Of a DNA stretch of 64,000 nt, positions 1 to 64,000 are shown piece by piece (position 1 is the stretch's first letter; each line of letters starts with the position of its first letter). The notes below the pieces were generated by a model. It was not told where the DNA came from, made no database searches, and worked only from the letters and a program-made list of their open reading frames with translations. Made by a program: the position numbers and the translations under genes. The DNA comes from Ectocarpus siliculosus (Eukaryota; Sar; Phaeophyceae; Ectocarpales; Ectocarpaceae), in contig FN648505.1 in NCBI GenBank assembly GCA_000310025.1, positions 47,436 to 111,435 of the forward strand, given 5' to 3'.

Positions 1-751
1 GACATAAAAAGGGTATACAACACCAGGGTTGAGGGTATCGTTTTTCTTTCGTCTGTCGGTGTTCCACACGGCGTCCCGAATGTTTCATTCAGTATAGGTG
101 CGTCGCAATGCCAGAATTCTTGAGCTTATCAAACGTAACCGTGTCGGTATCGTGTAGTTCCTGTCCCACTGCTATGAACGGCCCCGGCATGACTTCGCTT
201 CCTCGCCCACCCACCTACCCCCCGCTCGCGCATCATCGACTTTCTTTTGCTTGGAATGATGTGCCCCACGTCCCGCTCTACGCTCTTTTGCTTACAGTTG
301 GTCGAGATGGGAGCCCGTGTATTGTTTCGCTCCCAGCTGTATGTTGGCTCAACACGAGCCGAGCGAGAGAGAGGGAGAGAAACCAGGCACGCCTTCTGGT
401 CCCCGAAGGGTACATATACCCCCCTGTTCACTTTGCCCCGCACACCTTCCGTTCTTTCACCTCAAAGGAGGTGTAGGCCGGAAGGAAGCCACGGTATTGG
501 CCTCCAAACCTGGCAAACCCCTTCTATATTTACCCTCTTTCCCCTTTTCTACCTAGCGTGCTTTCCCCTGTACGTGAACTCTCGAGAAAGCGATTGTACC
601 CCCACAGATGGTCCAGCAAGTCGATGGGTTCGGTAAATAGTCGTTTGTGCTGACAAGCTGGACGCTACACAATCCTTACCTATCGCCTTGTTTGTGCTTG
701 CTCTGATATCAATCACGTCTTCGGCCGACGCGCGACTTCCCTGCCTTTTAG
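1..751. other. Non-coding, upstream of the first recognised exon
   Basis: I see no convincing coding region here. The open frames are short, lack recognisable motifs and overlap each other on both strands. The end is a good splice acceptor (pyrimidine-rich tract ending in ttttag at 744-751), so at least the right part is probably an intron of the gene that continues at 752. An earlier exon may lie inside or to the left of the window. Confidence 0.5.
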
Positions 752-2662
752 GTGATGACTCACATCATGTTCCAGGTGGTGCATTGGCTCGTTGAAGTCC
801 TCGACGAGGACCGCCGGCAGTACAACCAAGAGAACCCCGACGAGAGCCAGGGGTCCGAGGGACAGCTGGGGCCTGAACTGCTGCATGTTTACGAGGCTCC
901 GGGGTTCAACGCCATGCTCCGAGCAGCTGACTGGGCGGACAAGTACCGCACTCCGGCGTGCGGAGGAGGAAGGAACGGCGGCGCGCCTCCGAGCAAGAAG
1001 AAGATCAAGCGGAAGTACCTCGATACTACCAACGACCAGGTCTTCAACCAGACGTGAGTGTAGTGTTGCCTCCTCAAGGACAACCAACAGAGAGTCTCCG
1101 ACGACGTGCTACCCCGGCCGTACCCGGTCGATCTATGCACACTTTATTGTCACTCACAAGGCTAGGCTTTCACACATCGGACAGATCCTGAGCTAGCTCA
1201 CCTTGTGTCCTTCAGGTCACCACCGAACCAACATTCCACGATCACCTATGTCCTTCAGCTCACCTCTGGCAAACATACCCTGATCGCCTATGTCCTGCTC
1301 GCCTCCCGTACGTAGGGGTCGAACGAAATATAATGAAGCGAGCGCGAAAAAGAAGGGGAGGAGAGAGAGAGAGAGAGGCAAACAGGTGTAGTTAGATATG
1401 GATGTAGCCTATATAGGCCACCACACAGAGGCCACCACTGCCACTGCACACACACACACCTCACCCGCCACCACCAGCCAGACGTGAACGCCGGACGTTA
1501 TTTAATGGTGTAAACGAGAAGCTCTCAAATCTGTTGCTTGCTTGCTGCTGCTGCTGCTGCTGTGTGGATGTGTACTACTTACTTTCCTTGCTAACTCTGC
1601 TAGCAGCATGCAACAGGCTCTAAAAAAATCGCCCCGTTGGCCCCTAAGTGTGTACGCGTCATTGTCTCGCTGTTTCGGGGTGCATCTGTTGTGGATCAAA
1701 GATTGGCCTGTCGGCAGTCGACGGAGAAAGACCGCAGATTGATTGACTTGTGTGCACTCGCTTTTCCCACGCTTTTACGCTGCCAGCAGGAGGCGACGGG
1801 CTCTGACATTCTCGCACCCGAAGCCTCCTATGATGTGTACCTTTGGCTGGCCTTGGTCTACAGCAGTCTCGTGTGCTGCTGTGCTTGTTGTCTCGTGTGT
1901 TGTCTACGTGTGTGTGCGTGTCATCATGTATGTGCTGCTGCTGCCGCTTCTGTTGCTGTGCTACGTCTTTCAGGGGATTCCCGCTCGGCGGCGTAAAACA
2001 ACCAGTCAATATTCTACACATATCTCTGTCCTACATTATCGACATGTGATTGGTGGGAGCGCGGGTAAAAACTCGCCTCCACCCCTCTCAAACATCGATG
2101 ATTTTTATTTGTGTCTTCCTGTCCAACATAAAATGCCGTACGTATGGGCCCGGTTCCCTATGTCCTTCAGATCACCTCGGGGAAACTTACACCGAACACC
2201 TACTCGGAGTATGCCCTAACGATCAACAGGGACATATCATAACCCTCAACAAAAGAGCTATTTAGCTCGATCTGCGTGGACCTGATCTGTCCTATGTGTG
2301 AAGGCTTTGGACCATGCATTTTCTACCGGTGTCTGATGACTGTGGACGTTTTGGGGGCTTTGCAATCGCCCTCGGGACACGGGCTGAGCGTCGCCTCCTG
2401 TTCTCTCTCGGCTCGCGCCCATTTCCCTTTCTTGCTTTCTTGCAGGGTGCGCACATTTTTGGGCAATTGCGTGTCCAAGATCGCCAAAGACAAGAAGCTG
2501 ACGCCGGACAACATTACGTCCAAAGCAGACGCGGACATTTTCTTCAAGCCGTACCTGACGGTTTCGAGTCCGGCGTCGGCCGCGGCTGGATCAGCTGCTG
2601 AAGGGGCGGCGACGGGAGCAGCTGCCGGAGGGGCAGGAGCAGCAGGAGAGACTTCTGGATAG
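752..2662 (+). CDS. Unrecognised protein, last two exons (752-1053 and 2446-2662)
   Basis: The first exon starts after the acceptor ending at 751 and runs to a donor (gtgagt) at 1054. The second starts after ttcttgcag at 2445 and ends at a stop at 2660-2662. The 1392-base intron is in phase 2, and the join creates one Thr codon and keeps the frame open, which strongly supports a real gene. The visible part is about 171 residues. It has an acidic, Glu/Gln-rich start, a basic KKKIKRK stretch that could be a nuclear localisation signal, a moderately conserved-looking segment (VRTFLGNCVSKIAKDKK), and an Ala/Gly-rich tail that is probably disordered. I do not recognise the family. The beginning is missing or lies in unrecognised upstream exons; ATG codons at 755 and 767 could also be starts. 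Confidence 0.6.
1054..2445 (+). other. Intron with microsatellites
   Basis: This intron lies between the two exons of the plus-strand gene and has GT-AG ends. It holds a GA tract near 1354-1378, a CA tract near 1446-1460 and a TGC tract near 1540-1562. No coding potential is seen. Confidence 0.55.
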
Positions 2663-4290
2663 AAGCTGTGCCCTCTTGGCCTGTACCACAGCCTGTTCAG
2701 AACCCCTGCGCGGCGAAAGTGAACGCAGGTGGGAGGCCGCAAGGTGGCACCATCGACCAACCATGTCTCTTCGGAGGCGAGTCGCTGTGGTTTGGTTTGG
2801 CGTGTGTCTAGCTTTCTGTTGCGCGCACTGCCAACAGAAGGCATTTTTGTTTCGTTTTTCTCCGTGATGGGAGAAGTGACGACGCTTGCTGCATTTTTTT
2901 ATTTTAGTCGTGGGGGCACGGGATTTTGTAAACTTGCGGATGATCATGTAAATTATGAGATCACCTCCTCGTGTTCATATCCTCATGTGTACAATAGTAG
3001 TGTGAGGTCGTCGATGCTGCAGGACGGACGGTACACTAGTCGAATGGTAGGGTACTCTGCGCGTAGAAAACAACGGTCTTGTTCCGTTGTTGTTGTCGAC
3101 GTGTGTGTCTTTAAATTTTGGTTTCGTATTTTTGTCTGTGACTGCAGACGGTGCTGTGTTTTTTTTTTGTTAGCGCGGGCGGGGGTTCTGTAAAACTACG
3201 GGTGATCATGTGTTTGTCGAGAGAGGCTCAAGGGATGCGTGTGCATCCTGTTCATTTGTAAAATAATGCGAGGTCATCGACGTTGCACGGCGGACGGTGC
3301 CGGTCGAATGACACAGGGTTTGGTACCGTTGTTGTTGTGGTACATTGTCTTAGTTTTTGCATCTGGACTGTCGTAGAGAGGGTGGTTACTCTTCTTTCTG
3401 TGGTGTTTTAGTCGTGGCTGACGGAGGTGCGCGAAGCCGCGGACTTTCCTCTCGCCAAGGACTTTGTATGGTTTTTTGTGAGTACGTCTTATCCACGTGT
3501 TTGTTGTTATCTGGTGGTCTGACCCTTGCCGGGTTCGACCAAGAAAGCTCGCGGGGTGTTGTTCAAGTATCGGAATCATGTATATGCACGTGTAAAATGT
3601 TGAGTTCCTCGAGGACGGTACATAGGCTGCGCGTAGAAGTAGAGAGGGGTGTCTCTTCTTGTGCCCCTGCGCGCGGGGACGTTTCTAGTGTTGTGGTCTG
3701 CGGGTGTTCGATTGTGTCGGTTGTTTTTGCTTGTCTTGTGATGGAGAGAGTGAGAAGGCGGGTTATGGTGATATCTCGGTGTGCGTTTTGTGGCATATGC
3801 TGTGTCTCTTGTGTAGCGACCATTCTCTTGGTTTTATGGTGTCTACTCTTGTGAGTTACATGTGGTGGCGCTTCGTGTTGTAGCCTGTCATCCGGAGAGG
3901 GTGGAGGGTGGCGATGATGACTCATGTGTCGCGTTTTTTTTTGCCATGGGGGGAGTTGAGCGCGTATTTCCGCTACGGACTCCATTGTACTTGCTGGTAT
4001 GTTTCTATTACTGTTGGAGTTTGTTGCCTTTTTGCCGATATACCTTTCGCGCTGTGCGTCGGTCTACTGTAGAGAGGCACATATTGCATCGAGAAGAGTC
4101 GCTGTCGCTTTTTTTGTAATTTACAAGCATGTATGTGTGGATTCGCGGGAAAAGGAAGAACTCTATATCCATCTCTTACTGTCCTCGACCACGACGGCTG
4201 TGAGGTACCGGGGGCGGGGGCGGGTACGACCTTCGCGTTGTCGGCCTTAGCGAACGAACGTGACTGGCTAACTATCTCGTACATTCACCG
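2663..4290. other. Non-coding, T/G-rich on the plus strand
   Basis: This is the 3' flank of the unrecognised gene followed by a GT-rich stretch with several short unsupported open frames. Related short blocks recur (for example near 2980-3070 and 3250-3350, both with gaggtcgtcgatg-like cores), suggesting old duplication. No gene is called. Confidence 0.5.
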
Positions 4291-4304
4291 AGCCTGCCAG
4301 TCGA

Positions 4305-4905
4305 AGTGCTCAGAGCACCTTGGCAATCTCACGCTCGCGAACTAGCCTTGCCAAACACATCGTAGGCAATGAGCCTTGCCAATATCCGGGTCGAGCTTGC
4401 AATCCCACTTTCGCGAACAAGCCTTGCCAATCGCCAATCGCACGATCGCGAACTAGCCTTGCCAATCTCATGTTCGCGAACAAGCTTGGCAAGCACATCG
4501 TAGGCAATGAGCCTTGCCAATCACACGTTCCCGAACTAGCCTTGACAATCTCAAGTTCGAAAACGACCTTGCCAATCGCCAATCGCACGCTGGCTATAGC
4601 TAGCCTTGCCAATCTCACGTACGCGAACAAGCTTGGCAAGCACATCGTAGGCAATGAGCCTTGTCAATCACACGTTCCCGAACTAGCCTTGCCAATCTCA
4701 AGTTCGAAAACGACCTTGCCAAGCACATCGTAGGCAATGAGCCTTGCCAATCACACGTTCCCGCACTAGCCTTGCCAATCTCAAGTTCGAAAACGACCTT
4801 GCCAATCGCCAATCGCACGCCGTCTATAACTAGCCTTGCCAATCTCACGTACGCGAACGAGCTTGGCAAGCACATCGTAGGCAATGAGTTTGCCAAACCG
4901 TTCTT
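4305..4905. repeat. Tandem repeat built on a cttgccaatc core
   Basis: Short units of about 27 bp with the core gccttgccaatc followed by acgttcgcgaac-like sequence are repeated many times. They are grouped into a larger unit of about 146 bp marked by cacatcgtaggcaatgag, seen near 4356, 4494, 4641, 4723 and 4869. One interval is short (about 83 bp), so a sub-block was lost there. Several units contain the small palindrome gcttggcaagc. Frames across it are open only because the repeat lacks stops, and I treat them as non-coding. Confidence 0.85.
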
Positions 4906-5214
4906 CTGTCAGGGGTTGCCAAGGTTGGTGAAGGGACGGAGGTTGGACAACCCAACGGACTCTTCAGGGGCTCGACCTTGCCGATGACCCCCGCCCCCCT
5001 TGCCGAAAAGTCCCCAAGGGGGTTCGACCTCCACCTGTGTAAGGAGGTAGCAGAACGTGCGCTTCTCCCTCCTCAGATCATACCACGCCGGGAATATAGA
5101 TCTGAAAAGGGAGGATGCCGCCCTCCCCAGGTTAAACCACAAAAAATGGATTTGACCTCGAGAGGACGGATGCCGGTGTGTTCGACGTCGATGATACATT
5201 GCTGAAATCATCGA

Positions 5215-5630
5215 ACCCGAATGACGGCCGTGAGTACTTTGGCCGCCGTATACCGGACTCCTTGACGCTGACGATCTTGAACTGAAGAAGGCGATCGTCC
5301 ACTGAAGAAGGTGATCTTCCACGGTTGAAGACGTTCTTCCACAAACAGTCTCCACAGACAGACGACTATGACGCCGATCTTGCATCTTGACCGACGATCA
5401 CCGACTGTACCGACGATCACCGACTGTTGAGGACGATCTTCCGCTTTAGAAGACGATCTTGGAACTCCTCAGGTGATCTTCCGCTGTTGAAGACGTTCTT
5501 CCACAAACAGTCTCCACAGACCGACGAATATGACGACGATCTTGCGTCTTGACCGACGATCACCGACTGTTGAGGACGATCTTCCACTGTAGAAGACGAT
5601 CTTGGAACTCCTCATTCGTGACACTGCCGT
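5215..5630. repeat. Degenerate tandem repeat with gaagacgatctt motifs
   Basis: Motifs of the type gacgatcttccactg and gaagacgttcttcc recur at irregular spacing. A longer block starting ttcttccacaaacagtctcc is present twice, near 5334 and 5498. It lies just beyond the 3' end of the broken gypsy element (which reads leftward) and may be its 3' untranslated region or LTR remnant. I could not find a matching sequence at the element's other end. Confidence 0.65.
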
Positions 5631-5686
5631 CACACCCCCCCCAGCTTCCCGCATGGAGGACGGAAGATGGCAGGCAGTGTACGACT

Positions 5687-6466
5687 TCACGATTCTTGAG
5701 CGGTCAGCGGTGGGAGTCTGGTGGCAAGATCCATTCCACGCCTTAGCTCCCTGCGATTGAGCTCTTCCCAATCTCCGTCGCTGAACTCCACTCTCCAATA
5801 CGGATCATAGAAATCGCAGACCTTCCCTCTGCTGAGCACAATGTTGTTCTCTTGATCCATGAGCTCTCGTCCAACCATGGTTCCACAGGGAAATTCCGCG
5901 AGAGCTTCGGTCCGCGTTGCTACTTCGCGTTCTCCTCGCGACGGCTGTCCCGGGGGTCGTGGTGCGATATTCACCCTGTGAAAGTCTTCCCACAGGGCAT
6001 GAAAAACATCAAGTTGCAGAGGCGAGAAACTGTCCCTGGCAGTGTCTTCGGTGATCCACGGAGAAGTGGTGCCATCCTGATACTTCCCTCTATATTCCCA
6101 TGCCCATGCGGACGCTATTCCTCCAGCGCCCTGGACCACCCGTCTATTCACCAAAGTATACAGAGGTGCTGCGACGACGGAGTCTTCAGCTAATCCTAAA
6201 TCCGGCGACCATACCAAATGACCAAACTCATCTTCAAATGGATGTCTGATGTCTTGTGGTCGGGAATGAAACCGCTTGAAGTCCGTGGCTGCCACCGTCC
6301 TCTGGCGGATTTGGCGTCCATGCAGTCGTACAGTAAAGCTCCACCCCTCGCGCACGACGTGCACGACTTGCCACGGTCCTGTGAAGTGGTCATGGGCAAG
6401 GTTAGGGTGGACGCCATCCCGGTAGAGTGTACTGGCGCTCTCCTTGACCAAGACCTTGTCGCCCAC
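5687..6466 (-). pseudogene. pol: Gypsy integrase C-terminus with Tudor-like tail
   Basis: This 259-residue frame begins MGDKVLVKE, the usual segment after a gypsy integrase core. A GPF/Y-like motif follows (FTGPWQVV at about residues 29-36), then about 150 residues of spacer. The last third holds the motif DFYDPYWRVEFSDGDWEEL. That pattern (aromatic, WRV, acidic DGD, then E-L) resembles Tudor-like domains found at the ends of some retroelement integrases, where they are thought to bind marked histones; the binding role here is inference. It is in the same frame as the integrase core upstream but separated by an in-frame stop near 6524. Open to its own stop at 5687. Confidence 0.7.
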
Positions 6467-6523
6467 CTTAGCCTTGGTGCCTGGTGATGCACATTTGATC
6501 CTCGAATTCTGGAGTTCGCGGTG

Positions 6524-7608
6524 TCAATTCCGATTTTCCTGTCTCACTTTTAGCACTTGCATCACTTCCACATTCTTCCTTCTCGTGTCCTCCACCGTCC
6601 TTTCCAACGGCAAGGCTGGGCCCGAGTTGTCTAGTGATGGCGACATGTGATCAAACCATGTCCTTGGCGCCCGTCCAAAGAGCAGTTGGTATGCTGACTC
6701 CTTGTTTGGAAGGCTCTCATCCGGCGTCGTACGATGGGCCCAAGCGACCACTGCCACATACTCATCTCACCTGTTCGGCCATGCCTGGCAGAGCTCCGAC
6801 AGCATCTCTTGCAGCACCGCTCCCATCCTCTCGACTGTTCCCTGTCCTCTAGGATGGTTGGTCGGTCCAAAGTCGAGGGATATTTTGAGCCACCGGCACA
6901 GGTGTTCCATGATCGCCGAGGTGTTTTCTGCCCCCGGATCACAGCGCACTGATATGGGTAGTCCGAAGGTGAGGATGAGCTCCAACAATTTCTTGCTGAC
7001 TCGCAAAGTTTCCTTCGTGGGAAGCGGGAACGCGAAGAGGAACTTGGTTGCTCGATCCACTATCACCAGCAAGTACCTGTTGCCCTTGTTCGGTGTCAAC
7101 TTCATGTCCAGAATGTCCATCTCCAAAACTTCCCATGGACGCAAGAATCGTGCCGGTAACATGTGAATTTGTTTGCTCCACTGTCGTTTCCTCATACGGC
7201 ATCGACATGATAACACGTAGTATCTTTCTTCAGCGATGGCCAGTGGTACTTGTCCGCCACAATGATAGTAGTGCGAGCTATCCCGGGATGTCCAAAGGTG
7301 CCATGTGCCAGGGCCAGTACTGCAGACACCAGCTTGCGAGGTAGGGCTACAACATGTGCCGCCCCTCTCGGCGCAAACCACAGTAGACCTTGATCGTCCA
7401 GGATATAATCAGCTTGCTCTCCTTCGCCGTTCTCCAAATTTTCCCGGATGGGTTTCAACCTCAAGTCTTCCTGTTGGGTCCTTTTTAGTTGGGCACCGTC
7501 GCGCAAGACACGCTCCATTTGTTCCAACTGTGCGGAATGCCCTCGACAGAGGGGACGAATCAATCGCCGGCTCCTCCGTTGACTCTGATGCATTCCATGG
7601 TTTTCCAA
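6524..7608 (-). pseudogene. pol: Gypsy integrase, zinc-binding and catalytic core, broken
   Basis: The zinc-binding region (HGTFGHPGIARTT, then the Cys pair in SCRCRM) spans a frame change near 7200. The catalytic core keeps all three acidic positions: Asp in LEMDILDM, Asp in VRCDPGAEN and Glu in GTVERMGAVL. These carry out 3'-end processing and strand transfer in active elements. The core frame meets a stop at 6767-6769 and another at 6524, so no functional integrase can be made. The neighbouring frames are its direct continuation on both sides: RNase H upstream, C-terminal tail downstream. Confidence 0.8.
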
Positions 7609-8351
7609 TCAGAGTCAATCACACATGTTACGTCCAGCATACCCTCAACGGCTTGTAATGCTCCACCTGCCCCTCGACCGAGAACAGCCGCCCTCGGCTG
7701 TCTTAGTGTAAAGAGACCTTGTGCTTGTTGATACGCCGCTACGTACCCCTCGTCCCGCGGTGTCAACGCATCAGGTGTGATCTGCAAGGCATAGAACACA
7801 CTGAGATTCTCCACTTCTCTGTCATCGACCTCTGTTGGCCCCAGATCAGCTAAGCAGATTCCATCGAGTTTGATGTCTTCCTTGTTGAGCATGACTAACT
7901 CCGGTTGTGAGTCACTTCTCTCTGCTTCTTCCGCAAGTTGTGATTGTGCCATCCTGTGGAGAGGAACCCCTTCCAACACTGGTCCTGCCGGCCCGCTCCC
8001 CCTTACTTCGCCAGCTCCATCACCCGGTAATGTGGTGTCGACATCGGGTTCGCCAGAGCCTTTTCGCCGGAGTCTAGAGAGAGCGTCTGGAGCGACATAG
8101 TCTGTTCCCCTCCTCCACTTCAATACCATATCAGACGCCATCATCTTTAGCGCCCAACGGTGCATCTTTGACGACAGGTTTTGGCTAGTGAAGAGCCACA
8201 TCAGGGCCGCACAGTCCGTGATGAGAGTGAACTGATGGTGCTGAAGGTAAATCTTGAAATGGTCTAGTGCATACGGTTGGAAGTGCTTGTAGTACAAGAA
8301 CGGCTCTAATCTACTGCATGGGTTTATGCGGTATTGTGAAGGCGTCGCCAA
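7560..8351 (-). pseudogene. pol: Gypsy RNase H, truncated at the copia junction
   Basis: The first 100 residues match the end of a Ty3/gypsy RNase H: FTLITDCAALMWL (the usual ITDH-like block), a segment ending RWALKMMASDMVLKW, then RRGTDYVAPDALSRL, corresponding to the G-x-x-N-x-V-A-D-A-L-S-R signature. The Asn is replaced by Tyr and the Asp before ALSR by Pro, so the active site is degraded. Upstream sequence (RT palm and start of RNase H) is absent because homology ends near 8340, where the opposite-strand copia fragment begins. The rest is a linker before the integrase zinc-binding region, which sits in another frame. Confidence 0.75.
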
Positions 8352-8360
8352 GTCTGTAAC

Positions 8361-10956
8361 GGTCAGGTGAAGACAGCTTGGGCGTCGGTGTGAAGATTAT
8401 ACAATCACTCTGTGTTTCTCTACCCAAGCCTCCGTCACATACGGAGCCACAGCATACAACAGCCGTTGTCGTGCTGTTAGGTCGTGAACCTCGCGCGGTA
8501 GGGGAACTGACACGAGTCACATGGCGTCCGCAGCTGCCACCACGAATCCAATGCAACGTGGGTTTGTGCCTTTTGATGGTGAGGATGCGAGCTTCCCTGG
8601 ATGGGTCACTCTCACACGGGTCTTGATGCATAAGGCTGGCCTCGGAAAGGTAATGTCTGGAAAAGAACAACCCCCTGAAGCTCTGACGGGAGATGAAACC
8701 GTTAGCACGGACGGCGCATGCCACTGCGATGGAGAAATTCGCAGAGAGAAATGGCGAGCTGTACATGCGGCTTCTTATGTCGACGTCCGACGGCGCAGGA
8801 GGGTTCTCCCGCGCGGCATCACAGGTGGTACAGAGGTACGGGCCGATTGGAGAGGCTGAGTATGGGGATGGTCGTGCTGCCTTTGTGGCGCTAGACAAGA
8901 AGTACAAGGTGGCGGGTCCGCATCGGATGAAGCAGCTGCGCGCCCAACTGTCATCCGTCGCCGTCACAACAGCCGACGAATATTTTGATCCGTCGCGCGC
9001 AATCCAATAGTTGCGCCGCATTTCTGCCGAGTTGTGTTCTCTCGGCGATGTTGTCGTCGACTCGCGTCTGTCCAACGCTTTGCACGACGCTCTTCCGGAC
9101 AGTCACTACGGCGAACTGAAGACTGCGTTGCTGTGTGAGTCGCAGAGGTCGGCTGATGGTACGGTTGATTTCGAAGTACTCGCCCTCCGTGCTACAACAT
9201 TTCACGCAATGCGAATCCAGGGGAAAGACTCTGGCCGCGCTGACGGGGCAGGGAGCCATGATCGGGCATTGAACACTGTCACGCACGGAGGAGGCCGTGC
9301 TTTCCGCAAGCAAGGGGGGCGTGGCGGACGTGGCGGACGTGGCGGACGTGGTCGTCGAAGAAATGGCGTCCAAACTACGAACGGTTCGACGGGCGGCGGT
9401 TCGTCCAACGGGAACAACGGAGGTGCCACGACACACGGAGACAGCGCGGGAAACGCGCAAGGCGGACGCGGCAATGGTCGCGGTAGCCAAGCTTCCGGTG
9501 GCAACGGTCGAGGAAGGGGTCGGGATATTGGTCAAAAGTCGAAGGGCTTGTGCAGGTACTGCCACAACTCCAAAGAGCACGGGTGGCACAACTGCTCGCT
9601 TCGCCTTTCACAGGAGGCAGAAGAAGCCAAGGAACAGGCTGCTCATGTCACGCAGGAGTCGACCACGCAGGCGTGGTTTACGCGGATCGAGGCACCCAGC
9701 AGCGAACTGGAGAACTTCGCAATTGTTATCGGAGATGACTCGCAGGTGCAGACGGAGCCTGCTGACTACATGCGGGTGCAGGAGGCACCTGCTGCGGCGC
9801 TGCTGGAAACCCCGCGCCGCCGACAACCCGCAGGTGCAGAAGGTGCCTGGTGCGGCGCAGCCAGAGGAGCGCGCTGCTGGAGTTGTGCAGGTGCAGGATG
9901 TGCCTGCTGCGGTGCTGTATGATGAGTGCGCCGCTGGTGATGTGCCGGTGCAGGCGGCGCTTGTGGCAGAGACTCACCTTCAGGCGGAGAAGGCGTCTGA
10001 TGGAACAGAGTATGTCATGTACACCAACGTGTTTCAAGTGGAACAGGTGAATCCCTCCGCTGTTGTAGACACGACTGTATACATCGATTCTGCCGCTTCT
10101 AGCCACATGGTCTGCACGGAGTCCCGCCTGTCCAAACATGTTCGTGATCCGGTGGACTGCGCCGTGCGTATCATCGGGTGGTCTGGTAACCCAAGTGCAA
10201 CCAAGAAAGGCACGCTAAAATTTGGAGTTCGGAATGATCAGAACACGGTGGTACCGGTAGCGGTGGAAGTTCTGCTGGTTCGCAACCTAGGGGCTAACAT
10301 GTTGTCGGTTGGAGCTTTAGCCGAGAAGGGGGTGATGTGTGATCTGCTGTCGACCCCGCCGGCTCTTCGCCATGGCAACCATGTTTTCCCCATCTCGACG
10401 GCGGTGCGGCGGATGTACGTCGTGAACGTCATCATCGACGACGTCAATCTTGACGCCGCCGAGGTGTACCGCACCAAGGTCGACGCTGATATGTGGCATC
10501 GAAGAATGGGTCATTGCCATCCACGTGCTCTACAGCAGCTGGCGGACAAAGCGACAACCGGAGTGAAGTTCAACCGGAACATCGAACCAGGTGACTGCGG
10601 GGTTTGCGCGGTTGGCGACAGCAAGAAAAGTAGCCACCCCCCGTCGAATCGCACTCGAGCCACGACTCGGCTTGAGATTCTGAGCGCCGATGTGTGGGGG
10701 CCGCACCCTGTCAAGTCGTCCGACGGTTGCCAGAGTGCCGTTAGGTTTACTGATGACTTCTCTCGCATGAGGTTTGGCTTTCTCCTGAAGACGAAAGATG
10801 GGGTGGCGGAGTCGCTCCAAGAGCTTATCCAGAACGAAGCGGATCCTTTGGGGACCTGCATCGGCAAGGTGCACTGCGATGGCGGAGGAGAGTTCAAGGG
10901 CAGGTTCCAAGCGTTGTGTGAGTCCATGGGATTCCAAGGTCTGTCGTGTGCCCATT
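8361..10956 (+). mobile_element. Truncated Ty1/copia fragment (Gag, protease, start of integrase)
   Basis: The fragment reads rightward, opposite to the gypsy element that surrounds it. It begins about 160 bases before a Gag start codon and stops abruptly inside the integrase core, so the third catalytic residue, RT and RNase H are missing. No LTR is visible at either end. Gypsy coding sequence resumes within a few tens of bases on both sides, so this is an insertion followed by deletion, or a rearrangement junction, rather than a complete nested element. Confidence 0.85.
8521..9826 (+). pseudogene. gag: Copia Gag, broken
   Basis: The start MASAAATTNPMQRGF at 8521 leads into a copia-type Gag. 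A frame change near 8690 moves coding to the frame containing RTAHATAMEKFAERN. A stop (tag, 9008-9010) then interrupts that frame, and coding continues as RRISAELCSLGDV. A Gly/Arg/Asn-rich region follows with GGRGGRG repeats, then a zinc knuckle CRYCHNSKEHGWHNC, which would bind RNA. A second frame change near 9820 leads to the protease frame. With two frame changes and one stop this is a pseudogene. Confidence 0.8.
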
Positions 10957-10958
10957 AA
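9827..10958 (+). pseudogene. pol: Copia protease and 5' part of integrase, truncated
   Basis: After several imperfect repeats of a VQxVPAA motif, the aspartic protease signature VYIDSAASSHMV appears (catalytic DSAA near 10083). The Gag-pre-integrase region follows with a His-His-Cys-Cys pattern (MWHRRMGHCH, later CGVCAVG). The integrase core has its first Asp in LSADVWGPHP and second in VHCDGGGEF, close to copia consensus. Homology ends at about 10940, and the last six residues before the stop are not integrase-like. The 1.1-kb frame is intact, so this part decayed less than the Gag. Confidence 0.8.
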
Positions 10959-11255
10959 CTCGGGTGTTGCTTTCCCCGGCAGTGGTTCTTTCAGGAGTAG
11001 CATTCTTTCGACATCACTACAGTTACCCGCTGTCGCTCGCGCGACTTGGGTTAACTCAGTAATGGTCTCGTAAGAAGTTGCTTTGTTAACCACTTTGATC
11101 TTCATCCTGACACTCGGGTCCCACCACTGAACACCTTTCGCGACTCCAAGTACTCCTCCCTTTTCCATATCAAAAGGTGCCACCGGAAAAACCAACACCA
11201 GAGTTTTGGTAAACGGTATTGGACCTTTTACACGTGCATCCACCTCGACACTCAC
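10957..11255 (-). pseudogene. Gypsy segment before RT, broken at the copia junction
   Basis: About 100 residues with a hydrophobic, strand-like composition (TKTLVLVFPVAPF) between the protease and where the RT should begin. I do not recognise a separate domain. The frame remains open into the copia fragment but changes composition at about 10955, which marks the junction. Confidence 0.45.
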
Positions 11256-11478
11256 GCTGCCCGGTACGTTGATTTCTTGGTCAACATAGATGGGCCATGT
11301 CAGCGTCCCATCATCCTCCCACGCTGTTGACCCTAATTCCGAGCCTCCATTGCTAGCACTTCAGACGGCGGTGATTGTCGAACGTCTTCCTCTCCTTGAT
11401 CTTCCACCGTGTAGAACGCTCGAGTTGGTTCGTTCTCCTCGTTTGGTCTCCTATGTAGTCCACGTAGTGTCTTAGCTT

Positions 11479-12287
11479 TCACTCTCGAAGGCTCCACGTA
11501 TGGCAGCAGTGGTGTTCGATCAGATGTGGGTGATGGTCGAAACCACCCAGACCCCGAGCCTCCACAAAGTCTAGCGTGCTATTGTATTGACGCATGAACG
11601 CAGTGCCTAGAATGAGACCTACAGGAAGTCCCTCCACGACTCTCACTCTCACACCGAAAATCTCATCAATCAAGGGAAATACTAAGAACAGCACACATGT
11701 CCCTCGAATGGTCATCGGAGCTACCCCACTGTCACTCGGATTAGCTGCTCGGAGTCGGCCCCTTCCCTTCGTTGACACCATGTTCTTTCCTCCATACTGG
11801 TTTCCACTCCTTGAATGAACTTCCAAGACGCGTAATTGCCTCCTCCCGCACCCGAGTCCACCAGCACCTCCACTGCCTGAGTCTTTTGTCTTGCTTGTTT
11901 ATTCCATAGACTCGCTTTGACCCATGCTTGCTGGGACCCTCGAGGTGGCGGAACTGTCTTGTTTGTGGGAGTCACAACGGCAACTTCATTGCCCAGGGCG
12001 CTGTCGCAGGACTCCCGCGTTGGATGCCTATCCTATGTGTTCCCCAGGAGTCTTGCTCCTAGGGCGCACCCTCAGTGGGACGATGAGTGCTGTCCCTCCT
12101 CGTCTTCAAAGTCCATCTCCTCTGGTAGCACCTCCCTCACATCACCCCTTGTCTCCTCGTCCTCGCGGGAGAGTTGTTCCAAAGTGATCATAGCGAGATG
12201 TACTTTCGCTGAGACCCTCTCCTTGTAGGGGTAGATTCCAAAGGGTACTTTTTCATGACTGTAGTTGCAAAAGAATTGTTCAGCCAT
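11479..12287 (-). pseudogene. pol: Gypsy retropepsin-like protease, broken
   Basis: The segment beginning MAEQFFCNYSHEKVPF at 12287 leads, after frame changes, to AVEVLVDSGAGGGNY near 11860, the catalytic DSG triad of a retroviral-type aspartic protease. A second conserved block, GLPVGLILGTAFMRQYN (near 11600), is the usual G-hydrophobic-LG-hydrophobic-F-x-x-x-x flap and helix region. The pieces lie in two frames with a break near 11740-11820, so the protease is not made. Position between Gag and RNase H fits a gypsy Pol. Confidence 0.7.
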
Positions 12288-12929
12288 GATCCCTACTCCT
12301 CCACCATGTCACAGTGGTTATAACGCTATTGCTTAAGGTAGCTCACTCATGTGTTAGCGTAACAAGCACTTGCTAGGGTTCAATTAGTTTCTTCCATTTC
12401 ATGGTCAGGTTCATGGACTCTTACCATTTCAGTCAAGGGGGAGACTAACAAGGGGGGACTAATCAAGGAGGGACTAGCAAGGGGGGTCTACCTCCTGCAT
12501 TGACTCACAACTGGTTGCTGCTTAGCGATGTGGGTCAAAGTTCCTCTTCCGAGATTGGCCGTGTTAACAGTGAGCGATCACCCAAATAACGTGTTGAGGC
12601 GGAGCTCTAGAGGGGCTCCGCCAATGATTCAGGTACACCCTGGGGTATACCCTAGCCCTCCTCAAACCATCGTGAAATGGAATGATTCTCAGTATTTAGC
12701 GCCCGTTCATGCTACCGTGACAATGTGAGCACAAGATGCTCCTCGGGCGTGGAAGAAGCAAGTCTTTGAGCGCATGATATACCTCTTAATGTTCTCTGTG
12801 GAGTCCTCTGGCTTCGGTGCATCCTCCGGGAGGTTCCTCTGGAAGGTCCTGCGTTCTTTCTGTTTCCCCTTGTCTGAGGTCACTCCCGGGGAGAAAGTGC
12901 AGAACTGTTGACGTTGAGATGTCGCGTGA
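12288..12929 (-). other. Degenerate Gag-protease junction of the old gypsy
   Basis: Only weak open frames are found. A short run of imperfect repeats of the type aaggggggactaa lies near 12435-12490. Position implies it once coded the end of Gag, but I recognise no zinc knuckle. Confidence 0.45.
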
Positions 12930-15096
12930 TCAGTGTGGTCCTTGTGACGTTTGAATGTCTGTGGGGTCTCCCGTCCGTCTCCCTCTCTTTTTTTTGCCTC
13001 CCTGGTTGCCTCGTTGCCTCGATCCGGCCGAGTGGTCTTCCATGGCCGTGATGTGCTCCTGGTCATGGAGATTACCCTTAGCCGTAGGTTCCTCCACCAT
13101 GCACAAGGCCGACTGATTAGCCTCGACCTTCCATGTCTCCGGGTATTGACGGGTTTGCAAAGGCAGTTTGTTGGATGCCAATGCATTCATCTTAGCCGAT
13201 GCCGGAGACGTCGGTGTTTTGTAACGTCCGGCATCGTGGGCTAAGGTGTTGGAGAACTTTGTGAATACCTCCTTGGTGAGTGCTCCTCTCCTGGCCATGT
13301 AAGGCGAGCCCAGCTCATGTCGGATGGTTGGCATGTTGTCGAGCTGCTGTCGGTAGCGTTCTCTGATCGTGAGCAATTGAGCCTCGCGTGGCATCCTGTC
13401 TCCCCATTGAGGAAAGCACAACTGCAACGCTTTCTCCTCCAAGATCTGAAGATCACGCATAGAGAGTAGATGCCAGAAGTATCCTTCTTCTGTGGCGTAC
13501 GGGGCCTCCCGGTCAAGGTTTGAGGCTCGGAAATACTTCACCATTCACACTTGCGCCGTCAACCACGACTCCTTGAGTGCCACCACTATACCGCTGAATG
13601 CTGCGATGGCTGTGCGACGCGTAGCATGTTTCCGTGCTTCTTCTTCTGTCATGAGCCTCAGGAGATCCAGTGCCGCCACCTCATGTTGAGGTACATACCG
13701 TTTCCACCCCTCACATCGTGGACTAGCATTTCTTGGCCCCTCGATGCATGGTACTCTGTGACGACTGCCATTTCCTGTGGCAGCAACCCAAGGCGAATTT
13801 CCACTCGCGCCGGAGTGAAATCATCGGGCTCGGGATGAACCACCTGATGTCCCGACGCTGGATGAGTAGCCATGCGATCTGGCGGAAACGTCGCTACCGC
13901 ACCCGTCTCCATGGCGTACGCCTTTGTGACGACGTCTTGGAAGACCAGTGGATCATGTCGAGCCTTCAAAATGGGTGTGTCCGTCGTGTTGATCTGCAAC
14001 GGGGGTCCTTCAAAACCTCCTTGTCCCGTACCTTGGACGATGCGTTTCTTGATACCTTCCTACACTTGGCGACACTGTTTAGGGTCCGCCATGTTGACCG
14101 CATACACCGAGGAGAGGGGTGACGGTCCATAATATCCTCCGTTGTATCCGTATCCGTGAGGCGCAGACCCCACACCTCCCCCTCCTCCATGTTGCAGAGG
14201 CGAGAAGCCATGACCTGGACCCCCAGAATGCGGCTGTCCCCCCCCTCCGTGGTTAGGGAATGGCTGAGGTTGTTGATGAAACCTTCCCTGCGACGGGAAC
14301 CCCCCCCCGCTAAGGGCATGTGAGAACGTCCTCCGTCAACGTTCGCATGGGACGAAAACTGTCCGTGGGACGGTGCGAGCTGATGAGGAACGCCTCATGA
14401 ATGGTGGAATCCTCCTTGGTGCTGAAGAGGTCCTCCCGCCTGTGGGTAGTGTGCTAGAAATCCGCCCTGATGAGGGGATGGTCCTCCCGGTTGCGGAGGT
14501 GTCGGCAGAAGTGGCTCTCCTGGCTGATGAAGATGTTGAGGTGGTTGTCCTCCATAATTCTGAGGAAACTGTCCTCCTTGCTGTTGGGGTTGCGAAGACG
14601 GAGGTCCTCCCATTGGAAGAGGCGGTCCTCCCTGAGGCAAAGGAGGCGGTCCTCCCTGCTGTTGGGGTTGTTGAGGCAGTAGTCCCCCAGGTGGCTGGGG
14701 AGGCGGTCGTCCAGACGGCGGAGGGGGCGGTCCTCCCTGTTGTTGAGATTGCTGAGGAGGCGGTCCTCCAGGCGGCGGAGGAGGTGGTCCTCCCTGCTGT
14801 TGAGGTTGCTGAGGAGGCGGTCCTCCAGGCGGTAGAGGAAGCTGTCCTCCCGGCTGTTGAAGTTGCTGAGGAGGCGGTGCTCCAGGCGGCGGAGGGGGCG
14901 GCCCTCCCGACAGTGGAAGGGGCGGCCCTCCCTGCTGGTGGAGTTGCTGAGGAGGCGGTCCTCCAGGCGGCGGAGGGGGCGGCCCTCCCGGCATTGGAAG
15001 GGGTGGCCCTCCCTACTGTTGAGGTTGCTGAGGAGGCGGTCCCCTAGGCGGCGGAGGGGGCGGCCCTCCCTGCGGGTACTGCTGCTGGTTGTTCAT
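12930..15096 (-). pseudogene. gag: Gypsy Gag with proline-rich start, broken
   Basis: The likely start is the ATG at 15096 (MNNQQQYPQGGPP). The first 230 residues are repeats of GGPPPPPPGGPPPQQ type, with a stop near 15018 where a Gln codon has become TAG. Coding continues in three frames: 14994-14395 (proline-rich), 14319-13966, 13999-13658 and 13544-12930. The last holds the helical capsid-like part (YFWHLLSMRDLQILEEKALQL) and a basic Gly/Lys/Arg-rich tail. The frame changes mean it is not translated as one protein. The proline-rich repeat explains a long plus-strand open frame over the same bases, which I reject. Confidence 0.7.
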
Positions 15097-15380
15097 GTTG
15101 TCTTTGCCATTGAGAAGTGAACAGTAATCACAAATCATCACTCCGCAGTATCGCCGGTGTTGGTATCACAACCTTCAGACGTTGAGAATGAGTGATAGAC
15201 CTGTGTTCACGATCTCCATACTACAGTCTTTGTCGTGCATTATCGTAAAATTAGAAATGAATGTCTGCGGTGGCGTGGGAAGGTAAACACTGACGCCACG
15301 CGGTGATTGTTGTGACCACTAGCATTAAAACCGGGTACAAGGTCGGTGTGGACATGTACGTGTGCCTTGGGATATCACCG
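15097..15380. other. Leader of the old gypsy element, no LTR recognised
   Basis: This is where the 5' LTR and primer-binding site should lie. I see no sequence matching the element's left side and no clear TG...CA boundary. No gene is present. Confidence 0.4.
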
Positions 15381-15712
15381 AGATGAAATATTTCATGAAC
15401 ATCCATGAACGTTCATGACATGTTTCATGAACGCCCATGAACGTCTATGAAAAAAAATGTCATGATAACCCATGAACGTCCATGGAATGTTTCATGGACG
15501 TCCATGGTCTTTCATGAAATATTTCATGAACATCCATGAACGTCCATGGAACATTTCATGAAAGACCATGGACGTTCATGAAACATTTCATGAACATCCA
15601 TGAACGTTCATGAATAGTTTCATGAACATCCATGAACGTTCATGAAAAGTTTCATGAAAGCCCATGGACATCCATGAAATGTTTCATGAACGCCCATGGA
15701 ATAATTCATGGA
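15381..15712. repeat. Palindrome-rich array of catgaa/ttcatg units
   Basis: About 330 bases are built almost entirely from catgaacatccatgaacgttcatg-like units of 24 to 38 bp. Each unit is itself near-palindromic (ttcatgaa, gaacgttc), so either strand can fold into stacked hairpins. Unit order and orientation vary, which fits repeated duplication and inversion rather than simple slippage. No gene is present. Confidence 0.85.
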
Positions 15713-18700
15713 ATTCCAAATTCTGGAACACCAAATTCGTATATGATGCATACATACCAAGACTGAGAGAATTCGTGCAGTAGATTGTTGAGGAGTGTGG
15801 CTGCTAGAATGAATAGGGTACATCCTATTGTTCATAGGATGTGGGATGGTCAGCAGGTATGTATTCCTTCTTGTACCCATACCCCCCCCTTATAATTATC
15901 TACTCTGTGTGCCTCCTAAGACGAAGTTGGATCCCGACTTCATCTCAGACCCTTGCGAGTTCGGATTACCAATCGTGCGAAAGGATCTTTAGGGGGTTCG
16001 GGGGTAGGGTTTCCGGAAGGTTCGGAAAGCATGCCGTGCTTTTTGGGCGCGCGCGCACGTGGTTCTTGACGGTTTGGAGGTGGTACTCGGCTAGCTCAGC
16101 TCTGCTAGCTTGCACACTGAAGCCCGAGCTGTGCAGGCTTGCAGAGCCCGCCTGCTCGTATGTTCTGTGGAGTATGTTCCTGCGCGCACAGGGGACTCAT
16201 GGTGTGTAGGGGAGGAGAAGAATGCAGCTAGAAAAACATGTCAGGACCGCCGAAAGCAATCAATTAGTCTACAATGTAGACTGTTGTCGGGGGCACCGAT
16301 TTGTATGTGCGCGCTACCGGGCTGCCGACCGTTCGGTAGGGCGTGTACTGCTGCTGTACGAAGAGCGAGTGGAATATCTAGCTGAGTCTAGGTGCTGTAG
16401 GTCTAGGCCAGAACCGCTTTCTGTGCTGTACACGAAAGAAACAACCGATTGCCCCGCAACGCTAGAGGTAGGCGCATCAGCATCCAGATCTGCCGCTGCC
16501 ATCTGCTTCCAGATTGATAGCTTGCCAACGTCCAACCAGGCACAACACTGCACAACAAGCCATACGACGTCTGAAGAAGCATGTTTCCCCCAATCCCCCA
16601 CAGCCACCCTATAAGGCGTCGAAAGCCTACCCATCTCCGGCTCAGGCTAGACCTAAACAAGGTATGACACAAGATATCACACCCCCTCGACCGATTTTCC
16701 AATTTCCATTCTTTCACAGCAGGAGCGTGGCAGCGCCGGAAACGGCGGCGTTGAAGCCGCTCTGTCAAGAGCCTTCTGAAACAGTCGTTTCATGCACGCA
16801 TTCTCTTCGTGGAGTAATTGATGTTTGAAAATCGGTGGGGGTATGGTATCTAGTGTCACCTACGGTACGGGCCAGGCGGGTAGGCTGCTCCATTTACAGG
16901 CACACATCGCAGATGATCTGCTCCCATGTAGGTTGCAAATGGCAGATACTAGATTCAACACCTTCCCATGTCCAACTATCGAGAATATATTGAGGAGATA
17001 TTATACACCAGGTTTGAGCGAGTCGTCGCCACGTAGTTGTAAGCATACTTACTTGTAGACTCTACTTCATGTAGGTTGAAGGGGAAGTTGGTTGAAGGGG
17101 GAGTTGCAGGAGGGGAGAGAGGAGCCGACATAGTCTCGCCGATAGCCTGCTTGTTAAGCTTTGGTTTAGAAGGGGTGAACGCGGAAAGAAAACAACATAG
17201 CTTTAATATATACCGTAATAGTCGGAGAGATAGGACCGGTCTGAGAGGTGGCACCGGTCGGGGAGATGGCACGGGGTTGCTAAAAAAAATACGAGAACGG
17301 CACGATTTACATCCATTTACGCACCGGGGTCAGTGAGATCGCACACCGACCGCCAAACCCAAGATTGAGCTCATTTTCAGCTGTCGGAGTGAGGTACATT
17401 GTGTGTTCCTTATACATGTGGGGACGGTGTCAGCGGAGCGCCACCCCTGCATGTACGTATGCATGGTCGCGGTTCACACGGGATGCCAGTTGATTTCATA
17501 TTTGAATTGGTATGGAAGTTGCCAACCGTATACTCTAAACCAGACACACAACGTACAAGCCGCATCCTACCCCACCTTACACAACACGAAGCTATTGTTG
17601 CTTCGTACGTACTGGTATCCGTAGAGGAACACCGAAACGAAAGCGGAAGACAACTGATGCCGTATGTACCAGTACCTCAGATGGAAACGACATCCTTTCT
17701 CGTCGTCACTCTATAGCCAAACTCGCATCAAACACGACACCACTCGCTGTATGGAAAGCTGTTACGTACCAGCCTACGTTGCCGTTACCGGTATGCTCCC
17801 ACTCATACAACACCTGTGTGTATTTCATCGGAGATCGCACCGGTCGGAGAGATCGCACCGGGGTGCCTTGAAAATATAATCAAAAAGATCTAATTGCATT
17901 CCCGCACCGGGGTCGGAGACATGGCACCGGGGCGCGATAAAAACTCAAGGAAGAACATTTAAAAAAACGATCGCACCCGGTGCCATTTCTCGGACCATTA
18001 CGGTATCTCGAAACGGCATGTACGTACCACAAGTCCAGGACGCAATGGTATTGAATGCCAAAACGCAACCTGAAAATTATTGCCAAGTGGGCAAGTGGGC
18101 AAGTGGGCACCAGACAACTTTCTTGGACAGAACACAAAATAATTTCTACCCTCATCCGGATGGAACGCAATGAGCTGAACCCAATGGTAGGTAGGTCTGC
18201 CTTGTTATGGATATAGGATCAACAACGGTTCTTCGACAATTCGTTACTTTCACATTTGGGAACAGGTCTGGTTGTCCTTGGATACGCATCTTTCAAGCCA
18301 AGGCTCGAAGGCAAAAGATACATCGCGCTCTTGGAAACACAAAAAACAGCGAGCAGTCGATAGTACTGGAAGTGCTGTGAAAGGCTGACAAACGGAACGT
18401 CGGTGGGCTCGGAAATAGTTCTTGAAGCAACCCTATCGTGTAGCGAAACCAATGAATCCCCCTCAAGAAAAACCAAACGTATCTATCCCCCAAAACGCGG
18501 AGCTGTATATTCCTACCACCAGCCTCGACACACCATCAACCGAAAGACTACAAAAAAAAATGAACTCTACCCACCACTGCGAACCGGGCGAAATGACGTA
18601 ATGGCGCAAGCGGTTCAGCTCAAGCGGATACCGTACCACAAAGCATCCGAGACATTGTACAACAACATCCGAGCCCCCCCAAAAGTATGGCTATGGCTTA

Positions 18701-18777
18701 ACAAAGGTCAGCCGGACCCGGCCGAACTGGTCGAATGATCGCATTAGAGACTTCTGGCAGAAGCATCTGCCGCAGAA
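15713..18777. other. Non-coding stretch with a cggtcggagag/caccggggt repeat cluster
   Basis: No gene is supported. An 8-bp stem with a 7-base loop (acatccta...taggatgt) lies near 15818-15840. Two clusters of the related motifs gcaccggtcggagag and gcaccggggt lie near 17220-17335 and 17825-17985; they look like parts of one dispersed or inverted repeat. A threefold gcaagtggg run is near 18081-18108. Short open frames have no family features. Confidence 0.5.
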
Positions 18778-19295
18778 CTAAAACTGAGCCTGGCAAATCT
18801 CTACTCGTTCCGAGCCATGGCCTCGAACACGCTTGACCATGTTTGCCACCGATTTGCGGTTTATTGCCTCATTCTCGGTCTCGTTGATCAGAGTTACCAT
18901 GAACGCGAAGCGGTCAAATTTCATGACATTCAACATGTGCAGAAACCTTTTCTTCTTCACATGGTTCTGCTCGTGCGCGTTGAGGTTGACCCCCGAGAGC
19001 TGGGCGCATGAGTCTATCCCACCGTACTTTTGGCGGCAGTCATCCCCGTGGTTGCAGTCGTGCAGGGCGTCAGGCCCGTAGTGAGGCCCGGCATTGCTCC
19101 CCAAGGCGTGCGTTCTGCGCACTGTCGCCGCGGGGTCCTCCTGCAGCGGTTGGATGTCGAACGGAAGGCCATACTCTTCCACGATGCCATTGGTGTCAGC
19201 GCTTTTCCCCGGTTGATGTTGAGCCACCTGATTCTGAAGGGCTCTCGTACGCTGCACCGCCGACCCGAAGCATGCTCCTGAGCGCACAGCCAGTT
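18778..19295 (-). CDS. Exon 8 of the KDZ-like gene, C-terminus
   Basis: The exon starts after cctcacag and ends with a TAG at 18778. Its Cys/His-rich part (HDCNHGDDCRQKYGGIDSC) is followed by LSGVNLNAHEQNHVKKKRFLHML and then FMVTLINETENEAINRK. The N-x-x-x-EQ-x-x-x-x-K-K pattern and the later Asn resemble the end of KDZ catalytic domains, where the Glu is part of the acidic triad. This is the strongest single piece of evidence for the family. Confidence 0.6.
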
Positions 19296-22200
19296 CTGTG
19301 AGGACGAACAGAGATGACGTACAAAAAAACGGCATGCCATGTGTTGGCTCGGGAAAACGATTTGACTAAGGTTTGATCATTTTGAGCCGGCCTGGAGGTA
19401 ACGAACGACATGTATCATACCGGCCTGATACCGGCACCAACATTGACACATTATGGAAAAACGTACACAGCCCGGTAGATTGGTGGTCCTTAGATTCTTG
19501 GACCAACAAAACGACTAGCCTCAACACCTAACACGCAAGTAAGTGTCCACGTCCTCGTACCTGCCCTCTTCTTTGCGCACTGGTTGGCGGGTTGAAGTCC
19601 AATCGCGATGAACTCCTCCTTGGCCTGATCCAGATGTCAGAGGTCCCGAAGAAGGGGACGGAAAGTAAACCGTGTGGTCGAAAAAGTTGTCTAAATAGTT
19701 GGGTTACCGCAATGGGCTGCTTTAATGCATTTATACAGGAAACTCTGTACAAGCATCAGAAAAAAAAAACATTGCTGGGTAGTCTTGTTGACATGGCAGC
19801 AACTCAAGAGCTTCGAGCACTACAGCCTTTTAATATGCAACGAAGTGCATGCGCTGAATAGGAGAGGTGTGGTAGATTTAGCGGTGGGCACAGAGCATGC
19901 GCATGTCCTTACCAGCATGCGAGAAAAGATGTTCTTGTTCCCCGCTCTAGCGTCTCTAGCATTGTTTTTCAAATTGCAGCAACACATGAGTAATATGTCA
20001 ATATGTCAGCAGTGATCTACCTATGTTCACTGCTCCGAATTGAATAACAAAACATGAAACAAGGTAGGTTTTGCCGCGCGCAGAAATCAAATCAACCGGC
20101 GACGCCGAGAAGGAAAACGGAAGGAACGTAAGGTGGAAGAAAAAAAAGAAGGAGGGACAACGATGTTCAATGAGGAACGCGAAAATAAACCCACTTGACC
20201 AACGGAGCAACGAACTACCACCAGGATTGATAATACCGCCAAAGACAAAGCACAACAGCCCACTACGTCAGCTACGCAAAGGAGGCGTACTCACCCGGGC
20301 GTAGGCCAAAACCAGGTGATCGAGCGCCGCAGGTCGAAGATCATTCTGGCCAGCCACAGGTTCGCAAAGATGCTGAGAGAAGGCAGGGAGTTCCGGAGCC
20401 TTGCCGGTGGTGGACCCAGTCGCCACCGCGAGAACGCGTGTGGAGAACACGCTCTGCGCCGATAACGTCGGCAGCTCTTCCTCGACAAGTACTGCTGGCG
20501 GGACCTCCTTGTCTTGTCCTTCGCTGATGAAAGCCACGAGCTTGGTGAGGCGCACGTTCAGAACAGCCACTACCTCAAAGAGGTCCATGGAGTGGTGGCT
20601 TCGGCGGCGCAGGTTCCGCAAACGGGCCCGAGCAAGCAGCACGAAGTCCACGGCGGTGGTCCCTTCTTCTCTATCCTGCCATGCTGAAACGCTGAGAAGC
20701 TGACCGAAGTCCAACCGTTGAACCGGAGGAGAAGTTTGCGCATCGCGCAGGAGATTGTACACATTGCGTTGAGTGCATTTCTCCTGCGGTACGGGCTCCG
20801 AAACCTGATCGGCGCCAAGAAAGTAATTTCCCAGAGGCGCTAGTGCTGGGATGTCCACCTTCCGCATGCCATGCTCGTCAGGCTCGCCAACCCGGGGAAG
20901 AACTCCTTCGTTCGGCGCCGCCGTCTGGCAGCGGTCGTGGACGATCGGACCTACACGACACATGATGTCCGTGATGACGAGGAATGGCATGTGCTGCATT
21001 AACAATGGGGGACACGGGGGACATGAAAGCATGGGTGAAGGTAGAGCGTGGGAAGTTGACAAAGTTTTCTTGGGTTCTACTGTCGTGTTTTCGCCTGACG
21101 TATTCAACAGACAGTTCACAAACGAATCTGAGACGGATACGCCAGCAATAGACTTAACACAGACTGCCAAGTTGTTCTACCCCGGTGCCCATTTCTTGCA
21201 TTTAAAAGCCTTTCGAGATAAGGGTCACACACATGTTGTGTAGACAACCCCGAGGTCGTGGACGCTGTTTGAGTACTTGCCGAGAAGAGTCCAACGGGGG
21301 AATGTGCGAGACAAGACGAGGAAAAATTGCAAACTTTTCCGAAGAGGTGACACAATTCCATGCCTCCCTTTGAGAACAGCACATGTGCAGACTTCGATTC
21401 CGACTTGATTTTTTGGACAACACTAGATTTCAGATAAAAAAAGCGACACAGGGTCTGGCCGTGCGCACGACCAACTGTTCCCAGAATTAATACTGGTGCG
21501 AGCATTGGAGTTGGAGTCGATAAGATATTATGTCTACATCCTATCCTACGGCCTGCTTGCTTGATGGTCATATTTTCTTCGTGCATGCTGTGAGTTGTGT
21601 TAGAAGTAGCGCGTTGGTGGCGTTCTATATAATATTTATCTCTGGCTTGGGCACAACACATGCGCACTCCGGGCCTCCATGCGCGAGCGGGGCAACCAGT
21701 TCAATCGATTGGAGCAGTGTTTACTGCTCATTACAACACAGAGAAAATTAATTTCCTGGAAACGTTCTACATCTTAAATGTGCACCAAAATTCTCCCAAA
21801 GACCATGCTTTCTGTGCATGTACACGGTCTCGTGACCACCTGCGGATTGTGCATATCTAGCTTGGCGGCTCGGGGGCATTTGGAGGGAAGCGGTGGCCTA
21901 TGTGGCAAACGCGAGCTTTCGGCAGGTGGCTAGGCTTCACACGAAAGATTGGATGAAAAAAAGCTGCAGCCGCTCTGTGAAAAAACAAGGGGGTCCTTGT
22001 TTGGGATATTGATGCACGCACCTGTTGACACAGGTGGTAACATGTTTCGAAATGGCGAATTGTTGGACGCATGTTATTTTTGTTCTACGCTGTTTCCGCA
22101 TTTGGAGAAATTAGCCCATTTTATATTTTCGTTTCGTTCTAGAAAAGGTATAGTGTACCCTTTGGGGGTGTAGTTGGCTTGTGACCACGGAAGGCGTCCG

Positions 22201-25200
22201 CGTCAGTTGTACCTGTAGTATACGGATATTAAAAGGTACTGCGCGGAGACCGGGGCGGTTTTCAATGTGAACACAAAAAACAACAAAAGCCGTGCGTGGA
22301 ACTACCATAGTGTACCCACGAAAAGCACGCGCGGGTGTGGCTGGCAGACGTGCTTTGGGTCATGCACCGCAGTAGTACGTGTTTCCTTTTCCTTGCCCCT
22401 TGCCCCTTTCGTTCAGAGGGCGGTTGCACTCTACTTCCACATAAAACTTCCAAGTTTTATTTTATTCTGAAACGATACGCAGTTTTCACTTCCGGTGTGG
22501 ACATGCGTGGGCGTGGTATCGCTATCGCTGTGGCCGCACCTGCGGCATGGTTTCGGGCTTCCAGTACTGGGTAATCAAGAAATCATGCGTGCACACACAG
22601 ACAGACTTTAGCTTGACACGCGCTTGCATCAATTTGACCAAAGCCATTTTTTCTGTGCTCCATGCGCGGAGTTAAAACTTAGGGTTGACCCGAAGTCGGT
22701 TGTACTATATTCGAAAAACACGGCCAACAACGAGTACGTCGTTTATCATAAGCGCAAGGACAACAAGAAACACATGGCGTGAAAGAGACCTTTGCACAAC
22801 CGGATTGCGGTTTGTGCTTGTCCCGCCCAATTACTGGTGGACAAACCAAAAGTCAGCCGTGAGTACTTTCGCGTCGGCGTGGTGGTGCTCTACGATAGTT
22901 TCAAGGTTGGGAGTGCGTGAACATCGCAGCATGCAGACACCTCGTAGGTGACCATGTTGTCTCCTCCACGTAGATGTTGCTTCAACCCGCTAGATGCCCT
23001 AATCGGCACTTGTCGTTTTGCAACAAAGACCGGAAGTATGTACAACTACACTTTTGATCTATACCAACGCAAAATGTGCACACCTTCGTTAATCAAAGCC
23101 TGCTCACCATCTGTCGAACGTTTTCGACTTTCAATGTTTTCAAGAGTCCGGGATCTTTTGAACGAGCACTCGTGATCAATACGATAATTGTGTTTCTCTA
23201 CAACGGGGCACTCACCACGTGGTGCAACAGGAGCACGGCCAAGTCTGTGGGGCTCTCCGCCCGTAGCATGAACATATGGCACGTCTGGACTCCGTCCGGG
23301 CTGTACCCCCCCTCCACCCCAGACGAGACCAACCATGCCCCCCTTTCCATGAAGAACTTTGAGCAATCCTCCTTTCCATGGTTGTTCTCCCGCCAGAGCT
23401 TCTCCACCGTCTTGAACAGCTCAATCAGCAGCACCCTGTTGGGGTACCTGAGGGTGGGGGGAGTGGATAGAGGGCAGTTGACAAGAGACCGACAGAAAAT
23501 CTTGTATGAGAGCGATCAGTGCTCATGGCAGTGCAATTGCTCTTTGCTCTACATGCCAACACGCCCTACTTCGTGTGGAAAAAGGAAGCATGTCTCGCAC
23601 TGCGCGATAAATTAAAGCTTCCCACATGGGTGCGCATGCACTTTCGGCGTCCCTAATCTTTTCCTGAGCTATGAGATGAACAAGTTTGGAGGTTTGTAGC
23701 AGACGTCACCTTGACGAGCGAAACACCCGGCTCGAAGGCATAAATTGAACGCATACGACGGGCGTCCATATTTCCGACGATACCCACCACTCCCCCACAC
23801 GGAAAACAAACGCGCGAACAGCTGTCGATGTTTTCGATATGAATAATGATACCTGTTGAATCAACTACTGCAATAGTCTCGAGCTACCTCTCAGCCCTCA
23901 ATTGAGCCACTTCAAATGTGCGGTGGAACCATGACAAGTACAACCCCTGCGTAGAAACCAAGAAACGATTTCTCATAGTGCCTCACGGAATCACTGGTTC
24001 TTCTCGAACAACACGCAACATGATCATTGCAGAGTAACAAAGGGGGGATAAAAACTAAATACTACGGCAAATTAGCGGCCCATTCTGTAATAAGCGCTAC
24101 CACCTCAAGAATTTTGGCAATATGGACAAAAGAAATCGCTGTAGCTTCTCGTGAAAAATACCTGCTAATTCCCGGCGCTCGCGGCCCAAAGCACAAACGA
24201 TAGAGGTCCTTCAGCCCGTCCAGCGACATGCCCTCCAAAATCTCCGATAGCCCAAGACCATCCTCGTTCTCCCGGACACGCTCCATCAGTTTCTGGCCAT
24301 CGGCAGCCTGTGCATCTCCGCTACGCGGGGCATGTCCACGAGCAGGCACCACGATAATGTTGGACTTGCGGTTTTGGGGGCAAAAAGTCACCGGCGTGTT
24401 TTGTGAGAACTGCAGCCGCATTCCGAACACCATCGGCGACAGCATGCTGATGACGAGCCAGATGGCATCAAGGTCCATGTCGATCACTTGCTTCATGCGC
24501 TTTTGCAGGTACTTCTCGATACAGATGTTGACTGCCAGCTTGGCGCAGCCGTCAAAACTCGAAAGGAGCGGAAAAAACCCGTCGATGAAGCTGAAGAACC
24601 CGTAAGGGTGGTCGGTGAGGGCTTCGAACGCCAGATACGCGTCAAGCAACAGCTTTTTCAAGTAGTTGTTGGTCAGCGCTCTGGCAGGAGAGAGCGGTAC
24701 GCCGGGGACAGCAACAGGAACATGCCGGAAGGGGAGTGAGCTTCATTCCAGGCGTTGGGGGGTCACGCCCCTACGTATCAACACGTCCATGCTGCACCGC
24801 GTAGTAAGCGCTCTACATACAGTCAATGCATCGGCAGTAGTAGACTATCACCTTGCACTGGATCTGCTTCCTTTCAGTGGTCCGCCTTCTCGTTGATGGC
24901 GCTTTCTTCGACCCGGGTGGTTGCGGGAAATCCGTCTCGACGTGTGCCCAGCTGCCAGGAATAGACCGATGACCCGGATGGTACACAACATACGTCTGAG
25001 TCTCGCCTAAGCGTATCAACAGCGGCACCCCATGCTCCTCTGCAGTCGCTGCCATCCTTAGAATGGTGTCAAAGCTACCCTGAGTCAAAACCATCTGGGT
25101 TATCGCTGCATCCCCAACGCTTTCGATCCCTTCCCCATGCTTGCCAAAGACAACCGGCTCTGCTTCAGGAATATCCGCCTTCGGAGTGGTCCCATCTCCG

Positions 25201-26847
25201 AGAATGACGTCAGCGTGCTCACATTGACCCGCTGCAACCTGCTCGGCGTTTGGCGCGTGCTCGGGTTCCGCTTGCACACTGCAAAACCAAACGAAAGCAA
25301 CCGTGAAAGTGACAGTGCATCGTCAGAAAAAAATATATATGCCGATTAGTTTCTGATAAATTTAGCGAGCAGCAACTGTCGAAAAATAAAATGAGAATGC
25401 AGAACGGCCGGGCCCCTACCTGGGCAAATGTCTTTCTTTTCCAAACGAGTTATACAAGCGTTGGGTTGCAACAATAACGTGTAGTTTCGATCGGAGATTT
25501 GCCGGTGAGAAAGAAGAGTATCGAACACTACACAAGCACTGTTGTTTCGTGACATCCCCCAACTACTACATCGACTCACTTGTGGCATCGGTTATCGCAG
25601 CAGTTCACGATGTAGCTTGCAGGCGCACCAGGTTGCTCGGCGGTGACGTCGGTGATGACCATGACACGGTCGCCGCGGGCGGTAGTGGACACCGAAAACA
25701 GTGCCTTTTGTCTATCTCTAGAGTTGCGCGCCGCCACCGTGAGAGGCAGACGGAGCTTGAAAGCGCTGGTTCGAGCCTGGCGGTGAACCAGTCGGGACAC
25801 GCTACTCCCGTGGATGTGGCCGGCTTGAGCTCGTTGGGATGCCGCTCGCTTATCAGCTTTGCTCTTCTTGCACCTGTATGAGTACGAAGCATGTGATGGT
25901 GGGAAGAATAGAGGGGGGGGAAATGAGTATACGTACAGCACGCACGCTGAGAGCAGGTCGTATTGTGGACGCTCCGGTCTTGGTCACACTGCGAGAGGGT
26001 GAAGACCTAACAAACACCGATGGCCAAGCAACCAGAAAAGTTGGAGTCGATACAGATCACCAGCAACATTCCCGGAGCAACTAGGTGAAAACAGGTGACA
26101 GCCTACCAGGCTGCGCGAGCGCTGTGAAAGTCAAGATATTGTTGCATATTCCTCTCAAACAAACCACATGGGTGGCATCGAATCGGGTGACACCCACGTG
26201 TGCGAGAAGCATCCGAGAACTCGATTTGGCACATCACTCTTGGTCACATAATTAAAGAGAATTGCAATTGAACAAAGAAACTGAACAGCGGAAAACGATA
26301 TTGGGTACTCACGCGTGACACAGACATGCCGACTTCGTCGTCGTATCGCAGAAGCAGCAAATGAAGCGATCCTTGGTAAGGTCGATCAGCCCATGGTCGA
26401 CGTGGCAATGCCATCGTTTGAGACACCCACGACAAATCGAAGTAACTGTCTTGCTTTTCGAACAGCACCAGCTGCGCTTCGCCAACGTAGCATTAGCAGG
26501 CACGATGACAGGGACGGGCTTTCCGCTGGAGGCATCCTTTGCCTCCCCCCCCCCCCCTCGTCTTCCTCCTCATGACAGCCTGTCCCTGAGCCATGCGGTG
26601 CGCCATGCTGCAAAACCAGATGTAAACCATGACCGGTCAGGGCGTCACCGACGATGCCACCTGCCGTCCTCTGCTGCACAGGCAACGGCAGCGGCGGAAG
26701 TGGCTGACGTACCCCTCTATCCCGCTGCGGCTGTAACACCGCCCCGCCAGCTGCGCCCTGCTGCGCCATCAAAAGCCGCGGCGGCGGCCGGGGCGGCGGC
26801 CATACCCCTCCAAAGGAACCGGCGGCTGACAGCTGTTGCTGTTGCTG

Positions 26848-26884
<37 letters not shown>

Positions 26885-27633
26885 GGTCGCCACGGCACTT
26901 CGTTGGCTAGGCGCTGCCATGGTGGCAACATTGCTCCAAGTTGGCGTCAGCGTTCATAGTTTAGCTGCGCTACTCCCTCTACCTCCGAATGTAGTAGTGG
27001 TGCACTCGGCCCGTGCGTACGGGTAGAGCAGTATCCCGGTCCCGTAGGTACCCCAATGGCAGACGAAAGGGGCGTATGTGGTTCCGCGAATTCGAAACCA
27101 TCACCTGATAGCTCCCCTGGCGTCCCCAAGGCCTCCGATGCTTGGGACATCTGCACAGCTGTAGCAAGGAACGAGTGCAGCACCCTGCCGCGACGTTCAC
27201 CGGCCCCGAAGCCCTCGCATGAATTTCTTGCATCTCGTCCCAAACTCCCCCGGGATGATGGGCTTTGCGACGCGTGGCGTTTCGCTGGTGGTGATTCACG
27301 TCCACTCACACTTCTGCGAGCCGCTCCGATAGCCGCAGGAGTGTCGCAAGGAAATGTGTTCGCGACGGTGGCAACACCGCCAGGCGCGCCGCTGGCCGAC
27401 AGATGGGAATTGCCCGACGGCTCGCTACCGGAAGAGGTCGCTGTCCGTTCTCGAGGAGGGTTTTGCTGCAAGAAGTTGGAACTCTCTCCAGTGTTCGCGC
27501 ATGGGGCTGCGGGCAAGGGGTGCGACAACGGCTTGTGCTGGCGACCAGCCGCACCATCCACGCAGTCATCCGCGCCTGCATCATGATCAGCATCATGATG
27601 CGCGCCGCCAGCAGAGCGCGTGCTCGGCAGCAT
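18778..27633 (-). CDS. KDZ/HMGXB3-like transposase or derived gene, eight exons
   Basis: Exons, in order: 27633-26313, 25873-25580, 25278-24821, 24678-24162, 23447-23216, 20993-20295, 19624-19561, 19295-18778. Every junction uses GT and AG and the phases fit throughout (2, 2, 1, 2, 0, 0, 1). The protein would be about 1,370 residues: a disordered Ser/Pro/Gln-rich start, a Cys/His cluster, a mostly helical middle with FCPQNRKSNIIVVPARG, an ITDIMC motif resembling the YDxAC motif of KDZ transposases, and an end with HDCNHGDDC and NAHEQNHVKKKRF, like the Cys/His and N-x-x-EQ block of KDZ and HMGXB3-like proteins. KDZ (Kyakuja-Dileera-Zisupton) transposases cut and paste DNA and often carry CxC clusters. 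Family assignment is from motif memory, not a search. The damaged first exon suggests an inactive copy or a wrong exon model there. I found no terminal inverted repeats. Confidence 0.55.
19561..19624 (-). CDS. Exon 7 of the KDZ-like gene
   Basis: This 64-base exon was found by requiring phase 0 from exon 6 and phase 1 into exon 8; only this piece between gatcag and gtacga fits. It codes for AKEEFIAIGLQPANQCAKKRA. The amphipathic, charged composition continues naturally into exon 8. Confidence 0.5.
20295..20993 (-). CDS. Exon 6 of the KDZ-like gene, with the putative D-x-x-C motif
   Basis: This 699-base exon (233 codons, phase 0 at both ends) opens HMPFLVITDIMCRVGPIVHDRC. A hydrophobic strand ending in Asp, then Cys three residues later, matches the pattern of the KDZ YDxAC motif; the Asp would be catalytic if the assignment is right. 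The rest is helical with Arg/Leu-rich segments (LLARARLRNLRRRSHH). The donor is gtgagt. Open frame over the full length and good splice sites make the exon itself well supported. Confidence 0.6.
20994..23215 (-). other. Intron 5 of the KDZ-like gene
   Basis: This 2.2-kb interval holds no supported exon and no recognisable element. The other introns (19296-19560, 19625-20294, 23448-24161, 24679-24820, 25279-25579, 25874-26312) are likewise without visible genes or repeats. Confidence 0.45.
23216..23447 (-). CDS. Exon 5 of the KDZ-like gene
   Basis: The 232-base exon lies between a strong acceptor (ccccaccctcag) and a gtgagt donor. It codes for NRVLLIELFKTVEKLWREN and ends LAVLLLHHV. The join to exon 6 gives LLLHHVHMPFLVITDIMC, which reads as one continuous hydrophobic strand into the putative catalytic motif. 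This supports the exon pairing across a 2.2-kb intron. Confidence 0.55.
24162..24678 (-). CDS. Exon 4 of the KDZ-like gene
   Basis: The exon codes for a helical region (NNYLKKLLLDAYLAFEAL, then about 70 mostly hydrophobic residues) and FCPQNRKSNIIVVPARGHA, which resembles the Cys-containing strand pair before the catalytic part of HMGXB3/KDZ-like proteins. The acceptor must be the second AG of ccagag to keep frame. The end matches a gtattt donor in phase 2. Confidence 0.5.
24821..25278 (-). CDS. Exon 3 of the KDZ-like gene
   Basis: The exon begins after ttttgcag and codes for an acidic, Glu/Ala-rich region, then GVPLLIRLGETQTYVVYHPG and a basic segment ending with the Cys-rich YYCRCIDC. The donor chosen is gtatgt because it gives the phase needed by exon 4; an earlier gtgata donor at 24851 is possible but breaks the frame. 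Function is not known beyond the gene-level assignment. Confidence 0.45.
25580..25873 (-). CDS. Exon 2 of the KDZ-like gene
   Basis: The acceptor follows actcatacag, and the first codon is completed by two bases from exon 1. It codes for a basic segment (CKKSKADKRAASQRA), then a strand-rich stretch and the Cys pair in NCCDNRCH, which may complete the zinc cluster begun in exon 1. The exon ends at a gtgagt donor in phase 2. Confidence 0.55.
26313..27633 (-). pseudogene. Exon 1 of the KDZ-like gene, interrupted
   Basis: The start ATG is at 27633. The frame codes for a Ser/Pro/Ala-rich disordered region. It is interrupted by TGA at 26949-26947 (where Arg would be CGA) and by TAG inside a CAG-repeat poly-Gln tract near 26848. 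A 13-base C run on the plus strand (26545-26557) then changes frame before the zinc cluster SWCCSKSKTVTSICRGC...HCHVDHG...RFICCFC, which ends the exon at a gtgagt donor. Same-frame coding continues across both stops, so these are probably late mutations, or an unrecognised intron removes them. Confidence 0.5.
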
Positions 27634-29685
27634 GCCGCTCACCTCCTTGCATCAACGACTGACCGCTGCTGTGGTGGCCAACGGTGGAAGCCACGCTATG
27701 CAATGCCTCCCTCTAGAGGCTACGTGTCGATAAGGTAGCACGGCCGCCCTGTCCGTCCTTCACAGCACGCGCACCTCGTGCGCGGCGTGCGGAGAAATGT
27801 AGCTATAGCGCCGGGGTTTCCGCACCCCAGGAGAGCTTTGTGAATAGAACCAAAAAGAGGTTCACCGAGGGAGCGCGCGCACGCGCATCTCCAACCAATG
27901 AGGAGACAGTAAATTTAGAAGTAAAAATCCCTTCGCATGGATGGTAAAATGTACTGACCCTTGCTGATCGTCTCTCAGCAATAACAAGCAACTTTCCCAT
28001 CTCTACATGGCCGTGGACAAGATTGTCAACGACGGAACCTTCTTGATACGTAGATGCGGTGTGATAAATGACGTCTTGTACAGTAGACGTAACACGGTGT
28101 CATGAATGACTTGATGGTTTATGAGATGATTGTAATGGTAGCGAAATATCACGAGGTGTGCGAGCCCCACCGTGCTCACTCCCCAACTATTCCTCAGCAT
28201 CTCTCCTCTACAAGTAAACTGAAGAAGAAGAAAGAAAATACAAGTCCCAGAAGCGGCATTTAGCAACATCGTCGACTTCGGTCACTGCCTCAGCAGACTT
28301 CGGTCTGCACAGACTTCGGTCTGAACATCACACAGACTTCTATCTGGAACTGCACAAAGGCTTAACTGCCTGCAGACGACCCTTGGGTACAGGGCACCTC
28401 GACACTACTACCCATTTCTACAAATGCAAGTTTTAAACCGTCAACCGCGGGGGACTTACGTCCTGCTGCCGGCCAGGAACGCGCTAACCGTGGGCGGAAC
28501 ACAGCAAGAGTGTTTGTAGTCAACGTTGAAGGAGGGGATGTTCTGTCGCTACAACCGGTTTGAAAACCCAACTATCGAAGCGCTCTAAAATCGTTGCACA
28601 TAACTGACTTGCCCATGCAGGGCTACTGCGGTGCTGCTGCACTTCTGGTAACAGCTACACGATCGTGGCCATCTGTGTTTGGGCGAAAATGATTCCATAT
28701 CGTGTTTTTGGCTTAGCGAATTAGGCCACAGTGTTTCAATATGAAACTCAAACGACGGTGCCTGGTCGATAGTAACGAACTAAAATACAGTAGTACGGGT
28801 TATCCCCGACTGCCGGCCACGAAATCTCCCCCAAGGCTGCGATAATATTCGCGAATGACACACACATCTTAACGACTTCGTTACCACCCCCCTTAGTTAG
28901 ATGTATCAAGGGTTTGGTTGTTCGCGTCACCGCAGCCCCGCCACAGGCGGCCTGCACCACTACGACGATGAATACGCCTATTGATCCGCCATCCCCGCAC
29001 ACTTGAAGTCACCTGCATGTCAGGTCAACAGAGTACGGCGCTTCGTCACAAATAAGCTAGCAAAGTAGCTTTGGTAGTTGAGGAAGCGTACCGTATGCAC
29101 ACAACAACCAAACAAGCTTATTTTGGAGGAGACCAATCGGTTATTCACGACATGAACGTTGCTAACGGAATGGCCACCGACCGTTTGTTCCAGACGTTCT
29201 ACGGGTTGAAGATGTAGCATAGGCGAGACGACATGCAGACAGGCACGTTTAGGTGTCATCCTGCGTATGGTACACACGTTCAACCGGAGAATATCCTTCA
29301 AACACAACAAACAAAAGGTACGGTTCACCTTCATAGGGTTTACGCCGGGGGCAGCCCGTGGCCTGCATTTACGGCAATTCATGATGTCAACACACCCTCC
29401 TATCCAACGTTCGCACGTCCCCCAACGACCATGCAGATCAAAGAGATCAAAGGGTACGCTCGACGCTATAATAGCAACCATCACCGAAATAAAAAAGTAG
29501 AGCAACAAACACCGCTGACAACGAATATGAAAGTCCATTCCTGCCCCCCTCCCACTTTGCCGAGTACATGTCCTTTTGTGTTTCAACTAGCCAGGCACTG
29601 ACCCCTTAATGCGTACGAACGAGTGGGGTGTGAAGTGGTTGAAGCCCTTGTACTGCTCTACAACCATTCGGGATTTAGGACAAAA
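27634..29685. other. Intergenic region, no gene seen
   Basis: The region contains the 5' flank of the KDZ-like gene and two small hairpins near 28293-28323. Open frames of up to 188 codons (29586-29020, minus) have no motif, splice context or composition that I can support. Confidence 0.5.
28293..28323. repeat. Two tandem hairpins with ttcg loops
   Basis: The sequence gcagacttcggtctgc at 28293-28308 is a six-base-pair stem with a ttcg loop. A second copy, cagacttcggtctg, is at 28310-28323, and a decayed third at 28333-28346. A ttcg loop closed by C-G would be exceptionally stable in RNA. Confidence 0.7.
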
Positions 29686-29689
29686 TACT

Positions 29690-31240
29690 GTACGCAATCG
29701 AGACGGAACCGGCAGACGTGCACTCCGACGCGATCCATCGACGACTTGAAAATGTACACTGGAAAAGTATCGCCTTCGCTGGTGCAGTGTTGAATCAACC
29801 CTTCAACCATGAACGAACCCAAGCCAAAATATCATACTGAATGGACCAAACAAGGGATGAGTGTGCACAACTGGCAGAACTGCGGACCCGAGTGCAAACA
29901 GATCCGTCGATTGTACTGCACCCGAGACACGCAATGGCCGTCATGCAGCGTCACACACACGGCTAAGCAATCGAGACTGAAATTCGAACGACTTCCTACC
30001 AGAAAGCAGAAAGGCTCGCGTGTACTCCCACGGGATCAATCCACTTGAAAATGAATACTAGCAAAGAAACGCCTCCGCTGGTGCAGTGTGGAACCAACCC
30101 GTACACCATCAAGGCAAGGGAAAATAACACACTGAATGAACCAAACAAGGAATGGGTGTGCAGGACGTCGGACTCGAGCGCAGACCGATCCGTCGCTTGG
30201 ACTGCAACCTAAGGGCACAACGACCTTGAGGGACGTCGCACACACTACGCGCAATCGACACTGAAATATGAATGACATCCTGCCAGAAAGCAGAAAGGTT
30301 CGCGTGTACTCCCACGCGATCCATCGACGACTTGAAGAAGTATGCTAGAAAAGAAACGCCTTCGCTGGTGCAGTGCGGAAGCCACCTTTCAACCACGAAC
30401 CCCACCCAAAATATCATACTGAATGGACCAAACAAGGAATGAGTGTGCAGAACTATGGACTTGAGCGCAAACAGATCCGTCGATTGCACTGCACCCGAGA
30501 CACGCAATTCATATTGCAGCGTCACACACACGGCTAAGCAATTGAGACGGAAATACGAACGACAGTCTACCAGAAAGCAAAAAGGTCGCGTGTACTCCCT
30601 CCGGATCCATCGACTTGGAAAATGTATACTAGAAAAGAAACGCCTTCGCTGGTGCAGTGTGGAACCAACCCGTACACCATCAAGGCAAGGAAAACACAAA
30701 CTGGAAGGACCAAACGAGGAATGGCAAACAAGGAATCGGTGGGCAGGACGGCGGACTCGAGGGCAAACCGATCCGTCGCTTGGACTGCAACCTAATAGCA
30801 CAACGACCGTGAGGGACGTCGCACACACTACACGCAATCGACACTGAAAAAATAACGACATCCAGCCAGAAAGCAGAAAGGCTCGCGTGTACTCCCACAC
30901 GATCCATCGACGACTTGAAGAAGTATGCTAGAAAAGAAACGCCTTCGCTGGTGCAGTGCGGAAGCCACACTTCAACCACCAAGCAAAGGCAAAAAACATA
31001 CTGAATGGACCAAACAAGGAATGAGTGTGCAGAACTGCGGAACCGAGCACAAAAAGATCCATCGATTGTACTGCACACGCAATTCATATTTCAGCGTTAC
31101 CCATGCGATAAGCAACCGAGACGGAAATACGGACGACAGCCTACCAGATAGAAGACGACTCGCGTGTGCTCTCAGGCAATAACCGACTTCGAAGGGCCTA
31201 CGAGATAAAACGTCCTCGCCCGTACCGCAGAACCCAGCCG
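29690..31240. repeat. Satellite, unit about 285-300 bp, about five copies
   Basis: The marker cgctggtgcagtg recurs near 29778, 30077, 30363, 30648 and 30947, giving spacings of 299, 286, 285 and 299. Other shared blocks are gaatggaccaaacaagga, gatccatcgacgacttga and the cacacacggctaagca segment. Units differ by point changes and small gaps, so the array is not very young. The long minus-strand frame over it (30900-30109) is itself repeated and I treat it as non-coding. Confidence 0.9.
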
Positions 31241-31463
31241 TTGCGCACGTCCCCACTCAAAAGACTGGACCTGGAAGAAACTGGGTGCTTCGCAGTGTAG
31301 CAGGTTCTGCCAGGTTATTTATCCCAAGCGAGGATGGGAAGGTAGACGTCCTACATGTTGATGGCCTTACGAGCCTCCCGGAGCTCTTGGTTAGCATCGG
31401 CATTGCTCAGCAGCCTACACTGCTTAGCCCATCTGGAAAGCACAGGGTGGTGATTGGGGCGTG

Positions 31464-31557
31464 GTCGTGTGATTGTTGAAGGAAAGTTGTGAATGCAGTG
31501 AATAAATACAGTCGTGTGATTGTTGAAGGAAAGTTGTGAATGTAGTGAATAAATACA
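31464..31557. repeat. 47-bp direct duplication
   Basis: Two adjacent copies beginning gtcgtgtgattgttgaagg differ at one base (gaatgcag against gaatgtag). Confidence 0.85.
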
Positions 31558-32220
31558 GTGTACAGTAGGATGAGCGTACAAGCGCCCACTTCAGTGGAGA
31601 AAACAGTACGTGTACATGCGTGTGCTTGGTGTTTGCCAGGGATGTATCAATGTTAGAAGAGCTACATACATACATGTGCCTAAGTAATGGGTTTCTTCCT
31701 TGGCAGCGGACAGTAGCCCCGCTAACTCACCAGGAAGCAAGAATTAGCGGGCGTCGTTGTTTTCTGTTGACGGAGCTAAAACCTTGATTGTACATAGTCT
31801 AGTATGCATGCCAGACGCGGAGTCTACATTAGTTACCAGGGTTTGACTGATGGGGGGGTTGGACCAACAGCAGGGTTTACAGGTGCATTTTGACGCACAC
31901 GTGCGTGTATGACCAGGAATTATGTTTGTAGCATAGTCTATATGGCTGTGGATGGACTCGGAATTGAGCAACTACGTACCACGCCTTCATGCACGGCAGG
32001 ACGAACGCCCCTCGCTACGCATAGCCAGCTCGGACTGATTCGTGTACTAGTCTATGTGGTTGCGTCGAGAGACAAGTGCGTCGTAAGACGTCTGCAACTA
32101 CTGTCGTAGTGCCTGTAGCGTGTTTCCTTGGGTTCAGTTCGGTCGGGATAAAGTCCGCGTGGTATGGCATACTCCACCCACTTCCTAGATGCATACGAAT
32201 GAGGTTACTTAGGGACCTAC
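31558..32220. other. Non-coding, possible downstream part of the next minus-strand gene
   Basis: The donor gtaggt at 32220-32215 implies that the minus-strand gene to the right continues here, but I cannot identify the next exon with confidence. Confidence 0.4.
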
Positions 32221-33714
32221 CTCGATATGTTGGGAGCCTTGTAAAGGGGTAGAGTAGCGACGGAGTTGGTCAGGTTGGGTTTGCCGTTCATCCTGCGGCA
32301 GCTCTTCATGGCCTCGAAGGACGCGATGGTCGCGCGTAGGGTTCCCACGGTCGCCGACGGGGACTGCATCAACTCCAGTTGCTCCCGAAACCCATCTAGT
32401 TCTGGGTCTGGTCGCAAACATTATGGTTCCATTCGGAGGGCGTAAGTACATGGTGGACGAAGGATTTCGAATATCGGGTAGTATTCTGGGTGAACTGTGG
32501 TTTGCAGGTTGAAATTATAGTTGCGCACGTGTCGATAGCCTTTCCTATTCACACCGGGGCTGAATCGTGTATTTCCCTCAACCCAACGAAGCACGGGGGG
32601 AGGGCGGCGACAAAAAACGATTTTTATACACAAAGTCTACGCGCTATCGAACCCGAACGGCGCGATCGTAAACGGGGTAGTCGAACGTGCACTGGGGTGT
32701 ACTGCACCTGACCATGTTACCCTCACCTGGTACTCCCTGGGCGACTGCGGCGTTTCCAGGGGGCGCAACCGCCGCTGCAGCAGGGGGCGCCACCGCAGGG
32801 GCAGCAGGGGGCGCAACCGCTGGAGCAGGAGGGACAGCAATCGCTGGACCAGCAAGAGGCGCCACCGCCGCCACCCCAGCAGACGCAGCAACCTTGTTTG
32901 CACCAGCAGATAGTGGAATCGCTGGGCCAACCCCCAAATAGGACGATGACCCATGCGCAGTCGCGGGAGCTCCGCCAGGCGCGCCCTGAACCATTCCGTA
33001 CGGTGCCAAAGCGGATGGGAGGGTGTCCAATGAAGACCCCCCAACAGAAGGAAGGAAGGTTGATACACCGGGCCCGTAAGGTGTGTTGGCTCCTAGCTGC
33101 CCCCTGTGCTGTCCGTGTGCCCCGCCGAGCTGATGATGAGGCCACTGGGCAGAACAGATGGCGTGGTAGTCGGCAAGGGAAACCCAAGGTTGGCTGCAGG
33201 CACCCGGGCCGAATTCCGTTGGTGGCTGGTTGATGATCCCGGCCGCGCCGTTGTATCCAACGGCCATGTGCCCCATGGATCCCATCGGCTGTGGCGTAAA
33301 GGGAGCTCCTGTGCCCCGGTAGTGGCCATGAAGCTCGTGGTTGTTGCCGGTGCGCCTCGCTGCGGAATACGTGGGGTTGTGGCCGTTGCCGCCGCGGCCG
33401 TCTCCATCGCCTCCGGTGGTGGTGGTGGTGGTGCTGCTGGCGTTTGAGCGCCACGGGCCCGTTAGGAAGTCGCCTTGTCCGCTCTCAGTTGCAAGGTCGC
33501 AAACACCGGTCGGCACAGTCCAGGGTGTAGCCTCAGGAGCCTCAGACGAGCCCGTTAAATCTTCCACCATGCCGTCTGAGCTACCGTCGAACAGACCTCG
33601 GAGGTGGCCGTCGCCCGTGTAGATGTCGCCCTCGTCGACGACAGTCGTCGATGAATCGAATGAGTCGTTGACGCCGTTGGACGAGCTGCCAGCCTGGTCG
33701 TTGTTGTCCTCCAT
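32221..33714 (-). CDS. Low-complexity protein, first two exons (33714-32727 and 32407-32221)
   Basis: The start ATG at 33714 opens MEDNNDQAGSSSNG. Exon 1 (329 codons) codes for an acidic Ser/Asp-rich start, a Thr run, Gly/His/Gln-rich prion-like sequence, and a repeat of the type AVAPPAA near its end. It closes at a gtgagg donor in phase 1. The proposed exon 2 keeps the frame and codes for DPELDGFREQLELMQ, then SFEAMKSCRRMNGKPN, ending at a gtaggt donor in phase 2; its acceptor lacks a strong pyrimidine tract, so this junction is tentative. The gene continues beyond, unresolved. The composition fits a disordered nuclear or RNA-binding regulator, but no domain is recognised. Confidence 0.5.
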
Positions 33715-35300
33715 CCAATGCAACCTCTCCTTCAGCTGTGCAACCGTAAAGTAGTGTGAGACATGTTAGTATATGTTGAGGTCAACACCGTGTGTATTTG
33801 AATCAGGCACAGCCCTCGGGTTGTCATTAGCGTATGTAATTAGTCAGGGTTGTCCTTGACGCCACGTTTATTGTTGCGATGAAGGGGTACCGCTGCCGTG
33901 CCAACACTGCTTTGACATCGGGTCAGATTGCTCATTGGTAGTCCATGTCGTCCTCGGGATATGATATTGCCTGCCTGTATTTCGTTACCCGTTCAGGTTA
34001 ACCATCAGCTACGCAATGTCAGGCCATGTCAAAAACTTGTCCAGCAGGTGCCGCGTATGCCTCTTGAGGATTGTACATGCTAGGGTTACGGCCAAAGCCG
34101 ACGACGTGATTGGGTGGAGGGTGTTTTAGAAACCACAGGTATCGAAACAGATTGTCGATATCGCCCCGATACACTCAAACTGAGCGCGGACGAAATCAAG
34201 GCTCAAGGGTTGAAATTTTACCCCGTGAGCGTGCACACTTTGGGTCACTGTTAACGACGAAAAACAAACGAAAAAAACGGTTCCATGCTTTTTCGGATAG
34301 ATATGGAGGCGTTGCTCCCCTGATCAGGGAAAGTAGCGAATTTATTCCCGGATCCGGGAATATGACACAAGGGTCGGGCAGGCGCACCGCGAATAGTTGG
34401 AACATCACTGAGAACGCTAGCTAGACCTGCCAAACTCACGTCCAGGTCTGTTGTCGACATGGACAAGCAACAGAAGCCGCGTTCAGTCCGTTCTTGGTCC
34501 AAAATGAGATATTGCGTGGTGCTCTCTCGTCGTCATCTGCTACTGTTGGTGCTGGAGAAGGGTTTTCAATCACACATAGCTTACACGGAAACAGTACAAC
34601 GAGTACGGCAGCAGCGCCAAGACCTGTAAGGCGCTGATTCCTTCGGTTGGGCTGTCTACATTATACTCACCCGGCGCCGTGCTTGTTCGTGGGTACTGGG
34701 GGCTTGGGTGCTGCTCAAAGAAGGTATGTGAGAGACGTGTTCCACCTCACCAAAGTGCCGTTGCTAAAGACGAGGCTAGATGATCGATCTGTTTTTTGGT
34801 CGGACACATCAACATCAATACACGGCACGCCACGCAGCAGTAGTAGAGCAACAGGGCTTCCGATACGCTAATTCTTTCGGATTGGTCATGTATGTAATGC
34901 TGGTCGTCAGCGCCGCTGCGGCGCTACGATTGTTGAGCTCGTCTACCTTTGGACAGGTGGTGGTCAAAGCCGGGAGTCGCAACCGTGAAAAATGAGCCGG
35001 CAAACTGAACAAATCGCAAACAAGACCCAGGTTGCGACACTCTACCCTGCGCCTGTTGTTGCTGAGAGCTATAAACAGCAGGGCGGTTCGACGGGATCTT
35101 TTGTGTCCGATTAGGGTAATTGCGATTTTACCGCTGCTCTATGGTGAGCAAAACCAAGGCAACCTGTTGTGTGCTGAGCAAAATCGTGTATTCAGCAAAG
35201 TTAACGTAATTTTTTCGATGACATCACGAATAGAACAAGCATAATAAAACAAAGGTCGGTTTTCTTTTCGCCGTTCAGGGTTTAAAATTCTGAAGCTTTA
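33715..35300. other. Intergenic region, no gene seen
   Basis: This is the 5' flank of the low-complexity gene and then unique-looking non-coding DNA. It contains a 20-bp perfect palindrome at 34343-34362. No supported gene. Confidence 0.5.
34343..34362. repeat. 20-bp perfect palindrome
   Basis: The sequence tattcccggatccgggaata equals its own reverse complement. It could be a binding site for a dimeric protein or chance; no context decides. Confidence 0.6.
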
Positions 35301-36780
35301 GCTTTAGTCTCATCGTTCGATATCCGTGGGTGGAACTTTCATTCGCATCCCCAACCCCTGGCCCGACCCGGTCTCAAATAAATGCTGATCTCGGGCTACA
35401 GTTTAAATAGTATCTCGTGGCGCCTCAAGTATGGTTCGGTAGGAAATCACAAACCATGACCCCTCCCCGAGTTTGAGCAGCTTGCACCTCCTGTGGCCGG
35501 CACGACTCGGCCTTGACTGTTCCTTGTCTGTTTCGCCGTTGGAACGGCCGGTTGAACAGCGAAAGAGGGTCCTGCTTGCTGCGCGCCACCATATTTTTTC
35601 AGTTCCTTTTGTGGTTTTCTTCCTGGGTGACGGTTTTACACCTGCGGTTGCCGCTGGTATTCCCGAAATATATATGCTGCAAAAGTCGTAAGGGTATCGT
35701 CTCTGTCGCTTGGGCTGCACTCTGTGCTCGCATAGGAGATGCGAATTACTCAATTATTTCTCTACTGTGTCGATATTGATGAAGAAACCAACGGCAGCAC
35801 GGTTGAAGGTACAGCCAACAACAGACGGTCCGCCTTAGATATATTTTACTCTCTTGCTGCATAGTCTATGCATGGCATGGGTGGTAAAGCATCGTAAGCG
35901 TGTCGCACCTACCTTGAGTCTGCTGCGTAGTCGTAATTTGAGCGATGAGGCAGATGGCAGCACAATCTTATTTACGTAGTGAGGTATGATTACCAACTAT
36001 CTGCTCGTTCGTGCAGCGGTGCGCATCTATCGCGACGGCAAGCGTATTGAGATAATATTATAGTTCGCCGTGGTGCTTCTATATACAGCAGTAGTCACGT
36101 TCTTTTTTGTTTCGCCACGCTTCAAACCACAAAGGAAAAAAAGTCTCCACAGTTCGGAAACGGCGATTTAGTTTTGTTAGTTATATTTTTTGTTGGTGTT
36201 GTTGCTGAGCGCACATCGGATGTCGCCGTTCGTAACACGTCTTTGACAGCCTTCGGTGGGCCACAGGGACGAGAGTGAGTGTACTCTCGAGAGTTAATTC
36301 CTTGTCGACGTGCGATTCTTTTGGTCTACAGTACCTGTTTCCCTCTCGGCTGTCGCCGATCGGATCCCAACAACATCGAACGTCAACCGCAATCGTTTTG
36401 TTTCTTGCTGAGTGAGGCTACCCGTGTACCCGGCTGCTGCATGTGAGGCGATGGGCCCTGCCTCTTTACGTCAAAAAATGGGCATCGCCCCCACTGTTTG
36501 CTGCATTCCGTGCTGTGTGACAGCTTCCAGCGGTTCAGAGCGGCGACGGTGGCTTCTCTATGCTCTCTTTCCCGACCTCCCGGAAACCTGTCGCGTCCTG
36601 TTCGCTTGTCTCTGTTCTCCCTTCTTTCAATTTTTGAGCGATATTTTTAATGCTTTGCTTTTCGGGGTCCGCCGGTCACCCACCCACCTATTATTTCAGT
36701 TCTAATGTTTGTTACGAGGGGGTGTTCGCTTGCCATGTCTTTAAAACTGGGCCCACCTTTCGCAATCGTGAAGCTTTTCT
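35300..36780. repeat. Dispersed repeat R, uninterrupted copy
   Basis: This 1.5-kb stretch is homologous, at moderate divergence, to three pieces further right: 36782-36898, 51660-52267 and 61143-61800. Shared landmarks include ccttgtctgtttcgcc, gttgaacagcgaaagaggg, ttgagtctgctgcgta, tgctcgttcgtgcagcgg and tgtcgcggctgg-like sequence. It holds no supported gene. It may be a remnant of a terminal repeat or a non-autonomous element; the nature is unknown. It is useful because it shows both retroelement insertion sites empty. Confidence 0.75.
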
Positions 36781-36781
36781 G

Positions 36782-36898
36782 AAGTCTCATCGTTCGAGAT
36801 CCGTTCGGTGGAGAACCGAAAATAAATCATGACCCGTCCCCGATCTTGAGCAGCAGTTTACGCCTCCTGTGGCCGGCAAGAGTCGACCTTCACTGTAC
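36782..36898. repeat. Repeat R copy 2, left piece
   Basis: Homologous to 35305-35518 (gtctcatcgttcg, then cctcctgtggccggca and cttcactgta). It ends at the LTR of the young gypsy element. The last four bases, gtac, are the target-site duplication. Confidence 0.75.
36895..36898. repeat. Target-site duplication of the young gypsy, left
   Basis: The bases gtac directly precede the left LTR and recur directly after the right LTR at 51660-51663. The uninterrupted R copy has a single corresponding site near 35516-35522. Confidence 0.85.
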
Positions 36899-37207
36899 TG
36901 TAATGGTTTTTGACCCCTTCCTTCAGAATCAATCACCTTTGAGCTGTGTGGAACTCTCTTGTCCGACCACAGTAGCAGGTTGTTGTTGCTTTCCGTTGTT
37001 CTCTTTCTCTTGATTAACGCTTTCCAAGCCAACTCACAATATCCCACGCACACACGATCATAGATCGCCTGTACGCACACACTGAACAGAAGGGCACATG
37101 TCTCGGCATAAAGCCCTGATCTAGCATGACGTCACGTCTTAGCATCCGACGGCGCCAAATAACCATGATCAACCACGATCACATGTCTACCTCCAAATAC
37201 CATAACA
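36899..37207 (-). repeat. 3' LTR of the young gypsy
   Basis: 309 bp, by eye identical to 51351-51659. In element orientation it starts TGTTATGG and ends CCATTACA. It contains the palindrome tgacgtca near 37127-37134, the core of a cAMP-response-type (bZIP) site, which in the 5' copy could drive transcription. Confidence 0.95.
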
Positions 37208-38095
37208 ATAGCCCACCCTGAGTGGACGTAGATGCAGATACAGAAGCAAACCTCGGAGGGACTCTAGTCAATCAAGAGGATTGCGGGATGGATCGAAGAT
37301 ACGACAACTCAAAACCCTCACCCGCACCTCTCCGTTAACCAAACCAAAGAAGCGGAACCAAGAAAGAAGAAAACACAGAAGCCGGGGCGGCAAAGTCGGT
37401 GGATAAAATCGGTAAAAGGCACATGGGCGCGAAAAATAACCAAAACATCCGAACCGAAAAGACCATAACACGAAGTAACGAAATCGTGAAGAGAAAATCA
37501 CAAACGATCTCGTACGGATGAACCGATCGAATACGCAATCAAGTAAGCCAGAACCTTACGGGAAGGGGGGCTACGATGCGATCGAGTGCTGAAATGTAAA
37601 CATAAAGAATAAGAAACGAAAACCGAGCCTGCAAAGGATCAAACGACATGGAAAACCGTTAGGGGTCGACCAAAATCGAGAAAAGCAGGAAAAGAGGGGG
37701 TTTCCGGGGAACGTAAACAACGGCCAAAGAAAAGGACAGGAACCAACGCCAAAAACAACGTTCGCATGTCACGATACAACGTGCTTGCGATCGGGGTGGG
37801 GCGAGGAAAACAATCCTACGTGTACGTCAAGGCCAATTGTATGAAGAAAAATGCTAAAGAAAGTACCAAGATGGAACACGTTGGCCGTGGCATGCAATAG
37901 AAGCACTGACGGAACGTTGGACCACAAAATATGCAAAGCAAACCATAGGGTGGGGAGTTAAATGATGCACCAAATTTGGGTGTCACCGCAACTAATGACG
38001 AACCTAGGTCGCATTGAAAAATAGGTAAAGGGGAGCGAAAACTTTCGACAACCGACCGAGAAGTGACAAACGGGGCGCGAAAGTACGCAACACAA
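37208..38095 (-). other. 3' non-coding region of the young gypsy
   Basis: Directly beside the 3' LTR is a modest purine-rich stretch (agggtggg on the minus strand, near 37211-37220) in the place of a polypurine tract. The remainder is A/G-rich on the plus strand with no supported gene. Confidence 0.6.
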
Positions 38096-38565
38096 AAGCA
38101 AGAGCCAGTCTCAAAGAGATTGAGAGGGCGAGCGGAAAGCATAAAGGAGCAATAGCCAGTCTCGAAATATTCGAGAGGGCGAGCTAGAAACATGCAGAAG
38201 CAATAGCCAGTCTCGAAATATTCGAGAGGGCGAGCTAGAAACATGCAGAAGCAATAGCCAGTCTCAAAAATCGATCGAGAGGGCGAGCTAGAAACATACA
38301 GAAGCAATAGCCAGTCTCGAAAATAGATCGAGAGGGCGAGCTAGAAACATACAGAAGCAATAGCCAGTCTCGAAAATAGATCGAGAGGGCGAGCTAGAAA
38401 CATACAGAAGCAATAGCCAGTCTCGAAAATAGATCGAGAGGGCGAGCTAGAAACATACAGAAGCAATAGCCAGTCTCGAAAATAGATCGAGAGGGCGAGC
38501 TAGAAACATACAGAAGCAATAGCCAGTCTCGAAAATAGATCGAGAGGGCGAGCTGGAAACATACA
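38096..38565. repeat. Minisatellite of about 51-54 bp, about nine copies
   Basis: Units share aagcaatagccagtctcg followed by a variable aaat or atag core and gagagggcgagctagaaaca. The right-hand units are nearly identical (53 bp) while the leftmost two or three are diverged, so the array grew from the right. It lies between the end of Pol and the 3' LTR. Confidence 0.9.
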
Positions 38566-38658
38566 GACAAACATACATAAACACAAACATGTAACACACA
38601 AACATATACACATACATATACATACACATAAAACAAGGAAAACAATGCCACAGTGCTA

Positions 38659-39852
38659 TCAGGCATCTATAGCCGTACCACGCGACTCGTCTACATTGCG
38701 TAAGATACCTCGCATGAAGGGACTACTTCGGTGCAGCTGAAGGCACCAAGAACCACAAACAGCTCCCAAAGCTGTCGTGTAGCGCGAAGGGGAGAGGGTG
38801 ATCTTGACAGGTCCAGGGTCATCCAGGAAGCGAACGACGAAGACGTTTGTAGTCGGAGTATGTCCGGAGATTTTCCCTAGCCACCATAGAGCGTCTTGAG
38901 CCTTGTACCAGAAGTGTGCGCCTACAGGCAGCACGGTGTTGCGAAAACGGCGGGCCCAAACATCGCGGGGAACATATTCGTACCCGGGCGACGAGGACCG
39001 CTCGCCTTTGATGCGAGACAGTTCACGTTCCGCTGCGCCAATGCGCATGCGACGATACAGACGGTTAGTCTGCCGGTGTTGGTCGGGTGTACCAGCCCAA
39101 TACAGAAGAATCTGTTTTCGGGAGTGTTGGAGGTCCATTTCTCGTTCCCACGAGGGCCGCAGAAGACCTTTCCAGTGGGTCTCGTACATGACTGCGATAA
39201 CGCCGCCACGTCCTCGAACCGACTGGTGTCCCGTGATTTTCTCAACCTCGAGCCTGCGGACAGGCGCCGAAACATCGTCCGCGGTAACATGGTACGGCGG
39301 AGACTTCGTCGTGTAGTTGTTGAGAACATACTGCGTGAGGCCTGCAGGCAAGAACCGAGGCATGTCGTCACTATCGTGTGGGTTCGCACACGGTTTGCAA
39401 CGAGCGACAGAAACTCGGCGCTTGGCATCCACTCCGGGCATATCGGAGGGAAGATCCAAATACAGGAGCTTGTCAGCCACCGGGCTGCCATCGGGAGCCT
39501 TGTTGCAAGGACCGACTGCTAGGATTTTAAAAGGACCTGTCCAATTCAAGGACAGCTTCTTCTTGAGTACCTGGGAGTCAGCGTCTGCGCGGGCCTTGGA
39601 AGTGAGTTTGGCACCTTGGCGGATGGTAGCCAAATAGTTGTAGACCCACACCCAACCACCGGTAGCGTAAACGGGTAGTTTATGTAAGGCATCAGACAGT
39701 TTCGAGTTCCGTTTTTCCATACGGGAAACTGTGAGTGCGTGTTGTTCACGCACTAGCTCGTAGGAGCGCCGTTGCCGATCGGCGGCAAGGTTGCAATACT
39801 CGAGCTGATCGCGGGCAAGCGACTGGTGACCACGTAGCGTAAATGTTGTCAA
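38659..39852 (-). CDS. pol: Gypsy integrase C-terminus: chromodomain and Tudor-like tail
   Basis: The real coding enters this frame at about 39845, where an extra base separates it from the integrase core. The first 100 residues are the integrase GPF region (LSLNWTGPFKILAVGP). A chromodomain follows at about 39250-39095: VEKITGHQSVRGRGGV...YETHWKGLLRPSWE...LQHSRKQILLYW. Chromodomains on gypsy integrases direct insertion to marked chromatin. The last 80 residues, VGAHFWYKAQDALWWLGKI...VVRFLDDPGP, have a Tudor-like pattern. Carrying both readers in one tail is unusual. Stop at 38659. Confidence 0.8.
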   Translation of the reverse strand: MTTFTLRGHQSLARDQLEYCNLAADRQRRSYELVREQHALTVSRMEKRNSKLSDALHKLPVYATGGWVWVYNYLATIRQGAKLTSKARADADSQVLKKKLSLNWTGPFKILAVGPCNKAPDGSPVADKLLYLDLPSDMPGVDAKRRVSVARCKPCANPHDSDDMPRFLPAGLTQYVLNNYTTKSPPYHVTADDVSAPVRRLEVEKITGHQSVRGRGGVIAVMYETHWKGLLRPSWEREMDLQHSRKQILLYWAGTPDQHRQTNRLYRRMRIGAAERELSRIKGERSSSPGYEYVPRDVWARRFRNTVLPVGAHFWYKAQDALWWLGKISGHTPTTNVFVVRFLDDPGPVKITLSPSRYTTALGAVCGSWCLQLHRSSPFMRGILRNVDESRGTAIDA

Positions 39853-41080
39853 AAACGGTCAGTGGAAACCTGGGAAGGCGCGCCATATGCACCTCATTGG
39901 GCGCCAATCCTGTTGCAGCGCTAACGGAGTTGTTGTACGCGAATTCAACATGAGGGAGATGAATGTCCCAATCATCTTGTCGTTCGTTCACAACCATCGC
40001 CAGCATCTGGGCCATGGTGTGGTTCACGCGCTCAACTCCTCCGTTGCCGCTAGGGTGGTACGCGCTCGTCGTAATTTTTCGGACGCGTAGCAATTTTAGG
40101 ATGGCAACCGACAGTTTGGAGCAAAACTGCAATCCATTGTCAGAAAGAATGCTGAGGGGGCATCCCCAAACAGGCATGTATTTATTGACAAGGACGTCAG
40201 CTGTACCTTCAGCTGTGAACTCGGCGTCAGTCACTGCGTACATATTGGCTCTCCGACTGAAACGGTCAGTGAATAGCAAAATATACGAGAAACCTCGCGG
40301 AGTTGTGGGAAGCGGACCAAAATAGTCGACGCTAATCGCGACCCCTGGTGCCGAAGGCAGAGGGATCGTGAGAATCGGCCAGCGAATAGTCTGGCGCGCA
40401 GTTTTGCGGGCCTGACATTTCAAACATCGCCGAATCCACCAACGAGTACTGATACTCATCCCAATCCACCAGTAAAACCTCTCAAGCAAGCTGAGCGTGC
40501 GAGCGGTACCAAGGTGGCAGAGGGCGTTGGCATGACAAGCTTGCATGACCCAAGGTCGCATTAACATGGGCACGTAAATACGAGTGGGTTCGTCATTCAA
40601 CAGACGTGCAGCTCGTCCTCCGGGACGGTCAGAAGAGACCGGGGGCTTGGTATTCTTTCGTACCAAGAGGCAAAGGCCATCGTCAGTGACGAGGCGTCCT
40701 TTATCTGCAAGCTCTCGAATATCCTCCAACGAGGGTCTATGCCTGGAGTGATATGACACTCTGGCAAAGAAATCGACAGGTAGACTCTGAGGGCGTTTGA
40801 GGAGAATGTAGCGGATGGTGGCTTCACACACCGGCTCTTTCTGCTGTTCCCGCGCCCAATCTGCACGCGTGTAGCGTTCGACGGACTCACGGAATTCTAA
40901 CTCTGCAGGATTGAGGACCATGGAATCCACTGCGGGCGTTGCCTTACCAGCTGCAGCAGCCGGTTGTGACAAACCCAACAGAGGACCCGTAGGGGCGTCG
41001 GTAACCGTCTCCGGCGGCGCTATAGGCACCGTTGGGACAGGTTCGACAGCAGGCTCAGGCGTGGTGGCAGCTGGTGTCAC
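39746..41080 (-). CDS. pol: Gypsy integrase, zinc-binding and catalytic core
   Basis: A Pro/Thr-rich linker leads to a His-His-Cys-Cys zinc-binding domain (HANALCHLGTARTL...CLKCQARK, about 40530-40415). The catalytic core has all three acidic residues: Asp in SVDYFGPLP, Asp in LSDNGLQF and Glu in GGVERVNHTM. These residues carry out DNA strand transfer. The frame goes out of register at about 39845, within DNIYATW, and the last 30 residues to 39746 are not integrase. The open frame begins before 41080: a break at a CCCCC run near 41129 separates it from the linker frame upstream. Confidence 0.85.
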   Translation of the reverse strand: MTPAATTPEPAVEPVPTVPIAPPETVTDAPTGPLLGLSQPAAAAGKATPAVDSMVLNPAELEFRESVERYTRADWAREQQKEPVCEATIRYILLKRPQSLPVDFFARVSYHSRHRPSLEDIRELADKGRLVTDDGLCLLVRKNTKPPVSSDRPGGRAARLLNDEPTRIYVPMLMRPWVMQACHANALCHLGTARTLSLLERFYWWIGMSISTRWWIRRCLKCQARKTARQTIRWPILTIPLPSAPGVAISVDYFGPLPTTPRGFSYILLFTDRFSRRANMYAVTDAEFTAEGTADVLVNKYMPVWGCPLSILSDNGLQFCSKLSVAILKLLRVRKITTSAYHPSGNGGVERVNHTMAQMLAMVVNERQDDWDIHLPHVEFAYNNSVSAATGLAPNEVHMARLPRFPLTVFDNIYATWSPVACPRSARVLQPCRRSATALLRASA

Positions 41081-41691
41081 TCGTGTTTGACGACGAGAAG
41101 CGCCTGCACGCGGAACGTGTGGGGGATCGACAAATCAGGACCGAAACCGTAGTTTACATCGGGTTGAGGCTGACCCGCAGCAGCCGCGGTTCGGCGACGC
41201 GTACGAGTAGAGATCAGTTCCGACGGATCAATACGATGCGGTTGCAACCGAGAGGTCGAAGGCGGCGGCAATGAGTCGGCGGCATCCAAACGATCAGAGT
41301 GGGAGCCGGCGTCGACAGTTGCGGTCGCATGAGACACGACAGGGGGCAACCGAGAGTTATCGTCGGCGGTCTGTGTGTCGTGGACAGGGAGCGCAAATGC
41401 AGCTGTATCCGTGTGGGGTCGCGCAGACGGTCCGTAAACCGTGGCGGTGTCCCTATACAATGGTCTCATCGGAGACACAACAGGAGAAGCTGAAGACCGG
41501 AGTGCCGGCACAGCGCCCTGTATTTTCTGGGTTGCAGCGGAAGTAACCTCAGGCACAGCAAATACGGAGTGGTCGGTGCAAGACAATGCACGATCGTCCG
41601 CAAGGTGTCGCAAAGGTCCTCGCGCATTGACGTACGGAAAAACACGAGCGACGAATTCTCCTGCAGGAGCATCAAGGTCGTCAATCCTCAT
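41077..41691 (-). CDS. pol: Linker between RNase H and integrase of the young gypsy
   Basis: About 205 residues, Ala/Pro/Ser/Thr-rich, with no recognised domain. Its frame actually enters from about 41785, because sequence upstream of the ATG at 41691 also reads sensibly (LPLTSDDFADFRKHGP). The switch from the RNase H frame occurs at a CCCCC run near 41783, and a second switch to the integrase frame at a CCCCC run near 41129. The ATGA overlap with the stop at 41690-41688 is therefore probably accidental. Confidence 0.6.
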   Translation of the reverse strand: MRIDDLDAPAGEFVARVFPYVNARGPLRHLADDRALSCTDHSVFAVPEVTSAATQKIQGAVPALRSSASPVVSPMRPLYRDTATVYGPSARPHTDTAAFALPVHDTQTADDNSRLPPVVSHATATVDAGSHSDRLDAADSLPPPSTSRLQPHRIDPSELISTRTRRRTAAAAGQPQPDVNYGFGPDLSIPHTFRVQALLVVKHE

Positions 41692-44642
41692 TCGAGGCCC
41701 GTGTTTGCGAAAATCCGCAAAATCATCGGAAGTAAGGGGTAGCCCACCAAAGCGGTGTTCTCGCTCGGGGGCGCCAGCCCACCCAAACCAGCGCCAGGCG
41801 TGATTTGCCCGGGTGATGCGTGACCTGTCGCTCGGATCAGATACACACCAACGTCTTCTGGGGACGTCAAACGACTGTTACCGTTGATGTCGGCGGCAGT
41901 AGGCTCAATCGGCAGACGAGACAGCATGTCAGCGTTTCCGTTGGAGGCACCTCGTCGGTACTCCAACGTGTAGCTGTATGCTTCAAGGAACTCAATCCAG
42001 CGTTGGACGCGTGGGTTGTGCTCGCTGATTTTTGACAAACTTTCCAGCGCCTTATTGTCGGAATAGATGCGGAAGTGTGTGCTACGAAGGTATTCGCGGA
42101 GACGCTTGATCGCCCATACAACGGCTCCTGCTTCGAGATCGAGAGCGGTCCAGTTGCGTTCAGCGTCGAGCGTGGCTCTGCTGATGAAAACGATCGGCCG
42201 TACCGAGCCGTCTTTCTGCTCTTGCTCCAGCGCGGCGCCGAGACCGTCGGAGCTGGCGTCACAGCAAAGACGTAAAGGGCGTGTACCGTCCGCAATAGCG
42301 TCCCAATCAGGAAACACTAAAATGGGCGGTTTCGCGAGCTCAGCCAGTAGGCTGCGAACAGTTGTTTCCATGTCGCTCGTGAAAGCGAAGGGAACACCTT
42401 TTTTGAGCAAGTGCGTAATGGACTTCACACGCTTGGCCATGTCTCTGAGGAAACGTCGGTAGTAGCTCAGACCACCCATGAGTGACCTGAGTTGCTTGAC
42501 GGTCGTAGGCATGGGCATACCTGCCAGGGCGGCTACTTTACGGGCGTTGGGGAGGACACCTTTCGAAGATATGGTGTGCCCCAAGAAGTCAGCCTTGGTG
42601 GTACCGATGGTGGCTTTCGAGGGAGAAAGTTTGAGGTCGTACTTTCTCAACCGTTCGAAGAGCGTGCGCATATTACGGACATGCTGCAGTGGGCCTTCGT
42701 CAAAAACAACGACGTCATCGAGGTATGCCTCGACTCCATCGAGTCCTTTGATTACTTCGTTAATCACTTTTACAAAGTGGCCTGCGGATTGGCTAGAACC
42801 CATCGGCATGCGGAGCCATTCGAACAAACGAGTGGGGGTCGCAAAAGCCGTAAGGGGGATAGTGTCCTTGTGGACAGTGATCTGGTGGAAAGAACCCGTG
42901 AAATCGAATAACGAGAAAATCGAACCTCTGTTGAGTTTCGTTAGAATCTCGTCGACTCGGGGGATGGGAAGTTGACCAAAGCTGCTGATATGGTTCAACT
43001 TTCGGTAGTTAACCGTGATGCGTATTCCACCAGACTTCTTTGGTATAACCACGATGGGGCTGGAATAAGGAGAGGTCGAGTGCTGAATTAGGCCAGCAGC
43101 TAGATACTGGTCCAAAATGGCATCGACTTGCTTTGCAACCAAAGGATTCATACGGTACGGTTTGGACGTCACAGGGGGACAATCCGGAGGTACTTTGATC
43201 TCAAACGGCATCAGGGAACAGGACCCTAAATCCGTCGAGGATGTGGAAAACACGTCTTGGAAATCATGTAAAAGATCACCAAGTTCTGTGATGACCTCTG
43301 GTGACCAACCAGGACCGTGTAAATCAAACTTAACCAACTTCAGGTGAGGCGGCAAGCGATTCCACAATGACTCAAAGCTAACTCTCTGATCAGCGCTCAA
43401 CCGCTCCATCACATGCTGTGGTGGCGGCGAGGGCGAAGTGTGAGCGGGGGCAGGGGCCGCAGGGGGTGATTTCCCTGGGTCCGGCACAGGAAGATCGGTG
43501 GATCGTAGGTTGTGCACGAAGGGATCGTGGCAACGCACCTGCGGATCGGCGGTCCTGTCCGCGTTATCCTCGGTAGAACCCAAAATAGGTCCAGGCACCG
43601 AACATGAAGTGTCAGCTTCGTCACTAAACTGTTGTTCTAAATGCTCTACCGGGACGCGCATCAGCGGGGCGGCAGCAGTACCGAGCAAGTCTCCTGGCTC
43701 AAGTTCTGCAGCGCCCGCGAGCGGCACAAACTGACGCCCGTCGGAGACAAAGATCTCTTCGTTCGACGAAACATCAGGCAACATGTCGACAAGGTATTGA
43801 CCGGTCAGAGCCGGTGTACCGTTGGAACGCACCAAGTTGACTTCAATCATTTGGTGGTCGTCTGACAATGAAGTACCCGTTGGCCCTGCATAACGGAGCT
43901 GGAATTGGTCCGCCGGGGCTGTGAAATCGGGCACATACGCGACCGCAGCAGAATCATCCTGGTGGGCAAGCGTATATTCACCAAAAACGCGATTGTCCAG
44001 TGGCCTCGGAGGCAACATACGGTACGTGCGAGTGTTAAATCGCATGAAACTATCGCGTCCCAATAGGATGGGAAACTGCATGGTGTTTGCAGGGACGATG
44101 TGCGCCCAAACGGCAAGAGAAGCCGAAGGCGTATCACCGTGGAAAAATTGCACACTCAGACGGACTGTATCAGACGTCTGAAGAGACTCGGATTTACCAA
44201 AACCTCCCCAAGAACGTGAGTTACCGTGCGATATGCAAGCCTCTGAGATGGCTCCCATGGCTTTGAGGGTACCGACAGCGTTGCTGTTGATGAACGTGGC
44301 CGGTGATCCTGAATCGAGCAGAGCGGCGCAACCATATTGTGATTTGGCTGGCCCAGCGTGGATTTTGACTCGAGTCGTAAATGAAGCGTCGTCAACTGTA
44401 ACAACACCACCTACGAGGCAAGGACCATGCTCAGCGAGCAACGGTACACGATCTTCCTCATGATACTCAGCGGACGTAACCGCGAGAACTTCAGCGCTGT
44501 GATCCCTTGGAACATGCGCTGATTTTATGCGGTAACCTGACGACGGGGCGGCCTCCTCGGCGGCAGCCGTCGAAATACGCTCTTGCGTTGCAGGGTTAAC
44601 CTCATGTATTGTATTCCGGAGCTGAGCGTCGGACGAAACTGT
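41688..44642 (-). CDS. pol: Gypsy protease, reverse transcriptase and RNase H
   Basis: The aspartic protease motif LLDSGSPATF is near 44310, with the ILLGRDSFMRFN block near 44060. A 200-residue spacer leads to an RT with all main blocks: LIQHSTSPYSSPIVVIPKK, LFDFTGSFHQI (catalytic Asp), and YLDDVVVF at about 42728-42702 (catalytic Asp pair), then FLGHTISSKG. RNase H follows with LCCDASSDGLGA, an NWTALDLEAGAV block holding the Glu, YSDNKALESL, and NADMLSRL. All active-site residues are present. The frame is open upstream to 45068, but bases before about 44650 code the NADAR domain in another frame; a +1 shift between 44671 and 44605 would join them. The end beyond about 41785 is out of frame. 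Confidence 0.88.
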   Translation of the reverse strand, partial: TVSSDAQLRNTIHEVNPATQERISTAAAEEAAPSSGYRIKSAHVPRDHSAEVLAVTSAEYHEEDRVPLLAEHGPCLVGGVVTVDDASFTTRVKIHAGPAKSQYGCAALLDSGSPATFINSNAVGTLKAMGAISEACISHGNSRSWGGFGKSESLQTSDTVRLSVQFFHGDTPSASLAVWAHIVPANTMQFPILLGRDSFMRFNTRTYRMLPPRPLDNRVFGEYTLAHQDDSAAVAYVPDFTAPADQFQLRYAGPTGTSLSDDHQMIEVNLVRSNGTPALTGQYLVDMLPDVSSNEEIFVSDGRQFVPLAGAAELEPGDLLGTAAAPLMRVPVEHLEQQFSDEADTSCSVPGPILGSTEDNADRTADPQVRCHDPFVHNLRSTDLPVPDPGKSPPAAPAPAHTSPSPPPQHVMERLSADQRVSFESLWNRLPPHLKLVKFDLHGPGWSPEVITELGDLLHDFQDVFSTSSTDLGSCSLMPFEIKVPPDCPPVTSKPYRMNPLVAKQVDAILDQYLAAGLIQHSTSPYSSPIVVIPKKSGGIRITVNYRKLNHISSFGQLPIPRVDEILTKLNRGSIFSLFDFTGSFHQITVHKDTIPLTAFATPTRLFEWLRMPMGSSQSAGHFVKVINEVIKGLDGVEAYLDDVVVFDEGPLQHVRNMRTLFERLRKYDLKLSPSKATIGTTKADFLGHTISSKGVLPNARKVAALAGMPMPTTVKQLRSLMGGLSYYRRFLRDMAKRVKSITHLLKKGVPFAFTSDMETTVRSLLAELAKPPILVFPDWDAIADGTRPLRLCCDASSDGLGAALEQEQKDGSVRPIVFISRATLDAERNWTALDLEAGAVVWAIKRLREYLRSTHFRIYSDNKALESLSKISEHNPRVQRWIEFLEAYSYTLEYRRGASNGNADMLSRLPIEPTAADINGNSRLTSPEDVGVYLIRATGHASPGQITPGAGLGGLAPPSENTALVGYPLLPMILRIFANTGLE

Positions 44643-45636
44643 GTGGTGGAAGTGTCGGCGTCGGCGCGTGCTCTCGGAGTAGGTCTCGAACAACCTGCAG
44701 GCTTTTGCCGAGCAGATTGGAGCCCCGCCATAAAGAGGGTTGGATTGCAGCAGGATCATCCGCGCGATGTCCAATGCCCCATATGGCATCGAATGGGCTA
44801 GCTTCGACGAGCATTTTGTCGCCGGTGCCCAAAAGATGTTGTCGCATAGCGGGATTTTGCGAAAATTTGTAGTAGGAGGCGACACGCACCACGTTTTCAC
44901 GCTCGCGCTCCCAAACAGCTTCATCAAACCCTTTAACTTGGCGTCCGTAACGCTTATGTTTAATCGGGTCAGAAACACGCATAATCCGCCGCAACGTATC
45001 TTGGTCGCCAAAGAGACGAGCCTTGGCAGCCGCGAAGAATTGTTCTCCACAAGAGTATTCCACACCATCTACAGTAAAGACGGAGGGCGTCCATTGCGAG
45101 AAAAACGACGGGGCTTGCCAGAACAACACCATGTCAGGTGTGCAGTACTCCTTGCTCGGATCAAACGCTGGTGGTGAACACCTGGCGTCGGTCGGAGGAG
45201 GAGGGTAGATACGAATACCAGCTATAGCGGAGGAGGGGGATGTCTGTTTCCCCAAGTCCTCTACTCTTCCAACAGCGCAACCCGGTGGGGGTGTATAGTC
45301 TGTAGTGCTTTCGCTAGAATCCATCACGTTGGAGACATGACGGACCTCCCTTGACGAGGGTCGCGAGTTTTTCGCTGTTTGTTCAGCGAGGGGCGCAATC
45401 GGAGCGTCCTCCGAATACGGTGTTGTCAGCACCTCCGTGGTCGCGGTTGGGGACCGCTCAGTTTTGGTACTCCGCGAATCGCAAACCACGGGAAATCGAC
45501 GCGTATTTCTTTCAACGCAATCGGTCATACTCGCTTCACCGTGCGGCGAGTGACTTTTATTACCGTCTCGAGTTTCCATCGGCTGTATCGCCGCAGGCTG
45601 TCGATGACCCGTACGTAGTGGACATGTCCAAAGCAT
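44602..45636 (-). CDS. NADAR (YbiA/COG3236-like) domain protein within the gypsy element
   Basis: Residues 1-165 are Ser/Thr/Pro-rich spacer. Residues about 169-322 (45132-44671) match the NADAR fold block by block: LFWQAPSFFSQW, TVDGVEYSCGEQFFAAAKA (Glu198 corresponds to the conserved active-site Glu), LFGD, RYGRQVKGFDEAVW, KFSQNPAMRQHLLGTGD, LVEASPFDAIWGIG, and a final W-x-G-x-N-LLGK-x-L-x-x-VR. NADAR proteins cleave N-glycosidic bonds: some act on a riboflavin-pathway intermediate, others remove ADP-ribose from guanine in DNA. The element's use of it is unknown. It lies between Gag and protease: +1 relative to the Gag frame and -1 relative to Pol. Start is uncertain; translation probably enters by frameshift near 45640-45575. 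Confidence 0.85.
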   Translation of the reverse strand: MLWTCPLRTGHRQPAAIQPMETRDGNKSHSPHGEASMTDCVERNTRRFPVVCDSRSTKTERSPTATTEVLTTPYSEDAPIAPLAEQTAKNSRPSSREVRHVSNVMDSSESTTDYTPPPGCAVGRVEDLGKQTSPSSAIAGIRIYPPPPTDARCSPPAFDPSKEYCTPDMVLFWQAPSFFSQWTPSVFTVDGVEYSCGEQFFAAAKARLFGDQDTLRRIMRVSDPIKHKRYGRQVKGFDEAVWERERENVVRVASYYKFSQNPAMRQHLLGTGDKMLVEASPFDAIWGIGHRADDPAAIQPSLWRGSNLLGKSLQVVRDLLREHAPTPTLPPHSFVRRSAPEYNT

Positions 45637-46273
45637 CGCTCGAGGTGGCTAAACCCGGCGACACTTCATGTATTGTCGACAACGTAGGTGTCTTAACGGT
45701 CTTCCACGAGGACGTCTGAGCGGACCTCTTGGGCATGCTCGACAATCCCGACCTTCCGTACCCGCACCTCAAACCGACCCTTGCATTCGTGTAGCCAACA
45801 CGTAATGGTTCAGGCTGGTTTGCGGGCGGCAACGTGGTGTAATCGTGGGTTGTGCAAGCTGCTCGAGCTGTGTTAAAACTCGGGGAGCCGCCTTCAAGAC
45901 AGGTCGCTCCTTGAGTTCCTAACCTTGGGGTATATTTACTGATGACAGCGCTGAAGCTGCCGCGTGTGCAAGCTGCTCGAGCTGTGTTAAAACTCGGGGA
46001 GCCGCCTTCAAGACAGGTCGCTCCTTGAGTTCCTAACCTTGGGGTATATGCATTGACGACAGCGCTGAAGCTGCCGTGATCGGGAGTGTGGGCTACACCA
46101 TCTTCACCCGATGAGGTCGAAGCACTACCGCTTGTAGCGGAAGTGTCGGTTGTAGGAACAGGAGTGGTACACTCGACCGTACCTACTATACGCGCATCCT
46201 GCGACACATATCTAGCTGCTCCCTGTTTTGCCATCGGCGGGTCGGGGAGTAACGACAAGCCGCCGTTGGGCTG
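45560..46273 (-). CDS. In-frame Gag extension after a TGA stop
   Basis: After the Gag stop (TGA at 46276-46274, followed by CAG) the same frame stays open for 237 codons to 45560. It is Ser/Thr-rich and contains a 37-residue tandem duplication (GSFSAV...YTPRLGTQGAT...) encoded by 45853-46073. Long continued coding in the same frame suggests readthrough of the TGA, or a recent Arg/Gln-to-stop change. It then overlaps the NADAR frame, which is reached by a +1 shift. Confidence 0.55.
   Translation of the reverse strand, partial: QPNGGLSLLPDPPMAKQGAARYVSQDARIVGTVECTTPVPTTDTSATSGSASTSSGEDGVAHTPDHGSFSAVVNAYTPRLGTQGATCLEGGSPSFNTARAACTRGSFSAVISKYTPRLGTQGATCLEGGSPSFNTARAACTTHDYTTLPPANQPEPLRVGYTNARVGLRCGYGRSGLSSMPKRSAQTSSWKTVKTPTLSTIHEVSPGLATSSDALDMSTTYGSSTACGDTADGNSRR
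45853..46073. repeat. 111-bp tandem duplication in the Gag extension
   Basis: The block beginning gtgcaagctgctcgagc starts at 45853 and again at 45964. A period of 111 bases (37 codons) keeps the reading frame. The copies differ only in a few bases around the tatatttac/tatatgcat segment. Confidence 0.9.
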
Positions 46274-49200
46274 TCAGTTACCAGCATTATACGTTCCAGG
46301 AGTGCGGGCATTTGGGTTGGAGTCTACGGGGAGTCGGCTGTTGATTCTTAACGCCGGCTGCGCGTGTGTGGCAGACGCTGGAGCAGTACCTGCATGAGGC
46401 TGGTATGCTACCAATGTGTGCTGTTGGGCTGGTGCACTAGATTGCAGCAGGCCCTGTGGTGGCGGTTGATGCCACGTCTGAGTGTATTGTTGCGGGTTTG
46501 GAGCGTTACCAGCGTATTGAACTCTATGAGCTGGTCTGTGGGAACGGCGCCGGTTTTGTTGGCCATTCGAGTTGCGTGAGCCGTGTGTTGTGGCAGTCGC
46601 AGGCTTAGTCCTCCAGGACCGCAAGCGCTCTTGCCACAGGCGAAACATGTCATCACCATCAGTCAGTGCACCTAAATCTGGGTTCAGGACACCACTAGCA
46701 TTGGTGAAAGGCTGTTCACAGTGTTTGATGGAGTGGCCAGACCCGTGACAGTTTAAACAACGGCCAGCATTCGCGCTGAACGCTTGTGCTCGGTCAGCTC
46801 TAGTCCTAAGGAGTGGTGTCCAAAGGGGGGGGAGTTGACGTTTGAAACCACTGGAAACAACAGCATGCACTGTCTCCCAATGATCATCGGTGGCCAGCGG
46901 CCAAGCATCGTAGCTAACACAAAACACATCATGAATTGGCTCTGCCTTAACACGCATGACCGATTTGCCACGTGCTCCCTGGGAGCTCCAAGGCTGCTGC
47001 GATTGCGTCGTCGAACGTCCTTGAGAACGACTACCGCCTTGCGAATGCAACGATAATCCACTAAGCGAGAGCGCAGCATATTGCTCGCCATTCTCTGCCT
47101 TAACCTTAGAGGTCGTGAACTCATTCAGCACTCGCCACATCTCATCCAGACTACTGTAGGGTTCTGCCGCGGTACGCTTTGCACCCGGAAAACAGTCAGA
47201 CATCATCACAGAAAACTGGTCGTTGATCTTATTCCTTGTGATCCCGACAATCCAAGTCTCGTTAGGGCTAAAAAGACTGGAATAGTGCGTGATGTTGTTC
47301 ACGGCAGTACGATACTGTCGCAAAAATTCTCCAAACGTAGTTCCGTTGGGAACACCGAACGCATTCAGCGTTGTCAAGGCGTCTCCACGGTCTTCATGCT
47401 TGAAGTGGGACGCGATCAGACGAAGAAGGTGCTTGAAAGCTTCTCCTCCGTTCATACCGTCGTCCATACGCTGCTTCACCTGCACAAACATACCATTGAT
47501 AGAGCTGATAAGGTCACCAGTGGTTTGCTTGTTTGGGGATACGGCGCTAATGATGGCTTTCTTCAGCGGGTTTTCCCACCCGCGAACCCACGTATCGGAT
47601 TTGTCAAAATCGATGAAAGGGTCAGCCTGTTGCAAGACATCTAAGGCTGCAGCCTTGATAGAATCTAACAACTGCGGCACTGCCTGTTTCAGGTTTGCCG
47701 GCCAAGGGATCGATGGTTGTATACGAATATCCCTAAACTTCGTCTTGATGTACTTCGCACTGATCTCTCTGATTCGTGCAGCTTCTGCAAGCGCGTCAGC
47801 CTTGTCTATCTCTACTTGGCGAGCACGAGCAGTCGTTGACGACAACGGTTGGGCGTTATGGCCTACGAATGCACTGTTGCGTGACATCAATGAGTGGTCG
47901 CTGGCTGCGACATCACCCAACAACGGTACTTGCCTGTCATCTCGCGGGGCTGTCAGGGGTTGGTCCAGACGCTCTTCCAGTGGAAGATCGGTGGTCAGGT
48001 GCGGTTGGTTTGCGTCAAAGATCTCCTCCGGGGAGTGATCCTCGTAGGCTGGTGCCTCCGAGCCGTCGCTGCTTCGGTGCCCGCGGCGGTGTCCGCGGCG
48101 GCGTGGGCTACAGCTCCTGCTATGACTCCGGCTACGACGGCGGCCACGACTCGTGTCCTCCTTGCTGACGCTTTTAGTCGCCGAAGGCTTGCGTTCCACA
48201 GCGACCTCCTCTCGGCGGCCGTTGGACCCAGAGCGCTTCTTGCCACGTTTGCCTCGATTCGATCTTTTGGAGCTGCTGGCGGCCACGGAAGCCGACGCGT
48301 CACTTTCGCTAGCTGCGGAAGAGCGCGACCCTCGCGAACCGCGTTGACGGTGACCGTTATGGTTACCACGTCCACGGTTGCTGGAAGAACCTCGACCACT
48401 ACCACGACCACGGCTGCCACGGCTGTGGGAGCTGCTGCTGTCGGTAGCGCGCTCCTTCTTCACCTTGCGGTGAGTGACGACACGGAAATCGCCCGTCTGC
48501 TTGGCGAATGCTGCAGAGGCGCCAAACGTCGTTGGCAGAATCGAAGGGGGAAGGTACCAGTTGACCTCCGCCGGGCGGTAGCCACCTGTAAGGTTAGCGT
48601 AACCTCCTCTGAGCCCGTGCAGCAGACGCGTTACCGATTCGACTAACGGGGCGTCTACCGTAGGGGCATGAGCGACGTGATGCATGAATTCACGGAGAGT
48701 GACCGTAGGTCTCTCCGAGGTTTCTAACATCGTCGTCAGCACTGTAGCCGCCTTGGTGACTTGTATCCTGCATGCTTCCGTGAAGGCCTGCTGGTGTACG
48801 TGCGCGAAGTTAGACACCGGAATGTCAAGGAACAATTCATCCCCCGTTCGGAGGCTGAGATCCGGCGGTCCTTGCGCCATTTGGCTGTATGACGGTTGGG
48901 CCGGGGGCGGTACCACATAACCACCTCTAGCGATGGACAGTGGTGGTTTCAGCAACAGCCCTTGCTGCTGGTATGGCAGACCGTACCCCGCAGGGCCGGC
49001 GTGCTGGGGCTCGGAACCAAGCTTATTCGAGCCGGTGAGCGCCATGTGCTGCGAACCAAATCCTGAAGGACCGGTGAGCGGGTGCTCCGCACCAAACCCC
49101 TGTGGGTCGGTGGGAGAGTTTCGCGTCGAACCAAATCCCGTAGGATTGGTGAGCGAGGGGCTCTGCGAACCATACCCAGAAGGGTAAGTGCGAGCCTGCT

Positions 49201-51229
49201 TCCAACCATGCTCTTGCGAGCCGGTGAGCTGGTGGGGCGAAGCCTGAGCGGCTCCTCCCATACCGCTAAATTGTCGGGCGACGCTGGCCCGTGCGGCAGC
49301 AGCGGCGGTGGCCTGGTCGACGCACTCGGCCTGTCGCGCGCGTGTCTGCTCGCGCTGCTGTGTGAGCTGTCGGATTTGCTCATCCAACGTAGCACTTGCC
49401 TTGTTGGCAGCGCTCAAGGCCGCTTCAGCCTCTCTCGTTTGTGCAGCGACTTCCTCTTCCGCCAACGCTCGCGCTTTGGCATCCGCGTCACGCTTGGCCT
49501 CTTCGACATTGCGGAACATGATGTGCGTGTTGTCGAGCATGGACGCTTGCTCCTCGGCGTCCATTTTAGCCCACGCGGAAGGCTTCATCACACCCCTGAG
49601 GACTGCCGGCATCGGCTGCTCCTCTCGAGCAGTTGTGCCTCCCATATCGACGTCAGGCGTACCATCGGCAGCATCAGCTGCCTCAGGACCGCTCGCCACC
49701 AGCGGCTCGGCCATATTGGTTACTCTCGATGCGGAACCTTTGGAGAGAGTACGAGGGAGGGTTGGGCCAGCAGGCGATATTGCGTTACCATGGGGAACAA
49801 CTGGGTGTAGTCGTTTTGCGGTAATTTCCTTGGCAGGCACGGGAAGCCTTGGAGCGGCCGTTGACCGTGCTAGATCGAGAGCGTCAGATGGTGGTTTACC
49901 AGCTAGACGCCGTGACCGTCTAACAACAGGCATACTCGTAGTTTGCACGCGTGTGGGTGCAAATGGGAGAGGGGGGGCTGCTGTAGGGGTACGATCTTCG
50001 TCTACGGCGGGTAAAGATACACTAGATACAGGTTCTACGTCTCTGCCTGCAATTGCATCGGTACTAACAGGGGCAGAAGCGTGGTTCCCAGTCGGAACAT
50101 ATTCGCTGTCTGTGTATTCACGTGATTGTGGACGCGGGTACACAAGTGCCGCGTCGCGTGCACCATGCGCGGCACCAGGCGGGGCAGGGTTGCTGGAAGC
50201 AAATGCGCCGCTGGTGGCTTGCGGTGTCTCACCATCAGCGGATCTCAGGGTATCCGACTGCTGTGAGGTCGCAGTGGTTCTCAAACTCTGACAGCGAGAA
50301 CCGTCTCCATCCATCTCCGAAACATTTGTGGTGTTCTCGGAATGCGATAAAGAAGGGGTGTCGGCATGCAGCCGAGAGAACGTTTTGATAGTTTCTCGGG
50401 GGCTTGCGACAGCGAGACCAGGGGCAGAATCGCTCGAGGCGACCGCTCCGCTGGTGCGTTCTGACGTGCGTTCGACGGAGCCACTAACTCCTATCGAGTG
50501 CGTGTGTGAGGCATCGATCAAACTTGTAGAGTGAGAGCCAACACTATCCACATTCGGCACATATCCGCGCTCGGAATGGGATGCAGCCGGGCTGGCGTCG
50601 GAATAATTCAAACTCTGAGGTTCAAACATGCCGACAGCGACAGCTGGGCTACCAGGGGCAGGAGTACTAGACTCGACCGCGCCACTGGGGGCGTCCGACA
50701 CGCGCACAATGGAGCTGTGAGCTTCATTCGTGTGCGTGCGTGAGGCTTCAATCAAACTCGGAGAGCGAGAGCCTTCACCATCCAATTTCGGCACATTGCT
50801 GTGTTCGGAATTGGATGCGGGGTGTGAGTGTGCGCGTTGAACCACCGAGCGCATCTGCATTTCTGCAGGTGTCTCAAGGCGGTGTGCCACATCTGATGAC
50901 CAGCGGCGAGCTGAATCACGAGAGGGCACAGACCTGGAGCGCGGCGCGCGACCAAGGCCTTCAGTGTGCGATCGTGCAACATCATCTTCCTGAGAGTCTA
51001 CGTCTGCTAACGTGCGTTCGAACTGCGATCGCGATCGTGGCTGCTGCTGCTGCTGCTGAAAAGTCCGACCGCGAACATGCAAGAAGGCATTCGGCGAATC
51101 CTTATCAACACGGAGCGAGCTACGCGAAGCATGCGAATCATCATCATCAGGAGTGTTGTGCGGCGACAAAGGGAACGGGGTCGAAGCAGCAGAGTCGCTG
51201 CTACCTCGCGGCTCATCAGGAGCCGACAT
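46274..51229 (-). CDS. gag: Giant Gag of the young gypsy (1651 residues)
   Basis: The ATG at 51229 is 121 bases into the element, the first in the leader. The first 550 residues are disordered Ser/Pro/Thr-rich sequence with a poly-Gln run. A coiled coil spans about residues 556-650 (EEAKRDADAKARALAEEE), then GFGSQ-type repeats, an RS/RG/Lys-rich basic region at about 920-1065, a helical capsid-like region at about 1130-1345 (WENPLKKAIISAV, FGEFLRQYRTAVNNI) and a CCHC zinc knuckle at about 1486-1502 (CLNCHGSGHSIKHC), which binds RNA. Typical gypsy Gags are 250-500 residues, so this is three to six times longer. The frame has no break over 4.95 kb. Confidence 0.9.
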   Translation of the reverse strand: MSAPDEPRGSSDSAASTPFPLSPHNTPDDDDSHASRSSLRVDKDSPNAFLHVRGRTFQQQQQQPRSRSQFERTLADVDSQEDDVARSHTEGLGRAPRSRSVPSRDSARRWSSDVAHRLETPAEMQMRSVVQRAHSHPASNSEHSNVPKLDGEGSRSPSLIEASRTHTNEAHSSIVRVSDAPSGAVESSTPAPGSPAVAVGMFEPQSLNYSDASPAASHSERGYVPNVDSVGSHSTSLIDASHTHSIGVSGSVERTSERTSGAVASSDSAPGLAVASPRETIKTFSRLHADTPSLSHSENTTNVSEMDGDGSRCQSLRTTATSQQSDTLRSADGETPQATSGAFASSNPAPPGAAHGARDAALVYPRPQSREYTDSEYVPTGNHASAPVSTDAIAGRDVEPVSSVSLPAVDEDRTPTAAPPLPFAPTRVQTTSMPVVRRSRRLAGKPPSDALDLARSTAAPRLPVPAKEITAKRLHPVVPHGNAISPAGPTLPRTLSKGSASRVTNMAEPLVASGPEAADAADGTPDVDMGGTTAREEQPMPAVLRGVMKPSAWAKMDAEEQASMLDNTHIMFRNVEEAKRDADAKARALAEEEVAAQTREAEAALSAANKASATLDEQIRQLTQQREQTRARQAECVDQATAAAAARASVARQFSGMGGAAQASPHQLTGSQEHGWKQARTYPSGYGSQSPSLTNPTGFGSTRNSPTDPQGFGAEHPLTGPSGFGSQHMALTGSNKLGSEPQHAGPAGYGLPYQQQGLLLKPPLSIARGGYVVPPPAQPSYSQMAQGPPDLSLRTGDELFLDIPVSNFAHVHQQAFTEACRIQVTKAATVLTTMLETSERPTVTLREFMHHVAHAPTVDAPLVESVTRLLHGLRGGYANLTGGYRPAEVNWYLPPSILPTTFGASAAFAKQTGDFRVVTHRKVKKERATDSSSSHSRGSRGRGSGRGSSSNRGRGNHNGHRQRGSRGSRSSAASESDASASVAASSSKRSNRGKRGKKRSGSNGRREEVAVERKPSATKSVSKEDTSRGRRRSRSHSRSCSPRRRGHRRGHRSSDGSEAPAYEDHSPEEIFDANQPHLTTDLPLEERLDQPLTAPRDDRQVPLLGDVAASDHSLMSRNSAFVGHNAQPLSSTTARARQVEIDKADALAEAARIREISAKYIKTKFRDIRIQPSIPWPANLKQAVPQLLDSIKAAALDVLQQADPFIDFDKSDTWVRGWENPLKKAIISAVSPNKQTTGDLISSINGMFVQVKQRMDDGMNGGEAFKHLLRLIASHFKHEDRGDALTTLNAFGVPNGTTFGEFLRQYRTAVNNITHYSSLFSPNETWIVGITRNKINDQFSVMMSDCFPGAKRTAAEPYSSLDEMWRVLNEFTTSKVKAENGEQYAALSLSGLSLHSQGGSRSQGRSTTQSQQPWSSQGARGKSVMRVKAEPIHDVFCVSYDAWPLATDDHWETVHAVVSSGFKRQLPPLWTPLLRTRADRAQAFSANAGRCLNCHGSGHSIKHCEQPFTNASGVLNPDLGALTDGDDMFRLWQERLRSWRTKPATATTHGSRNSNGQQNRRRSHRPAHRVQYAGNAPNPQQYTQTWHQPPPQGLLQSSAPAQQHTLVAYQPHAGTAPASATHAQPALRINSRLPVDSNPNARTPGTYNAGN

Positions 51230-51332
51230 GCTGAAGCAGGGCCAAGGCTGTTGCCCTGCCGCTATTCAGCAGACGACTGCAAAAAAGCGAAAAAATCAAA
51301 ATCAATTGAACGCAAGAATCAAGCAACACGAC

Positions 51333-51350
51333 CAAAACCAACAACGCCAG
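51333..51350 (-). promoter_or_regulatory. Probable tRNA primer-binding site of the young gypsy
   Basis: In element orientation the bases directly after the 5' LTR read c, then TGGCGTTGTTGG. TGG pairs with the CCA tail of a tRNA, and one spacer base is common. I cannot name the tRNA from the sequence alone. Confidence 0.5.
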
Positions 51351-51659
51351 TGTAATGGTTTTTGACCCCTTCCTTCAGAATCAATCACCTTTGAGCTGTG
51401 TGGAACTCTCTTGTCCGACCACAGTAGCAGGTTGTTGTTGCTTTCCGTTGTTCTCTTTCTCTTGATTAACGCTTTCCAAGCCAACTCACAATATCCCACG
51501 CACACACGATCATAGATCGCCTGTACGCACACACTGAACAGAAGGGCACATGTCTCGGCATAAAGCCCTGATCTAGCATGACGTCACGTCTTAGCATCCG
51601 ACGGCGCCAAATAACCATGATCAACCACGATCACATGTCTACCTCCAAATACCATAACA
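51351..51659 (-). repeat. 5' LTR of the young gypsy
   Basis: 309 bp, identical by eye to 36899-37207. It contains the bZIP-type palindrome tgacgtca near 51579-51586. Gag starts 122 bases downstream of its end. Confidence 0.95.
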
Positions 51660-52267
51660 GTACCTTGTCTGTTTCGCCATGGGAATGGCTGGTTGAACAG
51701 CGAAAGAGGGTCCTGCGTGCTTTGCGCCACAACCTTTCTTTTTTTGCGTTTGTGATTTTCTTCCTGAGTTACCGTTGTACACAACATGCGGCTGCTGCTG
51801 TACACATACATGCGGTTGCTGCAGTATCTCGGTAGAGAGAGATCGGAACGGTTTTGATGTGAAGACAACAATAATATGCCCGGAATGTGCTGCAAATGTC
51901 GCAAAGTTATTGTCTCTGTCGTTTTGGGCTGCACCCGTTGCTCGCGTCCGCTCGTTATCCATGAAGAGCAACGGCAGCACAGCTGAAGAGACAGATAACA
52001 ACAGACGGTCCGCCTTAGTAATTTTTTGTTGTTGCTGCGCTGCATGCATGGGTGGTATGCATCGTTAAGCGCGTTGTTCTGGCTTACCTTGAGTCTGCTG
52101 CGTACTCGTAATTTGATCGATGAGGTAGGCAGGACAATCGTATTGATTGACGTAGTGAGGTATGATGACCAACAGTCAGTCTGCTCGTTCGTGCAGCGGT
52201 GCGCATCTATCGCGGACGGCAAGCGTATTGAGATGATGGTTCGTCCGTGGTGCTACAATCATGTTCG
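51660..52267. repeat. Repeat R copy 2, middle piece
   Basis: Starts with the second gtac of the gypsy target duplication and aligns with 35519-36101 of the uninterrupted copy (ccttgtctgtttcgcc at the left, catgttcg against cacgttct at the right). It ends where the tyrosine-recombinase element begins. It has extra sequence absent from the other copy, for example tcggtagagagagatcgg near 51830. Confidence 0.75.
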
Positions 52268-52467
52268 TTTATTGTTTTCCTTTCGAATTGCCTTCATCAT
52301 TATTTTTCCACGGCCGAAGGAAAGAGAGAGGTGCCAACTGCTTCTCTCTCTTTCCTCCGAGCGGCAACCACAAATTCTCTTTTTCTCGGTGCAGGGGCTA
52401 ATCTTACTGCCCGCAGTAGTCTCAGATGACCAAGTCCCCAAAATGGTACCCTACCATTTTCTTCGCC
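52268..52467 (-). repeat. Split direct repeat B2 (element 3' end)
   Basis: 200 bp, matching 52825-53024 with one visible difference (ggggctaatc here, ggggctcatc there). It begins, on the plus strand, tttattgttttcc. It is separated from A2 by 63 bases (52468-52530) that are not in the other copies. Confidence 0.92.
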
Positions 52468-52530
52468 CGTTAGCAACTGCAACGGTCCTTGCCTCCCCCC
52501 ACCTTCGAAAGGAAAGGGGTGGGTGGGCGG

Positions 52531-52827
52531 GAAAGACCAAACTTGTTTGCCGCTCCTCCAGCTGGCAAACCACTCGAAGCCCTCACAGTGTCCACCTCGC
52601 TCCTTGTCTCTGCGTTGCTCTCTCTAGACTAGTCCTCGTAAGACTTTGTGTGAACACCTAGCTTCGATAGAGTGCCGAGGTGGTGGCTACTCCCCTGCTC
52701 CCGCTTGGGAGGGGACCCCGTATTTCCGTAGCAATTTATGCATACCCTAACAACGACGTTACAAATTCGACTACTTTCAATAAACCTTGATTTGTTTCCG
52801 TCTGCTCCTACAACAAATCTCCCCTTT
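52531..52827 (-). repeat. Split direct repeat A2
   Basis: 297 bp, by eye identical to A1 at 60846-61142. It overlaps B1 by the three bases ttt at 52825-52827, which is the expected crossover core linking B and A in a circular intermediate. Confidence 0.92.
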
Positions 52828-53024
52828 ATTGTTTTCCTTTCGAATTGCCTTCATCATTATTTTTCCACGGCCGAAGGAAAGAGAGAGGTGCCAACTGCTT
52901 CTCTCTCTTTCCTCCGAGCGGCAACCACAAATTCTCTTTTTCTCGGTGCAGGGGCTCATCTTACTGCCCGCAGTAGTCTCAGATGACCAAGTCCCCAAAA
53001 TGGTACCCTACCATTTTCTTCGCC
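52825..53024 (-). repeat. Split direct repeat B1
   Basis: 200 bp, directly downstream of the recombinase gene. One base differs from B2. Confidence 0.92.
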
Positions 53025-53045
53025 AACCTCGAGGTCATCCTGCTA

Positions 53046-54074
53046 CTACTCGTTCGGTGATATTAGCCTCCTCTTATGCCTACCCCACACCGTGCCTTCT
53101 CCTGGCTGCCGCTCGACTCCCTTATCCTTGTCCCCAAGTATACGTGACACCATTCGCGAGTCTTCCGTGTTGTCTACTGTATACGGTTTGTACGCATCAG
53201 ACTTCCACCTTCCTGCTCTCTGGATTACTCTTTCCGAAACATTGCCTCCAGCCGCCAAGGTGGAAGCCCCTCCAATTCGGAGCGAATGTAACGCAAAGTC
53301 TTTTGGATTTCGCCCTGACTTCTCGACAATCTCTCTCAACGCCCGAAGGGCTTGGTCATACTTCAGAACCTTCACTGCACGGCCGCTACGGTATGATGAT
53401 AGCGGCGCATCATCGGGTAACGTTGCATGACATGACAACAGCTCCAACATCAGCGCAACTGCTCCGCCGTCTGCTCTGTACCCCGATTGTGGGCCGTTAA
53501 TCTCATCCCGCGTACGAGCCCTGACCGACCCCGTCTGGTCCTGGTCACCCTTGTGTCCTCTAAAGTGCACCTCTATCTTATCCGCTTCTCGCCATCGGAC
53601 ATACTCCAACTGTTCCTCCCCAGAGAAAAACGCAACATCCCGTCTCGTGAGACAATGTACTGGATGCCCGACCCCGGAACTGTCAGCAAACATTTCGTCC
53701 GACCGAGTGATCAAGAAATAGCTTAAGCTCAAACATAACCACATCACGCGTCCTCCTATTCCCCAAGTGGGAATCATGCTCTCACCCCCTCGCAACATCC
53801 TCCAAGTGATCGGCAATCGAACTCGTTGACGTACCCCGGCGACCGCGTGGGACCTAGAAATGCCCCGAAGTGCACACTTCAGCAACGGCGACGACGTGAC
53901 TATCTCTACATGTGCTTCCACCCTGTGGTGGTACTGCACCGCTGCCAACTTCCCCGATATAGTCCCGGCCTGGTTTCCTTCCGACTCGAAACACCACGCC
54001 GCAAAGTCAATCAAGGCCCACACCATCTCTGTGTGCGGTGACTCTGCGCTCAAGAACTTTTCGTAACCCATCAT
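53046..54074 (-). CDS. Tyrosine recombinase of the YR element
   Basis: 342 residues. The N-terminal part is a helical core-binding domain (MVWALIDFAAWCFES, then LRGISRSHAVAGVRQR). The catalytic part keeps the signature residues: Arg in FLITRSDEMF, His-x-Leu-Arg in LHSLRIGGAST (near 53285), and AGRWKSDAYKPYTV with the nucleophilic Tyr. Enzymes of this type insert a circular copy by site-specific recombination, replacing the DDE integrase. The ATG overlaps the preceding RNase H stop as ATGA, so coupled termination and restart is plausible. The coding end at 53046 is 22 bases from repeat B1. Confidence 0.9.
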   Translation of the reverse strand: MMGYEKFLSAESPHTEMVWALIDFAAWCFESEGNQAGTISGKLAAVQYHHRVEAHVEIVTSSPLLKCALRGISRSHAVAGVRQRVRLPITWRMLRGGESMIPTWGIGGRVMWLCLSLSYFLITRSDEMFADSSGVGHPVHCLTRRDVAFFSGEEQLEYVRWREADKIEVHFRGHKGDQDQTGSVRARTRDEINGPQSGYRADGGAVALMLELLSCHATLPDDAPLSSYRSGRAVKVLKYDQALRALREIVEKSGRNPKDFALHSLRIGGASTLAAGGNVSERVIQRAGRWKSDAYKPYTVDNTEDSRMVSRILGDKDKGVERQPGEGTVWGRHKRRLISPNE

Positions 54075-55579
54075 CCTGCGAAAGACACACCAAGACCGGA
54101 AACCTGACGCGTAAATGCGTTGAGACGAATTCGCAACTGATCGTCCGATGAGCTTGAGGCCAAGACCGCGGAAGTAATGTCCGTGGCTTCTTGGCCCAAG
54201 AGTTGTTCCTGCCAGCGAATATCGGGCCGGTAGGCGTGCAAGTTAACAGCGATTTCATCACGCGTCCATCTCGAAATACCGTCAGCCAAAGTATTATGCA
54301 CGCCTCGGATATGCTTGGCCCGAAACCGCCAACCGCTGCGCATCTCTAAGCACCCTAGCATACGCATAAGTGCTCCCGATCTAGGCTCTTGCGCCCCCCT
54401 GCATTTGTTGACCCAGTGTACAGCACTCATGTTATCTCCCCTCATCAAGATACTCTGCCCCGGGTACTCTGGCCGCGTCCCGGCGTGAACAGTCAACGCC
54501 CACGCCGTCAGCACCATGCCTAGCAGCTCGAACACGTTCACCGACAAATCGTCCCTAGATTCCACGCGGGTGCGAAGGCGAACTCGAACGTCTTCTTCGT
54601 AATCTACCCGCCACCATTGGCCCGTCTCCAAGCAATATCCTCCCATGCCATCCCCGCTCGCATCACTTACTAGAGTCAGGGAAGGCGGCTGCATAAAACA
54701 AGAGAACAGGGGAGCTCCCAATCTAGTGACACCATCGGCTCCCGTGGCCATCTCTACGACGAGTCGCCAAAAACCTAAATCATCGTGGAACTCCGGACCC
54801 AACTCCACGCGCCCATACCGTTTCGTGCGACGGTCAACAACCCCTGACGTGGTTGTGTCTTTCGCCGTGAGTGGCGCTAGCTTCAGCTGGTTCAGAATTC
54901 GGCACACGAAAAACTTGCCAGGCCGGATTACCTCACACAAGTGTAACAGCTTGCCTAGCAAAGATCGTACATCCTTGACTGACGCCGACTGTCGGTCTGT
55001 TGGCCACTCTGCCAGGAGCTCTCGCAGCTGTGCTATTTTCGCTAGTGGAACCGAAATAGTCATGGCCACTGTGTCTATCATCCAGCCCAACATCTCCACG
55101 CGCGTATCCCATGGGGTGGTTTTCTCCTGAGCAAACAGCGGGGGCTCTCCGGAGTCACGGTTACCGAACAAACGAAAGCTGTCAGATGCGAACGATTGGG
55201 ACGCTCGAATGCATCGCCTTCCACCTAGGAAACTCTCCAACTCGACAAATAACGCGTCATCGACATATGTCCTCACCCAAAACTTGTCCCGGAGCCTCCC
55301 TCCGGAACCCGGGGGAAAAACGCACTCGGGAGGCAACTTGGCACGGACCTCGTGTTCTCTTGCCGGCACTACATGTACATGACTTGTGGCTTCGCGTCCC
55401 TCACGCGTGATTTCAGCACTCGAAAAAGACGTGTTGTTGTGTGCGTGTTCCACAGCTGCTGCACATACACCCCACAACGATGGCGAACTAGTCCACCCAA
55501 ATTGCAGGCATCGATCTATTATTACAGAGTTCTCGAACATATAACTGAAAACCGGTGACTTTTTCACCTCCACCGGCAC
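54071..55579 (-). CDS. Reverse transcriptase (C-terminal part) and RNase H of the YR element
   Basis: The frame begins within the RT after a one-base break and contains FGWTSSPSLWGV, the catalytic YVDDALFVE (near 55255) and LGWMIDTVAMTISVP with the later SLLGKLLHL block. RNase H follows with LVSDASGDGMGGY, VNVFELLGMVLTAW (the Glu), MRGDNMSAVHWV, and GVHNTLADGISRW, so its active-site residues are present. This arrangement, without a protease or DDE integrase, is characteristic of DIRS-order elements. The last 60 residues are a linker; stop at 54071. Confidence 0.9.
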   Translation of the reverse strand: MPVEVKKSPVFSYMFENSVIIDRCLQFGWTSSPSLWGVCAAAVEHAHNNTSFSSAEITREGREATSHVHVVPAREHEVRAKLPPECVFPPGSGGRLRDKFWVRTYVDDALFVELESFLGGRRCIRASQSFASDSFRLFGNRDSGEPPLFAQEKTTPWDTRVEMLGWMIDTVAMTISVPLAKIAQLRELLAEWPTDRQSASVKDVRSLLGKLLHLCEVIRPGKFFVCRILNQLKLAPLTAKDTTTSGVVDRRTKRYGRVELGPEFHDDLGFWRLVVEMATGADGVTRLGAPLFSCFMQPPSLTLVSDASGDGMGGYCLETGQWWRVDYEEDVRVRLRTRVESRDDLSVNVFELLGMVLTAWALTVHAGTRPEYPGQSILMRGDNMSAVHWVNKCRGAQEPRSGALMRMLGCLEMRSGWRFRAKHIRGVHNTLADGISRWTRDEIAVNLHAYRPDIRWQEQLLGQEATDITSAVLASSSSDDQLRIRLNAFTRQVSGLGVSFAG

Positions 55580-56310
55580 CTGACGGTATGCACTCTTAGT
55601 TCCATCTTTGCTAGCAGTATGCGGGGAGGAACCGCAACATCACGCACGCCCAGCTTATGCAAATATAAAATGCGCCAGATGACCTCCCGAAGGACATGTC
55701 CGGTCTTACATTCCGGAATTGCTGACGTGTCGGTGTCGTCGTTGACGCCTCGCCCGGCGACAGCGTTGGTCAAATCGTGACATATTCTGACCTTCGACGC
55801 CGACGCAGCAACTGTTATCGGTGACACGCGAATGCCCGGAATGCGACTAGCCGCCTCCCGCGGAAATACAAACGCTCGACCGGCCAGAACGTCCTCCACA
55901 ATTTTTTTCCTGATCTCCACCGAGAATCTACTAGTCGAACTGTGGTTTCCGTACTCTATGGCAGCCCGCATCTCTCCTTGTCCGGTGACCGCTACAGGGG
56001 CTCCCTCGCTGACAATTTGAATCAACAGATCGATATTTGGAAATTCCTTCACGGTACCGAACCACCGCCGAACTTGTGCGGCTTCAACTCGCGGGCAAGG
56101 CAGTGTACGCAATGTTTCAAGCATGCATTCGAAATGCCCATCATTCCTGTCCAGCCATTCCAAATTCAAATCTGCTAAAGTGCCAAATGATCTTCGGATG
56201 GATTGAGAGTCGGTGGCCTGTGCTAACTGCTGTAATGCCACGGCGCATTCATCAAGGCTCTCAATCCCACCTTGCTGTCTCCTCGGCGCCGTCCTCGTCG
56301 GCTCCATCAC
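55564..56310 (-). CDS. Reverse transcriptase, N-terminal part, of the YR element
   Basis: The ATG at 56310 is 73 bases after the Gag stop and in the same frame as the end of Gag. The sequence leads through VRICHDLTNAVAGRGVNDD (the RT fingers block) to LLAKMEL followed by the Tyr-Arg of the catalytic block. The frame is lost there by one missing base near 55595, and coding continues in the frame ending at 54071. At the position of the first catalytic Asp (usually K-x-D) there is Glu, an unexpected change in an otherwise well-preserved RT. Confidence 0.8.
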   Translation of the reverse strand: MMEPTRTAPRRQQGGIESLDECAVALQQLAQATDSQSIRRSFGTLADLNLEWLDRNDGHFECMLETLRTLPCPRVEAAQVRRWFGTVKEFPNIDLLIQIVSEGAPVAVTGQGEMRAAIEYGNHSSTSRFSVEIRKKIVEDVLAGRAFVFPREAASRIPGIRVSPITVAASASKVRICHDLTNAVAGRGVNDDTDTSAIPECKTGHVLREVIWRILYLHKLGVRDVAVPPRILLAKMELRVHTVRCRWR

Positions 56311-56382
56311 AGCACCCTCGGCGGAAGGCGCGCGCGGGTAGCTCGTCGAGGTTGGCCCTGTCGCATGACAGAGCCCGTGTCC

Positions 56383-57874
56383 CTAGTGGCTCTTGGCTCC
56401 GCCTCCACCGCGGCCGCCGCCACCGTTAGAAGATCTGTTGCGGACTCCCCCGCGATCGGTACTACTGCCGCTGGTGCCGTCGCCCCGGCCCCCTTTGCTC
56501 CCCCCGCCACTGCCGTAAGCATCCTTGCCGCGACCCCCAGCCCGTTTGCCACCGCGTTTGTTAGGATCGATAGCATGGACCCATCGGCAATCGCGGGCCG
56601 ATCGACGGCATCCTTCCTCCGAGTTGAAGGCGAAGCAATACTGATTCCCGCCCTTCCTCGCGGCTGTCGCGGCCTTTGACTTGCCCGAACCTGATGTGGA
56701 CGACTGCCGCTGCTGTGGCTGGTTGGATAAGTTGCGGAGGCCGCCAGCGTTGACGTATGCCGTTAGGTCGGGCCACGCCGGCGTGACGACGGCGGGAAAT
56801 TGGGCGGCGGTCGGCGGTGACACGTGTATTTTGGCGAACGTCGTCGCCGCGTCGAAAAGCTCCCCCGCCCAGCAATTGAGGGTCATCGTTGACCAGTCCG
56901 GCCATCATGTCGTAGTTTTCGGCGCTGCGCAGCTTGCTGCGAAACTCGTTGCAGTGCCGTCGCAACATCTTCAGCCCTCGGTCCAGGCCTTTGACCAGGA
57001 CCTCTACGCGTTGGAGGCCCTCGTCGGACATGACGCCCTTCGATATTATCGTCTGGATGGCTTCGATCAAAATCTCAAGGTGCTCTGGCAGGGAGATCCC
57101 TTCCCCGCTGGTGTCGTCCCCGTTCGGCACAAACATACGCATATCGAAGTCGGACAGATTGTTCAGCATCTCCACCACCGGAGCTGACACGTGAGCTACA
57201 CTTCGCAGGGCGGCCTGCATGTTCGTCTTCGACATTCCGACGAACGGAGGCCGCTCCGTGGTGATGAGCCAGGGCTTGATGGCGGCGGGGTTGCGCCACG
57301 CTTTCAGGTCCTCCTTGAAAGCGACCTGCTGAATGTGTCCGGATGAAACGTTCATCGTCACCGTCGCTCGTCCCGCTCCCGCTGACGGCGCAACCGTCCC
57401 CACAATGGCCACCTCGCCGTTCTCCGCGCGAGCTCCCGCTCCCGCGGCGCCCGCCTCCGGCGGATCGGAATCGGGACCCCGACGGACAACGTCGTCGATC
57501 TCGGCCTGGAGCTGTTGGATCGCGCCGTTCCTGCTGGCGACGACTTCCTGGAGGTGTTCGATGACGTCGTCGCGTTCCGCGGTCTGGCGCCGTAGCTCCT
57601 CCAACTCACGGTGGAAACCGTCCATAGTGGCGCGGTCAGTGCCTCCGTCGCCCCCGTCTCTGGGGGACGACCGTGCCCGTGACGGGCGGCCCGCTCCCCG
57701 CTCAGGCGTACGCACTACCGCCCGGGAAGGCCGCCGTGACATGGAGCGCCCATTGGACTTTGCTGCCGCCGCGGCCCTCGACGTAGACCGCCCAGCAGAC
57801 CTGGCCGCCCCCCGCGCACCAGTCCGCCCTCTTCCTGCCGTTCGCCCTTGGCGCGACCTCGTTTCAATAGCCAT
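56383..57874 (-). CDS. gag: Gag of the YR element with CCCH zinc finger
   Basis: The ATG at 57874 opens a basic Arg/Ser/Ala/Gly-rich segment (RSRQGRTAGRGRTGARG), then a coiled coil at about residues 85-130 (ELEELRRQTAERDDVIEHL). A helical middle region follows (AAIKPWLITTERP, LEILIEAIQTI). The frame breaks at a GGGGG run near 56860, and coding continues as LNCWAGELFDAATTF in the frame that ends at 56383. That part has a CCCH zinc finger, CFAFNSEEGCRRSARDCRWVH, and a Gly-rich tail. CCCH fingers bind RNA and are seen in Gag of other DIRS-order elements in protists. Without the break it would be about 495 residues. Confidence 0.8.
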
Positions 57875-57956
57875 CTAAAGCGGTTACAACATGCACGACC
57901 CGCGGTTTCGGAATGCTCAACATTTTGTTGCCTCACAAAATGACTGGTGAACGTGT

Positions 57957-60020
57957 GTGTACATGCAGTTGTTTCGACACATGCTCGACTGCGAGAATCG
58001 CCCAAGGCGACACCTCGAGGGGTACTGCTGTTGTGGCAACAAGCTCACCAACCACGTCCGTCACACACCATTGATGTGTGTGGTTCCGGCATATACCCTG
58101 TCTGCGTGGATCGCTCCTCAAGCGACAACCCTGGTGCGTAATGCTGTTAACAACAAGCCTACCAACCACATGCGACACACACTATTTATGTGTGTGGTTC
58201 CGGCCACAGGTACTCTGTATTTATGCGTGAATCGCTCCTCGAGCAACAACCTTGATAAGTAGCGCTGTTTAACAAACAAGCCTACCCACCACGGCCGCCA
58301 CACACTATCTATGTGTGTCGTCCCGGCATTTATGCCCTCTCTACACAAGCGTGAATTGCCTCGCAGGCAACAACCCCGGTAAATGGCACAGTTGGAACAA
58401 CGAGCCCCCGCCCACGGCCGCCACACACTATTTATGTGTGTGGTTCCGGCATGTGTACTCTGTATTTATGCGTGAATCGCTCCTCGAGCAACAACCTTGG
58501 TAAGTAGCGCTGTTTAACAAACAAGCCTACCCACCACGGCCGCCACACACTATTGATGTGTGTGGTCCCGGCATTCATGCCCTCTGTGCACAAGCGTGAA
58601 TTGCCTCTCGAGCAACAACCTTGGTGAGTAGCGCTGTTGGAACAACAAGCCCACCCACCACGGCCGCCACACACTATTGATGTGTGTGGTCCCGGCATAT
58701 GTACTCTGTATTTATGCGTGGATCGCTCCTCGAGCAACAACCCTGGTAAGTAGCGCTGTTTAACAAACAAGTCACCTACCACGGCCGCCACCCACTATGT
58801 ATGTGTGTGGTCCCGGCATATGTACTCTGTATTTATGCGTGAATTGCTCCTCGAGCAACAACCTTGGTAAGTAGCGCTGTTTAACAAACAAGCCTACCCA
58901 CCACGGCCGCCACACACTATTTATGTGTGTGGTCCCGGCATGTGTACTCTGTATTTATGCGTGGATCGCTCCTCGAGCAACAACCTTGGTAAGTAGCGCT
59001 GTTTAACAAACAAGCCTACCCACCACGGCCGCCACACACTATTGATGTGTGTGGTCCCGGCATTCATACCCTCTGTGCACAAGCGTGAATTGCCTCTCAA
59101 GCAACAACCTTGGTGAGTAGCGCTGTTGGAACAACAAGCCCACCCACCACGGCCGCCACACACTATTTATGTGTGTGGTCCCGGCATATGTACTCTGTAT
59201 TTATGCGTGGATCGCTCCTCGAGCAACAACCCTGGTGAGTAGCGCTGTTTAACAAACAAGTCACCCACCACGGCCGCCACACACTATTTATGTGTGTGGT
59301 CCCGGCATATGTACTCTGTATTTATGCGTGAATTGCTCCTCGAGCAACAACCCTGGTAAGTAGCGCTGTTTAACAAACAAGTCTACCCACCACGGCCGCC
59401 ACACACTATTTATGTGTGTGGTCCCGGCATATGTACTCTGTATGTTATGCGTGAATCGCTTCCAAGCAACCACCTTGATAAGTAGTGCTGTTACCAAACA
59501 AGCCTGCCACCCACGGCCGCCACCCACTATTGATGTGTGTGGTTCCGGTGTATGTACTCTGTTGTTAGGCGTGAATCGCTCCTTGAGCAACAACCCTGGT
59601 AAGTAGCGATGTTTAACAAACAAGCCTGCCACCCACGGCCGCCACCACTCTGGATGTGTGTGGATCCGGTACAGTATGTGCACTCTGTATGTACGCGCCA
59701 CACCCTATGTATGCGTGTGGTTCCGGCATGGATCTCGGTGTCGTGAATTATATGTGGCACTATTGATAATCAAACGTTTCCACCATCACAGCCGCCGCGC
59801 ACTATTTGTGTGTGTGGACCCTGCATTGCTGTAACTCTATTTCGTAATGCCTGTGGAGCGTAGGGTAATTGCCCGAGTTTAACATCCCTTACTAGGTATG
59901 TATCACTGTTGTTGACAATCGCTCCCCCCCTCCCTTACCACCGCCGCCAAACACTTTTTATGTGTTTTGGTTCCGGCAGATTTGTATCTGCGTGAATTGC
60001 GCTAGACGACAACCCTGGTA
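57957..60020. repeat. 122-bp satellite in the leader of the YR element, about 17 copies
   Basis: The marker cggccgcc recurs near 58537, 58660, 58782, 58904, 59027, 59150, 59273, 59394 and 59515, giving a 121-123 bp period. Each unit has a hairpin in which ccacacac and gtgtgtgg flank a short A/T loop, and the block agcaacaaccttggtaagtag. Middle units are nearly identical; those at both ends (near 58000 and 59700-60000) are diverged. There are no unique spacers. Confidence 0.92.
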
Positions 60021-60845
60021 AGCGGCGCGTATCTGAGACCAAATGTGAACCAGATGATTCCATGTTACGCATTGTACTGCTACTCAGAGCCTCTGTGAGT
60101 CGGATTCATGACTTCCAGCATAATGCATATGCATATTGTATGCACATCCACAACGACCATCAATTGGTTTTACCAAACAGCAATTGGTTTGTATACGTGC
60201 GCTGCTGGGCTGTGATCATTTCATGCATGCAATTATGTCGTATGCCAGATGATCCGTATATCTCAGCTGATATGTCTCGGCATGGTATCAGTACACAGCA
60301 GCCCATCATCCAGCATGCCGCACCGAACCAAGGACCCTGGTGATACAGTAGCGTACTTTGAACAAGTAAACAACCAAAAAAACAATTGTTTCCATGTGTT
60401 GCCTCGTGATATTTCGGTGTGTTGCCCTCGTAATTGACATCCATCTCAGCTTGCATGCACTGTGCCGTGTATCCGCGACCATCTCTGCGCCGTAATGGCT
60501 ACGTGCCTGCGAGGACACCGGTCGCGTTTTGTACGTCAGCTGGCGAATTGGCGTGTGCCTCCATGTATGCACCCATGCTCAAATTAAAATTCCCGCCGCC
60601 TGCGATCACCCCAGCAACCCAACGGCAGAGGTGGAACAATCGCGACTGGATCGCTACCAGTATTACACCCAACGTGCATCGGATCCTATCGACCCACACA
60701 TATCGACCCACTCGTACCGTTCAGTGGTGTGCACACGCGTCGGTACTCCCGGCGTTCCTCTAGCACCGCGATGGAGCAGCGCTCTCCCTCGTACAACTGC
60801 TGCTGCTGTTGGGCGGCCCTCTCGGGTCCCCACGGCTCGCTGATT
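60021..60845 (-). other. Remaining leader of the YR element
   Basis: Non-coding sequence between repeat A1 and the satellite. No supported open frame. Confidence 0.6.
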
Positions 60846-61142
60846 GAAAGACCAAACTTGTTTGCCGCTCCTCCAGCTGGCAAACCACTCGAAGCCCTCA
60901 CAGTGTCCACCTCGCTCCTTGTCTCTGCGTTGCTCTCTCTAGACTAGTCCTCGTAAGACTTTGTGTGAACACCTAGCTTCGATAGAGTGCCGAGGTGGTG
61001 GCTACTCCCCTGCTCCCGCTTGGGAGGGGACCCCGTATTTCCGTAGCAATTTATGCATACCCTAACAACGACGTTACAAATTCGACTACTTTCAATAAAC
61101 CTTGATTTGTTTCCGTCTGCTCCTACAACAAATCTCCCCTTT
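60846..61142 (-). repeat. Split direct repeat A1 (element 5' end)
   Basis: 297 bp, by eye identical to 52531-52827. Its outer end abuts host repeat R at ttttatttc. Confidence 0.92.
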
Positions 61143-61354
61143 TATTTCTAACTTCCTACCACAAAAGATAGTCCACAGTTTGCAAACGGCGACTACATTT
61201 GTTTGTTGTGTTGTTTGTTGTTGCTGAGCCCACATCAGATATCACCGTTCGAGACACATCATGCCTGACAGCCTGCGGTGGACCAGAGGGACGAGAGTGA
61301 GTGTCTTTCGAGAGTTAATGCGTTGTCTCTCTCCGCTCTCCTCTTTTAGTCTAC

Positions 61355-61445
<91 letters not shown>

Positions 61446-61800
61446 TCTCGCCTTTCGCCGGTGGGGTTATGACAACATCGAACGTCAACCGCAGTCGTTT
61501 TGCTTCTCGCTGAGGTTAGAGGCTCCCCGTTCATCCGGCTGCTGCATGTGAAGCGATGGGCGCTGCCTCTTTATGTCAAGCAATGAACTTGGGGCCCTAG
61601 CTAATGTTTGCTGTATATGCAGTGCTATAGGAGAGCTTCCAGTAGTTCAGGGCGAGCAGCGACGGTGGTTTTACTGCGCTCTCTTTTGCCTCTTCCCTGA
61701 AGCCTGTCGCGGCTGGCTCTCTTGTTCTCGCTTCTTTCTTTTTGATGGTTTTCATGCTTTGATAATTGTTTTTGGGGTCTCCCGGTTCCTATGTGCTCAT
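61143..61800. repeat. Repeat R copy 2, right piece
   Basis: Aligns with about 36102-36690 of the uninterrupted copy: taccacaaaagatagtccacag against accacaaaggaaaaaaagtctccacag, gttgctgagcccacatc, accagagggacgagagtgagtg and tgtcgcggctgg. It contains a long CT tract not present in the other copy. Confidence 0.75.
61362..61440. repeat. CT microsatellite, about 39 repeats
   Basis: An uninterrupted run of alternating C and T inside repeat R. The corresponding place in the other copy (36335-36345) has only ccctctcgg. Confidence 0.95.
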
Positions 61801-64000
61801 GGGGCGTCTTCTTGGTGTCTACCTTGATTGTTACCCGCTAAAACAACCCGAAAGCTTAACGCAGGCAACGCGACGATACTCGTCGAGTTGCCATACAAAA
61901 TGAAGATATGAGCTTCCGTTAATAACCACCCTTCCTTACCTCCTTGTGGAACATTTGCCGGGCTCGTGGGACAGGGAACTGCAAGAAAGGCTGGGGGCCG
62001 AAGAGGTGCGTTTAATTCTCCAAAGACCACCCATTCCCTGTGCATACACACCTATTACAGTAGCTTTCACTGCGAGAAGATTATATGCACTGTACAGTAC
62101 ATTTTTCGTGTGAATTATGCAAGAATGCCCCGCTGATTGGCGCAAGAATGCCACACTGCCGCCCGGGGGTGTGCTTCGAACCCTCACCTGATCAATAGAG
62201 AGGTCGTCGATCCTGACGTCGTTCCTACCCTGGGTGCCTGTTGCATCCTATATTTTCGTTGAGAGTGCGCAGGGTAGAGCGACAGTGGAAATTTGAGGGC
62301 TGCAACTGCTTGCAAAAGCTGCGTTTGGTGTGGCTATCATCGCGTCAGACACAGGTATGCATATTATAGTCGCAAGCACGCCTGCCTCTAGAATGGGCAA
62401 CGTACTGGCAATAAGATCATGTTGTGTTCGGAAATAGTTTCTGGCGGAAAACATACGATGGTTCAGACCGCAACAAATCACATTCATTCGAGGGGCCTGC
62501 ATCGCAACATACCACCGACATTATGCCTCCTGGCCCCGGGAAATTGCCGGTACCATTTGTGCCTGGCGCACGCGGTCGATCCGTCTGCTCTCTCGGTTAG
62601 TTCTGACTCGACAGTTATTCTAATCCACATTGCCAAAGAGCCTGAACTTCTGGTAGGTTTGCTTTGCGCATTAGTTGTTGTTGTTCTTCACATTAAAAAC
62701 CGTTCCGATCTCTCTCTACCCAGTACCTTCGTATGCCCGTACTGATCCTACACTTGACGCGGTCGATTCCCGTCCCGTGGTCACAGGCTAACTTCCCCTG
62801 AGAAGGTACGCTCATACAAACTTGCCGCGAGAGGTCCGCAAGTCGATAGAAATCAACGACAGATATTCTGGAGTCCTCCGCTCCCTTTGCGCGCTATGCG
62901 AGGTAACAAATGAGACTAGGAGTCAGCATCACGGGCCAGAGAGACGTGGAAATATTCATAGTACATTCATTCGGGGTATATCTGAAAGGGTCAACTAAAT
63001 GCTGGAATTTTGCTGACTATACGGGGACGTCTACATACATACGCTGGGAAACGTTGTAACTCACTTTGTAATTAGGTTTTCATAACTCAAAAAGGTCCCC
63101 ATTAATTTCTGTGCTCGGAATACAGCAGTTTATTGCAGCAGCAACGGTTGTGAAGGTGAGCCGAAATATGTCAAAGTTGTCGTGTGAAGGGGCTCCGGGG
63201 CACTTCTAGACAGAAAGTTGTCTATTGTTCGTGGCCACTGGCAAGTAGAGGGTGTTCGTCGTGGTAAAGTCGTTCCTTGGATATATTAGTCGCTCTAAAC
63301 CAGAGCGGTCTACTTAACCCAGAGGGGGTGCTTTGGGCTCCTCCCGACCGCTTGGTCTAACCATTTCTAGGCTACAACTATTCTTCGAAAGCATCTGGAA
63401 AAGGTGCCGTCGCGATAGGAGCGTCTCCCGTGATTCCCTAGCTAAGAAACCTGACATGACTTGTTCGCCTGTTACCCTTCTGAACCAAGGATTCTTCCAA
63501 CACAACTGACTTCTGGATGAAGAATCCTTACTGACAGTATCGGTATCCTATAAGCAAACTTCCATAACTCATACTCTAACTTCCATACGTCATAGATTTC
63601 CTCTTAAACAAATACAGAAGCCACCATTTTTTTACAGCAGTATGGACCAGGCATCGACCACCCAAGAACGTTTGTCTACGGCGACGACCATGACTGCATA
63701 GGATGCAAACCTCTTGCAACGACGAAGCACCATACTTGAATGCGTTGCGGATATCCGTGCGTGTGTCGTGCACCTGTCACGTAATGCTGCCGACCAAGAG
63801 CTGCGCGTATTGCAGGTGCCGGTACGCGGGAAAACGTTACTACTGCTGTACTAAAAGGAAAACGTAACGAACGGTGTCCATGACAGAATTGCTGTTATGC
63901 TCGAATCAGAGCGGAGCATCTCCTGACGCTAGCACAGCACTTTGCAACACGCGCTCTCTGTTGCGATTGTTGCACAATTACATACGAGAAACAGATACAC
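61801..64000. other. Non-coding right end of the window
   Basis: No gene is supported. A 45-base piece at 62675-62720 (ttcacattaaaaaccgttcc, then gatctctctctacc) is the reverse complement of part of repeat R near 51825-51872, so an inverted R fragment lies here. Confidence 0.5.

Follow-up and report, generated by a model that had tools for sequence, protein, structure and literature searches.

A YbiA-type NADAR domain at the N-terminus of Pol in a Ty3/gypsy retrotransposon of Ectocarpus siliculosus

Organization of the element

The window analyzed here is a 64,000-nucleotide stretch of Ectocarpus siliculosus DNA (contig FN648505.1) with a GC content of 53.4%. An LTR retrotransposon lies on its minus strand, bounded by a 5' LTR (51351..51659) and a 3' LTR (36899..37207) of 309 bp each that start with TG, end with CA and are identical at 309/309 bases. 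Both LTRs are flanked on their outer sides by GTAC (36895..36898 and 51660..51663), which reads as a target-site duplication. A preliminary description of this DNA had taken the element to be recently mobile, and the identical LTRs and the duplication agree with that view. The purine-rich tract AGGGTGGGCTAT (37208..37219, minus strand) adjoins the 3' LTR and is a putative PPT.

Read along the minus strand, the element encodes Gag with a CCHC knuckle, a linker, a NADAR domain, the protease-type motif LLDSGSPATFI, reverse transcriptase (RT), RNase H, integrase and a weak chromodomain, an order that bears out the earlier placement of NADAR between Gag and protease. The Gag ORF (46274..51229, 1651 aa) has no Pfam match and was assigned from its position and its zinc knuckle, CLNCHGSGHSIKHC (46718..46759), which was found by motif. 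Past the end of Gag comes the N-terminal linker of Pol (45560..46258), at whose start GG and SQD(A/V)R are conserved in families A, D, E and F. The long Pol frame (41688..45068) contains the protease motif (44289-44321), RT with YLDD (42702-42725; Pfam RVT_1, 3.5e-24) and RNase H (RT_RNaseH, 5.6e-31); its initial part, which overlaps the NADAR frame, is probably non-coding there. A spacer that lies in another frame in the window copy (41077..41691) leads to the integrase (39746..41080), with an H2C2 zinc finger (PF17921, 1.2e-13) and an rve core (PF00665, 6.4e-10), and the putative C-terminal chromodomain follows at 39097..39249 (PF00385, E 0.0039, 17.5 bits, below the cut-off of 25.1). The protease has no Pfam match in the window and was assigned from motif and position, and the sole Pfam match for the protease of a sister family (E 0.06) is below the cut-off. 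With the protease counted from its motif alone, the LTRs, target-site duplication, Gag and the order of protease, RT, RNase H and integrase identify a Ty3/gypsy LTR retrotransposon.

The NADAR domain and its place in Pol

A 344-aa frame (44602..45636, minus strand) contains the NADAR domain at 44674..45123 (ORF residues 172-321). The profile check that the preliminary description had proposed places the domain firmly in the Pfam family: PF08719 matches at E 2.3e-47 and 161.7 bits against a cut-off of 35.1, spans positions 2-163 of the 163 in the profile, and was found at the same place by a search of the genome. The proposed comparison with YbiA likewise came out as expected, since the predicted structure of the domain has a YbiA-like fold (Foldseek, best 105 chains looked at).

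The key residues, described earlier as intact, were followed in 48 copies, namely the window and 47 other NADAR matches from the genome search (150 scored of 230 candidates), a set that favors intact copies because most of its members rank high among the matches or lie in long frames. Two copies with a scrambled middle (L047 and L048), each alone in the family grouping, were kept. Glutamate occupies the position of E125 in PDB 8BAU in 48/48 copies, and the available text of PMC11543638 gives this residue as the criterion for the YbiA subfamily. Conservation across copies falls on the residues that bind ADP-ribose. The domain is thus assigned to the YbiA subfamily, with predicted N-glycosidase activity. 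Membership in the BC4488 subfamily, the DarT1-associated antitoxins in which aspartate replaces the YbiA glutamate, was rejected on the glutamate and on the lack of a DarT match in the genome, in a search whose control found DarT in 1 of 14 genomes. Those antitoxins belong to the same superfamily and hydrolyze guanine-ADP-ribose.

In the window copy, the 344-aa frame is out of frame with both the linker and the rest of Pol. It opens with ATG and stops ahead of the Pol frame, as a separate, independently expressed ORF of the window family would. In other copies, however, linker, NADAR, protease and RT run in one frame, and P0121, a protein of 1323 aa that is 98 to 99% identical, contains NADAR and RT together. 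The window copy, which carries several frame changes, is therefore read as having them on both sides of NADAR, and an ORF of its own is highly improbable and was rejected from the frames of the other copies. The frame of the preliminary description does hold the full domain; its standing as an ORF in its own right falls away. NADAR lies instead at the N-terminus of Pol.

An in-frame UGA (46274..46276, minus strand, context UGA-C) separates Gag from Pol. The same junction is present in families A, B, D, E and F, and no UGA was seen there in family C. Pol appears to be produced by reading through the UGA that ends Gag, in which case NADAR would enter the particle in amounts as small as those of protease, RT and integrase. 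We do not claim an RNA stem 3' of the UGA, since among five sequences no z-score was better than -1.19 and pair counts were not above those of shuffles.

Relatives and constraint

NADAR lies upstream of RT in 115 of the 135 RT relatives scored (from 502 candidates). The remaining 20 have no listed NADAR: six have a piece of the domain, one is at a contig end, and 13 lack it in the 801 bases where the typical spacing would put it. Four of the 13 were examined over a longer stretch. L069 retains the protease region, but the 3.3 kb that precede it contain no NADAR; in L070 and L071 the match is confined to part of the protease-RT region, and L072 matches nothing. These four are probably truncated or rearranged copies. 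In the gene model P0124 (RT 75% identical), the match is preceded by close to 890 residues and NADAR was not called; among entries with a long upstream part, it alone counts against universal presence of the domain. The gene model may be chimeric, or NADAR may truly have been lost. The census runs against the outcome that would have undone the preliminary description, in which all related elements lack the domain or carry it decayed.

Twenty-four proteins in the NADAR tree are labelled gypsy, of which 18 have a protease or RT match and six (P0001, P0005, P0014, P0015, P0016 and P0032) do not, and one unlabelled protein (P0021) falls on the gypsy side, whose branch has support of 94/86, just below the program's star. 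The named Ectocarpus NADAR-RT proteins P0003, P0125 and P0126 fall among the families in this tree, and P0125 does so in the RT tree as well. Identity to the nearest named Ectocarpus protein is 66% for the NADAR of the window family and, within the same genome, 90-91% for families F and B. Beyond the element clade, the nearest relatives are bacterial or unnamed sequences.

Such relatives would be expected if NADAR were a neutral passenger that had been captured from the host or a bacterium and was carried along by chance. That explanation deserves next to no credence, since six families hold the domain under constraint close to that on RT (a comparison that used four of the six), and changes shared within families comprise 23 synonymous and 7 replacement. 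These counts exclude multi-base codon differences, stops, and families B (3 copies) and F (2 copies), and the binomial test applied to them disregards transition bias. The catalytic and ligand residues are unchanged or nearly so across families whose synonymous sites are saturated. In the closest pair of families, E and F, constraint is looser on NADAR than on RT (pN/pS 0.20 vs 0.09), and the 20 replacement and 6 synonymous changes confined to single copies in family A look neutral. The shared changes and the constraint between families suggest, in line with the earlier argument for selection, that natural selection keeps NADAR in copies of the element.

Discussion

What might a retrotransposon gain from an ADP-ribosyl hydrolase? 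Our preferred reading, to which we give about even weight, is that a complete and constrained YbiA-type NADAR, resident as the N-terminal domain of Pol in a Ty3/gypsy lineage, would be made through UGA readthrough and packaged, and would most likely clear guanine-ADP-ribose from the nucleic acid of the element. Within the particle, alongside protease, RT and integrase, NADAR would most likely cleave the N-glycosidic bond that links ADP-ribose to guanine, and so may rid the genomic RNA or cDNA of adducts that would otherwise stop reverse transcription or flag the element.

Another possibility, less probable though still serious, is that NADAR is a house-cleaning or signal-destroying N-glycosidase that acts on a small molecule, such as a reactive intermediate of riboflavin or a free ADP-ribose derivative used in defense, rather than on nucleic acid. 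Some retroviruses carry a dUTPase, which offers a comparison. A metabolite substrate is possible because YbiA-type NADARs also cleave intermediates of the riboflavin pathway, and a ligand of this kind would suit the retained residues that hold ADP-ribose. According to the available text of PMC9503650 and PMC11543638, NADARs act on riboflavin intermediates, and soluble ADP-ribose derivatives have been proposed as their substrates in viruses. Fusion to Pol, on the other hand, ties NADAR to a nucleic-acid-copying complex and would better fit a nucleic-acid substrate, and all NADARs tested in the accessible sections of PMC11833690 cleaved guanosine-ADP-ribose RNA.

It is also conceivable that NADAR strips ADP-ribose from proteins, be it Gag, integrase or the chromatin around the site of integration, together with the C-terminal chromodomain. 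The chromodomain match that would favor this idea is below its cut-off, and activity on proteins is absent from the available text of the cited NADAR literature, which makes the idea unlikely. Slightly less likely still is retention for a non-catalytic role, in which the domain would bind RNA or nucleotides or serve the folding of the polyprotein. The internal position of the domain within Pol in the copies examined would suit such a role; the near invariance of catalytic as well as ligand residues, despite saturated synonymous sites, argues for catalysis.

The preliminary description proposed that the element may reverse host ADP-ribosylation. For the host transferase that this would call for, there were, in addition to the lack of a DarT match in the genome, four weak, exon-length PARP matches (control silent in 14/14 genomes) and no ART match, a null that is uninformative because the ART controls were also silent. 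The search covered PARP, DarT and ART. As a speculative extension that we regard as rather unlikely, the RNA or cDNA of retroelements may be targeted in the host lineage by an unrecognized guanine-specific ADP-ribosyltransferase, whose antidote the Gypsy lineage may have carried within Gag-Pol ever since a single ancient capture. The bacterial conflict between ART and NADAR would then have a parallel in eukaryotes, one in which the hydrolase travels inside the particle.

The roles of NADAR across eukaryotes are described as unclear in the available text of PMC11125620. That a retrotransposon lineage holds the domain at near-RT constraint while synonymous sites are saturated indicates that reverse-transcribing elements of these algae are probably affected by ADP-ribose chemistry.

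The preliminary description had treated the element as new. The combination of NADAR and Ty3/gypsy was, however, published for Ectocarpus in 2025 (PMC12477816, Genome Biol), so that the kind of element is already known and the surprise is lower. The Gypsy lineage of Ectocarpus sp. 7 (e.g., Gypsy-12_Ec32), likened here by its description rather than its sequence, is also Ty3/gypsy, and its Pol likewise begins with a NADAR of the YbiA family. It has a putative C-terminal chromodomain, to which the PF00385 match below cut-off in the window copy may correspond, and its nearest NADARs outside Ectocarpus are likewise mostly bacterial. The main text of that paper makes no mention of readthrough, a frameshift or a stop codon, and uses the word purifying once, on another matter. 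The Phytophthora nicotianae NADAR of PDB 8BAU, crystallized alone, is presented in the accessible part of PMC11543638 as an orphan member of the YbiA subfamily unlinked to DarT, and no retrotransposon is named there. NADAR is also embedded in polymerase-bearing polyproteins of nidoviruses, hepe-like viruses and picornaviruses of invertebrates (PMC9503650, available text), although these are positive-strand RNA viruses of animals that do not reverse transcribe. PMC12477816 further describes Tx1 LINEs of Crassostrea gigas in which a NADAR-like domain is likewise carried by a retrotransposon, there a non-LTR element with the domain, which is called divergent, in ORF1.

NADAR is a domain of Pol in a Ty3/gypsy element

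The minus-strand open reading frame (ORF) at 44602-45636 (344 aa) matches the Pfam NADAR model over its full length (E 2.3e-47, score 161.7 bits; cut-off 35.1 bits), which bears out an identity that the preliminary description had read from sequence motifs. The domain occupies ORF residues 172-321 (44674-45123, minus strand). The whole element, on the minus strand at 36899-51659, is bounded by a pair of LTRs that are identical, as previously described; each is 309 bp long, starts with TG and finishes with CA, and GTAC is present at both outer flanks. The minus-strand order is Gag, a linker, NADAR, the protease-type motif LLDSGSPATFI, reverse transcriptase (RT), RNase H, integrase and a below-threshold chromodomain match. 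NADAR thus does lie between Gag and protease, the latter recognized as a motif. The minus-strand Gag (1651 aa) has no Pfam match and carries a CCHC knuckle at 46718-46759.

ORF coordinates place the linker and NADAR of the window copy out of frame, and likewise NADAR and the RT-bearing frame, with more frame changes ahead of the spacer, integrase and chromodomain pieces. Other copies of the family carry the linker through integrase in a single frame, and the public protein P0121 (1323 aa; 98-99% identical) combines NADAR, RT and RNase H in one chain; unbroken copies of the element do exist. The single-frame copies and P0121 rule out NADAR as an independent gene, and NADAR is therefore a domain of Pol. 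The 344-residue frame first described does contain NADAR, but the frame itself is a product of the window copy, a recent insertion whose reading frame is broken (unless assembly indels account for the breaks). Within the Pol linker upstream of NADAR, a 114-bp unit is tandemly duplicated (45851-46076), and at one comparison locus (L003) the Gag-terminal UGA lies 114 bases nearer to NADAR than it does elsewhere in the family.

The Gag-Pol junction

Gag and Pol share a frame and are parted by a single UGA followed by C (46274-46276, minus strand). In a survey of 28 loci (the window and 27 of the loci L001-L028, with L006 set aside as the window's own position), UGA was found at the Gag end in 22, with L017 judged by offset only. 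No UGA was found there in L008, L002 (family C) has only a UAA candidate, and L021 has no upstream stop before the contig end; the NADAR frame is shifted in L005, L014 and L028, which hence provide no test of the UGA. Past the UGA, residues GG and SQD(A/V)R are common to families A (the window's own), D, E and F, and PP to families A, E and F; at the DNA level, UGAC and the subsequent GG are invariant across five families. The conservation of these residues and bases argues that the stretch after the UGA is translated, probably by readthrough, and UGA-C is likely a readthrough junction in a Ty3/gypsy lineage. A candidate GGYGG/CCGCC stem that begins 8-9 nucleotides past the UGA had no statistical support.

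Distribution, descent and selection

The genome surveyed (189 Mb, 492 contigs) holds at least 150 NADAR matches (those scored, out of 230 candidates; fragments included), and by hand count 21 of the 150 have an in-frame stop. A search for other gypsy copies, as had been proposed, yielded 135 scored RT matches out of 502 candidates, with 58% or more identity to the window family, and 115 of the 135 have a same-strand NADAR upstream (median gap, 1285 bp). The remaining 20 comprise 6 with a NADAR piece, 1 at a contig end and 13 with none at the expected place. Among the matches listed, 35 of the 150 NADAR matches have no RT within 4 kb, which may be explained by fragments and incomplete lists. 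At locus L069 (G000:C26:254069-254935), a frame of 1802 codons holds an RT that shares 74% identity with the window family. The protease region is present there, but the 3.3 kb ahead of it gave no match to NADAR; a loss of NADAR or a truncation is possible.

Forty-eight copies form six families, A to F, plus two scrambled copies. Between representatives of families A, D, E and F, identity is 58-79% in NADAR, 61-90% in RT, 67-89% in RNase H and 49-77% in the protease region; Gag identity among three families is 28-37%. In NADAR and RT alike, E and F are the closest of these four and D is far from the others. A branch of the NADAR tree (support 94/86) separates all 30 rows labelled gypsy (6 of our own and 24 public, 6 of the latter labelled without a PR/RT match), together with the protein P0021, from Streptomyces and other rows. 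The RT tree places two public proteins without a NADAR call, P0124 and P0127, among the NADAR bearers; P0127 starts only inside the protease region. P0124 is an unnamed gene model, possibly chimeric, whose RT shares 75% identity with the window family and which has a PF14214 call; it is an exception to the presence of NADAR. The simplest reading is one acquisition followed by vertical descent inside the element lineage. Proteins of Ectocarpus sp. CCAP 1310/34 have NADAR domains 91% identical to family B (P0126) and 90% identical to family F (P0003). Taken with the window's GC content of 53.4%, these identities make a brown alga, Ectocarpus or a close relative, the most likely host; one further ORF of the window (12933-13544), used as a query, returned no match.

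The proposal that NADAR is under selection is upheld by the divergence among families and by the differences shared within them. Over the 15 pairwise comparisons of the six families, pS is at saturation (0.73-0.89) and pN is 0.15-0.36. Across four families, pN/pS for NADAR (0.20-0.43) is near that of RT (0.09-0.36) and not above that of the protease region (0.20-0.47). For E and F, the two nearest families, NADAR shows less constraint than RT (0.20 versus 0.09). Inside four of the families, changes shared by at least two copies divide into 23 synonymous and 7 replacement (binomial p 7e-10 with 77% of sites taken as replacement sites, transition bias ignored), and those confined to one copy into 46 synonymous and 51 replacement; the two classes are unlike (Fisher p 0.006). 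Single-copy changes in family A alone look neutral (20 replacement, 6 synonymous). Such counts follow the pattern expected of a domain that purifying selection preserves during the active life of the element and that decays once a copy has inserted.

Possible function of the domain

What might a NADAR domain do in a retrotransposon? NADARs are reported to remove guanine-linked ADP-ribose by hydrolysis, both from DNA (PMC11543638) and from RNA (PMC11833690), and some RNA viruses carry them within their polymerase polyproteins (PMC9503650). Among the papers listed for NADAR or YbiA together with retrotransposon terms, the relevant one identified was PMC12477816, which describes Gypsy elements of Ectocarpus sp. 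with NADAR in Pol. That paper proposes a part in RNA-intermediate processing, and its main text does not mention readthrough, frameshift or stop codon. The family, residues and position of the domain are direct observations; readthrough, packaging, substrate and benefit to the element are inferences. Readthrough would yield a Gag-Pol protein in which NADAR precedes protease, RT and integrase, and in the particle NADAR would most likely strip ADP-ribose off guanines of the element RNA or cDNA. A guanine-modifying host enzyme is hypothetical, because DarT had no match in the genome, PARP had 4 weak fragment matches, and the ART search was silent in control genomes as well.

Other features of the window and of the NADAR matches

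A 53-bp tandem array (38092-38567; 9.1 copies, 94% matches) sits downstream of the element's coding region, ahead of its 3' LTR. Just outside the element, long minus-strand open frames of 398, 522, 272 and 437 codons (53049-57874) may be part of another transposable element. The open frames around two NADAR matches, G000:C3:3913787-3914242 and G000:C489:435177-435536, span 10887 and 6365 codons respectively and far exceed the other frames among the NADAR matches listed.
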